DNA of 41,862 nucleotides from IMG/VR virus record IMGVR_UViG_3300045051_000115, positions 1 to 41,862 of that record; one strand, 5' to 3'. Within the stretch, counting starts at the first letter, position 1. Each line of letters opens with the position of its first letter. The notes under the pieces were generated by a model. That model was not told the origin of the DNA and searched no databases. It was given only the letters and a program-made list of their open reading frames with translations. Below, one piece after another: positions 1-41,862 of the stretch. Source of the stretch: a virus. The translations under genes and the position numbers were made by a program.

Positions 1-382
1 CAATTACAGCACGGCCGCATCGTCGGGCGAGGCCAGCAAGGCCGCATCGTCGGGCTACGCCAGCAAGGCCGCATCGTCGGGCGAGTCCAGCACGGCCGCA
101 TCGTCGGGCGAGTCCAGCAAGGCCGCATCGTCGGGCAATTACAGCAAGGCCGCATCGTCGGGCAATTACAGCAAGGCCGAGGCAAAAGGCGAGAAGACCG
201 TCGCGATGGTTGCCGGAGTTAACGGTCGTGCCCGTGCCGGTGAAAAAGGCGCGTTTGCGCTGGCGTGGGAAGACGCCGGGCAAATGCGGATCGCGGTTGG
301 AATTGTCGGAGAGAACGGGATCGAGGCCGATGTCTGGTACCAGGTCGACGCCTCCGGCGCTCTCGTAAAGGTGTCGCAATGA
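1..382 (+). CDS. C-terminal part of 27-nt-repeat protein (DUF7666-like), continued from window end
   Basis: This open frame enters from the window edge (codons start at position 2) and ends at TGA 380-382, giving 126 residues. It opens with nonapeptide repeats of the type GNYSTAASS, GEASKAASS and GESSTAASS, then a unique tail. The tail (GENGIEADVWYQVDASG and preceding hydrophobic strands) resembles, from memory, the C-terminal domain of the phage DUF7666 repeat family; its function is unknown. The 5' part of the same gene is at 41433-41862. The stop overlaps the ATG of the nuclease gene (ATGA), so the genes are translationally coupled. The number of repeats lost or duplicated at the junction cannot be read from this window. 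Confidence 0.8.
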   Translation, partial: NYSTAASSGEASKAASSGYASKAASSGESSTAASSGESSKAASSGNYSKAASSGNYSKAEAKGEKTVAMVAGVNGRARAGEKGAFALAWEDAGQMRIAVGIVGENGIEADVWYQVDASGALVKVSQ

Positions 383-1524
383 ACGCCCCCGAACGCTTCC
401 CCGCACACGCGCCACTACCGCCGTCCTCGGCCGCTCGTGGCGTGCAGTGCCCCGCCGGCTGGCGATTGATGCCGACGCGCTATCCCGAGGCCGATACGCC
501 CGCCAGCATGGAAGGCGACGCCGCGCACTGGGTCGCTTGCCGAGAGGCATCCGGCCAGGTGACGGCGCTCGGCGCGGCAGCTCCGAACGGTTTAACCGTC
601 TCCGACGAAATGGCCGAAGGCGCCGAGATATACGCCGACCACCTTCGCAGCCTTCGCTCCGTGTGTGACGAGCGCGGCTGGGCGTTGGAGCGCCGTCTTT
701 CCTGCGCCGTCGTGCATCCCGACAACTGGGGCACGCCCGATGCGCTCGGGTACGAGCCGGCGACGAATACGCTGCACGTTGTTGACTACAAATTCGGGCA
801 CCGCTTCGTCGCCGAGTTCGAGAACTGGCAACTGATCGACTACGCGGCCGGCGCGCTGGTCGGACTGCAGGGCAACGGCATCAACGCCCAGTCGTGCAAC
901 GTCGCGCTCCATATCGTCCAGCCGCGCAACTACCACCGCGACGGCCCGATCCGTACGTGGCGCACGACGGCCGCCGAATTGGCCGCATCGTACATTCCCC
1001 GTCTGATGACCGCCGCGACGGCAGCAATGCGCGACGACGCCCCGTGCGTAACCGGCCCGGAATGCGACTACTGCCCCGGCCGCCACGCGTGCGAAGCGGC
1101 CCAGCGTGCCGGCTTTGCCGCGTGTGAGATTTCGACCGGCTCGCTCCCGCTGGAAATGCCGCCCGAAGCAGCGGCGCGCGAACTGGCCCTGCTGCAACGC
1201 GCGGCCGACATGATCGAAGCGCGTCGCACGGGCTTGGTCGGGCAACTCCTCGCCGCGTGCAAGGCGGGCGTACGTGTTCCGGGTTTCCACGCCGAGCAGG
1301 GGTTGGGCCGCGAGCGTTGGGCACGGCCCCTGCCGGAAGTTCTCGCGCTCGGGCAAATGCTCGAAATCGACCTCGCTAAACCGGGCGCAATTACGCCAAA
1401 GCAGGCGATCAAGGCGGGCGTACCCGCCGAGGTCGTCCAAGCCTACAGCGAGACGCCACTCGGCGAAATCAAGCTCGTGTCGGACGGTACGCGTCTCTCT
1501 ACCGTGTTCGGCCGGGCCGCTTAA
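379..1524 (+). CDS. Cas4-like/DUF2800 PD-(D/E)XK nuclease
   Basis: 381 residues. It is probably a recombination or DNA-processing exonuclease of the early operon. The PD-(D/E)XK core is visible as GTPDALGY with Asp121, then VVDYK with Asp136 and Lys138, followed by Gln151 in an amphipathic helix. A cysteine cluster CVTGPECDYCPGRHAC at about residues 222-237 is typical of Cas4/AddB-type nucleases that bind an Fe-S cluster; the cluster itself is inferred. The ATG at 379 was chosen over the upstream in-frame ATG at 265 because it overlaps the previous stop as ATGA and the upstream 38 residues are arginine-rich frame-shadow sequence. DUF2800 genes next to DUF2815 and a family A polymerase are a recurring phage module. 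Confidence 0.85.
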   Translation: MNAPERFPAHAPLPPSSAARGVQCPAGWRLMPTRYPEADTPASMEGDAAHWVACREASGQVTALGAAAPNGLTVSDEMAEGAEIYADHLRSLRSVCDERGWALERRLSCAVVHPDNWGTPDALGYEPATNTLHVVDYKFGHRFVAEFENWQLIDYAAGALVGLQGNGINAQSCNVALHIVQPRNYHRDGPIRTWRTTAAELAASYIPRLMTAATAAMRDDAPCVTGPECDYCPGRHACEAAQRAGFAACEISTGSLPLEMPPEAAARELALLQRAADMIEARRTGLVGQLLAACKAGVRVPGFHAEQGLGRERWARPLPEVLALGQMLEIDLAKPGAITPKQAIKAGVPAEVVQAYSETPLGEIKLVSDGTRLSTVFGRAA

Positions 1525-1537
1525 CCCCCTCAACTCT

Positions 1538-1915
1538 AGGAGCGCAACACCATGAAATTGTCACGACTACGCGAGGCGAACGTGCGCCGATGCGAGCAGG
1601 TATTCCACCCGCTCAATGATTGGACCCCGACCGATTGGGCCTGCGCAATGGCGGGCGAGGCCGGAGAAGCCTGCAACGCGGTAAAGAAGCTGCGCCGGCT
1701 GGCGGATGGTACGAATACGGCGAAAGACCCGCAAACGGAGTCCGACGCGCTCAAGGCTATCGGCGCGGAATTGGCGGACACGATCATCTATTGCGATCTG
1801 CTCGCCGCGCGTCTCGGGCTCGACCTCAGCGTCGAGATTCAATCCAAATTTAACGAAGTGTCGCGCCGGATGAATTCCGACGTGCGCCTCTAACCTCAGG
1901 AGCGCAACACCATGA
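1538..1915 (+). repeat. 18-bp direct repeat carrying two ribosome binding sites
   Basis: The 18-bp string AGGAGCGCAACACCATGA occurs at 1538-1555 and again at 1898-1915. Each copy contains the Shine-Dalgarno (AGGAG), the 9-base spacer and the start codon, one for the MazG-like gene and one for the binding-protein gene. Identity is lost immediately downstream. The copy number suggests duplication of the initiation region or selection for equal translation rates. Confidence 0.85.
1552..1893 (+). CDS. MazG-like nucleotide pyrophosphohydrolase
   Basis: 113 residues, the usual size of single-domain phage MazG-like proteins. The family hydrolyses nucleoside triphosphates to monophosphates and pyrophosphate; in phages it may trim the nucleotide pool or lower ppGpp-type signals. 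The metal-binding motifs are visible: EAGEA with Glu36 and Glu39, and ELADTIIYCD with Glu73 and Asp76. A strong AGGAG lies 9 bases before the ATG. It sits between the nuclease and the single-strand-binding gene in the same direction. The family call is firm; the substrate is not known. Confidence 0.85.
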   Translation: MKLSRLREANVRRCEQVFHPLNDWTPTDWACAMAGEAGEACNAVKKLRRLADGTNTAKDPQTESDALKAIGAELADTIIYCDLLAARLGLDLSVEIQSKFNEVSRRMNSDVRL

Positions 1916-2745
1916 CAGATATTCTCCTCCCCGTCGGTCGCATGATTGGCGGATCGCTTTACAAGCTGCAGGTCAAGAAAGAAAAGAACGGGCAACCGAA
2001 GATCGGCAAAGACGGCCAGCCCGTCAAGGCGATCAACTTCGGCGTCGCCATCGCGAAGGCCGGCACGACGCACTGGGCGCAGACGCCGTGGGGCGCGCTG
2101 ATCCGTAGCGTCGGCCAGGCCGCGTTCGGAGCCTTGTGCGACGCTCCGACGTTCGCGTGGAAGATTACCGACGGCGACTCGGCCATCCCGAACAAGAAGG
2201 GCAACATTCCGAACCAGCAGGTCGGCTACCCCGGCCATTGGGTAATCTGGTTCTCGCAAGGCTGGGCGCCGCAACTCTGCGGCTCGAAGGGCGAGCCGAA
2301 CCCGGCGCTCTTGGTCGAGGATACGGTCCTCCCCGGCGATTGGGTGCAGGTCTTCGTCTCGGTCAAAGACAACAAGCCCAGCGAGTCGCCCGGCGTGTAT
2401 CTGAACCCGGTCGCCGTTGCGTTTGTCGGCAACCACCCCGAGGGCCGTATCGCAACGGCGACGGCGGTCGATACGACGGCGATCGGTTTCGGCCAAGTGT
2501 CCGCACCTGGCGCAGTGCTCGCCGCCCCGGTCGGCATGACGACGGCGGCCGCGGCTCCTCCGCCCGCTGCTGCCGCGGCGGCCGCTCCCCCGCCGCCGAA
2601 CCCGGCCTTCCTCGCCGTGCCGCCCGCGCCTCCCCCGGCGCGCGTTATGTTGCCCGCTGCCGGCGGCGTGTCGTACGAGGACCACATCAAGGCCGGGTGG
2701 AACGACGCCCTTTTGATCCAGCACGGCAAGATGGCGGCTGCGTAA
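1912..2745 (+). CDS. DUF2815-like single-stranded-DNA-binding protein
   Basis: 277 residues. The N-terminal two thirds (starting MTDILLPVGRMIGGSLY, later THWAQTPWGALIRSVG and PGVYLNPVAVAFVG) look like the phage DUF2815-type OB-fold proteins that accompany DUF2800 nucleases and family A polymerases. A flexible Ala/Pro-rich linker follows at about residues 200-250, then a short conserved tail (SYEDHIKAGWNDALLIQHGKM), like the linker plus interaction tip of single-strand-binding proteins. It shares its ribosome binding site sequence exactly with the gene before it. Role in replication is inferred from family and context. Confidence 0.75.
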   Translation: MTDILLPVGRMIGGSLYKLQVKKEKNGQPKIGKDGQPVKAINFGVAIAKAGTTHWAQTPWGALIRSVGQAAFGALCDAPTFAWKITDGDSAIPNKKGNIPNQQVGYPGHWVIWFSQGWAPQLCGSKGEPNPALLVEDTVLPGDWVQVFVSVKDNKPSESPGVYLNPVAVAFVGNHPEGRIATATAVDTTAIGFGQVSAPGAVLAAPVGMTTAAAAPPPAAAAAAAPPPPNPAFLAVPPAPPPARVMLPAAGGVSYEDHIKAGWNDALLIQHGKMAAA

Positions 2746-2940
2746 ATGGCCCGCTCGACCGCCTCCCCCGCTCGATTGACCGCCCAAGCGAACGCGGTCG
2801 TCGGTAACTGCGCCCGTTGCAAGTACGAGCCGCAGCCCGACGGGTTCGCGTGGGTGTTCCATCGGCAGGGACGGCGGGTCGGCCGCACGTACAACCCCGG
2901 CGAGGTTATCCGACTCGCGGAACGGATCGCGGCTCAGTAG
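2746..2940 (+). CDS. Small hypothetical phage protein
   Basis: 64 residues, starting directly after the stop of the binding-protein gene (TAA then ATG). It carries one CARC motif and is otherwise basic and polar, with no membrane segment. It is followed almost immediately by the polymerase N-half, so it belongs to the same transcript. I do not recognise a family; a nucleic-acid-binding or polymerase-accessory role would be a guess. Confidence 0.6.
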   Translation: MARSTASPARLTAQANAVVGNCARCKYEPQPDGFAWVFHRQGRRVGRTYNPGEVIRLAERIAAQ

Positions 2941-2942
2941 TG

Positions 2943-4280
2943 ATGACCCTCGCCCCGCCCCCGCCCGCGCTGGCCGATCTGCGCGCCGGTACGCAACTCG
3001 TCGCCGGCATGGGCCGTGCGACGATCCTGCCCGATATCGACTTTGAAACATACAGCGAGGCCGGGTACGTGTGGGATGCGCCGGCCGGCAAGTGGCGATG
3101 CCTGCCGAACGCTGCGCAGGGTAAAAAGGGATTGCCGATCGTCGGCGCGGCCGTCTATGCGATGCACCCGTCGACCGAGGTCTTGTCGTTCGCGTACGAC
3201 CTTAAGGACGGGACCGGCTCGCACCACTGGCGGCCAGGTCTGCCCAACCCGGCCAACCTGTTCGCGTGGATCGCTCGGGGCGGTTTGCTCGAAGCACACT
3301 ACTCCGGCTTCGAGCATTGGATATGGAACTACGTGTGCACGCGGCGCTACGGTTGGCCGTGGCTCCCGCAGGCCCAGCTCCGCGATAGCGGCGCGAAGGC
3401 TCGGGCACATTGCCTGCCGAGCAGCTTGGGCAAGCTGGGCGCCGTGCTCGGGATCGAGAATCAGAAGGATACGGACGGTGCGCGATTGCTCAAGAAGTTT
3501 TCCATGCCGCGCGATCCGACGAAGACCGACCCGCGGTTGCGTATCGTGCCCGTGCCGGACGCCGAAAAGGCGTTATGGGAAACCCTGCCAGCCATCGGCG
3601 TAAAGAAGATCCCCCGCGTCATTGCCGCTGCACGCGCCGACGCCGAGGACACGCTGCGCCTCTACGCATACAACACGCGCGATATCGTCGCCGAGGGCGA
3701 AGCGTCCGCGCTGATCCCCGACATTGAAGGCGAGGAGCTAGATTACTTCCTCGTCGATCAGGCGATCAACTACCGCGGCGTGGCGATCGACCTGCCGGGC
3801 GTCGAGGCGTGTTGCTCAATCATTGATCAGGCGCTTGAGCGGTACAACGCCGAACTGTACGCGCTGACCGGCGGCCAAGTCGCGCGGGCGTCTGAGATTG
3901 CGCGGCTGACCGGATGGCTCGGGACGCTCGGCATCTACCTCGATAGCTTGGACGAAGACGCAGTCGACGCGGCCCTCAAGCGTACGGACCTCCCCGCCAT
4001 CGCGCGGCGCGCGTTGCAGATCCGCGCGACGGTGGGATCGGCCAGCGTCAAAAAGGTCTATTCGATGCGCAACCGCGTATCGCCGCTGGGCCGCCTGCAC
4101 GACCTTTACAACTACCACGGAGCGCGCACGGGCCGGGCAACCGGCGACGGGCCGCAGCCGACCAATTTACCCAACTCGGGGCCGGACGTTTGGGCGTGCG
4201 AGTGCGGGGCGTACTTCGGGCTGCATCGGATCGCTTGCCCTGAGTGCGGCGAGTCGCCTATCGGGGATATTCCATTTTGA
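2943..4280 (+). CDS. DNA polymerase family A, N-terminal fragment (3'-5' exonuclease half)
   Basis: 445 residues. This is the proofreading exonuclease and the first part of the polymerase domain. Exo I is DIDFET (Asp33, Glu35), Exo II is probably HYSGFEHWIWN, and Exo III is YNTRD near residue 245. Near the C terminus GARTGRATGDGPQPTNLPNSG is the segment that leads into the polymerase active site, followed by a zinc-ribbon-like CEC...CPEC. The frame then stops, before catalytic motifs A, B and C, which are encoded at 4992-6119 after an intervening gene. The start is ATG 2943; a GTG at 2940 overlapping the previous stop is an alternative. The two halves must associate for activity if both are functional; this is inferred. 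Confidence 0.85.
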   Translation: MTLAPPPPALADLRAGTQLVAGMGRATILPDIDFETYSEAGYVWDAPAGKWRCLPNAAQGKKGLPIVGAAVYAMHPSTEVLSFAYDLKDGTGSHHWRPGLPNPANLFAWIARGGLLEAHYSGFEHWIWNYVCTRRYGWPWLPQAQLRDSGAKARAHCLPSSLGKLGAVLGIENQKDTDGARLLKKFSMPRDPTKTDPRLRIVPVPDAEKALWETLPAIGVKKIPRVIAAARADAEDTLRLYAYNTRDIVAEGEASALIPDIEGEELDYFLVDQAINYRGVAIDLPGVEACCSIIDQALERYNAELYALTGGQVARASEIARLTGWLGTLGIYLDSLDEDAVDAALKRTDLPAIARRALQIRATVGSASVKKVYSMRNRVSPLGRLHDLYNYHGARTGRATGDGPQPTNLPNSGPDVWACECGAYFGLHRIACPECGESPIGDIPF

Positions 4281-4281
4281 T

Positions 4282-4995
4282 ATGAGCACGCCACGCCACA
4301 TCGTCGGAGTATCGGGCGGCAAAGACAGCGTCGCGCTGGCGCTCGCCTTGCGAGGGGCGGAGCCGCGCGACTACGAATATATCTGCAATTGGACAGGCAA
4401 CGAACTGCCCGACATGGCCGCGCACATGGCGCGAATCGAGGCGCTACTCGGGAAGCCGATACGGCGCGTGACATACAGATTCGACCTTTTCGGACTGATA
4501 GATGAACTCGGCATGATCCCGAATTTTCGAGCCCGCTTCTGCACGCGGGTTCTCAAGATCGAACCGACGATAGCGTTCTTCGAGTCTCTGCCCCCCGAGT
4601 CCGTTCTATACGTCGGGCTCCGAGCCGACGAAGAAGAACGCAAAGGACTGTACGGCGACGACGTGCGCGTTCGCTACCCGATGCGCGAGTGGGGTTGGAC
4701 GGAGGCGGACGTGTGGCGATACCTAGATGCGCGCGGCATCTGTATCCCAAAGCGAACGAATTGCGCCGTTTGCTATGACCAGCAGATCGGGGAGTGGCAC
4801 GACCTATACCAAAATCATCCGGTCGAGTACGCCCGCGGAGTGGCTGCTGAAATCACGCACGGTCATACGTTCCGAAGCGATAAGCGCGACACCTGGCCGG
4901 CGTCCCTTCTCGAACTGGCGCAAGAGTTCGAGAGCGGCCGAAAACTTCGCAGGCGCGCGAAAGCCGCCCGCGCATGTCGGGTGTGCTCGGTATGA
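4282..4995 (+). CDS. PAPS-reductase-like PP-loop ATP pyrophosphatase, inserted between polymerase halves
   Basis: 237 residues. The PP-loop SGGKDS (residues 11-16) places it in the adenine nucleotide alpha-hydrolase/PAPS reductase superfamily, which activates substrates with ATP, often for sulfur chemistry. Other visible marks are CTRVLKIEP (Cys87), GLRADEEER near 112-120, and paired cysteines CAVC (161, 164) and CRVC (232, 235) that could hold zinc or an Fe-S cluster. Phage members are common and of unknown function; tRNA or DNA modification is possible. It begins one base after the stop of the polymerase N-half and its TGA overlaps the start of the C-half, so it splits the polymerase cleanly. 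Confidence 0.8.
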   Translation: MSTPRHIVGVSGGKDSVALALALRGAEPRDYEYICNWTGNELPDMAAHMARIEALLGKPIRRVTYRFDLFGLIDELGMIPNFRARFCTRVLKIEPTIAFFESLPPESVLYVGLRADEEERKGLYGDDVRVRYPMREWGWTEADVWRYLDARGICIPKRTNCAVCYDQQIGEWHDLYQNHPVEYARGVAAEITHGHTFRSDKRDTWPASLLELAQEFESGRKLRRRAKAARACRVCSV

Positions 4996-6119
4996 CCGCC
5001 ACCCGCACCGAATGGAACCACGACGCCGCGGAGTTTGCCCTGCGCGTCATCGCGCCCGGCTCGCTCGATCTGGTCGAGTGGTACTTCGGCGAGGCGATGC
5101 CGATCATATCGGGATGCCTGCGCGGACTCTTTGTCGCAGCGCCCGGCCACGATCTGATCTGCTCCGACTACTCGTCTATCGAGGCGGTCGTGCTGGCGGA
5201 ACTGGCCGGCGAGCAATGGCGGCAGGAAGTGTTTCGCACGCACGGCAAGATTTACGAAACGTCGGCCGCGAAGATCATCGGCGCAACGCTCGACGAGTTC
5301 ATGCGGCACGCCGGCTATAGCGACGCCCAGCTCGCAACGCCCGCGTGGTGGACGCTGAAACCGGCGAACCCCGGCAAGCACCACCCCAAACGGAAGATGG
5401 GCAAGGTCGCGGAGCTGGCGAGCGGATATGGCGGATGGGTCGGATCGTGGAAAGCGTTTGGCGCCGACGAGTTTCTGACCGACGACGAGATACGGCAAGC
5501 GGTCATCGCCTGGCGCGAAGCGAGCCCGGCCGTCGTCGAACTGTGGGGCGGACAGGAACGCAACTGGCGGCCGGAATTCTTCGGCATCGAAGGCGCGGCC
5601 GTGTCCGCGATCCTGCAGCCGGGCGTCGAGTTCTCGTACCAAGCGCCGAACAGTACCGACCGCGCGTCGTTCGTCATGCGCGGCGACGCGCTCTATTCGC
5701 AATTGCCCTCCGGCAAGTACCTGACCTACCACCGGCCGCGCCTGCGCCCCAGCGACCGCCGGCCGGGGACGTGGGCTATCTCGTACGAGGGATGGAACAC
5801 GAACCCGAAGAATGGGCCGGTCGGCTGGATCCGGATGGACACGTACGGCCCGCGCCTCGTCGAGAACCGCGTTCAAGCCGTCAGCCGCGAGATATTCAAG
5901 ATCGCGAGCATAGCGGCCGAGCGCGCGGGGTATCACGCCTCGGCGCCCGGCGGCTATCCGATCGTCCTGCACACGTACGACGAAATCACGGCCGAAGTGC
6001 CAGGAGGTACGGGGAGTGTCGAAGAATTCGAGCGAATCATGTCGACGATGCCCCCGTGGGCCGCGACATGGCCGGTAAAAGCAAAAGGGGGATGGCGTGG
6101 CAAACGATACAGAAAATAG
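4992..6119 (+). CDS. DNA polymerase family A, C-terminal fragment (catalytic half)
   Basis: 375 residues containing the catalytic core missing from 2943-4280. Motif A is CSDYSSIEA (catalytic Asp59), motif B is KMGKVAELASGYGG at about 135-150, and motif C is HTYDE near 326-330. ATG 4992 overlaps the PAPS-reductase stop as ATGA; an in-frame ATG at 4974 would overlap more and has no better ribosome site. The first residues (TEWNHDAAEFAL) match, from memory, the segment that directly follows the zinc-ribbon linker in intact phage homologues, so the break lies in a domain linker. The reading frame is the same as that of the N-half (4992 minus 2943 is a multiple of three). Confidence 0.85.
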   Translation: MTATRTEWNHDAAEFALRVIAPGSLDLVEWYFGEAMPIISGCLRGLFVAAPGHDLICSDYSSIEAVVLAELAGEQWRQEVFRTHGKIYETSAAKIIGATLDEFMRHAGYSDAQLATPAWWTLKPANPGKHHPKRKMGKVAELASGYGGWVGSWKAFGADEFLTDDEIRQAVIAWREASPAVVELWGGQERNWRPEFFGIEGAAVSAILQPGVEFSYQAPNSTDRASFVMRGDALYSQLPSGKYLTYHRPRLRPSDRRPGTWAISYEGWNTNPKNGPVGWIRMDTYGPRLVENRVQAVSREIFKIASIAAERAGYHASAPGGYPIVLHTYDEITAEVPGGTGSVEEFERIMSTMPPWAATWPVKAKGGWRGKRYRK

Positions 6120-6351
6120 GGACGGCGGGCCGGCATTCCCCGCGGCGTTCAGCAGTCATCAGCCCGGCATGACGCTCCGCGACTACTTCGCCGCGGCAGC
6201 ATTGCAAGGCATCCTTGCGATGAACGCGAACCCCAATCTCCACCCCGACGGGCGTAGCGGTCAGGCGTATTACGACCATGGCCGGGCTGACCTGATGGCC
6301 TGTGATGCTTACCACCTGGCCGACGCCATGCTCGCGGAGCGCGCCAAGTGA
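6097..6351 (+). CDS. Small conserved phage protein (GGPAFP...GMTLRDYFAA type)
   Basis: 84 residues from a GTG at 6097, overlapping the end of the polymerase gene by 23 bases; AGGGG lies a few bases upstream. The motif GGPAFP followed by GMTLRDYFAAAALQG is a hallmark of a small protein found in many tailed-phage early regions, with a C-terminal helix containing AYHLADAML. Function is unknown. An ATG at 6092 is out of frame. It is co-transcribed with the polymerase. Confidence 0.75.
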   Translation: MANDTENRDGGPAFPAAFSSHQPGMTLRDYFAAAALQGILAMNANPNLHPDGRSGQAYYDHGRADLMACDAYHLADAMLAERAK

Positions 6352-6587
6352 GCGAAGCCGTCGACGGCCGCGATCCCGGCGAGTTCGACCGTCGCATCGT
6401 GGCGCTTTGGGCGGCCGTCTTCACGCTCGGGATTGAGGATTACAAGTACGGCAAGCGTACCGGAAAAGACGCGTACAAGGCGGCGCGCTGGCTCGAGGCG
6501 GATAACGGCTCGTTCGAGTGGCTTTGCAGTCTGTTCGACTTCGACCCGGCCATCGTGCGGGCGCGCGTCAAATGCTCCGCGCCCTGA
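6348..6587 (+). CDS. Small hypothetical phage protein
   Basis: 79 residues from GTG 6348, which overlaps the previous TGA (GTGA). It is predicted helical, with a segment KAARWLEADNGSFEWLCSLFDFDP resembling small phage early proteins that have a short helical core and an Asp-Pro near the end. There is no signal peptide or cysteine cluster. The coupled start is the main support that the gene is real. Function unknown. Confidence 0.65.
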   Translation: MSEAVDGRDPGEFDRRIVALWAAVFTLGIEDYKYGKRTGKDAYKAARWLEADNGSFEWLCSLFDFDPAIVRARVKCSAP

Positions 6588-6727
6588 CGCTCCGATTTAT
6601 GGCCGCCTGGCATCGCGTCGACGCGTATCTGTACACGTGCCGTGGAATGAACGCCGAGGCAATCGACGCGAACCGGCGGGCGTGCCGTTGCGAGAGCGCG
6701 GCCGATTTAAGGGAGTACAAACTATGA
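6572..6727 (+). CDS. Very small hypothetical protein (51 aa)
   Basis: 51 residues from ATG 6572, overlapping the end of the previous gene by 16 bases; its TGA overlaps the next ATG (ATGA). The protein is basic at the start and carries YTCRGMNAEAIDANRRACRC in the middle. A longer upstream frame exists but overlaps the previous gene more and looks like shadow sequence. Support is the tight packing between two other coupled genes. Function unknown. Confidence 0.5.
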   Translation: MLRALTLRFMAAWHRVDAYLYTCRGMNAEAIDANRRACRCESAADLREYKL

Positions 6728-6906
6728 CGACTCCGGTCGACGAGCCGTGCGGCGCGTGCATTGAGAAGCGCCAGGAGAGCGGCTGGCTTTGCCTCGCGTG
6801 GGGAACGCCGCTACGGTCGAACAGGATGGGGGCGATTCGTTGCTATGACTGCCGGCAGGATCCCGGCAACCGCGTCATGGTCGAGGAGGCGCTGCACCGT
6901 GACTGA
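6724..6906 (+). CDS. Small zinc-ribbon-like protein
   Basis: 60 residues from ATG 6724, coupled to the previous stop. Two CxxC pairs are visible, CGAC near the start and CYDC about 35 residues later, the layout of a small zinc ribbon. DNA or RNA binding is plausible but not shown. The stop lies within the DUF4224 gene that follows (8-base overlap). Confidence 0.6.
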   Translation: MTTPVDEPCGACIEKRQESGWLCLAWGTPLRSNRMGAIRCYDCRQDPGNRVMVEEALHRD

Positions 6907-7099
6907 CACGCTCACGCTCACGCCCGAGGAACTTATCGACCTCACCGGATGGCGCCAGCCGTCCCGGCAGATCGAATGGCTGACCCGTGCCGGCGTGCCC
7001 CATTTTGTGCGCCGCGACGGCCGACCGCGCGTCGTTCGGGCGGCGTTGTTACAATCGAAGGCCGAGGAATCGAACAGGCGCCCCCGTCTGAGGCTATGA
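6899..7099 (+). CDS. DUF4224 protein, integrase-associated
   Basis: 66 residues from GTG 6899. The sequence LTPEELIDLTGWRQPSRQIE followed by WLTRAGVP and RRDGRPRV matches the DUF4224 family, which in many phages lies immediately upstream of a tyrosine integrase. A role as a DNA-binding accessory factor such as an excisionase is often suspected but not proven. The TGA overlaps the integrase ATG (ATGA), so the two are translated together. Confidence 0.8.
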   Translation: MTDTLTLTPEELIDLTGWRQPSRQIEWLTRAGVPHFVRRDGRPRVVRAALLQSKAEESNRRPRLRL

Positions 7100-8046
7100 G
7101 CCGCGACCTACCGCCCCGAATGTATTGGAAAAACGGCGCGTATTGGTACGTGCGTCGGAACAAGTGGACGCGTCTGGCTCGCGAGCTTCCGGCCGCCCTG
7201 CGCGAGTACGCCAAGCTGGAAGAAATGGGCGGTGGCGGGCTCGACGAGATATTGCAAATCTTCCTTGACGACGCCGCCGGCCAGGTCAAGCCGTCATCCC
7301 TCAAGGGATACCGGATCTATGCGGACCACTTGTCCAAAGCGTTCGCCGAGTTCCGGCCGGACCAAGTGTCCGCGAGCGACGTCGCCCAATTCATGCGCGC
7401 GCACCGCGACCACCCAGCCAAGGCAAACGGGATGCGGACGGTCCTTAAGATCGCGTTCGACAAAGCGGTCCTGCTCGGACTGGCGAAGACGAACCCCGTA
7501 ACGAGCGTCCCGCGCTTCAAGGAAAAGAAGCGGACTCGCTACATTACCGACGCCGAGTATCGCGCGGTGCAGGCGAAGGCCCGCCCCCTGCTTGCCGTAA
7601 TCATCGAAGTGTGCTTGATGACGGGGCAGCGGATCGGCGACGTCCTCAAGATGCGCCGAACCGACCTTGACGACGAGGGCGTATTCGTAGAACAGGAGAA
7701 GACCGGGCACCGGCAGAAAATCGCCTGGTCGCCCGAACTGCGCGCGGCGATCGATGTGGCGAAGGCATACGGAGGCAACGTCAAGGGTGCGACAGTCCTT
7801 TGCGACCACCGCGGCGCCCCGGTCAAGTATTCGCGCGTGCACATGCAATGGGTCCGCGCCTGCATCCTCGCCGGGGTTGATGACGCCCATTTGCACGACT
7901 TGCGGGCGAAGGCCGGCAGCGACACGAAAGCGGAAAAAGGCGACTCTATGGCCCTGCTCGGGCACAAGTCCGAAGCGAGCCACGCGCGGTACATGCGGGG
8001 GCTCGACGTCCCGGTCGTACAGCCGACGCGCCGCCGCAAGTCTTAG
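7096..8046 (+). CDS. int: Tyrosine site-specific recombinase (phage integrase)
   Basis: 316 residues. It catalyses attP x attB recombination. The N-terminal part has an arm-binding-like segment and a SAM-like core-binding domain (about 50-145). The catalytic set is visible: Arg179 in TGQRIGDVL, Lys202 in EQEKTGH, His267 and Arg270 in HDLR, His290 in LLGHKS and the nucleophile Tyr299 in RYMRG. Start ATG 7096 is coupled to the DUF4224 stop; longer upstream starts would run through DUF4224. It is the last gene of the early right operon and no promoter of its own was seen, so its expression probably follows the early promoter. The attachment region should lie just downstream. Confidence 0.93.
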   Translation: MSRDLPPRMYWKNGAYWYVRRNKWTRLARELPAALREYAKLEEMGGGGLDEILQIFLDDAAGQVKPSSLKGYRIYADHLSKAFAEFRPDQVSASDVAQFMRAHRDHPAKANGMRTVLKIAFDKAVLLGLAKTNPVTSVPRFKEKKRTRYITDAEYRAVQAKARPLLAVIIEVCLMTGQRIGDVLKMRRTDLDDEGVFVEQEKTGHRQKIAWSPELRAAIDVAKAYGGNVKGATVLCDHRGAPVKYSRVHMQWVRACILAGVDDAHLHDLRAKAGSDTKAEKGDSMALLGHKSEASHARYMRGLDVPVVQPTRRRKS

Positions 8047-8240
8047 ACTGTCTAAGAAAATACGCCCGGAAAGGCCCGCCGTTGCAGCATTCCATAAAAT
8101 GCGACATTTTTTAGACGGATTGGCCGTTTAGCGAGGCGCGGCGGGCCTTTCCGGGGGTGCGCTATCTAAGGAAAACGGGGATTTTTGAGGTTTACACACG
8201 CCCTATTTACGGGCTTCTCGGGACTTCCCTTAGACAATTC
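8042..8240. other. Candidate attP arm region with long inverted repeat
   Basis: The non-coding stretch after the integrase holds a perfect 17-bp inverted repeat, 8065-8081 (CCCGGAAAGGCCCGCCG) and its complement at 8139-8155, 57 bp apart. A short palindrome CTTAGACTGTCTAAG spans 8042-8056, TGTCTAAG (8049-8056) recurs inverted as CTTAGACA at 8229-8236, and AAAATGCGACATTTT lies between the long arms. Repeated inverted octamers next to an integrase fit arm-type binding sites. The long inverted repeat could also act as a bidirectional terminator between the convergent early and late operons, although no clean U-tract follows. Confidence 0.4.
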
Positions 8241-8250
8241 CGGCCCGCTT

Positions 8251-8268
8251 CGGCGGTGAGATTCGAAC
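8251..8268 (-). other. tRNA T-arm-like segment, candidate attachment core
   Basis: On the minus strand this reads GTTCGAATCTCACCGCCG, the consensus form of a tRNA T-loop and 3' T-stem (TTCGAAT then CTCAC). The 5' T-stem GTAAG pairs with one mismatch. No complete tRNA can be folded around it. Phage attP cores often copy the 3' end of a host tRNA or tmRNA gene, and this one lies about 200 bp from the integrase stop. The identity of the tRNA cannot be fixed from this window. Confidence 0.3.
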
Positions 8269-8297
8269 TTACAGCGCGCCCCTTTGCGCTCAGTACC

Positions 8298-8399
8298 TTA
8301 CGATGGCCGGCGCGAAACTTGGGTCGCGCTTGGGGCTCGCGGTAACGACTCCTCGTGCTCTTCCTCGGGAGTCATCGGCTCGTCGTCTTCGCCGGTCAT
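8298..8399 (-). CDS. Possible 33-aa acidic protein at end of lysis cassette
   Basis: ATG at 8399 overlaps the endolysin stop (ATGA), giving 33 residues with an acidic start (MTGEDDEPMTPEEEHEES) and a basic end. There is no membrane segment or lipobox, so it is not an Rz1-type spanin. The only support is the coupled start; it could be chance. Confidence 0.3.
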   Translation of the reverse strand: MTGEDDEPMTPEEEHEESLPRAPSATQVSRRPS

Positions 8400-8842
8400 A
8401 TCAGCGCGACCCGCGCCTCGCAACGTCTCGTCAGGCCGAGCAGTACGCGCCCGCCCGCCTTGTTCCACTTCCGCAGTTCGTACGGCACGTCCGACCACGC
8501 CCCGGCATTGGCGCGGCGCCGTAGGTTGCTCGATCGGAGCGCGCCGGCCCCGAGGTTAAACGCGAAGTCGATCAACGCGGCCAAGCGCTCGGGCGTATCG
8601 ACGCTCGGGCAGAGTTTGACGACGGCCGGCAGGTAGCGCGTCCGCACCATCCAGCGCAGGAGCGCGTCGGCGCGCTCGCGCGTGATGGCCGGATCGTGCA
8701 ACGTCACGCGCCGTCCGTCTTCGTAGTACGTCGCGCCGTAGCCAATCGTCGGCACACCGGCCGGGCAGAGGTAGGGCCGCAGGTAGCACCCCTCGAAGCG
8801 CCGGGCGAGCGCTGCGGCTACCTCGGTCGCCCGGTCGATCAT
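8396..8842 (-). CDS. Endolysin, GH24 lysozyme with Glu-Cys-Thr catalytic triad
   Basis: 148 residues, the usual length of a single-domain phage lysozyme. It cleaves the MurNAc-GlcNAc bond of peptidoglycan. FEGCYLRPYLCPAGVPTIGYG gives Glu17, Cys26 and Thr32 with exactly the T4 lysozyme spacing (9 and 6), but with Cys in place of Asp, as in the R21/P1-type branch. No signal-anchor segment precedes the domain when ATG 8842 is used; this ATG overlaps the holin stop as ATGA, whereas the longer in-frame start at 8914 runs into the holin gene. Release therefore depends on the upstream holin. Confidence 0.9.
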   Translation of the reverse strand: MIDRATEVAAALARRFEGCYLRPYLCPAGVPTIGYGATYYEDGRRVTLHDPAITRERADALLRWMVRTRYLPAVVKLCPSVDTPERLAALIDFAFNLGAGALRSSNLRRRANAGAWSDVPYELRKWNKAGGRVLLGLTRRCEARVALI

Positions 8843-9303
8843 TTCCCGCGCTTGCTCAAGTGCCGGTCGGCAACATAGATGCCGAGGATCGCCCCGACTA
8901 GCTCGCGGTCCCATTCGGAGAGCACGAAGCCGTTACGGAACGCCTCAAACACGATCAGCGCAGCGGCCAGCGTCGCGAGAGCCGGGCGGATCGATCCGTT
9001 CCAAGCGTCGAGCCATCCAATGCCCGTCGTATGCCCGACCGATTCGACGGCCGCCAGAAATGCCCCGGCGTCCGCTCGATCCGCGTCGGCGTCTCTCTGC
9101 GCTTCGATGACCTTTACGCCCTGCTCCGCTTGTACGCGGATCGCTTCGAGGTTGCGGGCATGCTGTGCGGCGTCCAGATCGCCCTGCAGGCGCATCCGTG
9201 CCATTTCGGTTTCGTGCTCCTGCTTCCGCGTGAAGAACGCCACGACCTCACCGAAGATCAGCCGAAAGGCGTTGCCGCCGAGAAACGACAGAATGGTAAG
9301 CAT
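8839..9303 (-). CDS. Holin-like membrane protein (3TM holin type)
   Basis: 154 residues. An N-terminal hydrophobic segment (LTILSFLGGNAFRLIFGEVVAFF) is followed by a charged helical region of about 75 residues, then a second hydrophobic pair beginning NGSIRPALATLAAALIVFEA and ending VGAILGIYVADRHLSKRGK. This arrangement matches the three-segment phage and gene-transfer-agent holin family (PF11351 type) from memory. It lies directly before the endolysin with coupled translation, the expected holin position. Its predicted role is to permeabilise the inner membrane at the end of the lytic cycle. Confidence 0.7.
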   Translation of the reverse strand: MLTILSFLGGNAFRLIFGEVVAFFTRKQEHETEMARMRLQGDLDAAQHARNLEAIRVQAEQGVKVIEAQRDADADRADAGAFLAAVESVGHTTGIGWLDAWNGSIRPALATLAAALIVFEAFRNGFVLSEWDRELVGAILGIYVADRHLSKRGK

Positions 9304-9304
9304 G

Positions 9305-9658
9305 CTATTCCCCCTTGGTCGGCCATTGGCCGTGCAACAGTCCGTAAATGATCCCGCCCAGCGTCACGAGCGGGATAGCCCACTTGGCGACGCGGCTCGC
9401 CATCCGCCCGAGCCATATTGCCGCGCGGCCCAGCTTGGCGAGCACGGCGGCGCCCGACTTAATCGTCGTCAGCATTTCGACCAGCTCGCGCGTGTTCTGC
9501 TCGACTTGCTTCGTTAGCGCCGTGTTTTCCGCGATGGCCGTCTGATGCTCGTCAAACTGCCGAGCGCCTTCTTCGAGCGAAGACGTTACCCAATTCCGCC
9601 ATGCTTCGCAGGCGGGGAACTCGATCGGGCACGGGTCCGGCGTCTTCTTAGCGTTCAT
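9305..9658 (-). CDS. Small membrane-anchored coiled-coil protein of the lysis region
   Basis: 117 residues. The first half is soluble and helical (ENTALTKQVEQNTRELVEM is coiled-coil-like), and a hydrophobic segment lies near the C terminus (WAIPLVTLGGIIYGLL). Similar small proteins accompany holins in many phages, where they are sometimes called holin-associated or antiholin candidates. One base separates its stop from the holin start. The function is inferred from position only. Confidence 0.6.
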   Translation of the reverse strand: MNAKKTPDPCPIEFPACEAWRNWVTSSLEEGARQFDEHQTAIAENTALTKQVEQNTRELVEMLTTIKSGAAVLAKLGRAAIWLGRMASRVAKWAIPLVTLGGIIYGLLHGQWPTKGE

Positions 9659-10005
9659 TTCCCTACCTTTCGTCGGGCGTCGTCAATTTCTTGGGTGTAG
9701 CTCTTGCGGCAGTGGTTCGGCTGGCCGCATAGGGCCGCCGCGCCGTCGATCAGCGCGCGCAGCGTTCGGTATGGCTGTTCGGTGCGGTATCGCCAGCACC
9801 GGGAACTGATGTACTCCCCGTCATCGCCGCCGGCCGTCGCGTTGCCGACTCGGTCATACCCTCGGGCAATCGCAAGCGCTCGGCCACTGCCGGCGGCTGC
9901 GGCCAGCGTCGCCCATACGAGCGACACTAGCGCGCATACGGCGCTCAGTACGACGAGGAGCAAGAGGCCGGCGCGGTGCTTCAAAGCGTCGCCCCGAGAA
10001 TCCAC
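9655..10005 (-). CDS. Exported small phage protein of the lysis region
   Basis: 116 residues from GTG 10005 with GAGG upstream; a TTG at 9984 overlapping the previous stop is an alternative. The N terminus has a positive residue pair then a hydrophobic core (AGLLLLVVLSAVCALVSLVW), a signal peptide or anchor. The rest contains GYDRVGNATAGGDDGEYISSR and a conserved-looking CGQPNHCRKSY. Proteins with this signature recur upstream of phage holin genes; their job is unknown. A spanin-like role is possible but no Rz/Rz1 hallmark is seen. Confidence 0.6.
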   Translation of the reverse strand: MDSRGDALKHRAGLLLLVVLSAVCALVSLVWATLAAAAGSGRALAIARGYDRVGNATAGGDDGEYISSRCWRYRTEQPYRTLRALIDGAAALCGQPNHCRKSYTQEIDDARRKVGK

Positions 10006-10496
10006 AAGTCCTCAAGTTGCGTATCGCTCACGCCAAGCGCTGTCGCCATCGCGGCCACCATCGGATGGTCGCACTCGAACTGCGTGGCGAACTCCCACCA
10101 ATCCTTCGTGTCCTGATCCGCGGCGGCGACAGCGGCTTCTACCGAGGCGCGCAGGCCAGCAGCCGTAAGGGCTTGTCGAATCTGGCGAGGGGAGATGATG
10201 CGGGAGGCGTCGACCTTCGCCCTACGCTTGGCGGCGGCGTTCGCTGCGATGGTGTCGGCGTCGAGGTCGAACACTTCCCACGCTTGCTCGTAGTGTCCCT
10301 TCTCAGTCAAGACCGGATCAATCTGGCGCACGCCCTGGGTCAGTAGATCGCAGGGCGGCGCGGGCGACGGGAATACCACGTCATACCCCTCGTTGTCCCA
10401 ATCGATGACGGCCGGAAATGAGGTTTGTGGATGGGCTGCGCGGTACTCGGCCTCGGTGGTGATCGTGCCGTCTTCGCGCTTTCGGATAGTGGTCAT
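9981..10496 (-). CDS. Tail fibre assembly/accessory protein
   Basis: 171 residues, directly after the fibre gene with AAAGGA upstream of ATG 10496. It resembles phage tail-fibre assembly proteins with a DUF4376-like C-terminal half: an N-terminal strand-rich part (GYDVVFPSPAPPCDLLTQGV, GHYEQAWEVFDLD) and a helical part (ISPRQIRQALTAAGLRASVE, WWEFATQFECDHP). Such proteins help fold or trimerise the fibre. The position between fibre and lysis genes supports the call. Confidence 0.65.
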   Translation of the reverse strand: MTTIRKREDGTITTEAEYRAAHPQTSFPAVIDWDNEGYDVVFPSPAPPCDLLTQGVRQIDPVLTEKGHYEQAWEVFDLDADTIAANAAAKRRAKVDASRIISPRQIRQALTAAGLRASVEAAVAAADQDTKDWWEFATQFECDHPMVAAMATALGVSDTQLEDLWILGATL

Positions 10497-10508
10497 GGTG
10501 GATGTCCT

Positions 10509-12368
10509 TTATGCGTAAGCGATGCCGCCGTAGTCGCCATTCGGCAGACCGCCATCAACGATGGTGAAGCCAGCGGCGTAGGGGTCGATGTAGTCTGTTC
10601 CTGTGACTTCGGCGGCAGTCGTGTTGAGCAGCAAGTAGGGGTCGTTGCCGGAGACGATGCCGCGCACCGTGTCGAAGATGTAGATGTCTCCTGCCGCATC
10701 GGTGCGGAACAGCATCACGAATCGAGCGCCACCGGAGAACCCGCAGTTAACGTTCAGGTCTGCGCCGGCCGTCTTCGTGACTTGGAACACCTTACTGATG
10801 CCGGCGAGCGATGCCCACAGCATGAATGCATACGTCCCACCAGCAGCATTTACATCCGCGAGCGTGCCGAGGCTGATAACGCTCGATGTCGGGTAGGTCG
10901 AGTTCCATGCGATCGCGTCAGTGACCTTGCCGGCCGGTGACGGGCAAACGATCTTTTCAGTAGCGGCGAGATACTTCGATCCGATGATCCATGACCCGGT
11001 ATTGTTGCGACGCTTACCCATCCACAGTTCTGCCGCCGCCGCAAGGTTGTGCGCCTCTGTCTTGTTGGAGCCGCTGCCGTCAGTGCAGATCATGTCGAAC
11101 ACGCCGGGAGCGCGCTTGAAGAACCAGTTGATGTACGCGACAGCCGCGCCGTTCCAGTTGCCAAAGTTTCCGAGTGTGAATCCATCCATATCGAACGAAG
11201 TCACCGAACCGGCGTAGTTTGTTTCTGCGCCGGTATTAGACGAGTCGAGCGCGAGCGTCGAACCGCGCAGGCGGTCATGCCAGAAAGGCTCAAGGCCCGA
11301 ACGCGCCTGAATCAGCGCCAAGTCCGGCGCAAACCCCACACCCGTCACCGTTGCAGCGGCGCCCGTACCATTACGCGAGATGGCGTTGAAAACCTGCGTG
11401 CCGCTCGTCGGCGGCTTGTTCGGGCGGCGAACGACGACATACGCATAGACGCCATTCTGCGTAAAGTTCGCAGCATTCGCGCCCGTGGCCGTCAGGTAGA
11501 ACCGGTTAAAGTTAGCTTCCGCACCAGACGTATTAGCGCGGAGCATCATTGCCCCGTCCGATGCGCTCAACCCCCGTGCGGTATCGAAAATCATGTGATC
11601 CTCGGTACCTCCGTCTATGCGTTTCACGTAGATGTACTGAGATTCAAAACCGGGGGTTATAGTCGCAGTGCCAAACGCCGTGAGCGCCGTAAAAGTCCCG
11701 CACTGAATCAACCCGTTCGCGCTGGTGTCGTGCGCGTAGGCCTCGATGTGGTAATCGCCATCCGCAATCACGCCATCCACGAGCGTCAGCGTCGTTCCGC
11801 TCACCGTGATAGAGCCGTCCGTGGCTTCTGCGGCAGTCGTTTCTCCGATGAGAAGTTTTCCGGCAGTAAGCGAGCGATGCCACACGTACCAAGAGCCAGC
11901 GGCGTCCGTGCGCTTGACCTTGACCATTCCCGGCGCGGCCATGTAGGGCGACAGGTCGATGACCTTGTTACTGCCTACGACCTTTGTAACTTGTAGGACT
12001 TGGAAGAAGTTGTAGGCGTTGCGGAAGGACCAGGTGATAAACGGAAGCACCCCATTACAGGAGAACGTGAATCCGCTGCTCGTAAGCGACTGAACGTAGT
12101 AAGAGGCCGCTGCACCGTTCGCGCTGGTATCGTTGGTGTAGAGTTGGTTCCCAGGAACCCCTCTTGCAGAATCTTGAACACGGTGCCAATCCGTGCCTTG
12201 CCTATGTTTGGCGCAGACCATCCCGCCATAGGTCGCCAGATCAACCCCGTTGACGATTGTCGAAGTTCCGTTGATAGAGTTGAATACATAGGCGCTGAAC
12301 ACATCGTCAACGTAGACCGGCGGCGTCACCCCACCGAGCGCCGCAGCAACTTTCAGGGCGAGACTCAC
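10509..12368 (-). CDS. Tail fibre/receptor-binding candidate with tandem beta modules (DUF7483-like)
   Basis: 619 residues from GTG 12368 (GTGA overlap with the previous stop). The chain is built of repeated beta-rich modules in which a DTARG/DSARG-like turn is followed by an Asn/Thr-Ser-Ala-rich strand: HRVQDSARG..., YVWHRSLTAG..., MIFDTARGLS..., FWHDRLRG..., and IFDTVRGIVS.... This matches, from memory, the DUF7483 tail protein type. The protein ends in IVDGGLPNGDYGGIAYA. It is the largest protein after the tape measure and lies at the distal end of the tail cluster, so host recognition is the likely role. Confidence 0.7.
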   Translation of the reverse strand: MSLALKVAAALGGVTPPVYVDDVFSAYVFNSINGTSTIVNGVDLATYGGMVCAKHRQGTDWHRVQDSARGVPGNQLYTNDTSANGAAASYYVQSLTSSGFTFSCNGVLPFITWSFRNAYNFFQVLQVTKVVGSNKVIDLSPYMAAPGMVKVKRTDAAGSWYVWHRSLTAGKLLIGETTAAEATDGSITVSGTTLTLVDGVIADGDYHIEAYAHDTSANGLIQCGTFTALTAFGTATITPGFESQYIYVKRIDGGTEDHMIFDTARGLSASDGAMMLRANTSGAEANFNRFYLTATGANAANFTQNGVYAYVVVRRPNKPPTSGTQVFNAISRNGTGAAATVTGVGFAPDLALIQARSGLEPFWHDRLRGSTLALDSSNTGAETNYAGSVTSFDMDGFTLGNFGNWNGAAVAYINWFFKRAPGVFDMICTDGSGSNKTEAHNLAAAAELWMGKRRNNTGSWIIGSKYLAATEKIVCPSPAGKVTDAIAWNSTYPTSSVISLGTLADVNAAGGTYAFMLWASLAGISKVFQVTKTAGADLNVNCGFSGGARFVMLFRTDAAGDIYIFDTVRGIVSGNDPYLLLNTTAAEVTGTDYIDPYAAGFTIVDGGLPNGDYGGIAYA

Positions 12369-13360
12369 GGCTTTCCAACCTCTGCCGCGTACATCGTGCT
12401 ACCGACTTTCCACAGCAGCACCCACGTATAGCCGGTCGTTGCGAGCGTCGGCGCAGAGGCCGTGCCACCGGGCTTGACCCACGTCGGATTTACCGTGGTC
12501 CAAGTGATCGAGTAGGCCGTGCCGTCGTCTATACCGAGAAGCACCCCCTGCCCGGCTTCAAAGTTGGTCGCGGCCGGCGTGCGGTTCGCGCCGAGCGCGA
12601 TCGTCTGGATGTTCCCGTTCACCGGGTCGATCTCGAAGGCTGCGCCGTCCGTGATCGCGTAGGTCGTGTCCTTAGTTTCTTTGAAAGTTTGTTGCCCAGT
12701 CCATGACAGCGCGGTCGCGATGAGCGTCGCCTTGATGTTTGCCCAAGTGATACGCACAAGGATGTTTCCGGCCGCACTGTCGGAAAACGCGGCCTCATCC
12801 GCATCTACCGGTGTCGTCTTATTGCCAGAAGCATGAACAAGCGAGCCTTCGCTTTGCGCCGTGTCGCCGCTGATCATCGTCCAGTTCGTTGCGTCGCTCG
12901 CCGGGTCCGTCGCGCTTGAACTGCTCGCCGTCTTGTGTCGGTACGTGTGGAAATCGACCTGACTGATTGCCGCGTCGTTGAGTACGTAGGTATGGCCGCT
13001 GATCCATGCCGCGGCGCCGGCAGTTACGGCCGCCGCCGTAGCGCTGTTTGCCGCCGCGTTCGCTTGAGTTGTCGCCAGTGCAACTTGAGCCGCCGCCAAG
13101 GTTACTTGCGCTGCGCCGTTTGTCGTCGCAAGCGCGGCTTGTGTCGTCGCCGTAGATGCTGCGCTCGATGCCGTGCCAGCGTTCGTATTGACTTCTCCCG
13201 CCACCGTGTTCATCTGAGACGCCACGGTATTTATCTGCGTGACCATCGTCTCTTCGGCGAGCACGCGCGCCGCGGCCTTCGTAGAGAAGTTCTCGCGCGT
13301 ATCTGTCGCCGGGTTTGGACCGGCGGGAAGTGCAGTGATTACCTGCGTGATTGTCGTCAT
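12365..13360 (-). CDS. Tail fibre/appendage protein with carbohydrate-binding-like module
   Basis: 331 residues. The N-terminal third is an Ala/Thr-rich helical stretch (coiled-coil-like, residues about 35-110) that can trimerise. It is followed by a small aromatic module (AAWISGHTYVLNDAAIS... FHTYRHKTASSSS... NWTMISGD) that resembles a CBM5/12 carbohydrate-binding fold. The rest is beta-rich. Its stop overlaps the start of the next fibre gene. It probably links the fibre to the tail tip or forms a side fibre. Confidence 0.65.
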   Translation of the reverse strand: MTTITQVITALPAGPNPATDTRENFSTKAAARVLAEETMVTQINTVASQMNTVAGEVNTNAGTASSAASTATTQAALATTNGAAQVTLAAAQVALATTQANAAANSATAAAVTAGAAAWISGHTYVLNDAAISQVDFHTYRHKTASSSSATDPASDATNWTMISGDTAQSEGSLVHASGNKTTPVDADEAAFSDSAAGNILVRITWANIKATLIATALSWTGQQTFKETKDTTYAITDGAAFEIDPVNGNIQTIALGANRTPAATNFEAGQGVLLGIDDGTAYSITWTTVNPTWVKPGGTASAPTLATTGYTWVLLWKVGSTMYAAEVGKP

Positions 13361-14409
13361 TAGATGAGTCCTCGTAGTTCAATTGGCGCCGTCTTCCCGG
13401 TGTTGGTTACGGGAACTTCCCATGAGCCTAGGTAGGCATACGCCATAGACATGGCGTATTCGGAAGATCCGATAAATACCGTCGGCGTGTCGGTGTAGAG
13501 CGTCAGCAAGCGATATGCCTCATCCTCGAAGCCAGGCGAGATAGAGACTTCGAGGTTCAGCTTCTTCGCGGTCGTGCGCCGAACGAACGTAGTTCTCCCG
13601 AAAGTATCCGTCGTCGTCCCGCTGTAGCTGAGAACCCCTCCCCGCATTTCCCACTGCGTCTTTCCGAGCGTGACGGACTGCCCTACTTTCATCAGTCCGC
13701 ATGCCGCCGTGGCGCCCGTGTTGTCGACGGTCACGGTCAGCGACGCCGCGGAGAACGGAGGAATGTCGGTAAATACGCAATCGGTCTTGCGCAGCAGCGG
13801 CTCATACCAGTAGTCGTACCAACTCAGCACCGGGTGGCTGTTGAGGCTGATCGTTGAAGTCCACCCGCTAATCGACTGCGTTACTGTGGCGCTCGCGGCC
13901 TCAAGATTTCCGAGGAATAACGTATTGGCGATCTGCCCAGGCGCCAGTACCGCGACGATGGTGTCGGCATTGGTCGTTTGGCTCCCGTACGTCGCGTCGA
14001 ACATCGCCCGCGCGTTGGTTGATCCATAAGGTTGCCATTTCGTCGTATCGGTCAGCGCGTTTCCGACGTTGCCAGCGACGAGCGATCGATACAAAAGGTG
14101 GACGTCAGTGCCGATGCTGCTCACGATGTCATCCGCGGCATACGTCGCCACGTTGCTATATGCGGCATAGACGACCCCGAGTGCCTTCCACCACGTCGGC
14201 GAGCTTGCCGGCGTGTTTCCGGTGTTCGCGTTCTGAAGCGACTCATAGACCGTCTGCACGGTCCCTACCGTCGTTCCGGCGCGGTCGCCGAGCGCGTAAG
14301 TTGTGCCGCCCGCGTAGGCAGGGACGGTAGCCTCCGGAACGCTGACGCTCGTCAGCACAGCGTCGGTGATGCTGATAGCTCGAAGGATCTGGAAATCAGC
14401 AGCGCTCAC
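13360..14409 (-). CDS. Minor tail protein at the tail tip
   Basis: 349 residues from GTG 14409, overlapping the tape measure stop. The first half has two CBM5/12-like segments, each with a TYALGDR/TYAADD-type start and a W-x-P/W-x-A core (SSPTWWKALG; TTKWQPYG). The second half is beta-rich, with DYWYEPLLRKTDC and KTQWEMRGGVLSYS. Position straight after the tape measure is where distal-tail proteins sit in siphoviruses. I cannot assign it to a named tip protein family. Confidence 0.6.
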   Translation of the reverse strand: MSAADFQILRAISITDAVLTSVSVPEATVPAYAGGTTYALGDRAGTTVGTVQTVYESLQNANTGNTPASSPTWWKALGVVYAAYSNVATYAADDIVSSIGTDVHLLYRSLVAGNVGNALTDTTKWQPYGSTNARAMFDATYGSQTTNADTIVAVLAPGQIANTLFLGNLEAASATVTQSISGWTSTISLNSHPVLSWYDYWYEPLLRKTDCVFTDIPPFSAASLTVTVDNTGATAACGLMKVGQSVTLGKTQWEMRGGVLSYSGTTTDTFGRTTFVRRTTAKKLNLEVSISPGFEDEAYRLLTLYTDTPTVFIGSSEYAMSMAYAYLGSWEVPVTNTGKTAPIELRGLI

Positions 14410-17400
14410 AATGTCGCCCTCGCAGGTGCCGGGCCGATGGCGTCCGACTTCTCGGTGATGTCGGCAATTCGCTTGTTCGTCCCTTTTATCTCTTCCAACT
14501 CTCCGCGGGCGTTGGCAAACTCAGCACGCAGCGCCCGCATTTCCGAGATCATTTCCGCGTTGTCTGAGGGCGCCAGCGCGCGGCGCGTGTCATCCGCAGA
14601 CCAGATCCGCGCCGGGCCAGTGGCTTCCAGTTCCGGCCCATACTCGCCGACGAGACGCAGACCGCCCGCGTGCATACCGCCAGCGCCGAAGTGCGGCAGG
14701 CCCCGCGAGTCCGCCCAACTGTTCGCCGTTCCCGGCGCCCAGCGCATCGCGCGGTCGAGTTGCGCGGCCGTGACGTTGTTTCGAACGGCCGTGTCGTACA
14801 GGTAGGTCAGGGAATCGTTGCCCGTCCCATATGCGGTCGCGTACTGTGTGACGGCCGAATAGATGGTCGCATCGCTGATGCTCGTATTCTCGGGGCGCGC
14901 GGACGTCGCCGTCGCGGTCGCACCGTTGAACGTCCTGACCGCATTGGCCAGCGATACGACGGCGCTGCTTATCCCGTTGAGCGCGTCGACCTGCCGCTGC
15001 GCGCTGGTCAGGATGCCGTCGAGCCGTGCTATCTCCGCGTCGAACCCGGCCCGCAGGGTAGTCGCTTCCGAGTTGAGCGCGTCGAGCGTCCGCTGCGCTA
15101 CCGTGGTCTGATTGTCGGTCAATTCGCCGAGCGCGGCGATGTCATTCGCCGTGCGCTGGAAATCTCGCTGGTAGTCGGCAAACGTCGTGAATAGAGCCTC
15201 GCTCGGCTGCTGAATAGCCTTCAGCGCCGGCTGCAACTGCTCCGCAGTAGGAAGCACGCCACCGGCCCGAGCGATTGCCAGCGCGGCGGATAGCTGCGCC
15301 TGCGCCTCGGCTCGGCCAGGACCAATACCAATCGTGTCCAGCGTCGAACGCAGCGCGCCGGACAGCGACGTAAGGCGAGCAATCGAGGCGTTGACCGTGT
15401 CGATCCGCGATGCGATGCGCGCCGCCGCCGTTTCGTACGCCGCCGTGACGACATCCTTTTGACCCTGCACCGAGCGCTTGAGCACATCGAATGCGCTCGA
15501 CACTGCGCCCGCGATACGCGCCGCCGCTTCCTTCGCCGCTTCGGCCGCGTCCTGCTGGGCGAAGACCTCGCGCATGAGCGCCTTGGTAACGTCGTCCGTG
15601 ACAGCGGCCAGTTGATGCTGCCGGTCGAGTTCCTGCTGCGTCACGCGGCCGGCCGCAACGTCCAGTTGCTCCTGCCACGAAATGCGCTGCTGCGTGATAC
15701 GCACGAAGGTCTGCGTCAGCGACTCGCCGGCCTGCTGCAACGACGCGACGTTAGGCAGGACGTTCGTTACGAGGGCATCCGAGAGCGCCGCCAAGGCGGC
15801 GTTGATCTCGTTCGCTAGCCCCTTGCCGGTTTCGCCCTGCGTCGTGTAGCTGACTGACGACAGGCCCGAGGTATCGAGGCCAATCGAAGAGGCCAGCGAG
15901 CCAACCGTGGCGTAAAGGCCGGCGATCTGCGCGTTCAGCGCGGCCTGCGCCGTTGCGTCGAGACTGGAGGGGCTATCGCCTCCCCACCAGTCCGTCGGGC
16001 TCGAGCCCGTGAAGTTTTGAACGGCACCGGAGAAGCCCGACGGCCCGAAGGTGCCGCGGATGCCTTGCGCTTGCAGTGAGGCGGTACGGTCAGAGCCGCC
16101 ACTGAATGCGCCGAGGGCGCCAAGGGCTGCGACACCCAGCCCGATCGGCCCGAGCACCGCGGCGAACGATGACCCCATGCCGGCCAGCGCCGCAGAGCCG
16201 GCCTCCATCATGGTCGCGCCCTCGCCCATCATCGTCGTAAAGGTCGACGCCATCGTGCCCATGTTGGAGAGCGCCGTACCGAACGACGGCAAGCTCGACA
16301 AGCCGATCATGTTGGACGCACTCGACAGCAGAGACTCGCCGCCGGACGCGCCGGCCGCCGTCGCGCCAAACGCTGACGACGCCGCAGCCGTGCCGCTCAT
16401 GGAAGCGGACAGATTGATGATCCACTTCTTGACGGTGAGTTGGTACAACATGTCCCATATCGCCGACTTGATCGTCGCGCCGATACGCTTGAGCGAGCCG
16501 ATACCGTCGCGCTCAATATTGCCCCACGCTGAGTGCGCGGCCTGCTCTACCGATTTCCACTGCTCGCCCTGCGCCTTCACGGCGTCAAGTTCTTTCGTTG
16601 CGGCGGATGCTTCACTCATGGCGCGCTTGCGATCCTCGAGCGCGGCGATGTGAGCGCGGATCGCCGCCGTCGCGTCGGACTCGACGCCATTCTCGGTCAG
16701 GATGGAGAGCTGCCGCTGATCGCTGGCGATCTGGTCGTCGACGCGCGATTGCCGTAGCAGGGTCAACGCCTCGTTTGACAGGCCCATTTCCGCCGTCTGT
16801 TCGCGCATTGAGCGCGTCGCGTCTTGCACCGCCTGCGTATCCTTCTGCACGGCTTCGATGCCGTCGGCGTACCGTGCCTCGGCGTTCGTCTGCAGCTTGA
16901 TCCACTTGTTCTTTTCGTCGTTCGCCTTCATCGTCGCGACGGCCTCGACGAGCAACGCCTGCGCCGTCGCCGTACTGATGCCGGGGTGCAGCTTCTTTAT
17001 CTCGTTCAGCTTGGCCGTCGTTTCCGCTTGCATCTTCTGCGCGTCGGTCAGCTTGATGTCGTGGTCAAGCTCGACCTTTGCGACGTCGATCTTTTCGCGC
17101 AGGGAGGCGGTCAGGCTCTTGTACATTTCGTCGCCATGCTTCGCGCGCTTCGTCGCTTCCTCGGCCGCCTTAGCCGCCTTCTCGTCCGCTTCGGCCTGCG
17201 CCCGCGATGCGGCGCCCGAGGCGATGCGCTGCTCCTCGGTCTGCTTTCCGGCGGCGACGACGACCGCCGTCGTGCCCATGATCTTCTTCTCGAAGGCGTC
17301 GAGCGCGGCGCGTGCGGCGGCGTTGTCCTCGCGCAGGGCCGCGTCGATCTGCTTGACGCCGTCGAAATTCAAGTGAGCCGCCGCATTGATCGCTGCCGCG

Positions 17401-18362
17401 GCACCGGCAACGGTGCGGCCGATCTGCGACCAGACGAAAAGGAAATTAGCGCTAAGGACCGCCGCCGTCTGGATGGCGGTCTTGAACGCTCCGTCGAACG
17501 CCTTGCCGGCCGTCGCGATCTGACCGCCGTCGCCGCCCGCCTTGTCCAGTTCCTTGTTCGCATCCTTGAGCGCGTCGGTCAGCATGAATACGCCGTCGGC
17601 CAGTGCGGGCAGGGACACGCCGCCGGCCTTGACCTTGAAGTCTTCCCAGTAGCGCGTAAGTGACGTTATCGCCTTGCCGGCGGTCGTCATGGATTCTTCA
17701 TAAATGCCCTGATACCGCGCCGCCTCGGTCAGTACGGCGTTCGTGCGCGCCTGCACCTTCTGGTGCTCGGTCAGTTTCTCGACTGTGGTGCCGAGCGAGG
17801 CCGCCATGCGCTTATAGCTCGCCTCGAAGCTGACGTTCAGCCCGAGCGTATGGAGGATTTCGACCTGGCCGGACTTGAGCCCGTAGATCATCCGCCCAAG
17901 CGCTTCGGAGGAGTTGATATTGCCGACGACGGCCAGATCCTGCGCGGCGCGGCCCAACTTGGCGGCGTTCGCAAGGTCAATGTTCGCCGTCGCGAGCTGG
18001 GTCAAGGAATTGCGCGACTGCAGCATCGAAATGCCGGAGCGCTGCAACGCCTTGGAGTATTCGTCCATTTGCACGGCCGTATATCCGGCGTTGTTGCCGG
18101 CGACACGCATGACGATGCCCATCGTCTCGTACCGAGCGGCGAGCATCGTCATATCTTGGATATGCTGGGCGATCTTCCACGCCCCGTAAGCCTTGACCAG
18201 ATCCCCGTAGACCTTGCCGAGCACTTCGGTCGCGCTCGATAGCTTCTTGGTTGCCTCCTCGGCCTTGGCGCCCTTGGTCGCCAAGTCGTCAAGCGATACG
18301 CCCGCTTCCTTGACCTGGCGCGAGTCGATCGCAATGCCGAGCGAGGCGATATCAACGGTCAT
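14406..18362 (-). CDS. Tail tape measure protein
   Basis: 1318 residues, the largest gene. It sets tail length and is the scaffold around which tail tube subunits assemble. The sequence is mostly helical with Ala/Lys/Glu-rich coiled coils (for example residues 360-500). Hydrophobic segments lie at about 297-325 (FLFVWSQIGRTVAGAAAAI) and 727-756 (GPIGLGVAALGALGAFSGG), as usual for tape measures that insert in the membrane. The start ATG 18362 overlaps the stop of the GT chaperone frame. No lytic or peptidase motif was noticed. By the usual proportion of length to residues the tail would be long and non-contractile. Confidence 0.95.
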   Translation of the reverse strand: MTVDIASLGIAIDSRQVKEAGVSLDDLATKGAKAEEATKKLSSATEVLGKVYGDLVKAYGAWKIAQHIQDMTMLAARYETMGIVMRVAGNNAGYTAVQMDEYSKALQRSGISMLQSRNSLTQLATANIDLANAAKLGRAAQDLAVVGNINSSEALGRMIYGLKSGQVEILHTLGLNVSFEASYKRMAASLGTTVEKLTEHQKVQARTNAVLTEAARYQGIYEESMTTAGKAITSLTRYWEDFKVKAGGVSLPALADGVFMLTDALKDANKELDKAGGDGGQIATAGKAFDGAFKTAIQTAAVLSANFLFVWSQIGRTVAGAAAAINAAAHLNFDGVKQIDAALREDNAAARAALDAFEKKIMGTTAVVVAAGKQTEEQRIASGAASRAQAEADEKAAKAAEEATKRAKHGDEMYKSLTASLREKIDVAKVELDHDIKLTDAQKMQAETTAKLNEIKKLHPGISTATAQALLVEAVATMKANDEKNKWIKLQTNAEARYADGIEAVQKDTQAVQDATRSMREQTAEMGLSNEALTLLRQSRVDDQIASDQRQLSILTENGVESDATAAIRAHIAALEDRKRAMSEASAATKELDAVKAQGEQWKSVEQAAHSAWGNIERDGIGSLKRIGATIKSAIWDMLYQLTVKKWIINLSASMSGTAAASSAFGATAAGASGGESLLSSASNMIGLSSLPSFGTALSNMGTMASTFTTMMGEGATMMEAGSAALAGMGSSFAAVLGPIGLGVAALGALGAFSGGSDRTASLQAQGIRGTFGPSGFSGAVQNFTGSSPTDWWGGDSPSSLDATAQAALNAQIAGLYATVGSLASSIGLDTSGLSSVSYTTQGETGKGLANEINAALAALSDALVTNVLPNVASLQQAGESLTQTFVRITQQRISWQEQLDVAAGRVTQQELDRQHQLAAVTDDVTKALMREVFAQQDAAEAAKEAAARIAGAVSSAFDVLKRSVQGQKDVVTAAYETAAARIASRIDTVNASIARLTSLSGALRSTLDTIGIGPGRAEAQAQLSAALAIARAGGVLPTAEQLQPALKAIQQPSEALFTTFADYQRDFQRTANDIAALGELTDNQTTVAQRTLDALNSEATTLRAGFDAEIARLDGILTSAQRQVDALNGISSAVVSLANAVRTFNGATATATSARPENTSISDATIYSAVTQYATAYGTGNDSLTYLYDTAVRNNVTAAQLDRAMRWAPGTANSWADSRGLPHFGAGGMHAGGLRLVGEYGPELEATGPARIWSADDTRRALAPSDNAEMISEMRALRAEFANARGELEEIKGTNKRIADITEKSDAIGPAPARATL

Positions 18363-19122
18363 TGCTGCTGCGCCTCCATGTAGGCGCTATCGAGCGCGCG
18401 GAGCGTGCGCCGATCCCATAGCGACATTTCGACGCCTTCGACCCAGCAGAAATCGCGCATGTGTTGAGCGGTGATGCGCTTCGGACGACCCATTTCTTCC
18501 CGCTCCCTTTCTGCGTCAAGCGCCACAAACCAGCCCCACACATGCGCCGCCAAGCTGGGCAAGGGCGGCGCGTCTTGCAGCAATCGCGGCGGCGTTCCTG
18601 ATTGCCGCCACTTGCTCTCCAAGTGCTCCCGGAGTGTTGCTCCATCTTCCTGCCGTGCGTTAAGCTGAAACTCCGAGCGGGCGAACGCGACAACCTGCTC
18701 GCTCAGATCCCGATAAAATTTTCGACCGCATCCGACGCCTGCGTGACTTGAGCCGCGATGTTCTGATTGCTCCGGCACAAGCGCAGCGCGTTTTCGGGCG
18801 ACCAGGCGTCCGAGATACCGCGCCAGCCGACGAGCCGCACAGCCGCCAAGCGCTGACCGAACTCGACGTCGTTCTCGAAGGGCTCGAATTCGATCTTCTT
18901 GGCGCCGACGCCGATCTTCTGATTGATTTCGCGCGCGGCCTTGCGGCGGCTGCGTTCGTCCATCAGGCGGGCGACTTCCTTCGTGACCGTCTCGGACTGG
19001 CCGCCGAGCACGGAGAGGAAGATGCCCGAGCCATCGCCGGAGGGCGTGATGTACTCGAACTCGAAAGGCTTGTCGCTCGCCTTGCGGGCGTCCAGATCGT
19101 CGAGAGATACGGTTGTGCTCAT
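18359..19122 (-). CDS. Tail assembly chaperone GT fusion by -1 ribosomal frameshift
   Basis: Translation starts at ATG 19122, shifts -1 at a slippery heptamer (18721 to 18715, minus strand) and continues to TGA at 18359, giving about 254 residues. The T-frame part (YRDLSEQVVAFARSEFQL to SAYMEAQQQ) has no good start of its own and is closed by the ATGA overlap with the tape measure gene. By analogy with lambda gpG/gpGT, the fusion brings tail tube subunits to the tape measure. Seen directly: two overlapping frames, correct shift direction, slippery site in the correct phase. Inferred: that the shift occurs. Confidence 0.8.
18703..19122 (-). CDS. Tail assembly chaperone G-like protein
   Basis: 139 residues, the main product of the chaperone locus. 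It carries KPFEFEYITPSGDGSGIF and a C-terminal helical part ending ASDAVENFIGI. Position between tail tube and tape measure, and the overlapping second frame, identify it as the G-type chaperone although sequence similarity in this family is low. ATG 19122 was chosen because upstream in-frame sequence is shadow-like. It is made in excess over the frameshift product in known systems. Confidence 0.8.
   Translation of the reverse strand: MSTTVSLDDLDARKASDKPFEFEYITPSGDGSGIFLSVLGGQSETVTKEVARLMDERSRRKAAREINQKIGVGAKKIEFEPFENDVEFGQRLAAVRLVGWRGISDAWSPENALRLCRSNQNIAAQVTQASDAVENFIGI
18715..18721 (-). promoter_or_regulatory. Slippery heptamer A AAT TTT for -1 frameshifting
   Basis: On the minus strand the heptamer A AAT TTT fits X XXY YYZ in the phase of the G frame (codons GAA AAT TTT, residues 134-136). 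After slipping, both tRNAs re-pair well and translation enters the T frame. The G stop is three codons further on. No strong downstream hairpin was worked out. Confidence 0.75.
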
Positions 19123-19162
19123 GTTCGGTTGCTCCGGGTTGGGGTTGAGGTAGGGGCGGTCG

Positions 19163-19411
19163 TTACTTGCCGGCGGGGCGCTTGTCGAGTCCCTTTTCGG
19201 CCAGCAGCGCGGCGACGTCGTCGACGTGCAGGCAATCGCACATGCAGGCATATGTCGAATGCCCGCCCTCAGGCACGATGTTGCCGTTGCAGTACTCGTT
19301 ACCGGGCGTCGCGTCCGTCAGCGTGCCGAAGGCTTCGATCTTTCCGTCTTGAGTAGAGATACGGACGACCATGTCGCCGTTCTTTGCTTCCCTGCCGTTT
19401 CGGTAGTGCAT
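19163..19411 (-). CDS. Small hypothetical protein between tail tube and chaperone genes
   Basis: 82 residues from ATG 19411, which has AGAGGAG upstream; a longer frame from 19456 lacks this. It contains NGREAKNGDMVVRIS, a beta-strand-rich middle, and a CMCDCLHVDD cysteine cluster near residue 58. No family recognised. Position within the tail cluster suggests a structural or assembly role, but a small inserted gene is equally possible. Confidence 0.6.
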   Translation of the reverse strand: MHYRNGREAKNGDMVVRISTQDGKIEAFGTLTDATPGNEYCNGNIVPEGGHSTYACMCDCLHVDDVAALLAEKGLDKRPAGK

Positions 19412-19494
19412 GCCCTGCTCCTCTTGGTAAGTGGCGGCCGGCGCCTGGCTTCTCACGGGATAGGCGCTTGCGCGCCTTCGCCGGCCGTTGATCG

Positions 19495-20724
19495 TTAAGC
19501 CGCTTGGCTGTCCTGAATCATTACGATGGTCTTGTCGAACGCGAGCGCCGTACCGCCCGCGCCGTTGATTTCGGCGGTAAAGGGGTACGTGCGCGTGATG
19601 ACCTTCTCGCCGTCGTCGGGGGCGTCGCCCGTGAAGGCGACCTTGCCCATCGTGATCCCGACGAAATCCGCCGTTGCGGCACCGCTCGCCGTCGATACGA
19701 CGGCAAGGGACACCTTCGTCTCGGCGTCGAACAGGGCCGAAAGCGTCGCGTTATCGAACATCGCCGAGAACGTGCCGGACACCTTGATTTTTCCTTGATT
19801 GACGTCGGGCGAGACGTTCGATCCGATCGACGCTCCAATCGGCGTGATGCCACGATCGAGCGTGACCGTGCAGGAAGTCACGTGATCGACGAAGGCGCCG
19901 TTCGCGTAAATTGCACCGTGCAGCGCCTGTACGACATCGGTCGTCGTCTCGGCGGTCGGGCTCGTGAAACTCTGCGCCGTGCCAAGCGTGCGCGTGCCCA
20001 GCCCGACGATATCGAACGCGGCCGAGGCCGGGCCGGCAGCGGGCAGAGAAATCTGCACCTGATTGACCTTGCAGTCGGGGAATACCTCAGACTTGCTGAT
20101 ATCCGAGTACCACTCCTCGAACGTGAAGAAGTCGTTCGTGTGGCCGGTCAGCGGCACCTTTGACACCTTGCCGACGACGGTAAACGTGACGTCGTCGGAC
20201 ACGCCGCCGGCATCGGCGACGACCGGCGAGCCGTCCAGCATCAGGCCCGTCATTACGCCGGCCGTGAGCGAGGTAATCCAGAAGTTGCGGGCGTTGTTGG
20301 CACTCGACCAGCCCGTCCAGCGGCCGACCATGCCGACCTTGAGTCCGGCGGTCAGATAGCCCGCCGAGGCGTCGGTAAAGGTGCCGGCGTTGCCTGTCGT
20401 CACGGCGGCGACAACGTCCGTGCCGGCGGCATAGGGCGTGACGGCCGCGAAGTCCGCCATCAGCGCGCCGGCCATCAGCTTCGAGTAGGTGCCCGACGAC
20501 AGATTGCCGTCCAGCTTGCCGCTCGATTTCTTCTGGCCGTACGTCAGGCCGGTCGACATGCGATGCGACGTAATCTCGTCGTTCTCGGTCGTGTCACGCG
20601 TAGCGTTAAACACCGAGGTCTTGCGGCGAAGGATCTGACCGCCAGCGCCGACCAGCGGCGTGCCGAGCCCGACCTGCTTGCCGAAGGCGGTAACTTTGTA
20701 GAGCCCTTGTGCGGGAGAAGTCAT
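19495..20724 (-). CDS. Major tail tube protein
   Basis: 409 residues. The N terminus (GLYKVTAFGKQVGLGTPLVG then LRRKTSVFNATRDT) and the central beta-sandwich with DFFTFEEWYSDISKSEVF are typical of the phage tail tube family that packs into hexameric rings. It is longer than minimal tail tubes; the residues near 95-190 look like an inserted or decorating domain (GTFTDASAGYLTAGLKVGMV). AAAGGA precedes ATG 20724. It follows the tail terminator gene and precedes the chaperones, the canonical order. Confidence 0.85.
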   Translation of the reverse strand: MTSPAQGLYKVTAFGKQVGLGTPLVGAGGQILRRKTSVFNATRDTTENDEITSHRMSTGLTYGQKKSSGKLDGNLSSGTYSKLMAGALMADFAAVTPYAAGTDVVAAVTTGNAGTFTDASAGYLTAGLKVGMVGRWTGWSSANNARNFWITSLTAGVMTGLMLDGSPVVADAGGVSDDVTFTVVGKVSKVPLTGHTNDFFTFEEWYSDISKSEVFPDCKVNQVQISLPAAGPASAAFDIVGLGTRTLGTAQSFTSPTAETTTDVVQALHGAIYANGAFVDHVTSCTVTLDRGITPIGASIGSNVSPDVNQGKIKVSGTFSAMFDNATLSALFDAETKVSLAVVSTASGAATADFVGITMGKVAFTGDAPDDGEKVITRTYPFTAEINGAGGTALAFDKTIVMIQDSQAA

Positions 20725-20736
20725 GGCGTGATTCCT

Positions 20737-21144
20737 TTATGCAATGATGTTGGAGACGAAACGGCACTTGACCGGCACAAACCAGCGATCCCCGTCAGGC
20801 GTGCCGGTGCCGACGTCGGGCGTATGCGTAATGCTGACCGTCACGCCGTCTTTGGTGAACGACGCGCCGCGCTTGAATGTCGAGCGCAACAATTCCGCGC
20901 GCGTCGCCGCCGCGGACGGCCCGGCCTGCAACGGGTAGTAGAGAGAGATTTGGAATATCCCCCGCTCGCGGTGCGACGAGCCGTATTCGTCGTTATCCGG
21001 CGTCGCCGGCAGGAGGTAGGCGGCTTGATACGGCACGCTCGACGCCGGGGGCGTGAATGACGCGTTCTCGTACGCGGTCGCGATGGCCGGCGTCATCGCG
21101 GCGAGCGCGGTTTCCAGTGCGGCGCGGACCTTTACGATGCTCAT
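20737..21144 (-). CDS. Tail terminator protein (DUF4128-like)
   Basis: 135 residues. This ring protein stops tail polymerisation and attaches the tail to the head. MSIVKVRAALETALAAM, a FTPP...YQAAYLLPA loop, RERGIFQISLYYPLQAG and FVPVKCRF strands follow the DUF4128/terminator pattern. The start overlaps the previous stop (ATGA). Location directly upstream of the tail tube gene fits. Confidence 0.8.
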   Translation of the reverse strand: MSIVKVRAALETALAAMTPAIATAYENASFTPPASSVPYQAAYLLPATPDNDEYGSSHRERGIFQISLYYPLQAGPSAAATRAELLRSTFKRGASFTKDGVTVSITHTPDVGTGTPDGDRWFVPVKCRFVSNIIA

Positions 21145-21572
21145 GCCCGCGCCGCCTTGTCGACGTACTGGCGCCAGCCAATGACGGTCAGGCCGACCAT
21201 GCCCTTCGGCGCTTGTGAGGAATGGCCGTCCTCGAGTCGGCGCGCGTAGGGAAGGTTGTTGACGAGGTAGTGCACGCCGATCGCCGGGGCCGCGCTCACG
21301 CCGGCCAAGATGCGACGATTCGATGCACCGCCGCTCGGGTCGATATCGGGCAAGGTGCCCGTCGCCGGAGCGTCAAACTGGTACTGCCAATTTGCGCGGA
21401 ACCGGCCGCCGACGTATCCGGGGGGCGGCGGGCTCGACCAAAGCGTCGCATCGCCGACCGGCGAGCGCTCGACCAGCTCTTTGCCGATGTCGAGCACCAC
21501 TTTACGGACGACCGTGTCCGAGGCCAACTTGGCTTTCTCGGTGAACGCGCGAAGGTCGAGAGCGAAGCCCAT
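21141..21572 (-). CDS. Neck protein, HK97 gp10-like (tail completion)
   Basis: 143 residues from ATG 21572. An N-terminal helix (ALDLRAFTEKAKLASDTVVRK), VERSPVG, a GGRFRANWQ motif and NNLPYARRLEDGHSSQAP are the usual marks of the HK97-gp10-like family that joins head and tail. The longer frame upstream (to 22040) is arginine-rich shadow sequence. Two bases separate it from the adjacent stopper gene. Confidence 0.85.
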   Translation of the reverse strand: MGFALDLRAFTEKAKLASDTVVRKVVLDIGKELVERSPVGDATLWSSPPPPGYVGGRFRANWQYQFDAPATGTLPDIDPSGGASNRRILAGVSAAPAIGVHYLVNNLPYARRLEDGHSSQAPKGMVGLTVIGWRQYVDKAARA

Positions 21573-21574
21573 CG

Positions 21575-21940
21575 CTACGTCCGCAAGTGCAGATCGAAGA
21601 GGACCGGCGTACCGGCGGGATTGACCTCTTTGATATTGACGACCGTGTACTCGACGCCGCCGATGATGTAGTGGTCCGTCATCAGCACCGGGCCGGTCGC
21701 GTCGAGCAAAAGACGCTTGTCGCCCTGCTGGATGAGCGCACCGTTTTGCAGGGTTGCGCCGGCTTGCTGCAGATCGAAATCGAACGCTGCGCCGAAGCGG
21801 GGCGTGTCGGCCGTCGTGTTCGCCGCCGTGCCTGCGGTTGGGTCGTACGTACCGGCAGTGGAGGCGCGACGCGTCACGACCTGGCCGTTCTTGCGAAGGG
21901 CTCGGGTTGCCGCGGCGGCAGCGTTGGCGTAATTGGTCAC
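21575..21940 (-). CDS. Head-tail joining protein (stopper type)
   Basis: 121 residues from GTG 21940 (GTGA overlap). The beta-barrel-like C-terminal half (DKRLLLDATGPVLMTDHYII, GGVEYTVVNIKEVNPAGTPV) is typical of stopper proteins that close the portal channel after packaging. Order adaptor, stopper, neck, terminator, tube is conserved here. The family call rests on pattern and position. Confidence 0.75.
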   Translation of the reverse strand: MTNYANAAAAATRALRKNGQVVTRRASTAGTYDPTAGTAANTTADTPRFGAAFDFDLQQAGATLQNGALIQQGDKRLLLDATGPVLMTDHYIIGGVEYTVVNIKEVNPAGTPVLFDLHLRT

Positions 21941-22467
21941 GCGCGCACCACTTGCACGGTATTTGCGCCACCCTTGAGGTACGGCGCGAGGAGCGCGTCG
22001 ACGGCGACGTAACGCACCGTCTGCGGCGTGTTCTTGTCATACTCCGTCTCGAGCGGGCCGACCTTCTCGCGCGTCACGCCCTGCCCCAAGTCGCCCAGCA
22101 AGTCGCCGGCAGCGGCGCGCAGGGCCAGCTCGGCGCATGCACGCTTGGCCTCCTCGGGGACGATCGTATCCGCCACAAGGTACGGATACGTTCCGACGAT
22201 CCCGTGGACGAAAGGCTCGAGATAGACGAAAGAACGCGGCCAGTCGAGCACCTGCGTCCCGTCTTTCCGGTATCCCTTCCACCGCGCCCGGTAAATCTGC
22301 GTCATGTAGTCGGTCGCCTTCCGCAGCGCCTGCTCGCGGAGCGCATCAGACGCCAGCGCACCCCACGCCGCGTTTCCGCGGTTCCCGTGGTACGTGGACG
22401 CGTCGGCGACGCTGATATACGACTCAGCGCCCGCGACGATTGCTCCGGTTTCGACGATGAGGCTCAT
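21937..22467 (-). CDS. Head-tail adaptor (DnaT-like phage neck protein)
   Basis: 176 residues. The opening VETGAIVAGAESYISVADAS, then YHGNRGNAAW, ALRKATDYM and WPRSFVY match the phage family labelled DnaT-like single-strand-binding, which in tailed phages is actually the helical head-tail adaptor that docks on the portal. The function assigned here follows position, not the DnaT name. Confidence 0.8.
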   Translation of the reverse strand: MSLIVETGAIVAGAESYISVADASTYHGNRGNAAWGALASDALREQALRKATDYMTQIYRARWKGYRKDGTQVLDWPRSFVYLEPFVHGIVGTYPYLVADTIVPEEAKRACAELALRAAAGDLLGDLGQGVTREKVGPLETEYDKNTPQTVRYVAVDALLAPYLKGGANTVQVVRA

Positions 22468-22549
22468 GACTGGCAGGGGGGGGAATGGCCGTCCTCGGAC
22501 ACCCGCCCCTTGTTATCGGTGCGGAGTGTGGCGACCGATGAGGACACGG
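22468..22549 (-). other. Short non-coding spacer with imperfect hairpin and G8 tract
   Basis: 82 bases between two late genes that are otherwise almost contiguous. It holds a run of eight G (plus strand, about 22476) and arms GCCGTCCTC near 22488 and GAGGACACGGC near 22540 that can form an imperfect stem. It may be an mRNA processing or attenuation site, or simply a scar; nothing more can be read. Confidence 0.35.
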
Positions 22550-22780
22550 CTACGCCGACTTGGCGAGTTCTTCGGCCGCTTTGACTGCAGCGGCCATGTC
22601 TTCGGACGACGGCTCGGACTTGCCGGCCTTCGCACCCTTGCCAGCCGGCGGCGTCTCGACGGCCGGCTCGGGGGCGGTCGGGTCTTCCGCCGTCCAGCGG
22701 CCCGTGGCGATCAGCTCGCGCGCATCGCACGCGTCGACCTGGCGCGAGTCGCCCGTCTTCTTGTGGAAAATCGTCTGCAT
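22550..22780 (-). CDS. Small hypothetical head-region protein
   Basis: 76 residues. MQTIFHKKTGDSRQVDACDA then RELIATGRWTAEDP, followed by a Pro/Ala/Lys-rich tail. Small proteins with this FHKKTG...VDA-x-DA-x-E start occur in phage head clusters next to decoration proteins. It begins immediately after the stop of the 211-residue gene. Function unknown. Confidence 0.65.
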   Translation of the reverse strand: MQTIFHKKTGDSRQVDACDARELIATGRWTAEDPTAPEPAVETPPAGKGAKAGKSEPSSEDMAAAVKAAEELAKSA

Positions 22781-23416
22781 TTACTTGTCCCCCACTTTGA
22801 GCCAAGCGATAGTGATCGTCCCGGTGAACGTGCCGGTCCCGGCCGTGTGGGTCGCATCGTCGGCGATTGCGAAATTCAGGAAGACCGGCGCGGGAGTCGC
22901 GGTGCCGTCGAAGACCCGGGCGCTCGTCTCGGTCAGTTGCGTCGCAACGCTCACCGACGAGATTGCCGCCACCTTCGCCGCGGCCGTCGCGTTGGCCGTC
23001 GATTGCAGCCAGGTCGCCTCCCCGGCGACGAGCGTCGCGCCCGTCGTGGCTACGACTGAGCCGAGCGCGTTGACGCCAGTGAACGCGTCGATAAACGTGC
23101 CGGTAACGCCCATCGTCAGCGAGCCGGACACGATCGCGCCCAGCGAGCAGATGAGCCCCTCGGGGAAGGTGTAGACCTGCACGCCGCCGTACTGCGCCAC
23201 GCCCGCATCGTCCGCCACGGAGAGCGGGACGCCGGTGCACGTCAGTACGGTTTTGTGGATCAGGCTGTCGCCGTACTCGGTCGCCGTCACATACGCGGCG
23301 ACTGCGGCGGGGACTTTCCCGACTTCCTCGGCGAGCGAGTCCGCGTCGAGGTCGACCGTTCGGGTCTGCTTGACGTTCGCATTGACTGCGACGGCGACCT
23401 CTACCGTGCGGGACAT
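22781..23416 (-). CDS. Structural head protein, decoration candidate
   Basis: 211 residues. The N-terminal part is polar (MSRTVEVAVAVNANVKQTR), and the remainder is beta-rich with many Gly/Thr/Ala (GVAQYGGVQVYTFPEGLI, FTGVNALGSVVATTGATL, GTGTFTGTITIAWLKVGDK). It resembles phage virion proteins encoded just after the capsid gene. There is no membrane segment. Decoration of the capsid surface is the likely role but is inferred. Confidence 0.6.
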   Translation of the reverse strand: MSRTVEVAVAVNANVKQTRTVDLDADSLAEEVGKVPAAVAAYVTATEYGDSLIHKTVLTCTGVPLSVADDAGVAQYGGVQVYTFPEGLICSLGAIVSGSLTMGVTGTFIDAFTGVNALGSVVATTGATLVAGEATWLQSTANATAAAKVAAISSVSVATQLTETSARVFDGTATPAPVFLNFAIADDATHTAGTGTFTGTITIAWLKVGDK

Positions 23417-23419
23417 GGC

Positions 23420-23839
23420 TTAATTGTCCTTGGCGATGAATGCGGCGAAGTTGATGCCGGTCGCGATGTTGCCGGCGATCAGCGTCGACAAGCGCACGTA
23501 GCGATACAGCGTGCCGCCTTCTTCGTTGCGGAACGGGATGACGTAGCGGCCGGCGGCGGACAGTGCGGCATCCATCGGAACGACCAGATTGCCGAAAACC
23601 TTCTTCGCCAGGCATACGCTGCCGCTCGTCATGGCGGCGACGTTCGAGCCTTCGAGCGAGACGGTGTAAATCTCGTCCCCGCTGCCGATTTCGCAGGCGC
23701 TCAGATCGATAACGATGTAGCCGTCGACCAGACCATTGCCGAGGTCGAGGATTGCTTCGTCGTGCGAGGCGGCGAGCAGGCCGGCGGCCTTGAGCGAAAG
23801 ATTCGCATCGTACGTAAATTGCCCGTATTGGTTTGCCAT
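23420..23839 (-). CDS. Capsid cement-like protein (Bbp16-type candidate)
   Basis: 139 residues from ATG 23839 with AAGGA upstream. It is beta-rich, with HDEAILDLGNGLVDGYIVID then EIYTVSLEGSN, and a C-terminal GTLYRYVRLSTLIAGNI. The layout resembles the Bbp16-family cement proteins that follow the major capsid gene in Bordetella-type phages. A longer upstream frame is arginine-rich shadow. The family is likely, not certain. Confidence 0.6.
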   Translation of the reverse strand: MANQYGQFTYDANLSLKAAGLLAASHDEAILDLGNGLVDGYIVIDLSACEIGSGDEIYTVSLEGSNVAAMTSGSVCLAKKVFGNLVVPMDAALSAAGRYVIPFRNEEGGTLYRYVRLSTLIAGNIATGINFAAFIAKDN

Positions 23840-23901
23840 TTGTTGGGTTCCTTGTGCGAGGAGTTCCGGGCCGCTGCGTTGGGAGCGGCCCGGTCTTGCG
23901 A

Positions 23902-24828
23902 TTACTTGACGATGGCGAGGTTGCCGATGTGCTTGATACGGGTCACGGCGCGGCCGTTGTAAATGGCGATGCCGTTGTACCACTCGACCCGAGTGCGGAA
24001 GACCGGCGCCGTCTGCAGTTCGCCCAGGTCGCGCACGTCGATCGTGCCGTTCTCGAGGCCGGTCAGCGCTTCGGGGCCGAACGATGCGACGTAGATCGAA
24101 GTCGCCGTATCCGTGCCGCTGTACGCAGCCTCGGTGAACGGCAGGATCTGATTGCCGTCGTTGTCCAGATCGAGCGCCAGAATCGGAAGATCGTTGTACA
24201 TCGCCACGCGGCGGCCGAGAGCGTCCTGCGTGTAGGTCACGTAGCCGAAGACGGCCGTATCACGGGCCGCAGCGGTGAACTTGCGCCGCATGGCCTTGGA
24301 CATGATCAGGTGCGTCGGATTGAGCGTCTGATCGATCGCCTCGTCGAGCACTGCCAGCGACAGCGCGGCGCCGTTTGCGGTTGTGCCGGCGCTGATGACC
24401 TGACTACCGACGGTGCGGACTTGCAGGCCGTCGAATTCGCGCGGATCACTCGCCGTGTCGCCCTTGATGAACTTGCGCGTCCAGGCGAGGCCCAGCGCGC
24501 GGACCTTCATGGCCTCGTGCACGGTGCGTTGCTTCGCGCCCTGCGTGTCGACGATGAACTTGTCGACGTCCAGATCGCCGCCGGCGATGACCAGCGCCTC
24601 GGTCTGCGGGTTCAGGATGCCGGTGGACGGCGTGTAGGACTCGTTCACCCCGCGGAAGCCGACGCCGGGATAAGCGCCCTCGCGGTTGTACTTGAGTGCG
24701 TTGCCGGTGATCGGCTCGAACGGGAGGTTCGTCAGAATGTCGGACGAGCCCGCGTACAGTTCGATGACGCCGGATTTGTAGACGTCGCCGGTTTCCAGTT
24801 TTGCTGCTTCGACCAGGGTCAGGCCCAT
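23902..24828 (-). CDS. Major capsid protein
   Basis: 308 residues. The order MGLTLVEAAKLETGD, SSDILTNLPFEPI, NALKYNREG, then a central region with NPTHLIMSKAMRRKF and C-terminal TAPVFRTRVEWYNGIAIYNG are typical of HK97-fold capsid proteins. AAGGA lies upstream of ATG 24828, fitting high expression. It follows the scaffold gene as usual. No long N-terminal delta domain is present; the separate scaffold gene takes that role. Confidence 0.9.
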   Translation of the reverse strand: MGLTLVEAAKLETGDVYKSGVIELYAGSSDILTNLPFEPITGNALKYNREGAYPGVGFRGVNESYTPSTGILNPQTEALVIAGGDLDVDKFIVDTQGAKQRTVHEAMKVRALGLAWTRKFIKGDTASDPREFDGLQVRTVGSQVISAGTTANGAALSLAVLDEAIDQTLNPTHLIMSKAMRRKFTAAARDTAVFGYVTYTQDALGRRVAMYNDLPILALDLDNDGNQILPFTEAAYSGTDTATSIYVASFGPEALTGLENGTIDVRDLGELQTAPVFRTRVEWYNGIAIYNGRAVTRIKHIGNLAIVK

Positions 24829-24843
24829 GATGGGTTCCTTACG

Positions 24844-25449
24844 TTATGTTTTCGTGGCCCGGCCCGCATCCATCCGCGCAGTCGGGGACAGCTTCATCGC
24901 CTCAGCCCCCGTGACCGCTGCTGCACCGCCGAGAGCCCCGCCCCCGCCGTTCTGCGCCGCTGTCACGAAGTGCTTTCCTTCGTCGCCCGCCGCCCATTCC
25001 TTGACGTAGTCGCCCAGCGCCTTGTCCCCGACCTTGGCGATCCGGTTCTCACCGTCCGCCACGATCTGCACACTGCCCCGGAGCATCGCCTGCGCCGCCT
25101 TCAAGTGGACCGCGTTCGTTACGCCATGCTTCGTCAGTTCGCCCACGAGTCCGTTGTCGATCAGCAGTCGCTGCGTAAAGCCCGATTCGTCCGCGAGCTG
25201 CTTGGCGGCGGTTTCGGCGGCTTTCGTCGCGTCCTTCGCCTGCTTCTGCGCTGCGGCCAGTTCGCCGGTCAGCTTGTCGACTTGGTCGGCAAGTGCTTGG
25301 TGCTCGGCGGGGTCAATTTCGGCCCCTCGCTTGGCTTTATTCAGCTTCCCTACCAGTTCCTTGTTTTTCTCGACAAGGCCGGTTGTTGCTTCTTCGACAG
25401 CCGCGGCAATCGCGGCCTTTACTTCCGGGTCGTTCGCGTCAAACGTCAT
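24844..25449 (-). CDS. Capsid scaffold protein
   Basis: 201 residues from ATG 25449 with AAAGGA upstream. It is highly helical and charged: an acidic start (MTFDANDPEVKAAIAAAVEE), a coiled coil at about 25-90 (DQVDKLTGELAAAQKQAKDA), then RLLIDNGLVGELTKHGV. This matches phage scaffolding proteins that shape the procapsid and leave before maturation. No protease motif is visible. Directly upstream of the capsid gene. Confidence 0.85.
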   Translation of the reverse strand: MTFDANDPEVKAAIAAAVEEATTGLVEKNKELVGKLNKAKRGAEIDPAEHQALADQVDKLTGELAAAQKQAKDATKAAETAAKQLADESGFTQRLLIDNGLVGELTKHGVTNAVHLKAAQAMLRGSVQIVADGENRIAKVGDKALGDYVKEWAAGDEGKHFVTAAQNGGGGALGGAAAVTGAEAMKLSPTARMDAGRATKT

Positions 25450-25530
25450 GGGTTGTCCTTTGGACGATTGGTAGGGCTTGGCCCCGAATCCGAGGGCGGG
25501 CATTACCCGCCGTGCATGCGCGTTGTACGC

Positions 25531-25592
25531 CGTGCGATATCGCACGTCAAGAAATAATTGCTTTTGCGATATTTTCGGCTATGATATGGCGC
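25531..25592 (+). promoter_or_regulatory. Promoter and operators of the head-cluster cassette
   Basis: TTGCTT (25558-25563), a 16-base spacer and TATGAT (25580-25585) make a good sigma-70 promoter; the predicted start at about 25592 abuts the ATG at 25593, implying a leaderless mRNA. The -35 overlaps ATTGCTTTTGCGAT (25557-25570), one mismatch from ATCGCTTTTGCGAT at the right early promoter. A perfect 16-bp palindrome CGTGCGATATCGCACG lies 25 bp upstream centre to centre (25531-25546). The site is therefore probably bound by the phage repressor or Cro-like protein. Confidence 0.65.
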
Positions 25593-25874
25593 ATGGATCG
25601 CGGAATACTGCCCCTCCTCGCCGAACAAGCCGGATTTACGCTACGGCAGCGTGTGGCGTTACAGGCCAAGCTGCAGCGATTCGCCGAGCTGGTCGAGCGA
25701 TCCGAAGCGCCGCCGCCACGCCGGCCAGAAGCTCCGGCGAGTCGGTTTACCCCTGAGTCCGAGCGCCCGGTACGCCTCGTGACTTGCGTAGAATGCGAGC
25801 ATGAGTACGACGGAGCGCGTAAGGCACGCTGCCCCGCCTGCGGCTCATTCATCAGAAAGGATGCAACGTCATGA
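25593..25874 (+). CDS. Zinc-ribbon protein, first gene of the inserted rightward cassette
   Basis: 93 residues from ATG 25593. The helical N-terminal part (LAEQAGFTLRQRVALQAKLQ) is followed by a Pro/Arg-rich linker and a C-terminal zinc ribbon CVECEHEYDG...CPACGSF. The ribbon suggests binding of nucleic acid or RNA polymerase. It runs against the direction of the surrounding late genes and has its own operator-bearing promoter. Its TGA overlaps the next ATG. An alternative ATG at 25581 would lie inside the -10 box. Confidence 0.7.
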   Translation: MDRGILPLLAEQAGFTLRQRVALQAKLQRFAELVERSEAPPPRRPEAPASRFTPESERPVRLVTCVECEHEYDGARKARCPACGSFIRKDATS

Positions 25875-26089
25875 GCGACCGTCTTACTTTGGAAATTGAC
25901 TGCGACCGGGGAACCGTCACAGCGTCAAACGATTTGATGGACTCCCGAGAGCTGGGCCGGGCGCTCGAAACGTCCAAGGCGTCACTTATCGCTCAACTGC
26001 TGCTCCCCGAAATCCGCCGCATGATGCAAACGCCGAAAGCGGACCTGATGCGCGAGCACCTGGCGCTGCTGCAAAAGGACGCGGAGTAA
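25871..26089 (+). CDS. Small hypothetical protein, cassette gene 2
   Basis: 72 residues from ATG 25871 with AGAAAGGA upstream and ATGA coupling to gene 1. It contains LTLEIDCDRGTVTASND and a long helix (ETSKASLIAQLLLPEIRRMM). No membrane segment, signal or known motif. Coupled organisation supports a real gene; function unknown. Confidence 0.65.
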   Translation: MSDRLTLEIDCDRGTVTASNDLMDSRELGRALETSKASLIAQLLLPEIRRMMQTPKADLMREHLALLQKDAE

Positions 26090-26271
26090 TGGGGCACTCG
26101 AACCGGAAATCGAAGCGCCGGATACGAGAACTCAAGGCACCTAAAGCGCTCCGCCCGATCGACTGGAAAAACGGAGTTTCCTACGAAGTCGGCGACCGCG
26201 TCATTCTCCGCGGCGAGGAGGTCATCATCGTCGGCACAGGAAATAGCGAGTATCTGCCGCGCCCCGACTAG
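26089..26271 (+). CDS. Small basic protein, cassette gene 3
   Basis: 60 residues, sharing one base with the preceding stop (TAATG). A strongly basic N terminus (HSNRKSKRRIRELKAPK) is followed by a small SH3/KOW-like beta part (SYEVGDRVILRGEEVIIVG). Binding to RNA or DNA is plausible. It ends 4 bases inside the convergent Mu F-like gene. Function unknown. Confidence 0.65.
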   Translation: MGHSNRKSKRRIRELKAPKALRPIDWKNGVSYEVGDRVILRGEEVIIVGTGNSEYLPRPD

Positions 26272-27269
26272 CCGTACTTAGCCCATAGCGCCTCGAGCGT
26301 CAGCGGCCGCCCCTGCCCGTTGACCAAATCCTGCAGGGACAGGCGCCCCTCGCGCCACAAATCCGCCCGCCCCGGCCCGAGGACGTCATTCGCCACGCTG
26401 GACGGCTGGCGGTCGAGCCATTGCGCGAACGTGGTCGACGCCGATACCGGCCCGTTGCGGCTCGCGCGCATCCCCTGCGGCGGCTCGGGCATATCGCTCC
26501 CCAGCTCGCGCCAGGTCTTCGTATCGGGGACGATGACGCATCGGTCGTTGAAATGGATCGGCGGCACGCGCCAAACGATGGCGTGCCCGATCGGCTGGCC
26601 GCCCGGCCGCCAGCGCAGATCCGCACGAGCTGCGCAAGCTGGGCATACGTGCCCGTCAAGCGCCGTCAGCCAGCGATAGGCGGCGATCAGGTCTTGATTC
26701 TCGCGGAACGTCGCCATGCGCGCCTCGTTCGCCACCGTAGCGACGCCCGTCTGCACGAGCGCCGCGGCGTTGCGCCGGGAAATATCCATAACGCCGGGGA
26801 AGCCGGCACGGCCGGCGATCCGGTAAATGATCTGCTGGTTCGTCTCGTTCGCCGCCAGCCCTTGACGCACCGCCGCGGCGAAGCGCCAGGCCGTATCGTC
26901 CGCCTGCCTCGCCCACCACGCGCGCTGCGTCGCCCCTTGGATCAGAATGTCGTCGGCGAAGGCGGACAGATCCGGCGCGGTCGGCGTGATGCTCGGCGGT
27001 ACGCCGGCCGCCAGCGTAACGACCGCTGCAGCCGCGGCGACGGTCGGCAGTCCGTTCGTCGTGGCGCTCATGGCCGCCGCCGCCTCGCCGTAGCGCTGGG
27101 CGATCAGGTCGCGCGCCTCGGCGAGCAGTGAATCGACGCGCCCCCGATTGACGACGGCCGCCGCCAGCTCGCGCTGCAGCTTGTCGAGCACGGGCTGCAC
27201 GCGGGCGCGCGTCTCGGCGTCGAGCCGCAGGACGTCGAGCTGGAACGCTATCGAGGAGTCGACGGGCAC
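26268..27269 (-). CDS. Minor head protein, Mu gpF/SPP1 gp7-like
   Basis: 333 residues from GTG 27269. The helical body ends in the conserved head-morphogenesis segment: TGVATVANEARMATFRENQD, YRWLTALDGHVCPACAARA and WRVPPIHFNDRCVIVP, with a Cys pair and His/Cys that could bind metal. The family consists of minor capsid proteins found near the portal vertex and needed for head assembly or DNA ejection. It follows the portal gene directly, as expected. Confidence 0.85.
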   Translation of the reverse strand: MPVDSSIAFQLDVLRLDAETRARVQPVLDKLQRELAAAVVNRGRVDSLLAEARDLIAQRYGEAAAAMSATTNGLPTVAAAAAVVTLAAGVPPSITPTAPDLSAFADDILIQGATQRAWWARQADDTAWRFAAAVRQGLAANETNQQIIYRIAGRAGFPGVMDISRRNAAALVQTGVATVANEARMATFRENQDLIAAYRWLTALDGHVCPACAARADLRWRPGGQPIGHAIVWRVPPIHFNDRCVIVPDTKTWRELGSDMPEPPQGMRASRNGPVSASTTFAQWLDRQPSSVANDVLGPGRADLWREGRLSLQDLVNGQGRPLTLEALWAKYG

Positions 27270-27270
27270 G

Positions 27271-28752
27271 CTACGCCCCCGCCGCCACGACCGGCGCGGC
27301 CATCTTGGGCGGCTGCGCCCCGATACGCGCCTGCTCCTCCTCGAACGTGACGTCAGGCTCGATCACTTCGCGCGCCTGCAGATTGTCGAAAAGCACCTGA
27401 TCGGAGATAGCCCCGGCCTGCCACGCCCCGACAAGCGCCGTCAATTCCTGCGCCGTCATGCCCGTGGGGGCGAAGTCGCGGCAAATCTCGTACTTGACCG
27501 CGGACGCGTCGGCGCCGGCCCATTGTGCAAACCAGCCGAGCGCCCGAGTCATGCCGAGGCTAATCGTCTGAGCCATCGAAGCGAGTAGCGATTCCTCGCC
27601 CTTGCGATGCTGGGCGACCGTTTCGGCCGTTTCGACCTTGGCCTTCTGCGCTTCGAGCATCCGGGCGCCGAGGACGGCCATCTGCGTCTTCTTGTCTTCA
27701 AGGTTGAGCCGCAGTGCCTCGAACGTGCCGGACGTCTCGACGAAATACGCCTTGGCGTCCGACTGAGGCAAGCAGTTAGCGGACGGACCCCCGATGTAGA
27801 TTTTCGACGCCGACTCGCCCGGCGTTGCGACGGCTGGCGAGTACCCCGAAATGAACAGCGTCGGCAGGCCGGAGAAATGGCACCCGTGCTCGTAGTCGGC
27901 GCTGACGGTGTAGTGGTGCAAGTTCATGTCGACTAGGTCGATCAACGGCGGCTCGTCAATCTCCGGCCCGACGCAGTCCACGCCGATGATGGCGAACGGG
28001 ATAAACGGCATCGGCTTGCTGTCCATCAACGGGAAGACGTCGCCGCCGACCTTCTCATCCTTGCCGTTGGAATCGATACGATAGACGCGCTGCCGGTACC
28101 ACACGCCCGCGCGCCCCCCGACGATGCCCGCCGCCAGATCGAGCACGCGGTACCGTGTCTCGGTCACGTGCGCGAACTCATCGCCGCCGGTTACCTCGAC
28201 CTGTTCGACGAGCACCGCCTGCGATAGAACCGAAGCGTTGCCAATCCGCGTCACTCGCCAGTTGATGATTGACTCGGCCGGGTACATTTGCAACGTCGGA
28301 CGCAGCCCCGCCGCGGCAGCTTGGGCGACCGTCACGCCATCTGCGGCCGGCGCTTGGGGGTGATCAACGAGCACGCCGACGCGGCCCACGGTGAGCCCAT
28401 CCGCGACGATCTTCTGCGCAAACGTCGTCAGCGGATCGCCGGCCATGTTCACGTCGTCGAAGTATCCCTTCGGCCCGGCCGGCGCTTCGATCGTCTCGGG
28501 CTTGCGGAACATCATGCCCCTCAGCCCCGCGATCGTCCGCCAGGTCGCGTTAAAGAACGGCGTTCGAGCCAGGCGCGCGGCGTACGCCTTGCCCTCCTCC
28601 TCGGCCAGCTTGGGCAGGTACGTCTCGCCGGCCGCGTGAATAGCCGCCTCGCCGGCCGCTGCGTCGCGGCATTTCTTCCACTTCCCCACCATCGCATCGT
28701 ATGCCGGGTGGTGCGTGCGGACGCCTTTGTTCGTATCGCTCGTGCTCATCAT
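27271..28752 (-). CDS. Portal protein (DUF4055 type)
   Basis: 493 residues. It forms the dodecameric channel through which DNA is packaged and released. The DUF4055-type hallmark region is visible: ARTPFFNATWRTIAGLRGMM, then ADGLTVGRVGVLVDHP, IPFAIIGVDCVGPEID and LVDMNLHHYTVSADYEHGCH, plus a C-terminal helix region QKAKVETAETVAQHRKGE. The ATG at 28752 overlaps the large-terminase stop (ATGA), while the longer frame to 28932 is shadow. Confidence 0.9.
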   Translation of the reverse strand: MMSTSDTNKGVRTHHPAYDAMVGKWKKCRDAAAGEAAIHAAGETYLPKLAEEEGKAYAARLARTPFFNATWRTIAGLRGMMFRKPETIEAPAGPKGYFDDVNMAGDPLTTFAQKIVADGLTVGRVGVLVDHPQAPAADGVTVAQAAAAGLRPTLQMYPAESIINWRVTRIGNASVLSQAVLVEQVEVTGGDEFAHVTETRYRVLDLAAGIVGGRAGVWYRQRVYRIDSNGKDEKVGGDVFPLMDSKPMPFIPFAIIGVDCVGPEIDEPPLIDLVDMNLHHYTVSADYEHGCHFSGLPTLFISGYSPAVATPGESASKIYIGGPSANCLPQSDAKAYFVETSGTFEALRLNLEDKKTQMAVLGARMLEAQKAKVETAETVAQHRKGEESLLASMAQTISLGMTRALGWFAQWAGADASAVKYEICRDFAPTGMTAQELTALVGAWQAGAISDQVLFDNLQAREVIEPDVTFEEEQARIGAQPPKMAAPVVAAGA

Positions 28753-30014
28753 GTGCCCCCTACTCGTACCCGAACCATCGGGCGGATAATCGGAAATTCG
28801 TACGCGATCGGATAGCCGCTCGCATCGTTCTGGTGATCGAAGCCGGACTTCTTGTCGGGCTCGCCGTTCTTGTCGTACGCCTGCTGCTCGAAGCACGAGG
28901 CGACGGTCGGACAGGCGCGCGAGTTGACCCAAAGCTGACCGCGCTCGAATTGGCGGTTGACGGAGAGGATGCGGTCGCGGACGGCTGGATTCGTGCCGTT
29001 CGCCCGTACCTCGAACCCGGCTTGCTGTAGCACGGCGATATCAGACTTCGACGCGTCGACCGTCTTGCGACTCGCCCCCGACGCATCGGGGTAGATGACG
29101 ACCCGGCGCTGCGCGTCGTTGAGGATGCGCCAGCGCCCCCGGATCGCCTCGACCATCGCGGGCGTATCGAACACGTCGCGCAGTTCCGCTACGGCGTGCC
29201 ATCCGTTCGGGCGCAGGACGTAGATCGTCGCCGCCATCTTGCCGACGTTGAAATCCATGCCGATAAATAGCGGCTCGCCTGGCTGGATCGTCTCGTTCGA
29301 CTCGTGGCGCGTGCGGTTGTACCCGCGATAGACCGTCCCCGTCGTCAGGTTGCAGAATTGGCCGTCGATATACGCGGCGACCAGCTCGGCCGGGTACGTC
29401 TCGAACAGCGTCGGGATGTAGTCGGGCGGCAGGTTCGCCGCATTGGCGCGCGTGCTCGCCTGCACGATGCCGTAGTTGCGCGCCTTGTCCGGCTTCTCTG
29501 CGACGTCCGCGACGAACAGCTTATGCGTCGTACGGAAGCCCTCGGGCGTCGTCGTGACGTCCGCGCCGTTGCCCGCGTTCTCCCAACGCAGGCGCGCGAT
29601 GATCTTCCGCCACGCCTTCATCGCCTTGGCGGGGTCGAGCACGTCGAACTCGTCGATCATCGCCCGACCGATCTTGAAGCCGACGATGCGATCGGGATGC
29701 TCCATGCTGCGGCAGATCGTCGTACCGCGATAGACGCGGCCCGAGTAGAAGTCGACCTCGTGCACGCCTTCGCGCACCTTGACCCGCAGTCCGAGCCCGT
29801 GCGCTACCTCCTCCACGGTCGGATAGAAAATGTCGCGGATGTGCGGATACGTGGGGGCGAAGTAGCCATACGACACGCGCGGCGACTGCCAGAAGTGCGC
29901 CCCCATTGCCGAGCAACCGGCCCAAGTCTTCCCGCTGCCGAATCCGCCGACGTACGCGCGGAACTTGTTCGGCATTTGCAGGAACGCGGCCTGCGGGACG
30001 TTAAGCGCTGGCAT
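28749..30014 (-). CDS. terL: Terminase large subunit
   Basis: 421 residues. It is the ATP-driven packaging motor and nuclease. Walker A is GGFGSGKT (23-30), Walker B MIDEFD (119-124), and the RNase H-like nuclease acidic residues are Asp254 (GMDFNVG), Asp310 (YPDASGA) and Asp393/397 (FDHQNDASG). Compact length without extra domains. It overlaps the small subunit by 14 bases and is coupled to the portal. Confidence 0.95.
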   Translation of the reverse strand: MPALNVPQAAFLQMPNKFRAYVGGFGSGKTWAGCSAMGAHFWQSPRVSYGYFAPTYPHIRDIFYPTVEEVAHGLGLRVKVREGVHEVDFYSGRVYRGTTICRSMEHPDRIVGFKIGRAMIDEFDVLDPAKAMKAWRKIIARLRWENAGNGADVTTTPEGFRTTHKLFVADVAEKPDKARNYGIVQASTRANAANLPPDYIPTLFETYPAELVAAYIDGQFCNLTTGTVYRGYNRTRHESNETIQPGEPLFIGMDFNVGKMAATIYVLRPNGWHAVAELRDVFDTPAMVEAIRGRWRILNDAQRRVVIYPDASGASRKTVDASKSDIAVLQQAGFEVRANGTNPAVRDRILSVNRQFERGQLWVNSRACPTVASCFEQQAYDKNGEPDKKSGFDHQNDASGYPIAYEFPIIRPMVRVRVGGT

Positions 30015-30525
30015 CGGGTACGCTCGCGTCGACGACCGTAAATACGATTTGCTTCGGCTCCGGCGCCTCGCCCTCGGACGGGTCGGCGTCGCGCAGCATG
30101 CCTTTGTGGCGCATGAGCAGTTCGAGCGCCTTCGCAGGGTCGACGCGCTTGATCTTGAGCGCGCTCCCCCACTGGCCCGGCTTCTCGGACACTTCGACGA
30201 CCATCGCCGCCTCGTCCTCGGTCAGTGTCTCGCTGTCGTAGAGCCGCACGCCCCGCTCGCCCCACGCGGCCAGGCTGCGCGTATCGCCGAACGCCCAGCG
30301 CTCCAACTGGCGCACGATCATGTCGCCGGTAATCTCGGTGCGGGCGTTGCGTTTCTCCGTCAATTCGACGATGCGCTCGTAGATGTGAGTTTTTGCGAGC
30401 AACTGTCCGCCGATCGCCCCGGCGCTTTCTTCGCTATAACCGGCACGACGAGCGGCGGCCGACGCGTTAAGGTCGACAAGGTATTCGCGGCAGAATCGCT
30501 CTTGTTTGGGGGTCAGCGTTTTCAC
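30001..30525 (-). CDS. terS: Terminase small subunit
   Basis: 174 residues from GTG 30525. The N-terminal DNA-binding part (KTLTPKQERFCREYLVDLNA, then ARRAGYSEESAGAIGGQLL) is the terminase_2 helix-turn-helix family; the central part is helical and the C terminus is an acidic/Pro tail. It recognises the packaging site, often within or close to its own gene. The longer frame from 30579 would run through the promoter-like region, so GTG 30525 is preferred. First gene of the late operon. Confidence 0.9.
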   Translation of the reverse strand: MKTLTPKQERFCREYLVDLNASAAARRAGYSEESAGAIGGQLLAKTHIYERIVELTEKRNARTEITGDMIVRQLERWAFGDTRSLAAWGERGVRLYDSETLTEDEAAMVVEVSEKPGQWGSALKIKRVDPAKALELLMRHKGMLRDADPSEGEAPEPKQIVFTVVDASVPDASA

Positions 30526-30561
30526 GGCATGCGATATATCACGGGCATGCAACAGGGGCAA
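30526..30561 (-). promoter_or_regulatory. Candidate late promoter for the structural operon
   Basis: Reading minus: TTGCCC (30561-30556), 17-base spacer, TATATC (30538-30533). The predicted start is at about 30526, next to GTG 30525, so the message would be leaderless. The -10 overlaps TGCGATATATCAC (plus strand 30530-30542), which shares TGCGATAT with the repressor operators. A late activator may be needed since the boxes are weak. No other minus-strand promoter stands out before this 22-kb gene block. Confidence 0.35.
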
Positions 30562-30567
30562 GAAAAA

Positions 30568-30850
30568 CCTTTGGCCCACAGCGGCCCGCAGCGGCCCACT
30601 ACCTGCGGGCCACCCTAACTATCTGTTTTATAGTAGTAATGTACCCTTTGGCCCACTGGCCCACAGCTTTCTCTATCCCCATACGTAGGGTATATATGGG
30701 TCTATATGTATAGGGTAAATAGACATATATCGTATAAACATATACCGTTCCTATAGTGGGATTGAAAAGCTGCGGGCTGCGGGCCAGTGGGCCAAATACC
30801 GCCCAAATCGCGCGTAATCAACGACCTATAATTTCGCGTTTGGCCCGCTG
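30568..30850. other. Candidate replication origin: iterons and AT-rich core
   Basis: No gene fits here. Four copies of TTTGGCCCRC occur: 30570-30579, 30647-30656, inverted at 30787-30796, and 30839-30848. A perfect 16-bp inverted repeat TTTGGCCCACTGGCCC (30647-30662) with GGGCCAGTGGGCCAAA (30781-30796) flanks about 95 bp of unusually AT-rich DNA rich in TATAT and CATATA strings, in a GC-rich genome. Iterons plus an unwinding element suit a replication origin for the primase-helicase encoded nearby. A packaging site or partition-like site is the main alternative, since the terminase small subunit lies next to it. Confidence 0.5.
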
Positions 30851-30857
30851 CAACATA

Positions 30858-30900
30858 TTGACAGTAACCGCCATATAATATAGTCTTCGAGATAGGAGGA
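30858..30900 (+). promoter_or_regulatory. Promoter and strong ribosome site of the 130-aa gene
   Basis: TTGACA (30858-30863) and TATAGT (30879-30884) are 15 bases apart; TATAAT at 30874-30879 is an alternative -10 with a poorer -35. AGGAGGA follows at 30894-30900, 9 bases before ATG 30910, giving a near-consensus ribosome site. No operator motif is visible, so this gene may be expressed when the early promoters are repressed. Confidence 0.6.
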
Positions 30901-30909
30901 AATACGGGT

Positions 30910-31302
30910 ATGGAACGATCCGAAGCGATAATGCGGGGGCTCCCGACGTACGATACGGGGCGCTCGTGCGTCCACGGGCACCCCTCGATCCGCTACACGA
31001 AGACGGGGATATGTGTCGAATGCGCTAAATCGAACACCACGCGGTCGCGACAGAAGGCGGCGAAGATGATCGCGGCGAAGGAAATCGGGCTAAAGCGGGT
31101 GGACGCGTGGGTGCATCGGGACGACTTCGAGATAGTGCGGGCGACGATCAACGCCGCCAATCTGATGCGCGGGTTGCCCCTTCTAGACGAGCCCGCTGCG
31201 CCCGCCCCGTCGCGCCGGATGACCGACGACGAGATTTACCAGGCGCACGTCAGCATCCACGGCAAAGACGTTGCCGACAAGCTCAGACTAGGCGGCCTGT
31301 AA
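30910..31302 (+). CDS. Small zinc-finger-like protein beside the putative origin
   Basis: 130 residues. CVHGHPSIRYTKTGICVEC gives a Cys-x2-Gly-His...Cys-x2-Cys cluster seen in phage HNH-adjacent and other small zinc proteins. A basic helical segment (TRSRQKAAKMIAAKEIGLKR) follows, then a C-terminal part rich in Pro and helical (DDEIYQAHVSIHGKDVADKL). It is alone on the plus strand, with a strong promoter, and converges on the primase-helicase gene (15-base overlap at the stops). A replication or regulatory role is likely but unproven. Confidence 0.65.
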   Translation: MERSEAIMRGLPTYDTGRSCVHGHPSIRYTKTGICVECAKSNTTRSRQKAAKMIAAKEIGLKRVDAWVHRDDFEIVRATINAANLMRGLPLLDEPAAPAPSRRMTDDEIYQAHVSIHGKDVADKLRLGGL

Positions 31303-33597
31303 GCCGAACGCTGCGCCTTGCGCCTTGACGTAGTGGCGGACGATGTCGGCGGGATTCGTGAGGTTGTGTTCAAGGCGGCCGGCGCGCAGGTACAGGCGCG
31401 GCTTGCCACCATCGGGGGCGGCAATGACGGAAGGGGCACGGCCGCCGGCAAGATTGGCGTGCGGAACGTAGCCGAGCGAGCGCAGCGCTTCGACGAATCG
31501 CGCCGGGGGTAGCCGCCGCACGCCGGCCTGCTGCATCGCGCGGGAGAGCACGATAGACGACACCCATCCGTCACGCAGGCCGGGCGTGTCGCTGCCCTCG
31601 ATAATCTCGCGTATCTCCTGCTCGACCGAGCCAAGCGACACTTCGATTGCCTCGTCCGTACTGCTCGTGACGGGGGCGCGCATTAGGGTCGTGGCGGGGT
31701 TCAGTTCGTCGGGGATGGCATACGATGCCAGGTAGTGCGCTACGTGCGCGTAGCCGCCCGCGTCGGCCCACTCGTACAGGGTCGGAAAGTAGCGCCCCGA
31801 CATGCCGTCGCGGACGATGTCCTTGGCGCTTTGCTGCGCCGTGTGAAATACCGCGTACCGGCGCTCGTCTTCATCGATCGGCATGGCACCCTTCGGATTG
31901 ACGAACATCATAAAATTCGCGCGATTCTCGGCGGTGACTTGGTCCGCCCCCTTGCCCTGTATCTCGATCCGCTTGTTCGTGATGAGCGGCTTCAATTCTT
32001 CGAGCATGTCGCGCTTGTCGTGCGTCGATATTTCCTCAACGCAGATAAAGACCTTGCCACGCAGCCACCCGGTGAACTTGTTGCCGAGATCCGACGACTT
32101 CGGGCGATGGCTATAGCGGTCGCCGACGGCGTACTCGACGCAGTAGCCGAGGAAGCTCTTACCGTTCCCCTTGGCACCTTGCACCACCGGGCACCATTGG
32201 AACTTGCGGCCGGGATTCTGGATGACGGCCGCCATATACGCGAGGAGGATGCGGCGGTCGTGCTCGTCGGGCAGTAATCGCTGCAGCAGATCGAGGAACG
32301 GCCCCACGTCGCCGGGCGTGCGCAACGTCTCGACCGGCCACCAGATATTCGCCAGCAGGCGCCCCGCCTCTTGGACGACGGCGCCCGGCGTCAGCTCGGG
32401 CCGAAAGCATATGTCGTGGGCCTTGGGGAACTTAACGGCCTGACTCTTGGTAAATGCCTCCCATGCGCCCTTGGCCTGCTTCGCATTCTCGCGGTCCAGG
32501 GTGTAGCTGTACGCACCGTACCGGACGTCGAAGCGGGACTTATTGAGCAGATCCCCGCCCGGCACGAGCGCGGCGTCGAGCGACTGTATATACACGCAGC
32601 CGGCGAAGATATTGACTTGGTCGGCCGCGGTTGCAAACGTGTTGCCGTTGATGGGCTCGGCGACAGGTTGCGACGGGCACGCCGCGGAAGGCAACGGAGC
32701 GCCCCCGCCAAACCCGACGGCCGACAAGTCGATCGGCTTACGTGCGGCGGGATTGACCCATCCGTTACGCTGCGCCTTGGCAAAGATGCTGGCAAACCCG
32801 GTTCGGTCGCCGGTAAAGGTGCCCCAGCGCGTCAGATCCGCGTCGGGGTCATGCTTGGGGCTCGTGGCGCTCCATTCGGACCAAAGCGCGAAGCCGACCT
32901 CGCCCAGCGAGACGAGCGATTGCCCGACGGCAATCCACTCGTAATAGTCATCCGCCGGCACGGCCTCCAACGCGCTGCGCAGGTCCGCCAATACCTCGGG
33001 CGTCGCCTCGCGGTACTCGTGCGGCGTGGCTGCGCTGGGCGCCGCGGTCGCCGGATAGATGGCGGGCAGGTCGGCCAGCATGTCGAGCGGCTGGCCCGCG
33101 ACGGGCAGCGCCACGTACGGCACGCCGGCCACCTTGCCCACGTAGTAGGTCTGCGACAAGGTAAAGGACTCATGCGCCAGAATGCCGCCGAGCGCCCCAT
33201 TCAGCCGCGCCAGAAAGTCACGGCGAGCGGTCGGCGGGTACTCTCGGGAGAGCGGCGCGAGGACACGCCAGCGCGGCGCCTCGGGCGTATGGCTGGGGGA
33301 CGTATAGACGACCGCCTCGATACCGGCAAACTGCAGCAGCATCGCCGCGGCTTCTGGCGTAACCTCGCCCGCGTCGTAATCGCCCTCAAGGCCCGACACG
33401 GCAAGCACGTTGGAGTCGTGGCGGAGTGCCCCCTTTGCCGTGCGTATCGTGCCAAAGGCGGCCAGCTTGATAAGCGGGCAGTCTCGCTTGGTCGGGTACT
33501 CGGGCGGATTGAGGCAGGATTGCACCAGCGCCGGCCAGTCGATCGCGTGGGCCTGTAGCTCGCCGGCTAGTACGGTTGGGAAAATAGTAACTCTCAC
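31288..33597 (-). CDS. Primase-helicase (AEP-like primase, PriCT and SF3-type helicase)
   Basis: 769 residues from GTG 33597 (GTGA overlap). The N-terminal part is archaeo-eukaryotic-primase-like: GDYDAG at about 72-77, SPSHTPEAPRWR near 100, SQTYYVG near 145. A PriCT-type segment follows (DYYEWIAVGQSLVSLGEVGF). The helicase has Walker A GAKGNGKS near 475, Walker B VFICVEEIS near 515 and NFMMFVNPKGAM as a later motif, of the DUF5906/virulence-associated-E type. It would initiate and unwind at the phage origin about 500 bp away. Last gene of the early left operon. Confidence 0.85.
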   Translation of the reverse strand: MRVTIFPTVLAGELQAHAIDWPALVQSCLNPPEYPTKRDCPLIKLAAFGTIRTAKGALRHDSNVLAVSGLEGDYDAGEVTPEAAAMLLQFAGIEAVVYTSPSHTPEAPRWRVLAPLSREYPPTARRDFLARLNGALGGILAHESFTLSQTYYVGKVAGVPYVALPVAGQPLDMLADLPAIYPATAAPSAATPHEYREATPEVLADLRSALEAVPADDYYEWIAVGQSLVSLGEVGFALWSEWSATSPKHDPDADLTRWGTFTGDRTGFASIFAKAQRNGWVNPAARKPIDLSAVGFGGGAPLPSAACPSQPVAEPINGNTFATAADQVNIFAGCVYIQSLDAALVPGGDLLNKSRFDVRYGAYSYTLDRENAKQAKGAWEAFTKSQAVKFPKAHDICFRPELTPGAVVQEAGRLLANIWWPVETLRTPGDVGPFLDLLQRLLPDEHDRRILLAYMAAVIQNPGRKFQWCPVVQGAKGNGKSFLGYCVEYAVGDRYSHRPKSSDLGNKFTGWLRGKVFICVEEISTHDKRDMLEELKPLITNKRIEIQGKGADQVTAENRANFMMFVNPKGAMPIDEDERRYAVFHTAQQSAKDIVRDGMSGRYFPTLYEWADAGGYAHVAHYLASYAIPDELNPATTLMRAPVTSSTDEAIEVSLGSVEQEIREIIEGSDTPGLRDGWVSSIVLSRAMQQAGVRRLPPARFVEALRSLGYVPHANLAGGRAPSVIAAPDGGKPRLYLRAGRLEHNLTNPADIVRHYVKAQGAAFGLQAA

Positions 33598-34469
33598 GCT
33601 GCCATCCCCTCATGCGCTGCGCGGTAGTCGTCCCAAGTGCGCGACTTAAATTCCGCTTTGTGATTAACCCAGCGCGCGAAGCGTCGCTGTTCTTTTGTCG
33701 GCGGCGATCCGTCCGGCGCGATGTACGGCTGCGCGAACGGGTCGACGTCTATTCCCTTGAGAAACCGGACGCGCTCGACCGCATCGTCGACGTCTTTGAC
33801 GAGGCAGTAGCAGGAGTACCGCCGCGGCGTCGCGTTGTGCCAGCGAAGCCACCGTACGGCCTTCCCTATCGCCGGCATCATCCCGGCATGGTCGCAAGCC
33901 AGGCGGATCGGCTTTAGCCATTTCAGCGCGGCGAGCCGGCGCGCAATGCCGTCGTCGATCAGTCGGGCGTCGAGCCCTTGATTGAAATCGACGCGGACGC
34001 CGAGCCGCGCCATCTTCTCTATCTGAGCGATTCCGTGCGGATGCTGTAGGACGTTGTTATCGAGGAGCACGACGTCACGGTGCCGCAAGAATTCCTCTAC
34101 GTCCGCGTGAGGATGCGCCAGGCCTTCTTTGTCGGGAACGCCGCACCAAGTACAGTTTCTATTGCACCCCCGCGTCAGGAAACCGACGCTGTAGTCGATT
34201 CCGTAGAGTGAATAGTCGGGGCACGCGTGCTCGACGTCTTCCGGCAGCTCGCCTTTTAAGCCGTACCCCGTTCCGCCGCAGATCGTGACGGCCGGCAGGT
34301 TGTCGTCCGTCGGCGTGAAACTGAAAACCTTCGAGGAATAGACGACGTCGAACGATTGCGCTGGGTCGAACATTTCGACGTCATGCCCCGACGCCTTGTG
34401 CGCCGCGGAGAGTTTCATCAGCGCGAGATTGGGAAAACCCGTCGCGTCGTCGTGCATGGCGATTCTCAC
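33594..34469 (-). CDS. Radical SAM protein
   Basis: 291 residues from GTG 34469, which overlaps the membrane-protein stop (GTGA); a longer frame to 34595 has no support. GFLTRGCNRNCTWCGVP gives the CxxxCxxC cluster (Cys102, 106, 109) that binds a 4Fe-4S cluster and S-adenosylmethionine. The N-terminal 60 residues (GFPNLALMKLSAAHKASGHD, YSSKVFSF) resemble a B12-binding-type Rossmann part. DFNQGLDARLIDDGIARRL is conserved in a phage-specific branch. The substrate is unknown; nucleic acid modification is one possibility. Confidence 0.85.
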   Translation of the reverse strand: MRIAMHDDATGFPNLALMKLSAAHKASGHDVEMFDPAQSFDVVYSSKVFSFTPTDDNLPAVTICGGTGYGLKGELPEDVEHACPDYSLYGIDYSVGFLTRGCNRNCTWCGVPDKEGLAHPHADVEEFLRHRDVVLLDNNVLQHPHGIAQIEKMARLGVRVDFNQGLDARLIDDGIARRLAALKWLKPIRLACDHAGMMPAIGKAVRWLRWHNATPRRYSCYCLVKDVDDAVERVRFLKGIDVDPFAQPYIAPDGSPPTKEQRRFARWVNHKAEFKSRTWDDYRAAHEGMAA

Positions 34470-34735
34470 GACCGCGCCCGCCGATAGCGGAGAAGCAGCG
34501 CGATCCATAACGCGTTCGCGGCGACGATCGAGAGGCCGCCGACGAAGCTCCACCACTGCCCGAGGCTCGGATAGTAGTAGTAGTAGAGATTCCACACGCC
34601 CCAGCCGGTAAAGAATATCGTACTCGGGATGCTGACCCCAGCGACAGACCTATCGCGATAGACGGCGCGGCAATGGTCGAGCACGAAGACCCCGCCCAGC
34701 AACTCGAACGCTCCGTTGACGAGGTCGGGCGTCAT
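34466..34735 (-). CDS. Small membrane protein
   Basis: 89 residues from ATG 34735, coupled to the nuclease stop (ATGA). Two or three hydrophobic segments: LVNGAFELLGGVFVLD (weak), STIFFTGWGVWNLYYYYYP, and WWSFVGGLSIVAANALWIAL, then a basic end (RYRRARS). The aromatic-rich YYYYYPSLGQWW is striking. Similar small proteins occur in phage early regions next to nucleases and radical SAM genes; function unknown. The longer upstream frame overlaps the nuclease and is shadow. Confidence 0.75.
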   Translation of the reverse strand: MTPDLVNGAFELLGGVFVLDHCRAVYRDRSVAGVSIPSTIFFTGWGVWNLYYYYYPSLGQWWSFVGGLSIVAANALWIALLLRYRRARS

Positions 34736-35202
34736 GCGTCGTCGCCGGTAGTGAACCGAGCATCGCCCCCGAGGGCGTTGACCAGTTCGATAAATTTCAA
34801 CTGCGCCAGCTCGCGCGCCGTTCCTGCGAAGCGCCAGCCGGCCTTTTTGGCCTCGCGCGCCGCAAACTGCCCGAAGACCTGGCCGATCATGTCGGGCGTA
34901 ATGAGCCGGCGTCGTATGCCGATCAGATCGGACGACTTGAGGACGGAATTGATCGCGCCGGAATCGTTCGCCAGGCCGAAGCGGATCGGCACGCCCCGCG
35001 CATCGGGCAGTACGCCGACGTTGTTGCGCCAGAGTCGGTCGCCTTGCTTGCTCCAATCGACGCGCAACTGCGACTGTATGGCGGCCTCGCTCGCGCCGGG
35101 CGTGGCGGACGGCTCGGTCGGTGCGTCGGCCAGCATCAGGGCGCGCAGGTCGTCCAGGGCTCCCGCGGACACGCCCCAGCGTTGCGCCCATCGGTTAAGC
35201 AC
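34732..35202 (-). CDS. VRR-NUC nuclease
   Basis: 156 residues from GTG 35202. Residues about 45-150 hold the VRR-NUC form of the PD-(D/E)XK fold: EAAIQSQLRVDWSKQG, then SSDLIGIRRR and a C-terminal helix pair (REAKKAGWRFAGTARELAQL, KFIELVNALGGDARF). The family is found with phage helicases and is thought to be structure-selective, for example on branched DNA. It sits between the GIY-YIG gene and the membrane protein in the replication operon, matching the common phage trio of helicase, VRR-NUC and primase. Confidence 0.85.
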   Translation of the reverse strand: MLNRWAQRWGVSAGALDDLRALMLADAPTEPSATPGASEAAIQSQLRVDWSKQGDRLWRNNVGVLPDARGVPIRFGLANDSGAINSVLKSSDLIGIRRRLITPDMIGQVFGQFAAREAKKAGWRFAGTARELAQLKFIELVNALGGDARFTTGDDA

Positions 35203-35923
35203 GACGCGCCCTCACGGCTTCCGTCCGGCAGGTGTTGGAGCAGTACTTCCCCCGCCCCCTCGCCGCCTCCGACAGTTTTACGTCAAAGGATTTTTCGCAC
35301 CACAAGCACGTCGCGGGGGTCTTCTTCGAGGTCGCGGCGCCTTGGCATTTATTCGAGCAATAGACCCCCTCCCCTCGGCCAGCGTTACCCCGAGTCACTT
35401 TAAACAGCGCTCCGCAGGCGTTGCATACACGGTCGACGCGGCTCACTTTTGCGGCGTCGCAACAGACCTTCGAGCAGTACTTCGCTTTCCCTTTCGCCAG
35501 GTCGCTAGGCTTTGCATCGAAACTCTTGCCGCAGTGCTGACACGGGCGGGGTTTTCTGGTTCTAAGGTAGGGGCGCTCTTTTTGGGCCAGGCCAGCCGCG
35601 GACATTTTCGCGCGTGATTCGGGCGAATGCTTATGACCGGTAAGGCCGTCTCCTCCGATGGCCAAGTTGTACCCCTCCGGCGCTCGCGTCCCGTGCTCGA
35701 AGATCGCGAGGGTTTCCAAAGTGCACAGCTCGTTCCAGTCGTCGGACTCGGCGAGGATCGTCAGTACGGCATCCGACTTCCCGTATTTTTTAAAGGCTTT
35801 CCCGAGCGGCGTTTTGGCTCCGGGGGCGCTGTGCTTTTTCCAGCGAGACGCCGCGGACACGGACGAAATGCCGATGTAGCTTTTCCCGCTCGTCTTAAAC
35901 GTGATTTTATAGAGTTGCCCCAT
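35195..35923 (-). CDS. GIY-YIG nuclease with three tandem zinc-finger modules
   Basis: 242 residues from ATG 35923, with GGAGAGGG upstream; the 22 residues before it look non-coding. The GIY-YIG domain covers about 1-90 (LYKITFKTSGKSYIGISSV, TLETLAIFEHGTRAPEGYNL). A NUMOD3-type segment follows (GHKHSPESRAKMSAAGLAQK). Three zinc modules then repeat, each C-x2-C-x3F...YCS-x3-C: CQHCGKSF, CNACGALF, CLWCEKSF. This is the build of a homing endonuclease (nuclease plus DNA-reading modules) standing free between host genes. No intron is visible around it. Confidence 0.85.
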   Translation of the reverse strand: MGQLYKITFKTSGKSYIGISSVSAASRWKKHSAPGAKTPLGKAFKKYGKSDAVLTILAESDDWNELCTLETLAIFEHGTRAPEGYNLAIGGDGLTGHKHSPESRAKMSAAGLAQKERPYLRTRKPRPCQHCGKSFDAKPSDLAKGKAKYCSKVCCDAAKVSRVDRVCNACGALFKVTRGNAGRGEGVYCSNKCQGAATSKKTPATCLWCEKSFDVKLSEAARGRGKYCSNTCRTEAVRARRA

Positions 35924-35993
35924 TACGCGGCCCTCTCCAACAACGCTACGGCCAGCGCGGCGGGCGGTATGGCGTGGCGGATGGCCCAAGCGG

Positions 35994-37091
35994 TCAGCAT
36001 GAGAGGTAGGCCCGTATCACTTCGGCCGCGACTTGCGGGACAATGGCGTTGCCGTAGGCGCGCAGGCGTCCCACTCGGCCGGATACCCCATGAGCCAGCG
36101 GGAATGTGCCGGGTTCAACTGGCCGGGCTTTCCCGTCTCGGCAGGGGAGCCAATCACAAGCGCCCCAACTTGACGAGGCAATTGGTCCAATCGACTGCGA
36201 CCGTCCGCTCGTTCCGTCGCCATCCCCGGCGAATCCTTCCAGTCGCGAGCCGAGGGCGTCACCTTGGGTGACGCCCCTTGCGCTTGCATCGGTAGCCCGT
36301 TCCTCGCGTCCGGCGCAAGCTCCCCGCGTTTCTCCGAGTCGTTCGCCCGAGGAGTTGCCCACGATGCAAGGCTCGCGCATTCCGCCAGCCCTGTTTGCCC
36401 GGTGTGGTTCGTACCCGCCGCCGTCCGCCCCGCATGCTCCGCTTCTGCGGATCGAGGCGTCGGCCACGCCGCGAGTTGTGTCGCTTGCCCCAAGTTCAGC
36501 CCGAAGCCGTTCCCGTTCTTGTGCTCCGCCTTCAACCTCTCGCGTCGCGCTTCCCACGTCGAGCCCCCGTCGTTCTGCGGCTCCGCATTTGGAGTCGGCC
36601 ACGAACCACAAGCGCTGTCGGATATGCGGTGCGCCGACGCCCGCAGCAGGGATACCGACCGGCCCGAGGGCGTAGCCGATTCCTTCCATGTCAGCCTGAA
36701 CAAGGTCGAGCCAGCCGTGCCTAATCGCCGCATCAACTTGCTCACCCATGACGACGGGGGGGGCACACTGAGAGATAAGGTGGAACCATGCCGGCCATAG
36801 ATGCCGCTCGTCAGCAACCCCAGCGCCTCGGCCTGCGACGCTGAAAGGTTGGCAGGGGCAAGAGCCTGTCCAAACTGGGCGAGAGTCAGGCCACCCAGCG
36901 AGTCGCAGGGCAACGGACCATCCGCCGATGCCGGCGAAGAAATGGCATTGTGTGAAGCCGCGCAGGTCGTCGGGCCGTACATCCTTAATGCTCCTCTCGT
37001 CTACGACACCCGGCGCGATATGGCCGGCATCGATCAGGTTCCGCAGCCATTGCGCGGCGTAGGGGTCTATCTCGTTGTAATAGGCGGTCAT
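35994..37091 (-). CDS. DNA cytosine-C5 methyltransferase
   Basis: 365 residues. It transfers a methyl group to C5 of cytosine. Motif I is FAGIGG (52-57), motif IV SCPCQPFS with catalytic Cys80, motif VI GEQV (116-119, in place of ENV), motif VIII HIRQRLWFV (Arg158, Arg160), and motif X YGNAIVPQVAAEVI near the end. Residues about 170-310 are the variable recognition part. No restriction partner is next to it; it probably protects the phage from host restriction. ATG 37091 overlaps the helicase stop. Most of the gene is overlapped by another frame of the same strand (36017-36982). A C8 tract lies at 36763-36756. Confidence 0.9.
   Translation of the reverse strand: MTAYYNEIDPYAAQWLRNLIDAGHIAPGVVDERSIKDVRPDDLRGFTQCHFFAGIGGWSVALRLAGWPDSRPVWTGSCPCQPFSVAGRGAGVADERHLWPAWFHLISQCAPPVVMGEQVDAAIRHGWLDLVQADMEGIGYALGPVGIPAAGVGAPHIRQRLWFVADSKCGAAERRGLDVGSATREVEGGAQERERLRAELGASDTTRGVADASIRRSGACGADGGGYEPHRANRAGGMREPCIVGNSSGERLGETRGACAGREERATDASARGVTQGDALGSRLEGFAGDGDGTSGRSQSIGPIASSSWGACDWLPCRDGKARPVEPGTFPLAHGVSGRVGRLRAYGNAIVPQVAAEVIRAYLSC
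36017..36982 (-). CDS. Overprinted conserved-looking protein inside the methyltransferase gene
   Basis: 321 residues in a different frame of the same strand. It has its own Shine-Dalgarno AGAGGAG 8 bases before ATG 36982. The sequence looks like a phage protein I have seen stand alone: LGLLTSGIYGRHGSTLS, GSTLFRLTWKESATPSGRS, repeated WPTP/WATP motifs (SWPTPNAE, AWPTPRSA, SWATPRAN), and an end NPAHSRWLMGYPAEWDACAP. Function unknown; it may act with the methyltransferase. Frame-shadow origin is the alternative, but a strong ribosome site, the absence of stops over 966 bases and recurring motifs argue for a real gene. Confidence 0.65.
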   Translation of the reverse strand: MYGPTTCAASHNAISSPASADGPLPCDSLGGLTLAQFGQALAPANLSASQAEALGLLTSGIYGRHGSTLSLSVPPPSSWVSKLMRRLGTAGSTLFRLTWKESATPSGRSVSLLRASAHRISDSACGSWPTPNAEPQNDGGSTWEARRERLKAEHKNGNGFGLNLGQATQLAAWPTPRSAEAEHAGRTAAGTNHTGQTGLAECASLASWATPRANDSEKRGELAPDARNGLPMQAQGASPKVTPSARDWKDSPGMATERADGRSRLDQLPRQVGALVIGSPAETGKPGQLNPAHSRWLMGYPAEWDACAPTATPLSRKSRPK

Positions 37092-38680
37092 ACGCCCAAC
37101 CTCGCCCGCAGCGCCTCGGCCTCGGCGCGGCCCAGCGTTTGCGCCGTCGCCACGTCCACGCCGTACGTGAGATAGAAGCGACGTTGCGCCGTATAGACGT
37201 CATCGCCGGCCGCCGCACGGTATCCGCCCCACTGAGCCATCGCCGCGCGCAGCGCCTCCTGCGCCTCCTGCTTCTCGCGCTGCCGAGCGACGAGCGATTT
37301 AGCGATAAGCGGATCGGGATGGAACGCCGGGGCCGCGTCAATCTCGCCGCGCAGCCGCGCCAGCGCTTCGGGCGTCAGTTCCGCCAGGTCGCCGTCCACT
37401 TGCTCGGGGCTACTCCGCCCCACCGGCTCGACCGTGTAGGAGCAATACGGGCAGGTCGGCCCGAGAACGCGGTCGTACGTGCCGGCGCATTCGGGGCAAG
37501 TCCGCACGGGTACGACGTCCGACTTGCTGGCACTGTGGCGCTCTCGCCGGTCGAGACTCCATTCGCGCGGCGCATCGGGCAGCCCATGCCGGTGCACGTT
37601 GCCGACGTGGTCGATAATGAGGGCGTGCGCCTTGCCCTCCATCGGACGCAGCGAGCGGCCGAACTGCTGGGCATACAGCGCGAACGATTGCGTCGGCCGC
37701 GCCATCGATACGCACTCAAGCGCCGGAAGGTCGAAGCCCTCGCCGAACAGATCCACGTTGACGAGTTGCTTTACCTCGCCGCGGGCGAAGCGCCGCAAGA
37801 TCGAGGCGCGGCCCGCGTCCGGCGTCTTTGCCGACACGACCTCGGCCGGCACGCCTGCCGCTCGGTACGCCTGCGCAATCTCGCCCGCATGTTCGACGTC
37901 AACCGCGAACGTGACGCCCAGCTTACCGGCGGCGATCTTGAGGTAATGCGCGACGACGTCGCCTAGGATATGCGAGGCGTGCACCGCCTTGCGGAGCGGA
38001 TCGGGCGAGAAGTCGCCGCCCGCACTGATCCCGACGGCCGACAAGTCCAAGTCAGACGGGGGCGCAAATATGCGGTAGTCGGTGAGATACCCCTGCTGTA
38101 TGAGCGAGCGCATCCCCGGCGCTTGAACCATGACGTCCATAAGCCCGTCGGCGTGCCGCCCGAGCCCTTTACCGTCGGCACGTACCGGCGTCGCCGTGAC
38201 GCCCAGCCCGTGAGCATTAGGAAACATGGCCGAGGCGGTCCCCCACTTGTTTTCCGCGAGTAGATGGTGCGCCTCGTCTTGGACCCATAGCCCGACCCGC
38301 GCGAACCACGGGTCGGCGGCCTCCATGCGGATAAGCGTATCGACGCCGGCCGCCGCGCACCTGGAGCTCGGGTCGTAATAGCTGCGGCCCGTCTCGGCAA
38401 TATGGATCGAGACGCACGTACGCACGAGCGCCGGCTGTCCGATGAGACGATGGCGGACGCCGTTACGTGCGAGCGCGAGCGATATTTGCGACACCAGCTC
38501 GGAGCGGTGGGCAATCGCTACGCTCGCGCCGGGGTACTCGTGGAGAATGTCGGAGAATAGTACGGTCTTGCCGGAACCCGTCGGCGCGACGGCCAGGACG
38601 TTGCGCGCCCCCGCTTGCCACGCCGCGTAGACGTCAGACTTGAGGGCCGCTTGGAACGGCCGAAGCTGGACGGATGCCAT
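37088..38680 (-). CDS. SF2 DEAH-type helicase with C-terminal zinc ribbon
   Basis: 530 residues. Motif I APTGSGKT (32-39), DEAH (135-138), motif III TATP (162-165), then the second RecA-like domain with FGEGFDLPALECVSM and the arginine-finger motif QQFGRSLRP near 355. A zinc ribbon CPECAGTYDR...CPYC lies at about 405-430, and a charged helical tail follows. The build is that of phage replication or recombination helicases that are encoded with VRR-NUC and primase genes. It probably restarts or opens DNA forks; the exact substrate is not known. Confidence 0.9.
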   Translation of the reverse strand: MASVQLRPFQAALKSDVYAAWQAGARNVLAVAPTGSGKTVLFSDILHEYPGASVAIAHRSELVSQISLALARNGVRHRLIGQPALVRTCVSIHIAETGRSYYDPSSRCAAAGVDTLIRMEAADPWFARVGLWVQDEAHHLLAENKWGTASAMFPNAHGLGVTATPVRADGKGLGRHADGLMDVMVQAPGMRSLIQQGYLTDYRIFAPPSDLDLSAVGISAGGDFSPDPLRKAVHASHILGDVVAHYLKIAAGKLGVTFAVDVEHAGEIAQAYRAAGVPAEVVSAKTPDAGRASILRRFARGEVKQLVNVDLFGEGFDLPALECVSMARPTQSFALYAQQFGRSLRPMEGKAHALIIDHVGNVHRHGLPDAPREWSLDRRERHSASKSDVVPVRTCPECAGTYDRVLGPTCPYCSYTVEPVGRSSPEQVDGDLAELTPEALARLRGEIDAAPAFHPDPLIAKSLVARQREKQEAQEALRAAMAQWGGYRAAAGDDVYTAQRRFYLTYGVDVATAQTLGRAEAEALRARLGV

Positions 38681-38702
38681 GACGCCGGCAAGTAGTCGGC
38701 AA

Positions 38703-38903
38703 TCAGTCGGAAACTGCCGGATTGATGCCGGCGATTCGGCAGACTACTCTCGCCACATGAACCTGATGCTCCGCATACATGCGCAACGCCTTGATGATTT
38801 CCACGTTCCGGGACTTGTCATCATTGGCGAACGACAGCGCGTCGAACACGTCGACGATTTCCTTCGGGCATTCGAAACGTACTTCGACGGTACAGGCGGC
38901 CAT
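38703..38903 (-). CDS. Small ribbon-helix-helix-like protein
   Basis: 66 residues from ATG 38903. VEVRFECPKEIVDVFDALSF followed by a polar turn and KALRMYAEHQVHVARVV is consistent with an Arc/MetJ-type strand-helix-helix fold that binds DNA as a dimer. It is the second gene of the early left operon, the place where cII-like or early regulators sit in lambdoid phages. The fold call is tentative. Confidence 0.55.
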   Translation of the reverse strand: MAACTVEVRFECPKEIVDVFDALSFANDDKSRNVEIIKALRMYAEHQVHVARVVCRIAGINPAVSD

Positions 38904-38918
38904 GTGCGAGACTCCGGG

Positions 38919-39125
38919 TTAGGCAATTGCGCGGCGACGGCCGCAATGCTGACGATGCAACGCGATAAGCGCCTGACCGTCGGTCCATTTAAGATCGTCG
39001 TACCGGCCGGAGAGAACGTCCGCCACCCATGTCTGAGACTTGCCGGGCTCGGGCATCGCTTCGCCGATTTGTGCCTGCGTGAGCCCCGACGCTTGAAGCT
39101 CCGCGATAAGTGTTTTCCAGTCCAT
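38919..39125 (-). CDS. Cro-like helix-turn-helix regulator
   Basis: 68 residues. TLIAELQASGLTQAQIGEAM, then SQTWVADVLSGRYDDLKW and ALIALHRQHC show a compact helix-turn-helix protein of the kind found opposite phage repressors. It is divergent from the repressor gene, first in the early left operon, with its promoter between them. The ATG 39125 lies about 2 bases from the predicted transcription start, so the mRNA is probably leaderless. By analogy it should turn down the repressor on induction. Confidence 0.8.
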   Translation of the reverse strand: MDWKTLIAELQASGLTQAQIGEAMPEPGKSQTWVADVLSGRYDDLKWTDGQALIALHRQHCGRRRAIA

Positions 39126-39133
39126 GGGAAGTC

Positions 39134-39199
39134 ACAATATCGCAATAGCGGTATTTCGTCAATCGCCTATGCGATGAATTTTTGTATCACAATTGCGAT
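39134..39199. promoter_or_regulatory. Immunity operators and divergent promoters
   Basis: Three 14-bp sites fit ATCGC-N4-GCGAT: 39139-39152 (one mismatch), 39162-39175 (perfect) and 39186-39199 (one mismatch), 23 and 24 bp apart, the lambda OR spacing. The leftward promoter has TTGACG (39162-39157 minus), a 17-base spacer and TATTGT (39139-39134); the first two sites overlap its -10/-35 area. The third site abuts the repressor ATG at 39200, whose own promoter is weak to the eye, as for lambda PRM. Confidence 0.8.
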
Positions 39200-39595
39200 A
39201 TGACTAGCATCGGCAAGCAAATCAGGGCTTTAAGAAAGGCGAAGGGTTGGACGCAGGGCGAACTTGCGAAAGCTGCGGGCCTATCGCAGACGACCATGTC
39301 CGACCTTGAGCGCGGGCGCAATCAAGGGTCGCGCGAGCTAGACGTGATCGCCGCAGCGCTCGACGTAACGCCCGCGGCACTACGCAAGCCCGACGCCATC
39401 TTTACCGACGCGAAGGGCAACGTTATGGCGATCGAGATTAAGGCGTCGCGCCGTAGCGGACGGCCGCCGATCGTCGGTGAGATACTGGCCCTGATGGAGA
39501 AGATCGACGACGTCGGTTTGGCGGATCTGCGCGGCCAGGCGAAGCAGTTGGTAAAGACCAACCCGCGCCGCAGTAAGGTAAACGCTGCGAAGTAG
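39200..39595 (+). CDS. Phage repressor, HTH (Xre type), without visible cleavage domain
   Basis: 131 residues from ATG 39200. Residues 1-60 are a standard Xre/Cro helix-turn-helix (IGKQIRALRKAKGWTQGELA, AAGLSQTTMSDLERG). The C-terminal 70 residues (AIEIKASRRSGRPPIVGEIL, DDVGLADLRGQAKQLVK) are too short and lack the Ser/Lys catalytic signature of LexA/CI peptidases, so self-cleavage on SOS induction is unlikely. The TTG at 39182 would overlap operator 3. The start sits against the operator, suggesting a leaderless message as for lambda cI. It controls both early operons by inference. Confidence 0.85.
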   Translation: MTSIGKQIRALRKAKGWTQGELAKAAGLSQTTMSDLERGRNQGSRELDVIAAALDVTPAALRKPDAIFTDAKGNVMAIEIKASRRSGRPPIVGEILALMEKIDDVGLADLRGQAKQLVKTNPRRSKVNAAK

Positions 39596-39669
39596 TGGTG
39601 CTGTCGGACTGGCGCTCTCGGATCGTACAGGGTAGTCTCGATCTTGCGAACTGACTAAAGGCATATGCC

Positions 39670-40323
39670 ATGCAGAAAATTATCGCTTCGCTTTTTGCCG
39701 TTTTCTACGCTGCAGTCGCACATGCCGACCCAGTCCCCTTCTCCGCATACGGGACGATCCTTGACGCCCAGACGGTGAACGAATCGACCGGCGCTACCGT
39801 TGCCGGCGCGGCGCTCGGCGCTGCGGCAGGCTCAGCCACCTATGCCGACAAAGCGTCGTCTTACTCGGCGACTAGCCACTTAGGGGCGGCCGTACTGGGC
39901 GGGCTGGTCGGGTCGCTTTTTGACTCCCCAGCTCGTGCGAAATATCGCACGCGCTACACGCTGAAGGGCGCCGACGGCGTAGTCCGATACGTCGAGGAAA
40001 TTAGCGCCGAGCCGTTCCACCACTCGCCCGGCATGTGTGTCGTACTATTTCCGATGCGCCTCGCTCCTCCCGACTTCTGCACGGTCGGCGGAGACGCCCT
40101 GCCGCCATCTCCGATCGCCGTTGACGACGTCGTCTGGGTATTCCAATCGCCAGCGCGCGCCTATGAGACGCCCGCTACTGCCGCTGCCCCCGTGCGCGAA
40201 CTGGCCGTAGGCGTTGCGGTAAAGGTCGTCCATATCTTCAAGGATCGCCTCAAGGTTCGATCCTCTGACGGCGCCTTGTTCTGGGTGCCGAAAGACAGCG
40301 TCCGTACGGCTTTAACGCTGTAA
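39670..40323 (+). CDS. Exported glycine-zipper/SH3-like protein, likely lysogenic-conversion gene
   Basis: 217 residues. A signal peptide (MQKIIASLFAVFYAAVAHA, cleavage after Ala19, no lipobox Cys) is followed by glycine-zipper segments (GATVAGAALGAAAGSATY at about 41-58 and HLGAAVLGGLVGSLF at about 70-84), as in outer-membrane 17-kDa-antigen-type proteins. The C terminus looks SH3b-like (GVAVKVVHIFKDRLKVRSSD). It lies directly behind the repressor in the same direction, so it is probably made in the lysogen. Changing the cell envelope, for example superinfection exclusion, is the likely role. It is not a virion gene by position. Confidence 0.75.
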   Translation: MQKIIASLFAVFYAAVAHADPVPFSAYGTILDAQTVNESTGATVAGAALGAAAGSATYADKASSYSATSHLGAAVLGGLVGSLFDSPARAKYRTRYTLKGADGVVRYVEEISAEPFHHSPGMCVVLFPMRLAPPDFCTVGGDALPPSPIAVDDVVWVFQSPARAYETPATAAAPVRELAVGVAVKVVHIFKDRLKVRSSDGALFWVPKDSVRTALTL

Positions 40324-40369
40324 TCCCCCTCCGCAAAAAGCACGACCCGGTACTCGCTCGTCAAAAATA

Positions 40370-40428
40370 ATCGCTTTTGCGATTGACAAGATAAACCGCA
40401 TATGCGATATTGGCGTTGCGGTATCGCA
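40370..40428 (+). promoter_or_regulatory. Right early promoter with repressor operators
   Basis: TTGACA (40383-40388), 17-base spacer, GATATT (40406-40411); start at about 40418. ATCGCTTTTGCGAT (40370-40383, perfect) overlaps the -35 and ACCGCATATGCGAT (40395-40408, one mismatch) fills the spacer and -10, 25 bp apart. TGCGGTATCGCA (40417-40428) lies over the start, one mismatch from the core of the 25531 palindrome. Bound repressor would block RNA polymerase. This promoter should drive the entire plus-strand operon through the window junction to the integrase. Confidence 0.75.
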
Positions 40429-40567
40429 TCACCTGGCCCCGGAAGGATGGCGCGCTGAACGGGCGAAAGGTCTAGCAAGCCAAGGTGAGAGGAGTTTCGG
40501 TTACGCCAAGGCGGACGGAACGACGGGCGATCCAGCACACGACCGACCAACAAACGCGGAGATTGAT
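40429..40567 (+). other. Leader of the right early transcript
   Basis: About 150 bases separate the predicted start and the first ATG, unlike the leaderless genes elsewhere. No open frame or convincing hairpin terminator was seen. The length leaves room for an antitermination or regulatory site, but none can be named. GGAGA just before ATG 40568 is the ribosome site. Confidence 0.35.
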
Positions 40568-41431
40568 ATGCCTGTCACGATTACCATTACCGACCCGAGC
40601 AGTACGGCCCGCGCCGACCTGTTGGCGGTCGCGGACATGATGTACGACCTCGCCGGCTACGGCAAAAAGGTCCACCCCACGCTCGAGACGGCGCTGCAGG
40701 AGTACGGCGCCGCCACCGAGACGCCCGCCCCGGTTGCTACAGCCGTCGCCGCTGCCGAAGCGCTCGGTGTATTTACTGAAACGGTCGCCGCAAACACCGA
40801 GGACGAGTGCGTCGTCGTTCATCGCGACGACCGCCCCGTCTTCGACACGAATGCGATATTTGGCTCGACGCCCGCCGCGGCCGCGGTTGCCACGACTGCC
40901 GCACCGCCCCCGCCGGCCGACGCCACGACTGCCGCCGCACCGCCCCCGCCCGTCCTCGCCGTCGAGCGTGACGCCGCCGGCTACCCGTACGATGGCCGCA
41001 TTCATTCGTCGAGCAAGGCGAAGGTCTCCGACGGTACTTGGCGCATGAAGCGCGGCGTCGACCCGGCCATCGTCGCAACGGTGCAGGCCGAATTGCGCGG
41101 CGCGATGGCCGCGCCGGCCCCCGCCTCGTTCGTCCCGCCGGTTCCGGGCGTCACTGCTGCGCCGCCCGCTCCTCCGGCACCTCCCGCACCGGCCGCCGCT
41201 GCGCCAGTGCCGCCCGCTCCTCCGGCCCCCGCCGCGCCTGCTGCGCCGGCTGCAGAAGGGCCGATGACGTTCCCCGTACTTATGCAGCGAATCACGACGG
41301 GCGTTGCGTCCGGTGCGCTGAATCAGCAAAGCGTACTCGCCGCCGTGCAGGGCGCCGGGCTCGCCTCTCTACCCCTGCTCGCCACGCGGCCCGATCTGGT
41401 CCCGACCGTAGCGGCTGCGCTCGGGGTCTGA
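40568..41431 (+). CDS. Conserved early phage protein with Pro/Ala-rich linkers
   Basis: 287 residues. A short N-terminal domain (PVTITITDPSSTARADLLAV ... MMYDLAGYG) is followed by an Ala/Thr/Pro linker, then the recognisable conserved core AGYPYDGRIHSSSKAKVSDG followed by TWRMKRGVDPAIV, a signature seen in many Burkholderia and Pseudomonas phage early proteins. A second Pro/Ala linker and a C-terminal helical part end the chain (QRITTGVASGALNQQSVLAA). Function is unknown; the place at the head of a replication operon suggests DNA metabolism. Confidence 0.7.
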   Translation: MPVTITITDPSSTARADLLAVADMMYDLAGYGKKVHPTLETALQEYGAATETPAPVATAVAAAEALGVFTETVAANTEDECVVVHRDDRPVFDTNAIFGSTPAAAAVATTAAPPPPADATTAAAPPPPVLAVERDAAGYPYDGRIHSSSKAKVSDGTWRMKRGVDPAIVATVQAELRGAMAAPAPASFVPPVPGVTAAPPAPPAPPAPAAAAPVPPAPPAPAAPAAPAAEGPMTFPVLMQRITTGVASGALNQQSVLAAVQGAGLASLPLLATRPDLVPTVAAALGV

Positions 41432-41432
41432 C

Positions 41433-41862
41433 ATGCAAATCACTAAGCAGCTTCTCAAGGATTGGGGAGCTTGTCGCGACGGATACGGCTGGTTCGTCGA
41501 CAAGTTTCCGCAGGGGGCGCCCTATGCCGAAGTCCTCGGCGCGCTGCGCAGCGACAAGCGCTACGACGACTCGCGCTGGCTGGCTAACCGGGTCTTCGCG
41601 TCCTTCACGACGAACCCCGACCAGATCGCCCCGACCGTCGAGTCGGAGGTCAAGCAGGCGATCGAAGAAACGAAGGATTCGCCGAATTCGGCGTCGGGCG
41701 AGTCCAGCACGGCCGCATCGTCGGGCAATTACAGCACGGCCGCATCGTCGGGCGAGTCCAGCACGGCCGCATCGTCGGGCGAGTCCAGCACGGCCGCATC
41801 GTCGGGCGAGGCCAGCAAGGCCGCATCGTCGGGCTACGCCAGCAAGGCCGCATCGTCGGGCG
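41433..41862 (+). CDS. N-terminal part of the 27-nt-repeat protein, runs off window end
   Basis: 143 complete codons before the edge. The unique head (about 85 residues: KQLLKDWGACRDGYGWFVDK, FPQGAPYAEVLGALRSD, RWLANRVFASF) matches from memory the N-terminal domain of phage DUF7666-type repeat proteins. Nonapeptide repeats follow from about residue 87. The remaining repeats and the C-terminal domain are at 1-382. The frame is kept only if the missing or overlapping segment obeys codon phase: merging the 77-base match 41786-41862 with 7-83 keeps the frame. Confidence 0.8.
   Translation, partial: MQITKQLLKDWGACRDGYGWFVDKFPQGAPYAEVLGALRSDKRYDDSRWLANRVFASFTTNPDQIAPTVESEVKQAIEETKDSPNSASGESSTAASSGNYSTAASSGESSTAASSGESSTAASSGEASKAASSGYASKAASSG
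41691..41862 (+). repeat. 27-nt tandem repeat array (end part; continues at 1-178)
   Basis: Units of 27 bases built on GCCGCATCGTCGGGC encode x-x-S-T/K-A-A-S-S-G, where x-x is ES, NY, EA or YA. At least six units are here and six more at 1-178. Nucleotide identity between units is very high, with changes confined to the two variable codons and one T/K codon, which points to recent expansion or ongoing recombination. The window edges lie in this array. Confidence 0.9.

Follow-up and report, generated by a model that had tools for sequence, protein, structure and literature searches.

The locus described here raises the question of whether a phage cytosine methyltransferase gene can carry a second conserved protein in another frame of the same strand, and what that protein would do. 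The gene lies in the window, i.e., the whole stretch of 41,862 nucleotides that was analysed (positions 1 to 41,862 of the IMG/VR virus record IMGVR_UViG_3300045051_000115). The interpretation favoured here, with a probability of about 0.8, is that the two frames encode an obligate alpha/beta C5 methyltransferase, in which beta, the product of the inner frame, would supply the TRD-position region and motif IX.

The alpha gene is located at 35994–37091 (minus strand, as are all the features given below) and encodes a C5-cytosine DNA methyltransferase of 365 aa with motifs I–VIII and X. Its ATG shares 4 nt with the stop codon of the upstream helicase gene. A reading made from the sequence alone had described a same-strand frame of 321 codons wholly within this gene, and this frame is present in +1 at 36017–36982, starting with ATG, entirely inside the alpha ORF and covering 88% of it. 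It encodes a protein of 321 aa with W-P-T-P modules and a putative motif IX, and its recognition as an overlapping protein is based on PHROG_1008, on permutation and substitution tests and on its presence in phage records. The initiation region of beta reads GAGAGGAG-CATTAAGG-ATG. The Shine-Dalgarno sequence AGAGGAG, also part of the earlier description, was found 8 nt upstream of the ATG (36991–36997), within the alpha codons E32–S34, and the start codon itself (36980–36982) is formed by GAT-GTA of alpha D37–V38.

Along the DNA, motifs I–VIII lie in frame 0, followed by the modules and motif IX in +1 and by motif X, again in frame 0. Motif I (FFAGIGG, 36921–36941), motif IV with the catalytic Cys (PCQPFS, residues 79–84, 36840–36857) and motif VIII (GAPHIRQRL, 36609–36635) of alpha were recognised by sequence and are conserved in the alpha alignment. 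They are followed by a linker with V-A-D repeats (residues 164–300, 36192–36602), defined by pLDDT and substitution rates and encoded by the same DNA as the beta modules, and by motif X (GNAIVPQ, 36033–36053), recognised by sequence. Beta shows a conserved N-terminal element, identified by its conserved columns (residues 77–117, 36632–36754; helix and beta-hairpin GSTLFRLTWK..TPSGR..LRAS), and the recurring W-P/A-T-P motifs of the earlier description, which are at residues 128–131 (W-P-T-P, 36590–36601), 173–176 (W-P-T-P, 36455–36466) and 208–211 (W-A-T-P, 36350–36361). Each of these motifs overlies a V-A-D/V-G-N motif of the alpha frame. The candidate motif IX of beta, QLNPAHSRWLMGYPAEWDA (residues 288–306, 36065–36121), was located by matrix scan and hhalign.

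The N-terminal motif order of alpha looks permuted, with a II/III-like stretch (YYNEIDPYAAQWL...VDERSIKDV) before motif I (FFAGIGG) within residues 1–57 (36921–37091). The structural alignment of alpha with M.HhaI begins at M.HhaI residue 34, and the distant methyltransferases of the overlapping type have the usual N-terminal order. Directly downstream of alpha, a GIY-YIG nuclease with a NUMOD3 motif was detected by Pfam at 35195–35944, probably a homing endonuclease. No partner nuclease was recognisable by Pfam among the neighbours (GIY-YIG/NUMOD3 downstream, helicase upstream), a search in which type II nucleases often give no match.

Alpha was compared with known cytosine methyltransferases. 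Against Pfam PF00145 it scored 47 bits (gathering threshold 22) over positions 66–160 of the 324 of the profile only, whereas a canonical enzyme fills positions 5–323, and against PHROG_363 the E value was 6e-85. The alpha profile matches M.HhaI at 71–175 only. M.HhaI was also the best PDB match (Z 13.3) of the AlphaFold model, which shows a well-formed large domain, disorder at about residues 201–300 (pLDDT about 35) and, beyond motif X, a folded helix at the C-terminus. The median score of the motif-IX matrix in alpha was −5.9 bits. Taken together, the end of the PF00145 match at 160, the matrix, the model and the limits of the M.HhaI match identify the missing part as the small domain, that is, the TRD and motif IX; alpha is without both.

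Beta matched PHROG_1008 with an E value of 2.5e-27 (beta 7–312 on positions 11–286 of 329 of the profile) and had no match in Pfam and NCBIfam. Its C-terminal end, quoted in the earlier description and present in the protein, is the motif-IX-like sequence LNPAHSRWLMGYP, to be compared with RRLTPxECExLMGWPxxxT of canonical phage enzymes. With a matrix built from 13 canonical motif-IX sequences, the best site was the C-terminal motif-IX position in 133 of 145 beta proteins, and the median score was 4.6 bits in beta vs −6.4 in shuffled beta; a direct profile comparison of beta with canonical motif IX, taken alone, gives a weak match (P = 0.014). The C-terminus of beta resembles a motif-IX segment at the level of sequence. 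The AlphaFold model of beta was poor (pLDDT 60, pTM 0.32), residues 77–117 being its best-predicted part. A Foldseek search with this low-confidence model gave nothing in the PDB at E<0.001, and neither the beta sequence nor the beta profile matched PDB sequences. The element at residues 77–117, which is absent from single-chain methyltransferases, is proposed as a possible docking element on alpha.

Single-chain enzymes of actinophages carry, in one frame, motifs I–VIII, one to five LLPTPxxxD modules, ..FPEWMMGWPAGWVT as motif IX and GNGVxPQ as motif X. Their module/IX segment is similar to beta and collinear with it over beta 128–309 (hhalign with the beta profile, Prob 97.1, E 4.8e-11). They differ from the present locus in that a single frame and a single chain hold all the motifs, and in the absence of the N-terminal beta element; besides, their genes generally have no significant +1 ORF and none that is strongly selected. 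In mycobacteriophages, the overlapping form (L414) and single-chain forms (L462, L444) were found between flanks 93–96% identical; one form can thus take the place of the other at the same locus. The simplest reading of these sequences is that alpha and beta together would correspond to the actinophage single chain.

Since actinophages encode a homologue of the C-terminal part of beta in the methyltransferase frame itself, the overprinted look of beta is limited to the N-terminal ~125 residues. The proposal of gene birth made in the sequence-only reading is thus at most half right: the N-terminus of beta, which shares its DNA with the catalytic motifs of alpha and is without a single-chain counterpart, is the only part that would fit it. 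In the middle segment, the passenger looks like the alpha linker, rich in V-A-D repeats.

Whether the open +1 frame exceeds chance was determined by synonymous-codon permutation within each alpha gene, which keeps the alpha protein and its codon use. For the gene of the window, permutations averaged 5.0 stops in the beta frame, with a probability of no stop of 0.001. Eighty viral loci (locus GC 0.41 to 0.68) were then gathered by alpha similarity alone, ignoring the beta frame, and in all of them an open +1 frame, always in the same phase, spans almost the entire overlap. Among 72 distinct loci, including that of the window, 305.6 stops were expected in +1 by permutation vs 0 observed. The segment tested in this count was the open segment itself, and the count was for that reason repeated over a fixed one (codon 46 to end −14): +1 was open in 75 of the 80 loci, with 7 stops vs 1076 in +2. 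The beta translations scored at least 119 bits against beta of the window (median 152), permuted genes averaging 38 bits, and no permutation reached the real score in any of the 71 loci compared (71/71). Alpha motifs of the V-A-D and VGRVADGVP types yield W-P-T-P and WLMGFP in +1 through the genetic code alone, so part of the similarity between beta proteins is expected; that the similarity is a mere shadow of the V-A-D repeats was rejected by the synonymous permutation test. In AT-rich phages (L101, L113, L120 and others, locus GC 0.41), the methyltransferase gene has a GC of 0.54–0.55, perhaps as a side effect of double coding.

Substitution rates were obtained from 22 independent close pairs. 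By alpha codon position they were.134/.074/.144 in the overlap vs.067/.056/.230 outside it in the same gene. Changes per opportunity were.170 at sites synonymous in alpha and nonsynonymous in beta,.144 at the reverse sites,.080 at sites constrained in both frames and.48 at sites neutral in both, which is not the pattern of synonymous sites supporting the methyltransferase frame only. By segments, the values for alpha-nonsynonymous/beta-synonymous, beta-nonsynonymous/alpha-synonymous and neutral sites were.061,.210 and.723 in the N part, with motifs I–VIII (alpha strict, beta moderate),.329,.132 and.402 in the middle part, where the disordered alpha linker is nearly unconstrained in its own frame and beta is constrained, and.089,.129 and.255 in the C part (both constrained); these ratios are approximate, since few changes fall into the neutral class (34, 17 and 9, respectively). 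Purifying selection, tested both in the close pairs as a whole and per segment, acts in both frames, with alpha dominating motifs I–VIII, beta the middle part, and both the C-terminus.

The initiation signals of beta are also under selection, both the Shine-Dalgarno sequence and the start codon. Among 126 representatives, the Arg codon forming the Shine-Dalgarno sequence is AGG in 37% (8% elsewhere in these genes), the Ser codon is AGY in 72% (background 45%) and the Asp codon forming the start is GAT in 86% (background 36%), the beta ATG being at the exact same position in 91. The statement that two conserved proteins are encoded by the same DNA is therefore upheld by selection on both frames, on the Shine-Dalgarno sequence and on the start.

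With respect to distribution, beta was found by tblastn in 210 phage records, the carriers including epsilon15, N15 and K1 phages, and the same overlap is present in all 80 prophage loci from bacterial genomes. A further 185 loci were obtained with distant methyltransferases as baits, taken from phages of Lacticaseibacillus, Bacteroides and Mycobacterium. The longest +1 frame exceeded permutations at P<0.01 in 145 of them, vs none of the 185 for the +2 frame, and 154 gave a match of the beta profile to their +1 frame at E<1e-5. Close relatives are frequent among these loci, so the counts do not stand for independent events. This +1-only enrichment holds down to a GC of about 0.4, and the non-carriers among the far loci are mostly other methyltransferase types. 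In phages of Bacillota, Bacteroidota and mycobacteria, too, the pair occurs in the same phase, there with distant methyltransferases. Double coding is old and widespread, not recent.

Beta overlaps a methyltransferase in every carrier examined (80 beta-selected, 80 methyltransferase-selected and 80 prophage loci, and most of the 185 far loci). The earlier description of its end as one of stand-alone phage proteins was not supported. A search for stand-alone homologues of the 321-residue protein in phage records, plasmids, viral contigs and genome contigs found none; the exceptions without overlap are single-chain enzymes, and the seemingly stand-alone betas are from records in which only the +1 frame is annotated (e.g., Salmonella phage W5_chr3, Cronobacter phage JC01, Acidovorax phage Alfacinha3).

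Annotation and integrity of the two frames vary among the loci. Both are annotated in three Kagunavirus records (K1ind2, K1G and fKuEco01). In L256 (1405–2609), L168 (1217–2397) and L171 (1349–2460), the beta frame is annotated, once as 'cytosine-specific methyltransferase', and the true methyltransferase frame is not. A single mid-gene frame change breaks both proteins of Krischvirus LF73P4 (L170, 1826–2682), placing the N-part of beta and the C-part of alpha in one frame. The methyltransferase frame has an internal stop and the beta frame is intact in L181, L223, L236 and L013, by decay or sequencing error. The beta N-terminus is shortened in some members (phage N15, vequintavirus pangalan). 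In L047 (2973–5010), L064 (2934–4371) and L066 (2949–4335), the beta frame lacks a stop of its own and continues in frame into the next gene; fusion with this gene was rejected, as it has its own candidate start, and the three cases, being run-ons, were set aside as evidence. The beta profile missed the +1 frames of L430, L434 and L311, which are very long or full, carry TP motifs and in some cases end in a motif-IX-like sequence; the family is thus wider than the profile.

Other explanations of the +1 frame were considered. We regard it as unlikely that beta is a real overprinted protein that acts alone, for instance in an anti-restriction or regulatory role, and is merely tied to the methyltransferase gene. 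Such independence would agree with its N-terminal half, which has no counterpart in single-chain methyltransferases, and with the failure of any PDB fold or sequence match to tie it to a known protein, but beta never occurs apart from the methyltransferase in the loci examined, its modules and motif IX occur inside single-chain enzymes, the two architectures swap at one locus, and alpha is without motif IX.

Less probable still, and hardly to be expected, is that programmed ribosomal frameshifting joins motifs I–VIII of alpha to the modules and motif IX of beta in one chain. The motif order along the DNA is indeed that of a single-chain enzyme; nevertheless, motif X would need two opposite shifts, beta has its own conserved Shine-Dalgarno sequence and start, and its 125 N-terminal codons, useless to a fusion, are selected (.210 vs neutral.723). 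Finally, the +1 frame could yield no product and merely reflect the conservation of the methyltransferase together with GC-rich codon use, a reading that would draw on the origin of W-P-T-P and WLMGFP from alpha motifs through the code and on the 38 bits that permuted sequences still average. It is the most improbable of all and already refuted statistically by the depletion of stops, by beta-specific constraint at alpha-synonymous sites, by selection on the Shine-Dalgarno sequence and the start codon, and by the 185 far loci, enriched in +1 and not in +2 down to a GC of about 0.4.

The obligate alpha/beta enzyme is thus the preferred reading, and the best description of the pair would be an alpha/beta methyltransferase of the M.EcoHK31I type, likened to it by motif layout rather than by sequence comparison. 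M.EcoHK31I recognises YGGCCR. Its beta subunit is said to be read from a different frame of the alpha gene, an account attributed to Lee, Kam and Shaw (1995), and would in this resemble the +1 beta lying wholly inside alpha here; it is also reportedly shorter than the beta of 321 aa. As a C5 methyltransferase of two polypeptides, M.EcoHK31I carries motifs I–VIII and X on the large subunit, where the TRD has also been reported, and motif IX on the small one (PMC3404938). The separation of motif IX from the other motifs is as in the pair described here; however, the TRD-position modules are here in beta, and the present gene is a phage orphan with no obvious partner nuclease. M.AquI, also a C5 methyltransferase on two polypeptides, has motifs IX and X and the distal variable region on its second subunit (PMC3404938), a linear split that differs from the present case, in which motif X remains on alpha. 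The entries PHROG_1008 and PHROG_31772 ('DNA methyltransferase') and the Kagunavirus 'Mte8-like protein' belong to the same family as beta, but they give a name only and no mechanism, and usually a single one of the two frames is annotated.

In the mechanism proposed for this enzyme, alpha and beta would be translated from one message, alpha from the 4-nt overlap with the helicase stop and beta from its own internal Shine-Dalgarno sequence and ATG. Alpha would be the catalytic large domain, with motifs I–VIII, the disordered linker and motif X. Beta would provide the small domain: docking on alpha, perhaps via the N-terminal helix and hairpin (residues 77–117), it would complete the DNA cleft with motif IX and with W-P-T-P modules in the place of the TRD. 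The earlier suggestion that the two proteins act as a pair is probably right; from the sequences we infer the partnership itself, the binding of the two proteins, the synthesis of both products, the inactivity of alpha alone and the reading of DNA by the modules. A likely use would be the modification of phage DNA against host restriction.

Literature searches gave no description of an overlapping frame in phage cytosine methyltransferases, and no report was found of its wide distribution, of the switching of frame by the modules and motif IX or of the segment-wise split of constraint. Beyond the single locus, we consider it rather probable that these pairs form an ancient, phage-wide class of heterodimeric C5 methyltransferases with overprinted catalytic and recognition halves, present in phages of Pseudomonadota, Bacillota, Bacteroidota and Actinomycetota and mostly mis-annotated. 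The recognition/IX segment would switch frame in this class while the order of motifs on the DNA stays constant, and the weak region of each subunit (the linker of alpha, the N-terminus of beta) would be the passenger of the strong region of the other.

If this is true, hundreds of phage genes annotated as 'DNA methyltransferase' would each be half an enzyme, the other half being an unannotated or mis-named +1 frame, and a cloned alpha alone would wrongly be scored as a dead enzyme. The family would also be a well-sampled natural case of nearly full-length double coding on the same strand in DNA phages (over 300 loci), with a measurable split of constraint between the frames. With the actinophages as an internal control, in which both halves are in one frame, the origin and persistence of overlapping genes would become directly testable.

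Follow-up and report, generated by a model that had tools for sequence, protein, structure and literature searches.

In phage lambda, three operators lie between the divergent repressor and Cro genes, with more at the second early promoter, past the repressor gene; the operators overlap the -35 and -10 elements, and their centres are 23-24 bp apart. A RecA-cleavable (S24) repressor is common in regions of the lambda type, without strictly defining them. The immB regions of the telomere phages PY54, N15 and phiKO2 hold a lambda-like cI/cro region, in which only one site, OR3, has been recognised for PY54, and the CI and Cro mRNAs of PY54 were found by RACE to be leaderless (PMC4488713). Mycobacteriophages carry stoperators, numerous asymmetric repressor sites that lie outside the immunity region and stop elongation (PMC9283540).

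The locus considered here belongs to IMG/VR record IMGVR_UViG_3300045051_000115, whose 41,862 bases (positions 1 to 41,862) constitute the window, that is, the whole stretch of DNA that was analysed. Its late genes, encoding portal, MuF head morphogenesis, scaffold, major head and tape measure proteins, run leftward with the small terminase gene at their upstream end; a primase-like gene and a helicase gene to the right of them are leftward too, and a Cro-like gene and a repressor gene diverge at 38.9-39.6 kb. The phage, which has an integrase gene (6949-8046), is temperate, and the region of operators and regulators is its immunity region. The right early operon extends past the window end and the exonuclease gene that follows it in relatives sits at the window start, so that the record was probably cut open inside a repetitive gene; AASSGESS-type repeats at both ends of the window (41640-41862 and 1-200) also suggest an opening inside one such gene. 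Elsewhere, a family A DNA polymerase is seemingly split into two open reading frames (2817-6119), with a PAPS-reductase-domain gene (4282-4995) between them, and the early region holds a GIY-YIG-like endonuclease with zinc-finger-like repeats recognised by eye (35195-35941), possibly a homing endonuclease. In the gap upstream of the small terminase gene (30560-30860), a possible packaging site, a TTTGGCCCAC/GGGCC element recurs several times, in both direct and inverted orientation.

A weight matrix trained on five immunity-region sites, with the one at 25557 left out, detects six sites of the form ATCGC-N4-GCGAT at 20-27 bits in the 41.9 kb window, where all other matches score at most 11.3 bits. 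The held-out site reaches 21.7 bits, a score at which 0.01 sites are expected per shuffled genome. All six are intergenic, though 86% of the window is counted as coding, so that strong sites do not occur as often in coding as in intergenic DNA, a comparison on which an earlier, sequence-only reading of this DNA had staked its operator motif. That reading correctly placed three sites between the repressor and the Cro-like gene, namely O1 (39139-39152, ATCGCAATAGCGGT, one mismatch), O2 (39162-39175, ATCGCCTATGCGAT, perfect) and O3 (39186-39199, ATCACAATTGCGAT, one mismatch), spaced 23 and 24 bp apart, and two sites 25 bp apart at the right early promoter (40370-40383, ATCGCTTTTGCGAT, perfect; 40395-40408, ACCGCATATGCGAT, one mismatch). 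It had also expected one or two sites at the head cluster, of which one exists (25557-25570, ATTGCTTTTGCGAT, one mismatch), between the scaffold and MuF genes, and no second.

Promoter hexamers are in register with the operators at both early promoters. The leftward promoter of the Cro-like and replication genes (39134-39162, minus strand, TTGACG-17-TATTGT) has the first T of its -35 at the edge of O2, and O1 covers its spacer and -10. The rightward early promoter (40383-40411, plus strand, TTGACA-17-GATATT, a 10/12 match with TG before the -10) is laid out alike, the first operator of the right pair overlapping the -35 edge and the second the spacer and -10; the two early promoters therefore share one design. 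A strict promoter-pattern scan of genome contigs gave two matches. The Cro-like helix-turn-helix (HTH) gene (38919-39125, minus strand) encodes 68 aa and matches phrog_6831 (E=6e-11). The repressor gene (39200-39595, plus strand), whose ATG follows O3 at a distance of 0 nt, encodes a 130-aa protein with an HTH_3 domain, in which Pfam found HTH domains only and no S24 peptidase domain, so that induction may differ from that of lambda; some family members have longer repressors that appear S24-like by eye. The gene between the repressor and the right operator pair (39670-40323, plus strand), with a signal-peptide-like start, is likely co-transcribed with the repressor in lysogens.

The likeness to lambda lies in the divergent HTH repressor and Cro-like genes, in the three repeated operators between them, with a spacing in the range of about 20-24 bp, and in the reuse of this operator at another early promoter, past the repressor gene. 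The window differs in its mirror orientation and operator sequence, in having two sites at the far promoter against three in lambda, in a repressor in which no peptidase domain of the RecA-cleavable (S24) type was detected, and in a sixth operator placed on a cassette. With PY54, N15 and phiKO2 it shares the lambda-like cI/cro region, but the operators differ. The early region of Burkholderia phage BcepC6B has a similar gene order (Cro-like, repressor, small genes, exonuclease, DUF2815) but another recognition helix and TGTACA repeats, and lacks GCGAT operators. The window also resembles the stoperator phages in having a site of the immunity-repressor type outside the immunity region; however, this is one extra palindromic site on a candidate promoter, as opposed to many sites dispersed through the genome. 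With the window repressor as query, IMG/VR returned nothing, phages distant matches only and plasmids one match; Cro-like proteins as query found no matches in phages. The operator is absent from named phages with similar repressors, and a literature search with the half-sites yielded nothing relevant. What we describe is an ordinary lambda-type immunity region with an undescribed operator specificity, to which the operator on the inserted cassette is an interesting addition.

A scan of IMG/VR for two tandem operators returned at least 119 stretches, where a rough estimate gives about 4 expected. The full layout is common to a set of 12 records, comprising the window, G001-G007 and G011-G014. 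Repressor-family and Cro-like proteins both align across all 12, and the repressors have a common recognition-helix motif, xQ[TSA]T[IVM]. L127 and L178 are the closest in sequence. The O1-O2-O3 spacing is 22-24 and 24 bp across the set. In every record the gap between O3 and the repressor ATG downstream is 0-1 nt (1 nt in two of them); the Cro ATG follows O1 at about 9-13 nt in nearly all, and most have a pair 24-25 bp apart past the other end of the repressor gene. The family thus places O1 on the Cro promoter, O2 at the -35 of that promoter and O3 against the repressor ATG. The operator set common to both early promoters, the core of the lambda-like network that had been proposed, is thus strongly supported by the matrix and by 11 other phage records. 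Most of the weaker matrix matches inspected in family members are inside genes.

When 80 loci were retrieved by nothing but the DNA pattern, 71 had a repressor-family gene within 3 kb. Only this figure is used, because most matches of the Cro model were cross-hits on the repressor; a count of both families near 70 of the 80 loci was dropped for that reason, and a distinct Cro-family gene is found in only 11. The control regions of 80 backbone relatives, retrieved through the helicase, are essentially free of these operators, and the relatives yield only three weak matches to the repressor family, which argues that the module is transferable and travels independently of the backbone. We take the region to be a transferable, mirror-image lambda immunity module.

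The position of O3 bears on how the repressor gene may be expressed. Its fourth base is A in 12/12 records, most other half-sites having G. If transcription starts at the ATG, this A would occupy -11, the position that matters most in a -10 element and where a leaderless promoter would need it (where the gap is 1 nt, in two records, the A would be a base more distant). This suggests that O3 doubles as the repressor's own -10. In none of the 12 records does the short gap before the repressor ATG leave space for a Shine-Dalgarno sequence, and the Cro -10 elements in this set are about 5-8 nt before the ATG; the repressor and Cro mRNAs probably start at, or a few bases from, the AUG. In PY54 the leaderless CI and Cro mRNAs are an experimental result, whereas the leaderless starts of the window are predicted from sequence.

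Taken as a whole, the observations are best explained by a lambda-like, mirror-image switch with a sixth operator on a cassette, to which we assign a probability of roughly 0.85. The repressor, and probably the Cro-like protein too, would bind the ATCGC-N4-GCGAT operators, O1-O3 controlling the divergent Cro/replication and repressor promoters and the right pair the rightward early operon. In the lysogen, both early promoters would be occluded by repressor bound to O1/O2 and to the right pair, while the O3 site, which borders directly on the repressor start codon, would let the repressor (and Cro) limit repressor synthesis. The sixth operator would keep the three-gene cassette silent in the lysogen, and the cassette would open with the lytic genes.

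That cassette (25593-26271, plus strand), encoding a zinc-ribbon-like protein of 93 aa and proteins of 72 and 60 aa, lies between the scaffold and MuF genes on the strand opposite to the leftward head genes. The distance from MuF to capsid is 1,440 bp in the window and only 690-815 bp in several relatives, a comparison that marks the cassette as a moron-like insert. Gaps of 2.0-3.7 kb occur at this same place in L257, L264, L270, L284 and L309, such longer gaps containing other inserts, so that insertion here, within the head genes, is recurrent. Some 31 bases around the 25557 operator share 90% identity with the region of the right operators. The operator overlaps the -35 and spacer of a proposed rightward promoter, TTGCTT-16-TATGAT (25558-25585, plus strand), which was read from the sequence, has a weak -35 (3/6 match) and was not listed by the promoter scan, being below the threshold of the tool; a start from it would fall at the ATG at 25593. 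Because of this overlap the operator most likely silences the cassette in lysogens. The earlier suggestion that the regulators also govern an inserted cassette is to this extent upheld, by one strong operator on a candidate promoter.

The site at 25557 could alternatively serve a leftward head/scaffold promoter, in which case the immunity repressor would control the head genes directly. A suitable hexamer pair, TTGACG (25550-25545) -17- TACAAC (25527-25522), is found just left of the operator, ahead of the point at which the scaffold gene begins (25449), and its spacer contains a palindrome, TGCGATATCGCA (25533-25544). The operator, however, lies upstream of that -35 and would not occlude the promoter, which makes this reading the less likely one; the pair is also below the threshold of the scan tool, and the closest cassette-free relatives have little room between MuF and scaffold. 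We consider direct control of the head genes unlikely, and the rightward cassette promoter is the better match for 25557. The palindrome itself was tried as a second head-cluster operator and rejected, since its half-sites face inward and the matrix does not recognise it as an operator. The two inward palindromes TGCGRTATCGCA, at 25533-25544 and 40417-40428, are more than chance would give (0-0.2 expected) and flank operators; neither form is conserved in the family.

A wider role for the regulator pair, extending to the late genes through octamer sites such as that at 30530, was also part of the sequence-only reading. The exact octamer TGCGATAT is indeed over-represented (9 copies in the window against 1.3-1.7 expected), but four of these copies are half-sites of operators, and another two come from a single palindrome counted once per strand. 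The copy at 30530 is a single octamer beside the small terminase start; it has no second half-site in operator orientation, no promoter there exceeds the threshold, and the matrix finds no operator at that position or elsewhere in the late region except at 25557. Neither is the octamer similarly frequent in family members. Common control of the late genes by these means is therefore not supported, and we consider it highly improbable. The most general objection, that GC-rich coding DNA generates the operator motif by chance, could draw on the loose pattern, which with up to two mismatches gives 78 matches against 57 expected; this enrichment is only mild because many weak coding matches are counted. 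The intergenic position of all strong sites and the conservation of their geometry in other phage backbones refute a chance origin, which we regard as practically negligible.

Placement of a moron under the immunity operator may have a parallel in G011, where an extra operator (0.07 expected) stands upstream of an Acyl_transf_3 gene (L225:11773-12861; G011:31673-32761), 1 nt from its ATG and so against the start codon in the manner of O3. The case suggests that the immunity repressor may have captured morons more than once. Tentatively, and with rather less than even odds, the immunity family might recruit morons through extra operators whose type sets the timing, the -35-overlapping operator of the window making its cassette lytic-timed and the O3-like operator of the G011 acyltransferase gene making it probably lysogeny-timed.

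The conserved O3-ATG junction offers a ready test case for the autoregulation of a leaderless repressor gene, and the inserted cassette appears to be tied to the immunity repressor. Defined from sequence alone, the immunity group is common to phages with unrelated backbones, and it leads to a prediction of which ones ought to be immune to one another.

Follow-up and report, generated by a model that had tools for sequence, protein, structure and literature searches.

A phage genome record very probably opened by its assembler within a variable-number tandem-repeat gene

In the Bordetella phages BPP-1 and BIP-1, 'variable region 2' (VR2) of Bbp36 is a variable-number in-frame repeat in a phage accessory gene. 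In the passages of PMC2884959 that cite Liu et al. 2004, bbp36 is described as carrying 9-20 copies depending on the isolate, as not essential for growth, and as having no apparent tie to host tropism. We analysed the entire IMG/VR record IMGVR_UViG_3300045051_000115 (41,862 b; hereafter, the window), both ends of which lie in a gene with similar features, namely (i) an in-frame tandem repeat, of a kind whose copy number varies, in a probable phage accessory gene, (ii) two variable residues per unit, and (iii) a related C-terminal domain. Judged by sequence, the repeat-gene family of the window includes the BPP-1 Bbp36 VR2, and the window array, an in-frame tandem repeat with two variable residues in each unit, is of the type found in Bbp36 and ES18 gp53. 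The two genes differ in that Bbp36 units span 24 b with a GTATAG core, whereas those of the window span 27 b with an AASSG core; in that the N-terminal part of Bbp36 is of the DUF7666 kind, unlike that of the window; and in that bbp36 lies downstream of the cI repressor gene, whereas the window gene belongs to an exonuclease operon.

Further comparisons gave the same picture of shared and divergent parts. The phrog_4433 proteins (ES18 gp53 and those of Pseudomonas phages phi1 and YA3 and of Hollowayvirus) share the 9-residue repeats and a homologous C-terminal domain with the window gene, whereas their N-terminal domain is of the DUF7666 type, for which neither window half nor the intact ortholog described below had a Pfam match (PF24703); moreover, the ES18 gp53 gene is placed between antitermination and recombination genes, unlike that of the window. 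The window halves align almost end to end, and in the same domain order, with YdhT (NCBIfam NF007410, PRK09946), and the loci L038 and L084 align over nearly the whole of this model. However, the halves score 41.7 and 48.7 bits, below the curated 300-bit cut-off, and we therefore rejected a YdhT equivalog assignment; the intact ortholog scored 98.3 bits, and whole relatives scored at most 149 bits. The YdhT-like protein of Komagataeibacter phage phiKX1 (LC644975) shares the N-terminal motif REWGACSDGRDWFREKFPQG, the repeats, and the C-terminal domain, but its repeat core is ARAGFSG or similar, and a phage antirepressor gene adjoins it, unlike in the window. A literature search returned no paper on DUF7666 and, for phage YdhT, none that was of use.

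Two halves of one gene at the window edges

IMG/VR classes the record as 'linear' because no end repeat was detected. A preliminary description of the window had stated that a frame runs off the right edge within 27-b repeats, enters at the left edge in the same repeats, and closes at 380-382, that 77 b recur at the two edges with six differing bases outside them, and that a direct join breaks the frame whereas merging the overlap keeps it; each of these statements was reproduced exactly. The right frame stays open for 143 codons, from 41433 to the window edge, and the left frame runs from base 2 to its stop (Table 1). The 77-b match is exact, but the bases next to it disagree (CGAGTC at 41780-41785 versus CAATTA at the left edge), and it begins at base 7 instead of base 1, so that it is not the flush exact terminal repeat that the usual test for a circular contig looks for. 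The frame is lost when the two ends are joined directly, but a single open frame (MQITKQ...KVSQ) results once bases 1-6 are removed and the 77-b overlap is collapsed. Within the 41,862 b, the pair at 7 and 41786 is the only repeated 77-mer, there are no repeated 78-mers, and Tandem Repeats Finder reported 27-b arrays nowhere other than at the two edges.

Table 1. Features at and around the window edges, with the evidence for each
Feature	Coordinates	Strand	Basis
CAATTA flanking the overlap; last bases of an NY unit, giving a unit order absent from the right edge	1..6	+	sequence comparison
Repeat gene, C-terminal half, open at the left edge, stop at 380-382	2..382	+	ORF; NF007410 148-268; phrog_4433
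77-b stretch identical to 41786-41862	7..83	+	sequence identity
Left array of 27-b units, 6.4 copies: EASK YASK ESST ESSK NYSK NYSK	7..179	+	Tandem Repeats Finder
DUF2800 / phrog_69 exonuclease gene, directly downstream; ATG overlaps the repeat-gene stop	379..1524	+	profile match
Gp2.5-like single-strand annealing protein gene (phrog_7011), in the exonuclease block	1912..2745	+	profile match
Helicase gene (phrog_16), far side of the junction	37088..38680	-	divergent neighbour of the exonuclease gene in 71/73 relatives
phrog_11133 gene, directly preceding the repeat gene; in relatives, its homolog is next to the exonuclease gene	40568..41431	+	profile match, synteny
Repeat gene, N-terminal half, open at the right edge	41433..41862	+	ORF; NF007410 2-136
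Right array of 27-b units, 6.3 copies: ESST NYST ESST ESST EASK YASK	41692..41862	+	Tandem Repeats Finder
77-b stretch identical to 7-83; final 77-mer of the contig	41786..41862	+	sequence identity

Profile comparisons show, at the level of sequence, that the two window edges are two halves of a single gene. In the NF007410 model, which has 269 positions, the right half is followed in order by the left half (Table 1); likewise, in the 312 positions of phrog_4433, the right half covers 113-190 and the left half covers 189-311, with an E value of 5.8e-12 for the C-terminal domain. Because both halves match consecutive parts of the same models, the match between the edges is no chance event. Tblastn matches of the C-terminal domain to ES18, phi1, and BPP-1 were also obtained. 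Moreover, a related locus, L003, has an intact ortholog (2512-3204; 230 aa) that contains 9.0 units of 27 b and is 52% identical to the window gene in the N-terminal part and 79% identical in the C-terminal domain; this gene starts 2 b past its upstream gene and ends 2 b ahead of a phrog_69 exonuclease gene.

Searches of IMG/VR for a close relative of the upstream gene or the N-terminal part gave none. No junction-spanning contig and no second member of the window's own species were found, and the copy-number variation described below was seen in Pseudomonas and Bordetella members. Megablast of the window against phages gave a single useful match, to a methyltransferase.

Neighbouring genes and closure of the genome

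To place the edges in the context of related phages, we used 91 IMG/VR loci collected via the helicase or the polymerase. Helicase and exonuclease genes are both present in 73 of these loci and are divergent in 71 of the 73, with a median 5'-5' distance of 1245 b across the divergent loci and with the repeat gene not between them. A homolog of the upstream gene is found in 70 of the 73 loci, mostly ending within ~60 b of the exonuclease gene. In locus L007, for example, the homologs of the genes on either side of the window junction overlap by 1 b, the repeat gene is absent, and the helicase lies on one flank, with the annealing protein and the polymerase on the other. Shewanella phage SppYZU01 and Acinetobacter phage Scuro have this same gene order, with small gaps, again in the absence of the repeat gene. 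That the genes at the two window ends stand back to back in 71 of these 73 loci shows the ends to be adjacent in a genome that closes on itself. The preliminary description had called the genome probably circular or circularly permuted; the adjacency of its ends was borne out, while a circular genome and a permuted linear one look alike in sequence.

The C-terminal domain occurs in only 2 of the 91 loci, in neither case in the slot occupied in the window: L214 carries it past the polymerase, and L207 next to the helicase. The repeat gene would thus be an optional cassette within a conserved block that crosses the window edge, and it may be dispensable.

Among the other genes of the window, an integrase gene (6949-8043) points to a temperate phage. 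No host flanking DNA was recognised in the window, and a scan of GTDB genomes with the exonuclease, carried out to find a host, gave no relative. The family A DNA polymerase (2817-6116, + strand) is split into two ORFs (2817-4277 and 4974-6116), which match phrog_17 positions 675-989 and then 994-1232, with a PAPS-reductase-like ORF (4282-4992) between them; the corresponding parts are nearly contiguous in 12 relatives. On the - strand (33597-37091), a homing-endonuclease-like gene (35198-35989) adjoins a DNA methyltransferase gene (35997-37091), and a radical SAM protein gene is found at 33597-34595.

Assembly breaks and array versions in the repeat-gene family

We surveyed 80 IMG/VR loci with the C-terminal domain, many of which are related Pseudomonas prophages and not all of which are independent lineages. 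A contig end falls within 500 b upstream of this domain, on the array side, in 38 of the 80 loci, and within 500 b downstream of it in 2 (sign-test p 1.5e-9, which overstates independence because of the related Pseudomonas prophages); the truncated contigs start in or next to the array. The far end was read in ten cut contigs, three of which have the N-terminal half there (G004, 40.8 kb; G006, 40.5 kb; G007, 68.4 kb), while it was not found at the other end of G003, G005, G008, G009, G010, G012, and G013. G014 (43.4 kb), of the helicase/exonuclease group, is a fourth genome-sized contig with both ends in the gene, and its 54-b tail match is non-flush, like that of the window. Some contigs cut in the repeat gene are thus not circular.

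Deposited phage genomes behave in the same way. The records of MK511048 and MK511042 both start and finish within the gene, their termini overlapping exactly over 127 b, and PP740689 has a 103-b terminal overlap within it. The records of MK511047, PSA04, UPF_BP1, PAShipCat1, and phiKX2 (the sister record of phiKX1) are likewise opened in the gene, the tail of MK511047 being non-flush. Of 27 phage lineages, 6 have record ends within the gene, against 0.54 expected with the lineages grouped by hand and the gene length set at 1 kb. The break is therefore a recurrent assembly artefact of this repeat-gene family. Both 127 and 77 are standard SPAdes k values, and overlaps of these lengths fit contigs that end at an assembler k-mer vertex, as we infer for the window contig at its terminal 77-mer.

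The window thus very probably represents a complete, self-closing phage genome of ~41.8 kb, opened by the assembler inside the gene with the 9-residue (27-b) tandem repeat. The explanation is an ordinary one, in which a variable-number repeat gene of a known kind interrupts the assembly: near-identical units would recombine or slip, the reads would then hold repeated k-mers or multiple array versions, and the de Bruijn graph would branch at the 77-base vertex, where the contig would stop. A cut of the assembly by the repeat, as the preliminary description had proposed, is supported by the intact ortholog, by the synteny across the junction in 71 of 73 relatives and in annotated phages, and by the recurrence of the break in further contigs and in deposited phage records; its doubt about the copy number shown was also justified, given that the 77-b merge yields one possible array and not a proven one.

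Copy number and unit order change among otherwise near-identical phages of the family. One pair of Pseudomonas loci shares flanks of 99.75% and 100% identity while having 6 units in one locus and 26 in the other, and the Bordetella phages BPP-1, BIP-1, and vB_BbrP_003 have 13.8, 19.9, and 6.8 copies, respectively. The two variable residues of each unit are drawn from a small shared alphabet (D/N/Y/E, then Y/Q/R/S/A/W), with the order shuffled among unrelated phages, as seen, for instance, in the arrays of L011, L012, L058, L070, L095, L027, and L028. L013 (Acinetobacter phage fEg-Aba01, 3432-4252) has an apparent frameshift in the repeats, such that its annotated ORF stops before most of the C-terminal domain match, which lies in another frame, and the copy in phage Emek is annotated 'ES18 gp53 with frameshift'.

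In the window, merging the overlap gives an array of 10 units (ESST NYST ESST ESST EASK YASK ESST ESSK NYSK NYSK), which we regard as provisional. Exact repeats in this array do not exceed 53 b, and a k=77 assembler should therefore have passed through it. Further, CAATTA belongs to a normal NY unit and gives the order NYST-EASK, which is absent from the right edge. The stop at the 77-mer and these six bases together suggest a second context for the 77-mer, either in a longer array or in a second array version in the population, which the reads probably held. These two versions are sub-cases of the closing genome and not alternatives to it, and the weights that we give them are to be read in that way. 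A longer array, of at least 13 units (the right arm, an unseen middle, and the left arm) with the 77-mer twice per genome, is a serious possibility that falls short of an even chance: it would explain the unit order given by bases 1-6 and the stop that the merged array would not cause, and arrays of the family reach 28 units, but the nearest ortholog has 9.0 units, and a mixed population accounts for the same facts. A mixture of phages with different arrays, in which CAATTA would come from a minor version lacking two units, is a tentative second choice. The order NYST-EASK-YASK is exactly what remains once the two ESST units are taken out of the right arm, array length and order differ between close relatives, and non-flush tails are also found in MK511047 and G014; nevertheless, the mixture and a longer single array predict the same data here.

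Outside the closing genome, two further readings were weighed. It is very improbable that the record is a fragment with two different repeat genes at its ends. In some IMG/VR contigs, the cut in the gene is confined to one end, and a phage could in principle carry two such genes, but the halves fit one model in order, their flanking genes are neighbours in relatives, the window (41.9 kb) matches relatives in length (41.6-43.6 kb), and head, tail, packaging, lysis, and replication genes are all present in it. Even less credible is a true direct terminal repeat of 77 b marking the fixed physical ends of a linear genome inside the gene, which we rejected on synteny and on the non-flush overlap: there is indeed an exact repeat near both termini, but its six outer bases are unmatched, it is part of the 27-b array, such ends would split a gene that is intact in L003, the flanking block runs on without interruption in 71 of the 73 relatives, and the same break recurs in unrelated phages.

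Predicted protein and meaning for the family

With 22 related sequences aligned, the fold of the L003 ortholog was predicted with a mean pLDDT of 79 (~70 in the array part), as against a poor prediction (pLDDT 47) when the alignment was left out. The model has five helices, short strands at nine-residue intervals (93-97, 102-106, 111-115, and onwards), and a confident beta-rich C-terminal domain. The protein is thus predicted to consist of a helical N-terminal part, a beta-solenoid with one short strand per 9-residue unit, and the beta-rich C-terminal domain. Searches of the PDB gave only repeat-driven or chance matches by sequence and nothing at E <= 0.001 by fold, and consequently no function follows from structure; matches among viral folds were unnamed or DUF7666 phage proteins. 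Collagen/Scl matches of relatives fell below the cut-offs and were attributed to repeat composition. In MK511047, MK511048, MK511050, MK511042, MZ089728, and further records, C-terminal fragments of the gene bear the annotation 'flagellar hook-length control protein', and 'c-type lectin precursor' or 'collagen-like' is used for other family members; our searches gave no support for any of these names.

Going by the model and the gene's position, the product is probably an optional accessory protein with a beta-solenoid of variable length, encoded in a DNA-recombination operon. In the window, this operon contains the exonuclease and the Gp2.5-like annealing protein. Copies in relatives sit near repressor or antitermination genes, and a role in recombination is therefore not implied by the operon.

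Near-identical units with a small two-residue alphabet would let recombination quickly yield new lengths and unit orders, and a single population would then hold different array versions side by side, as hinted by bases 1-6. It appears unlikely on present evidence that the family represents a widespread beta-solenoid system of varying length and a selected diversity mechanism, rather than merely an unstable repeat. For the record itself, classed 'linear' with ends that adjoin, we suggest treatment as a complete phage genome that closes circularly and contains a single uncertain array. Of the contigs with the repeat-gene family that we examined, about half end inside the gene, and short-read phage catalogues would tend to label such genomes as linear or incomplete, with wrong copy numbers and truncated proteins likely for this family. 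Studies of length variation in the repeat family therefore need long reads.
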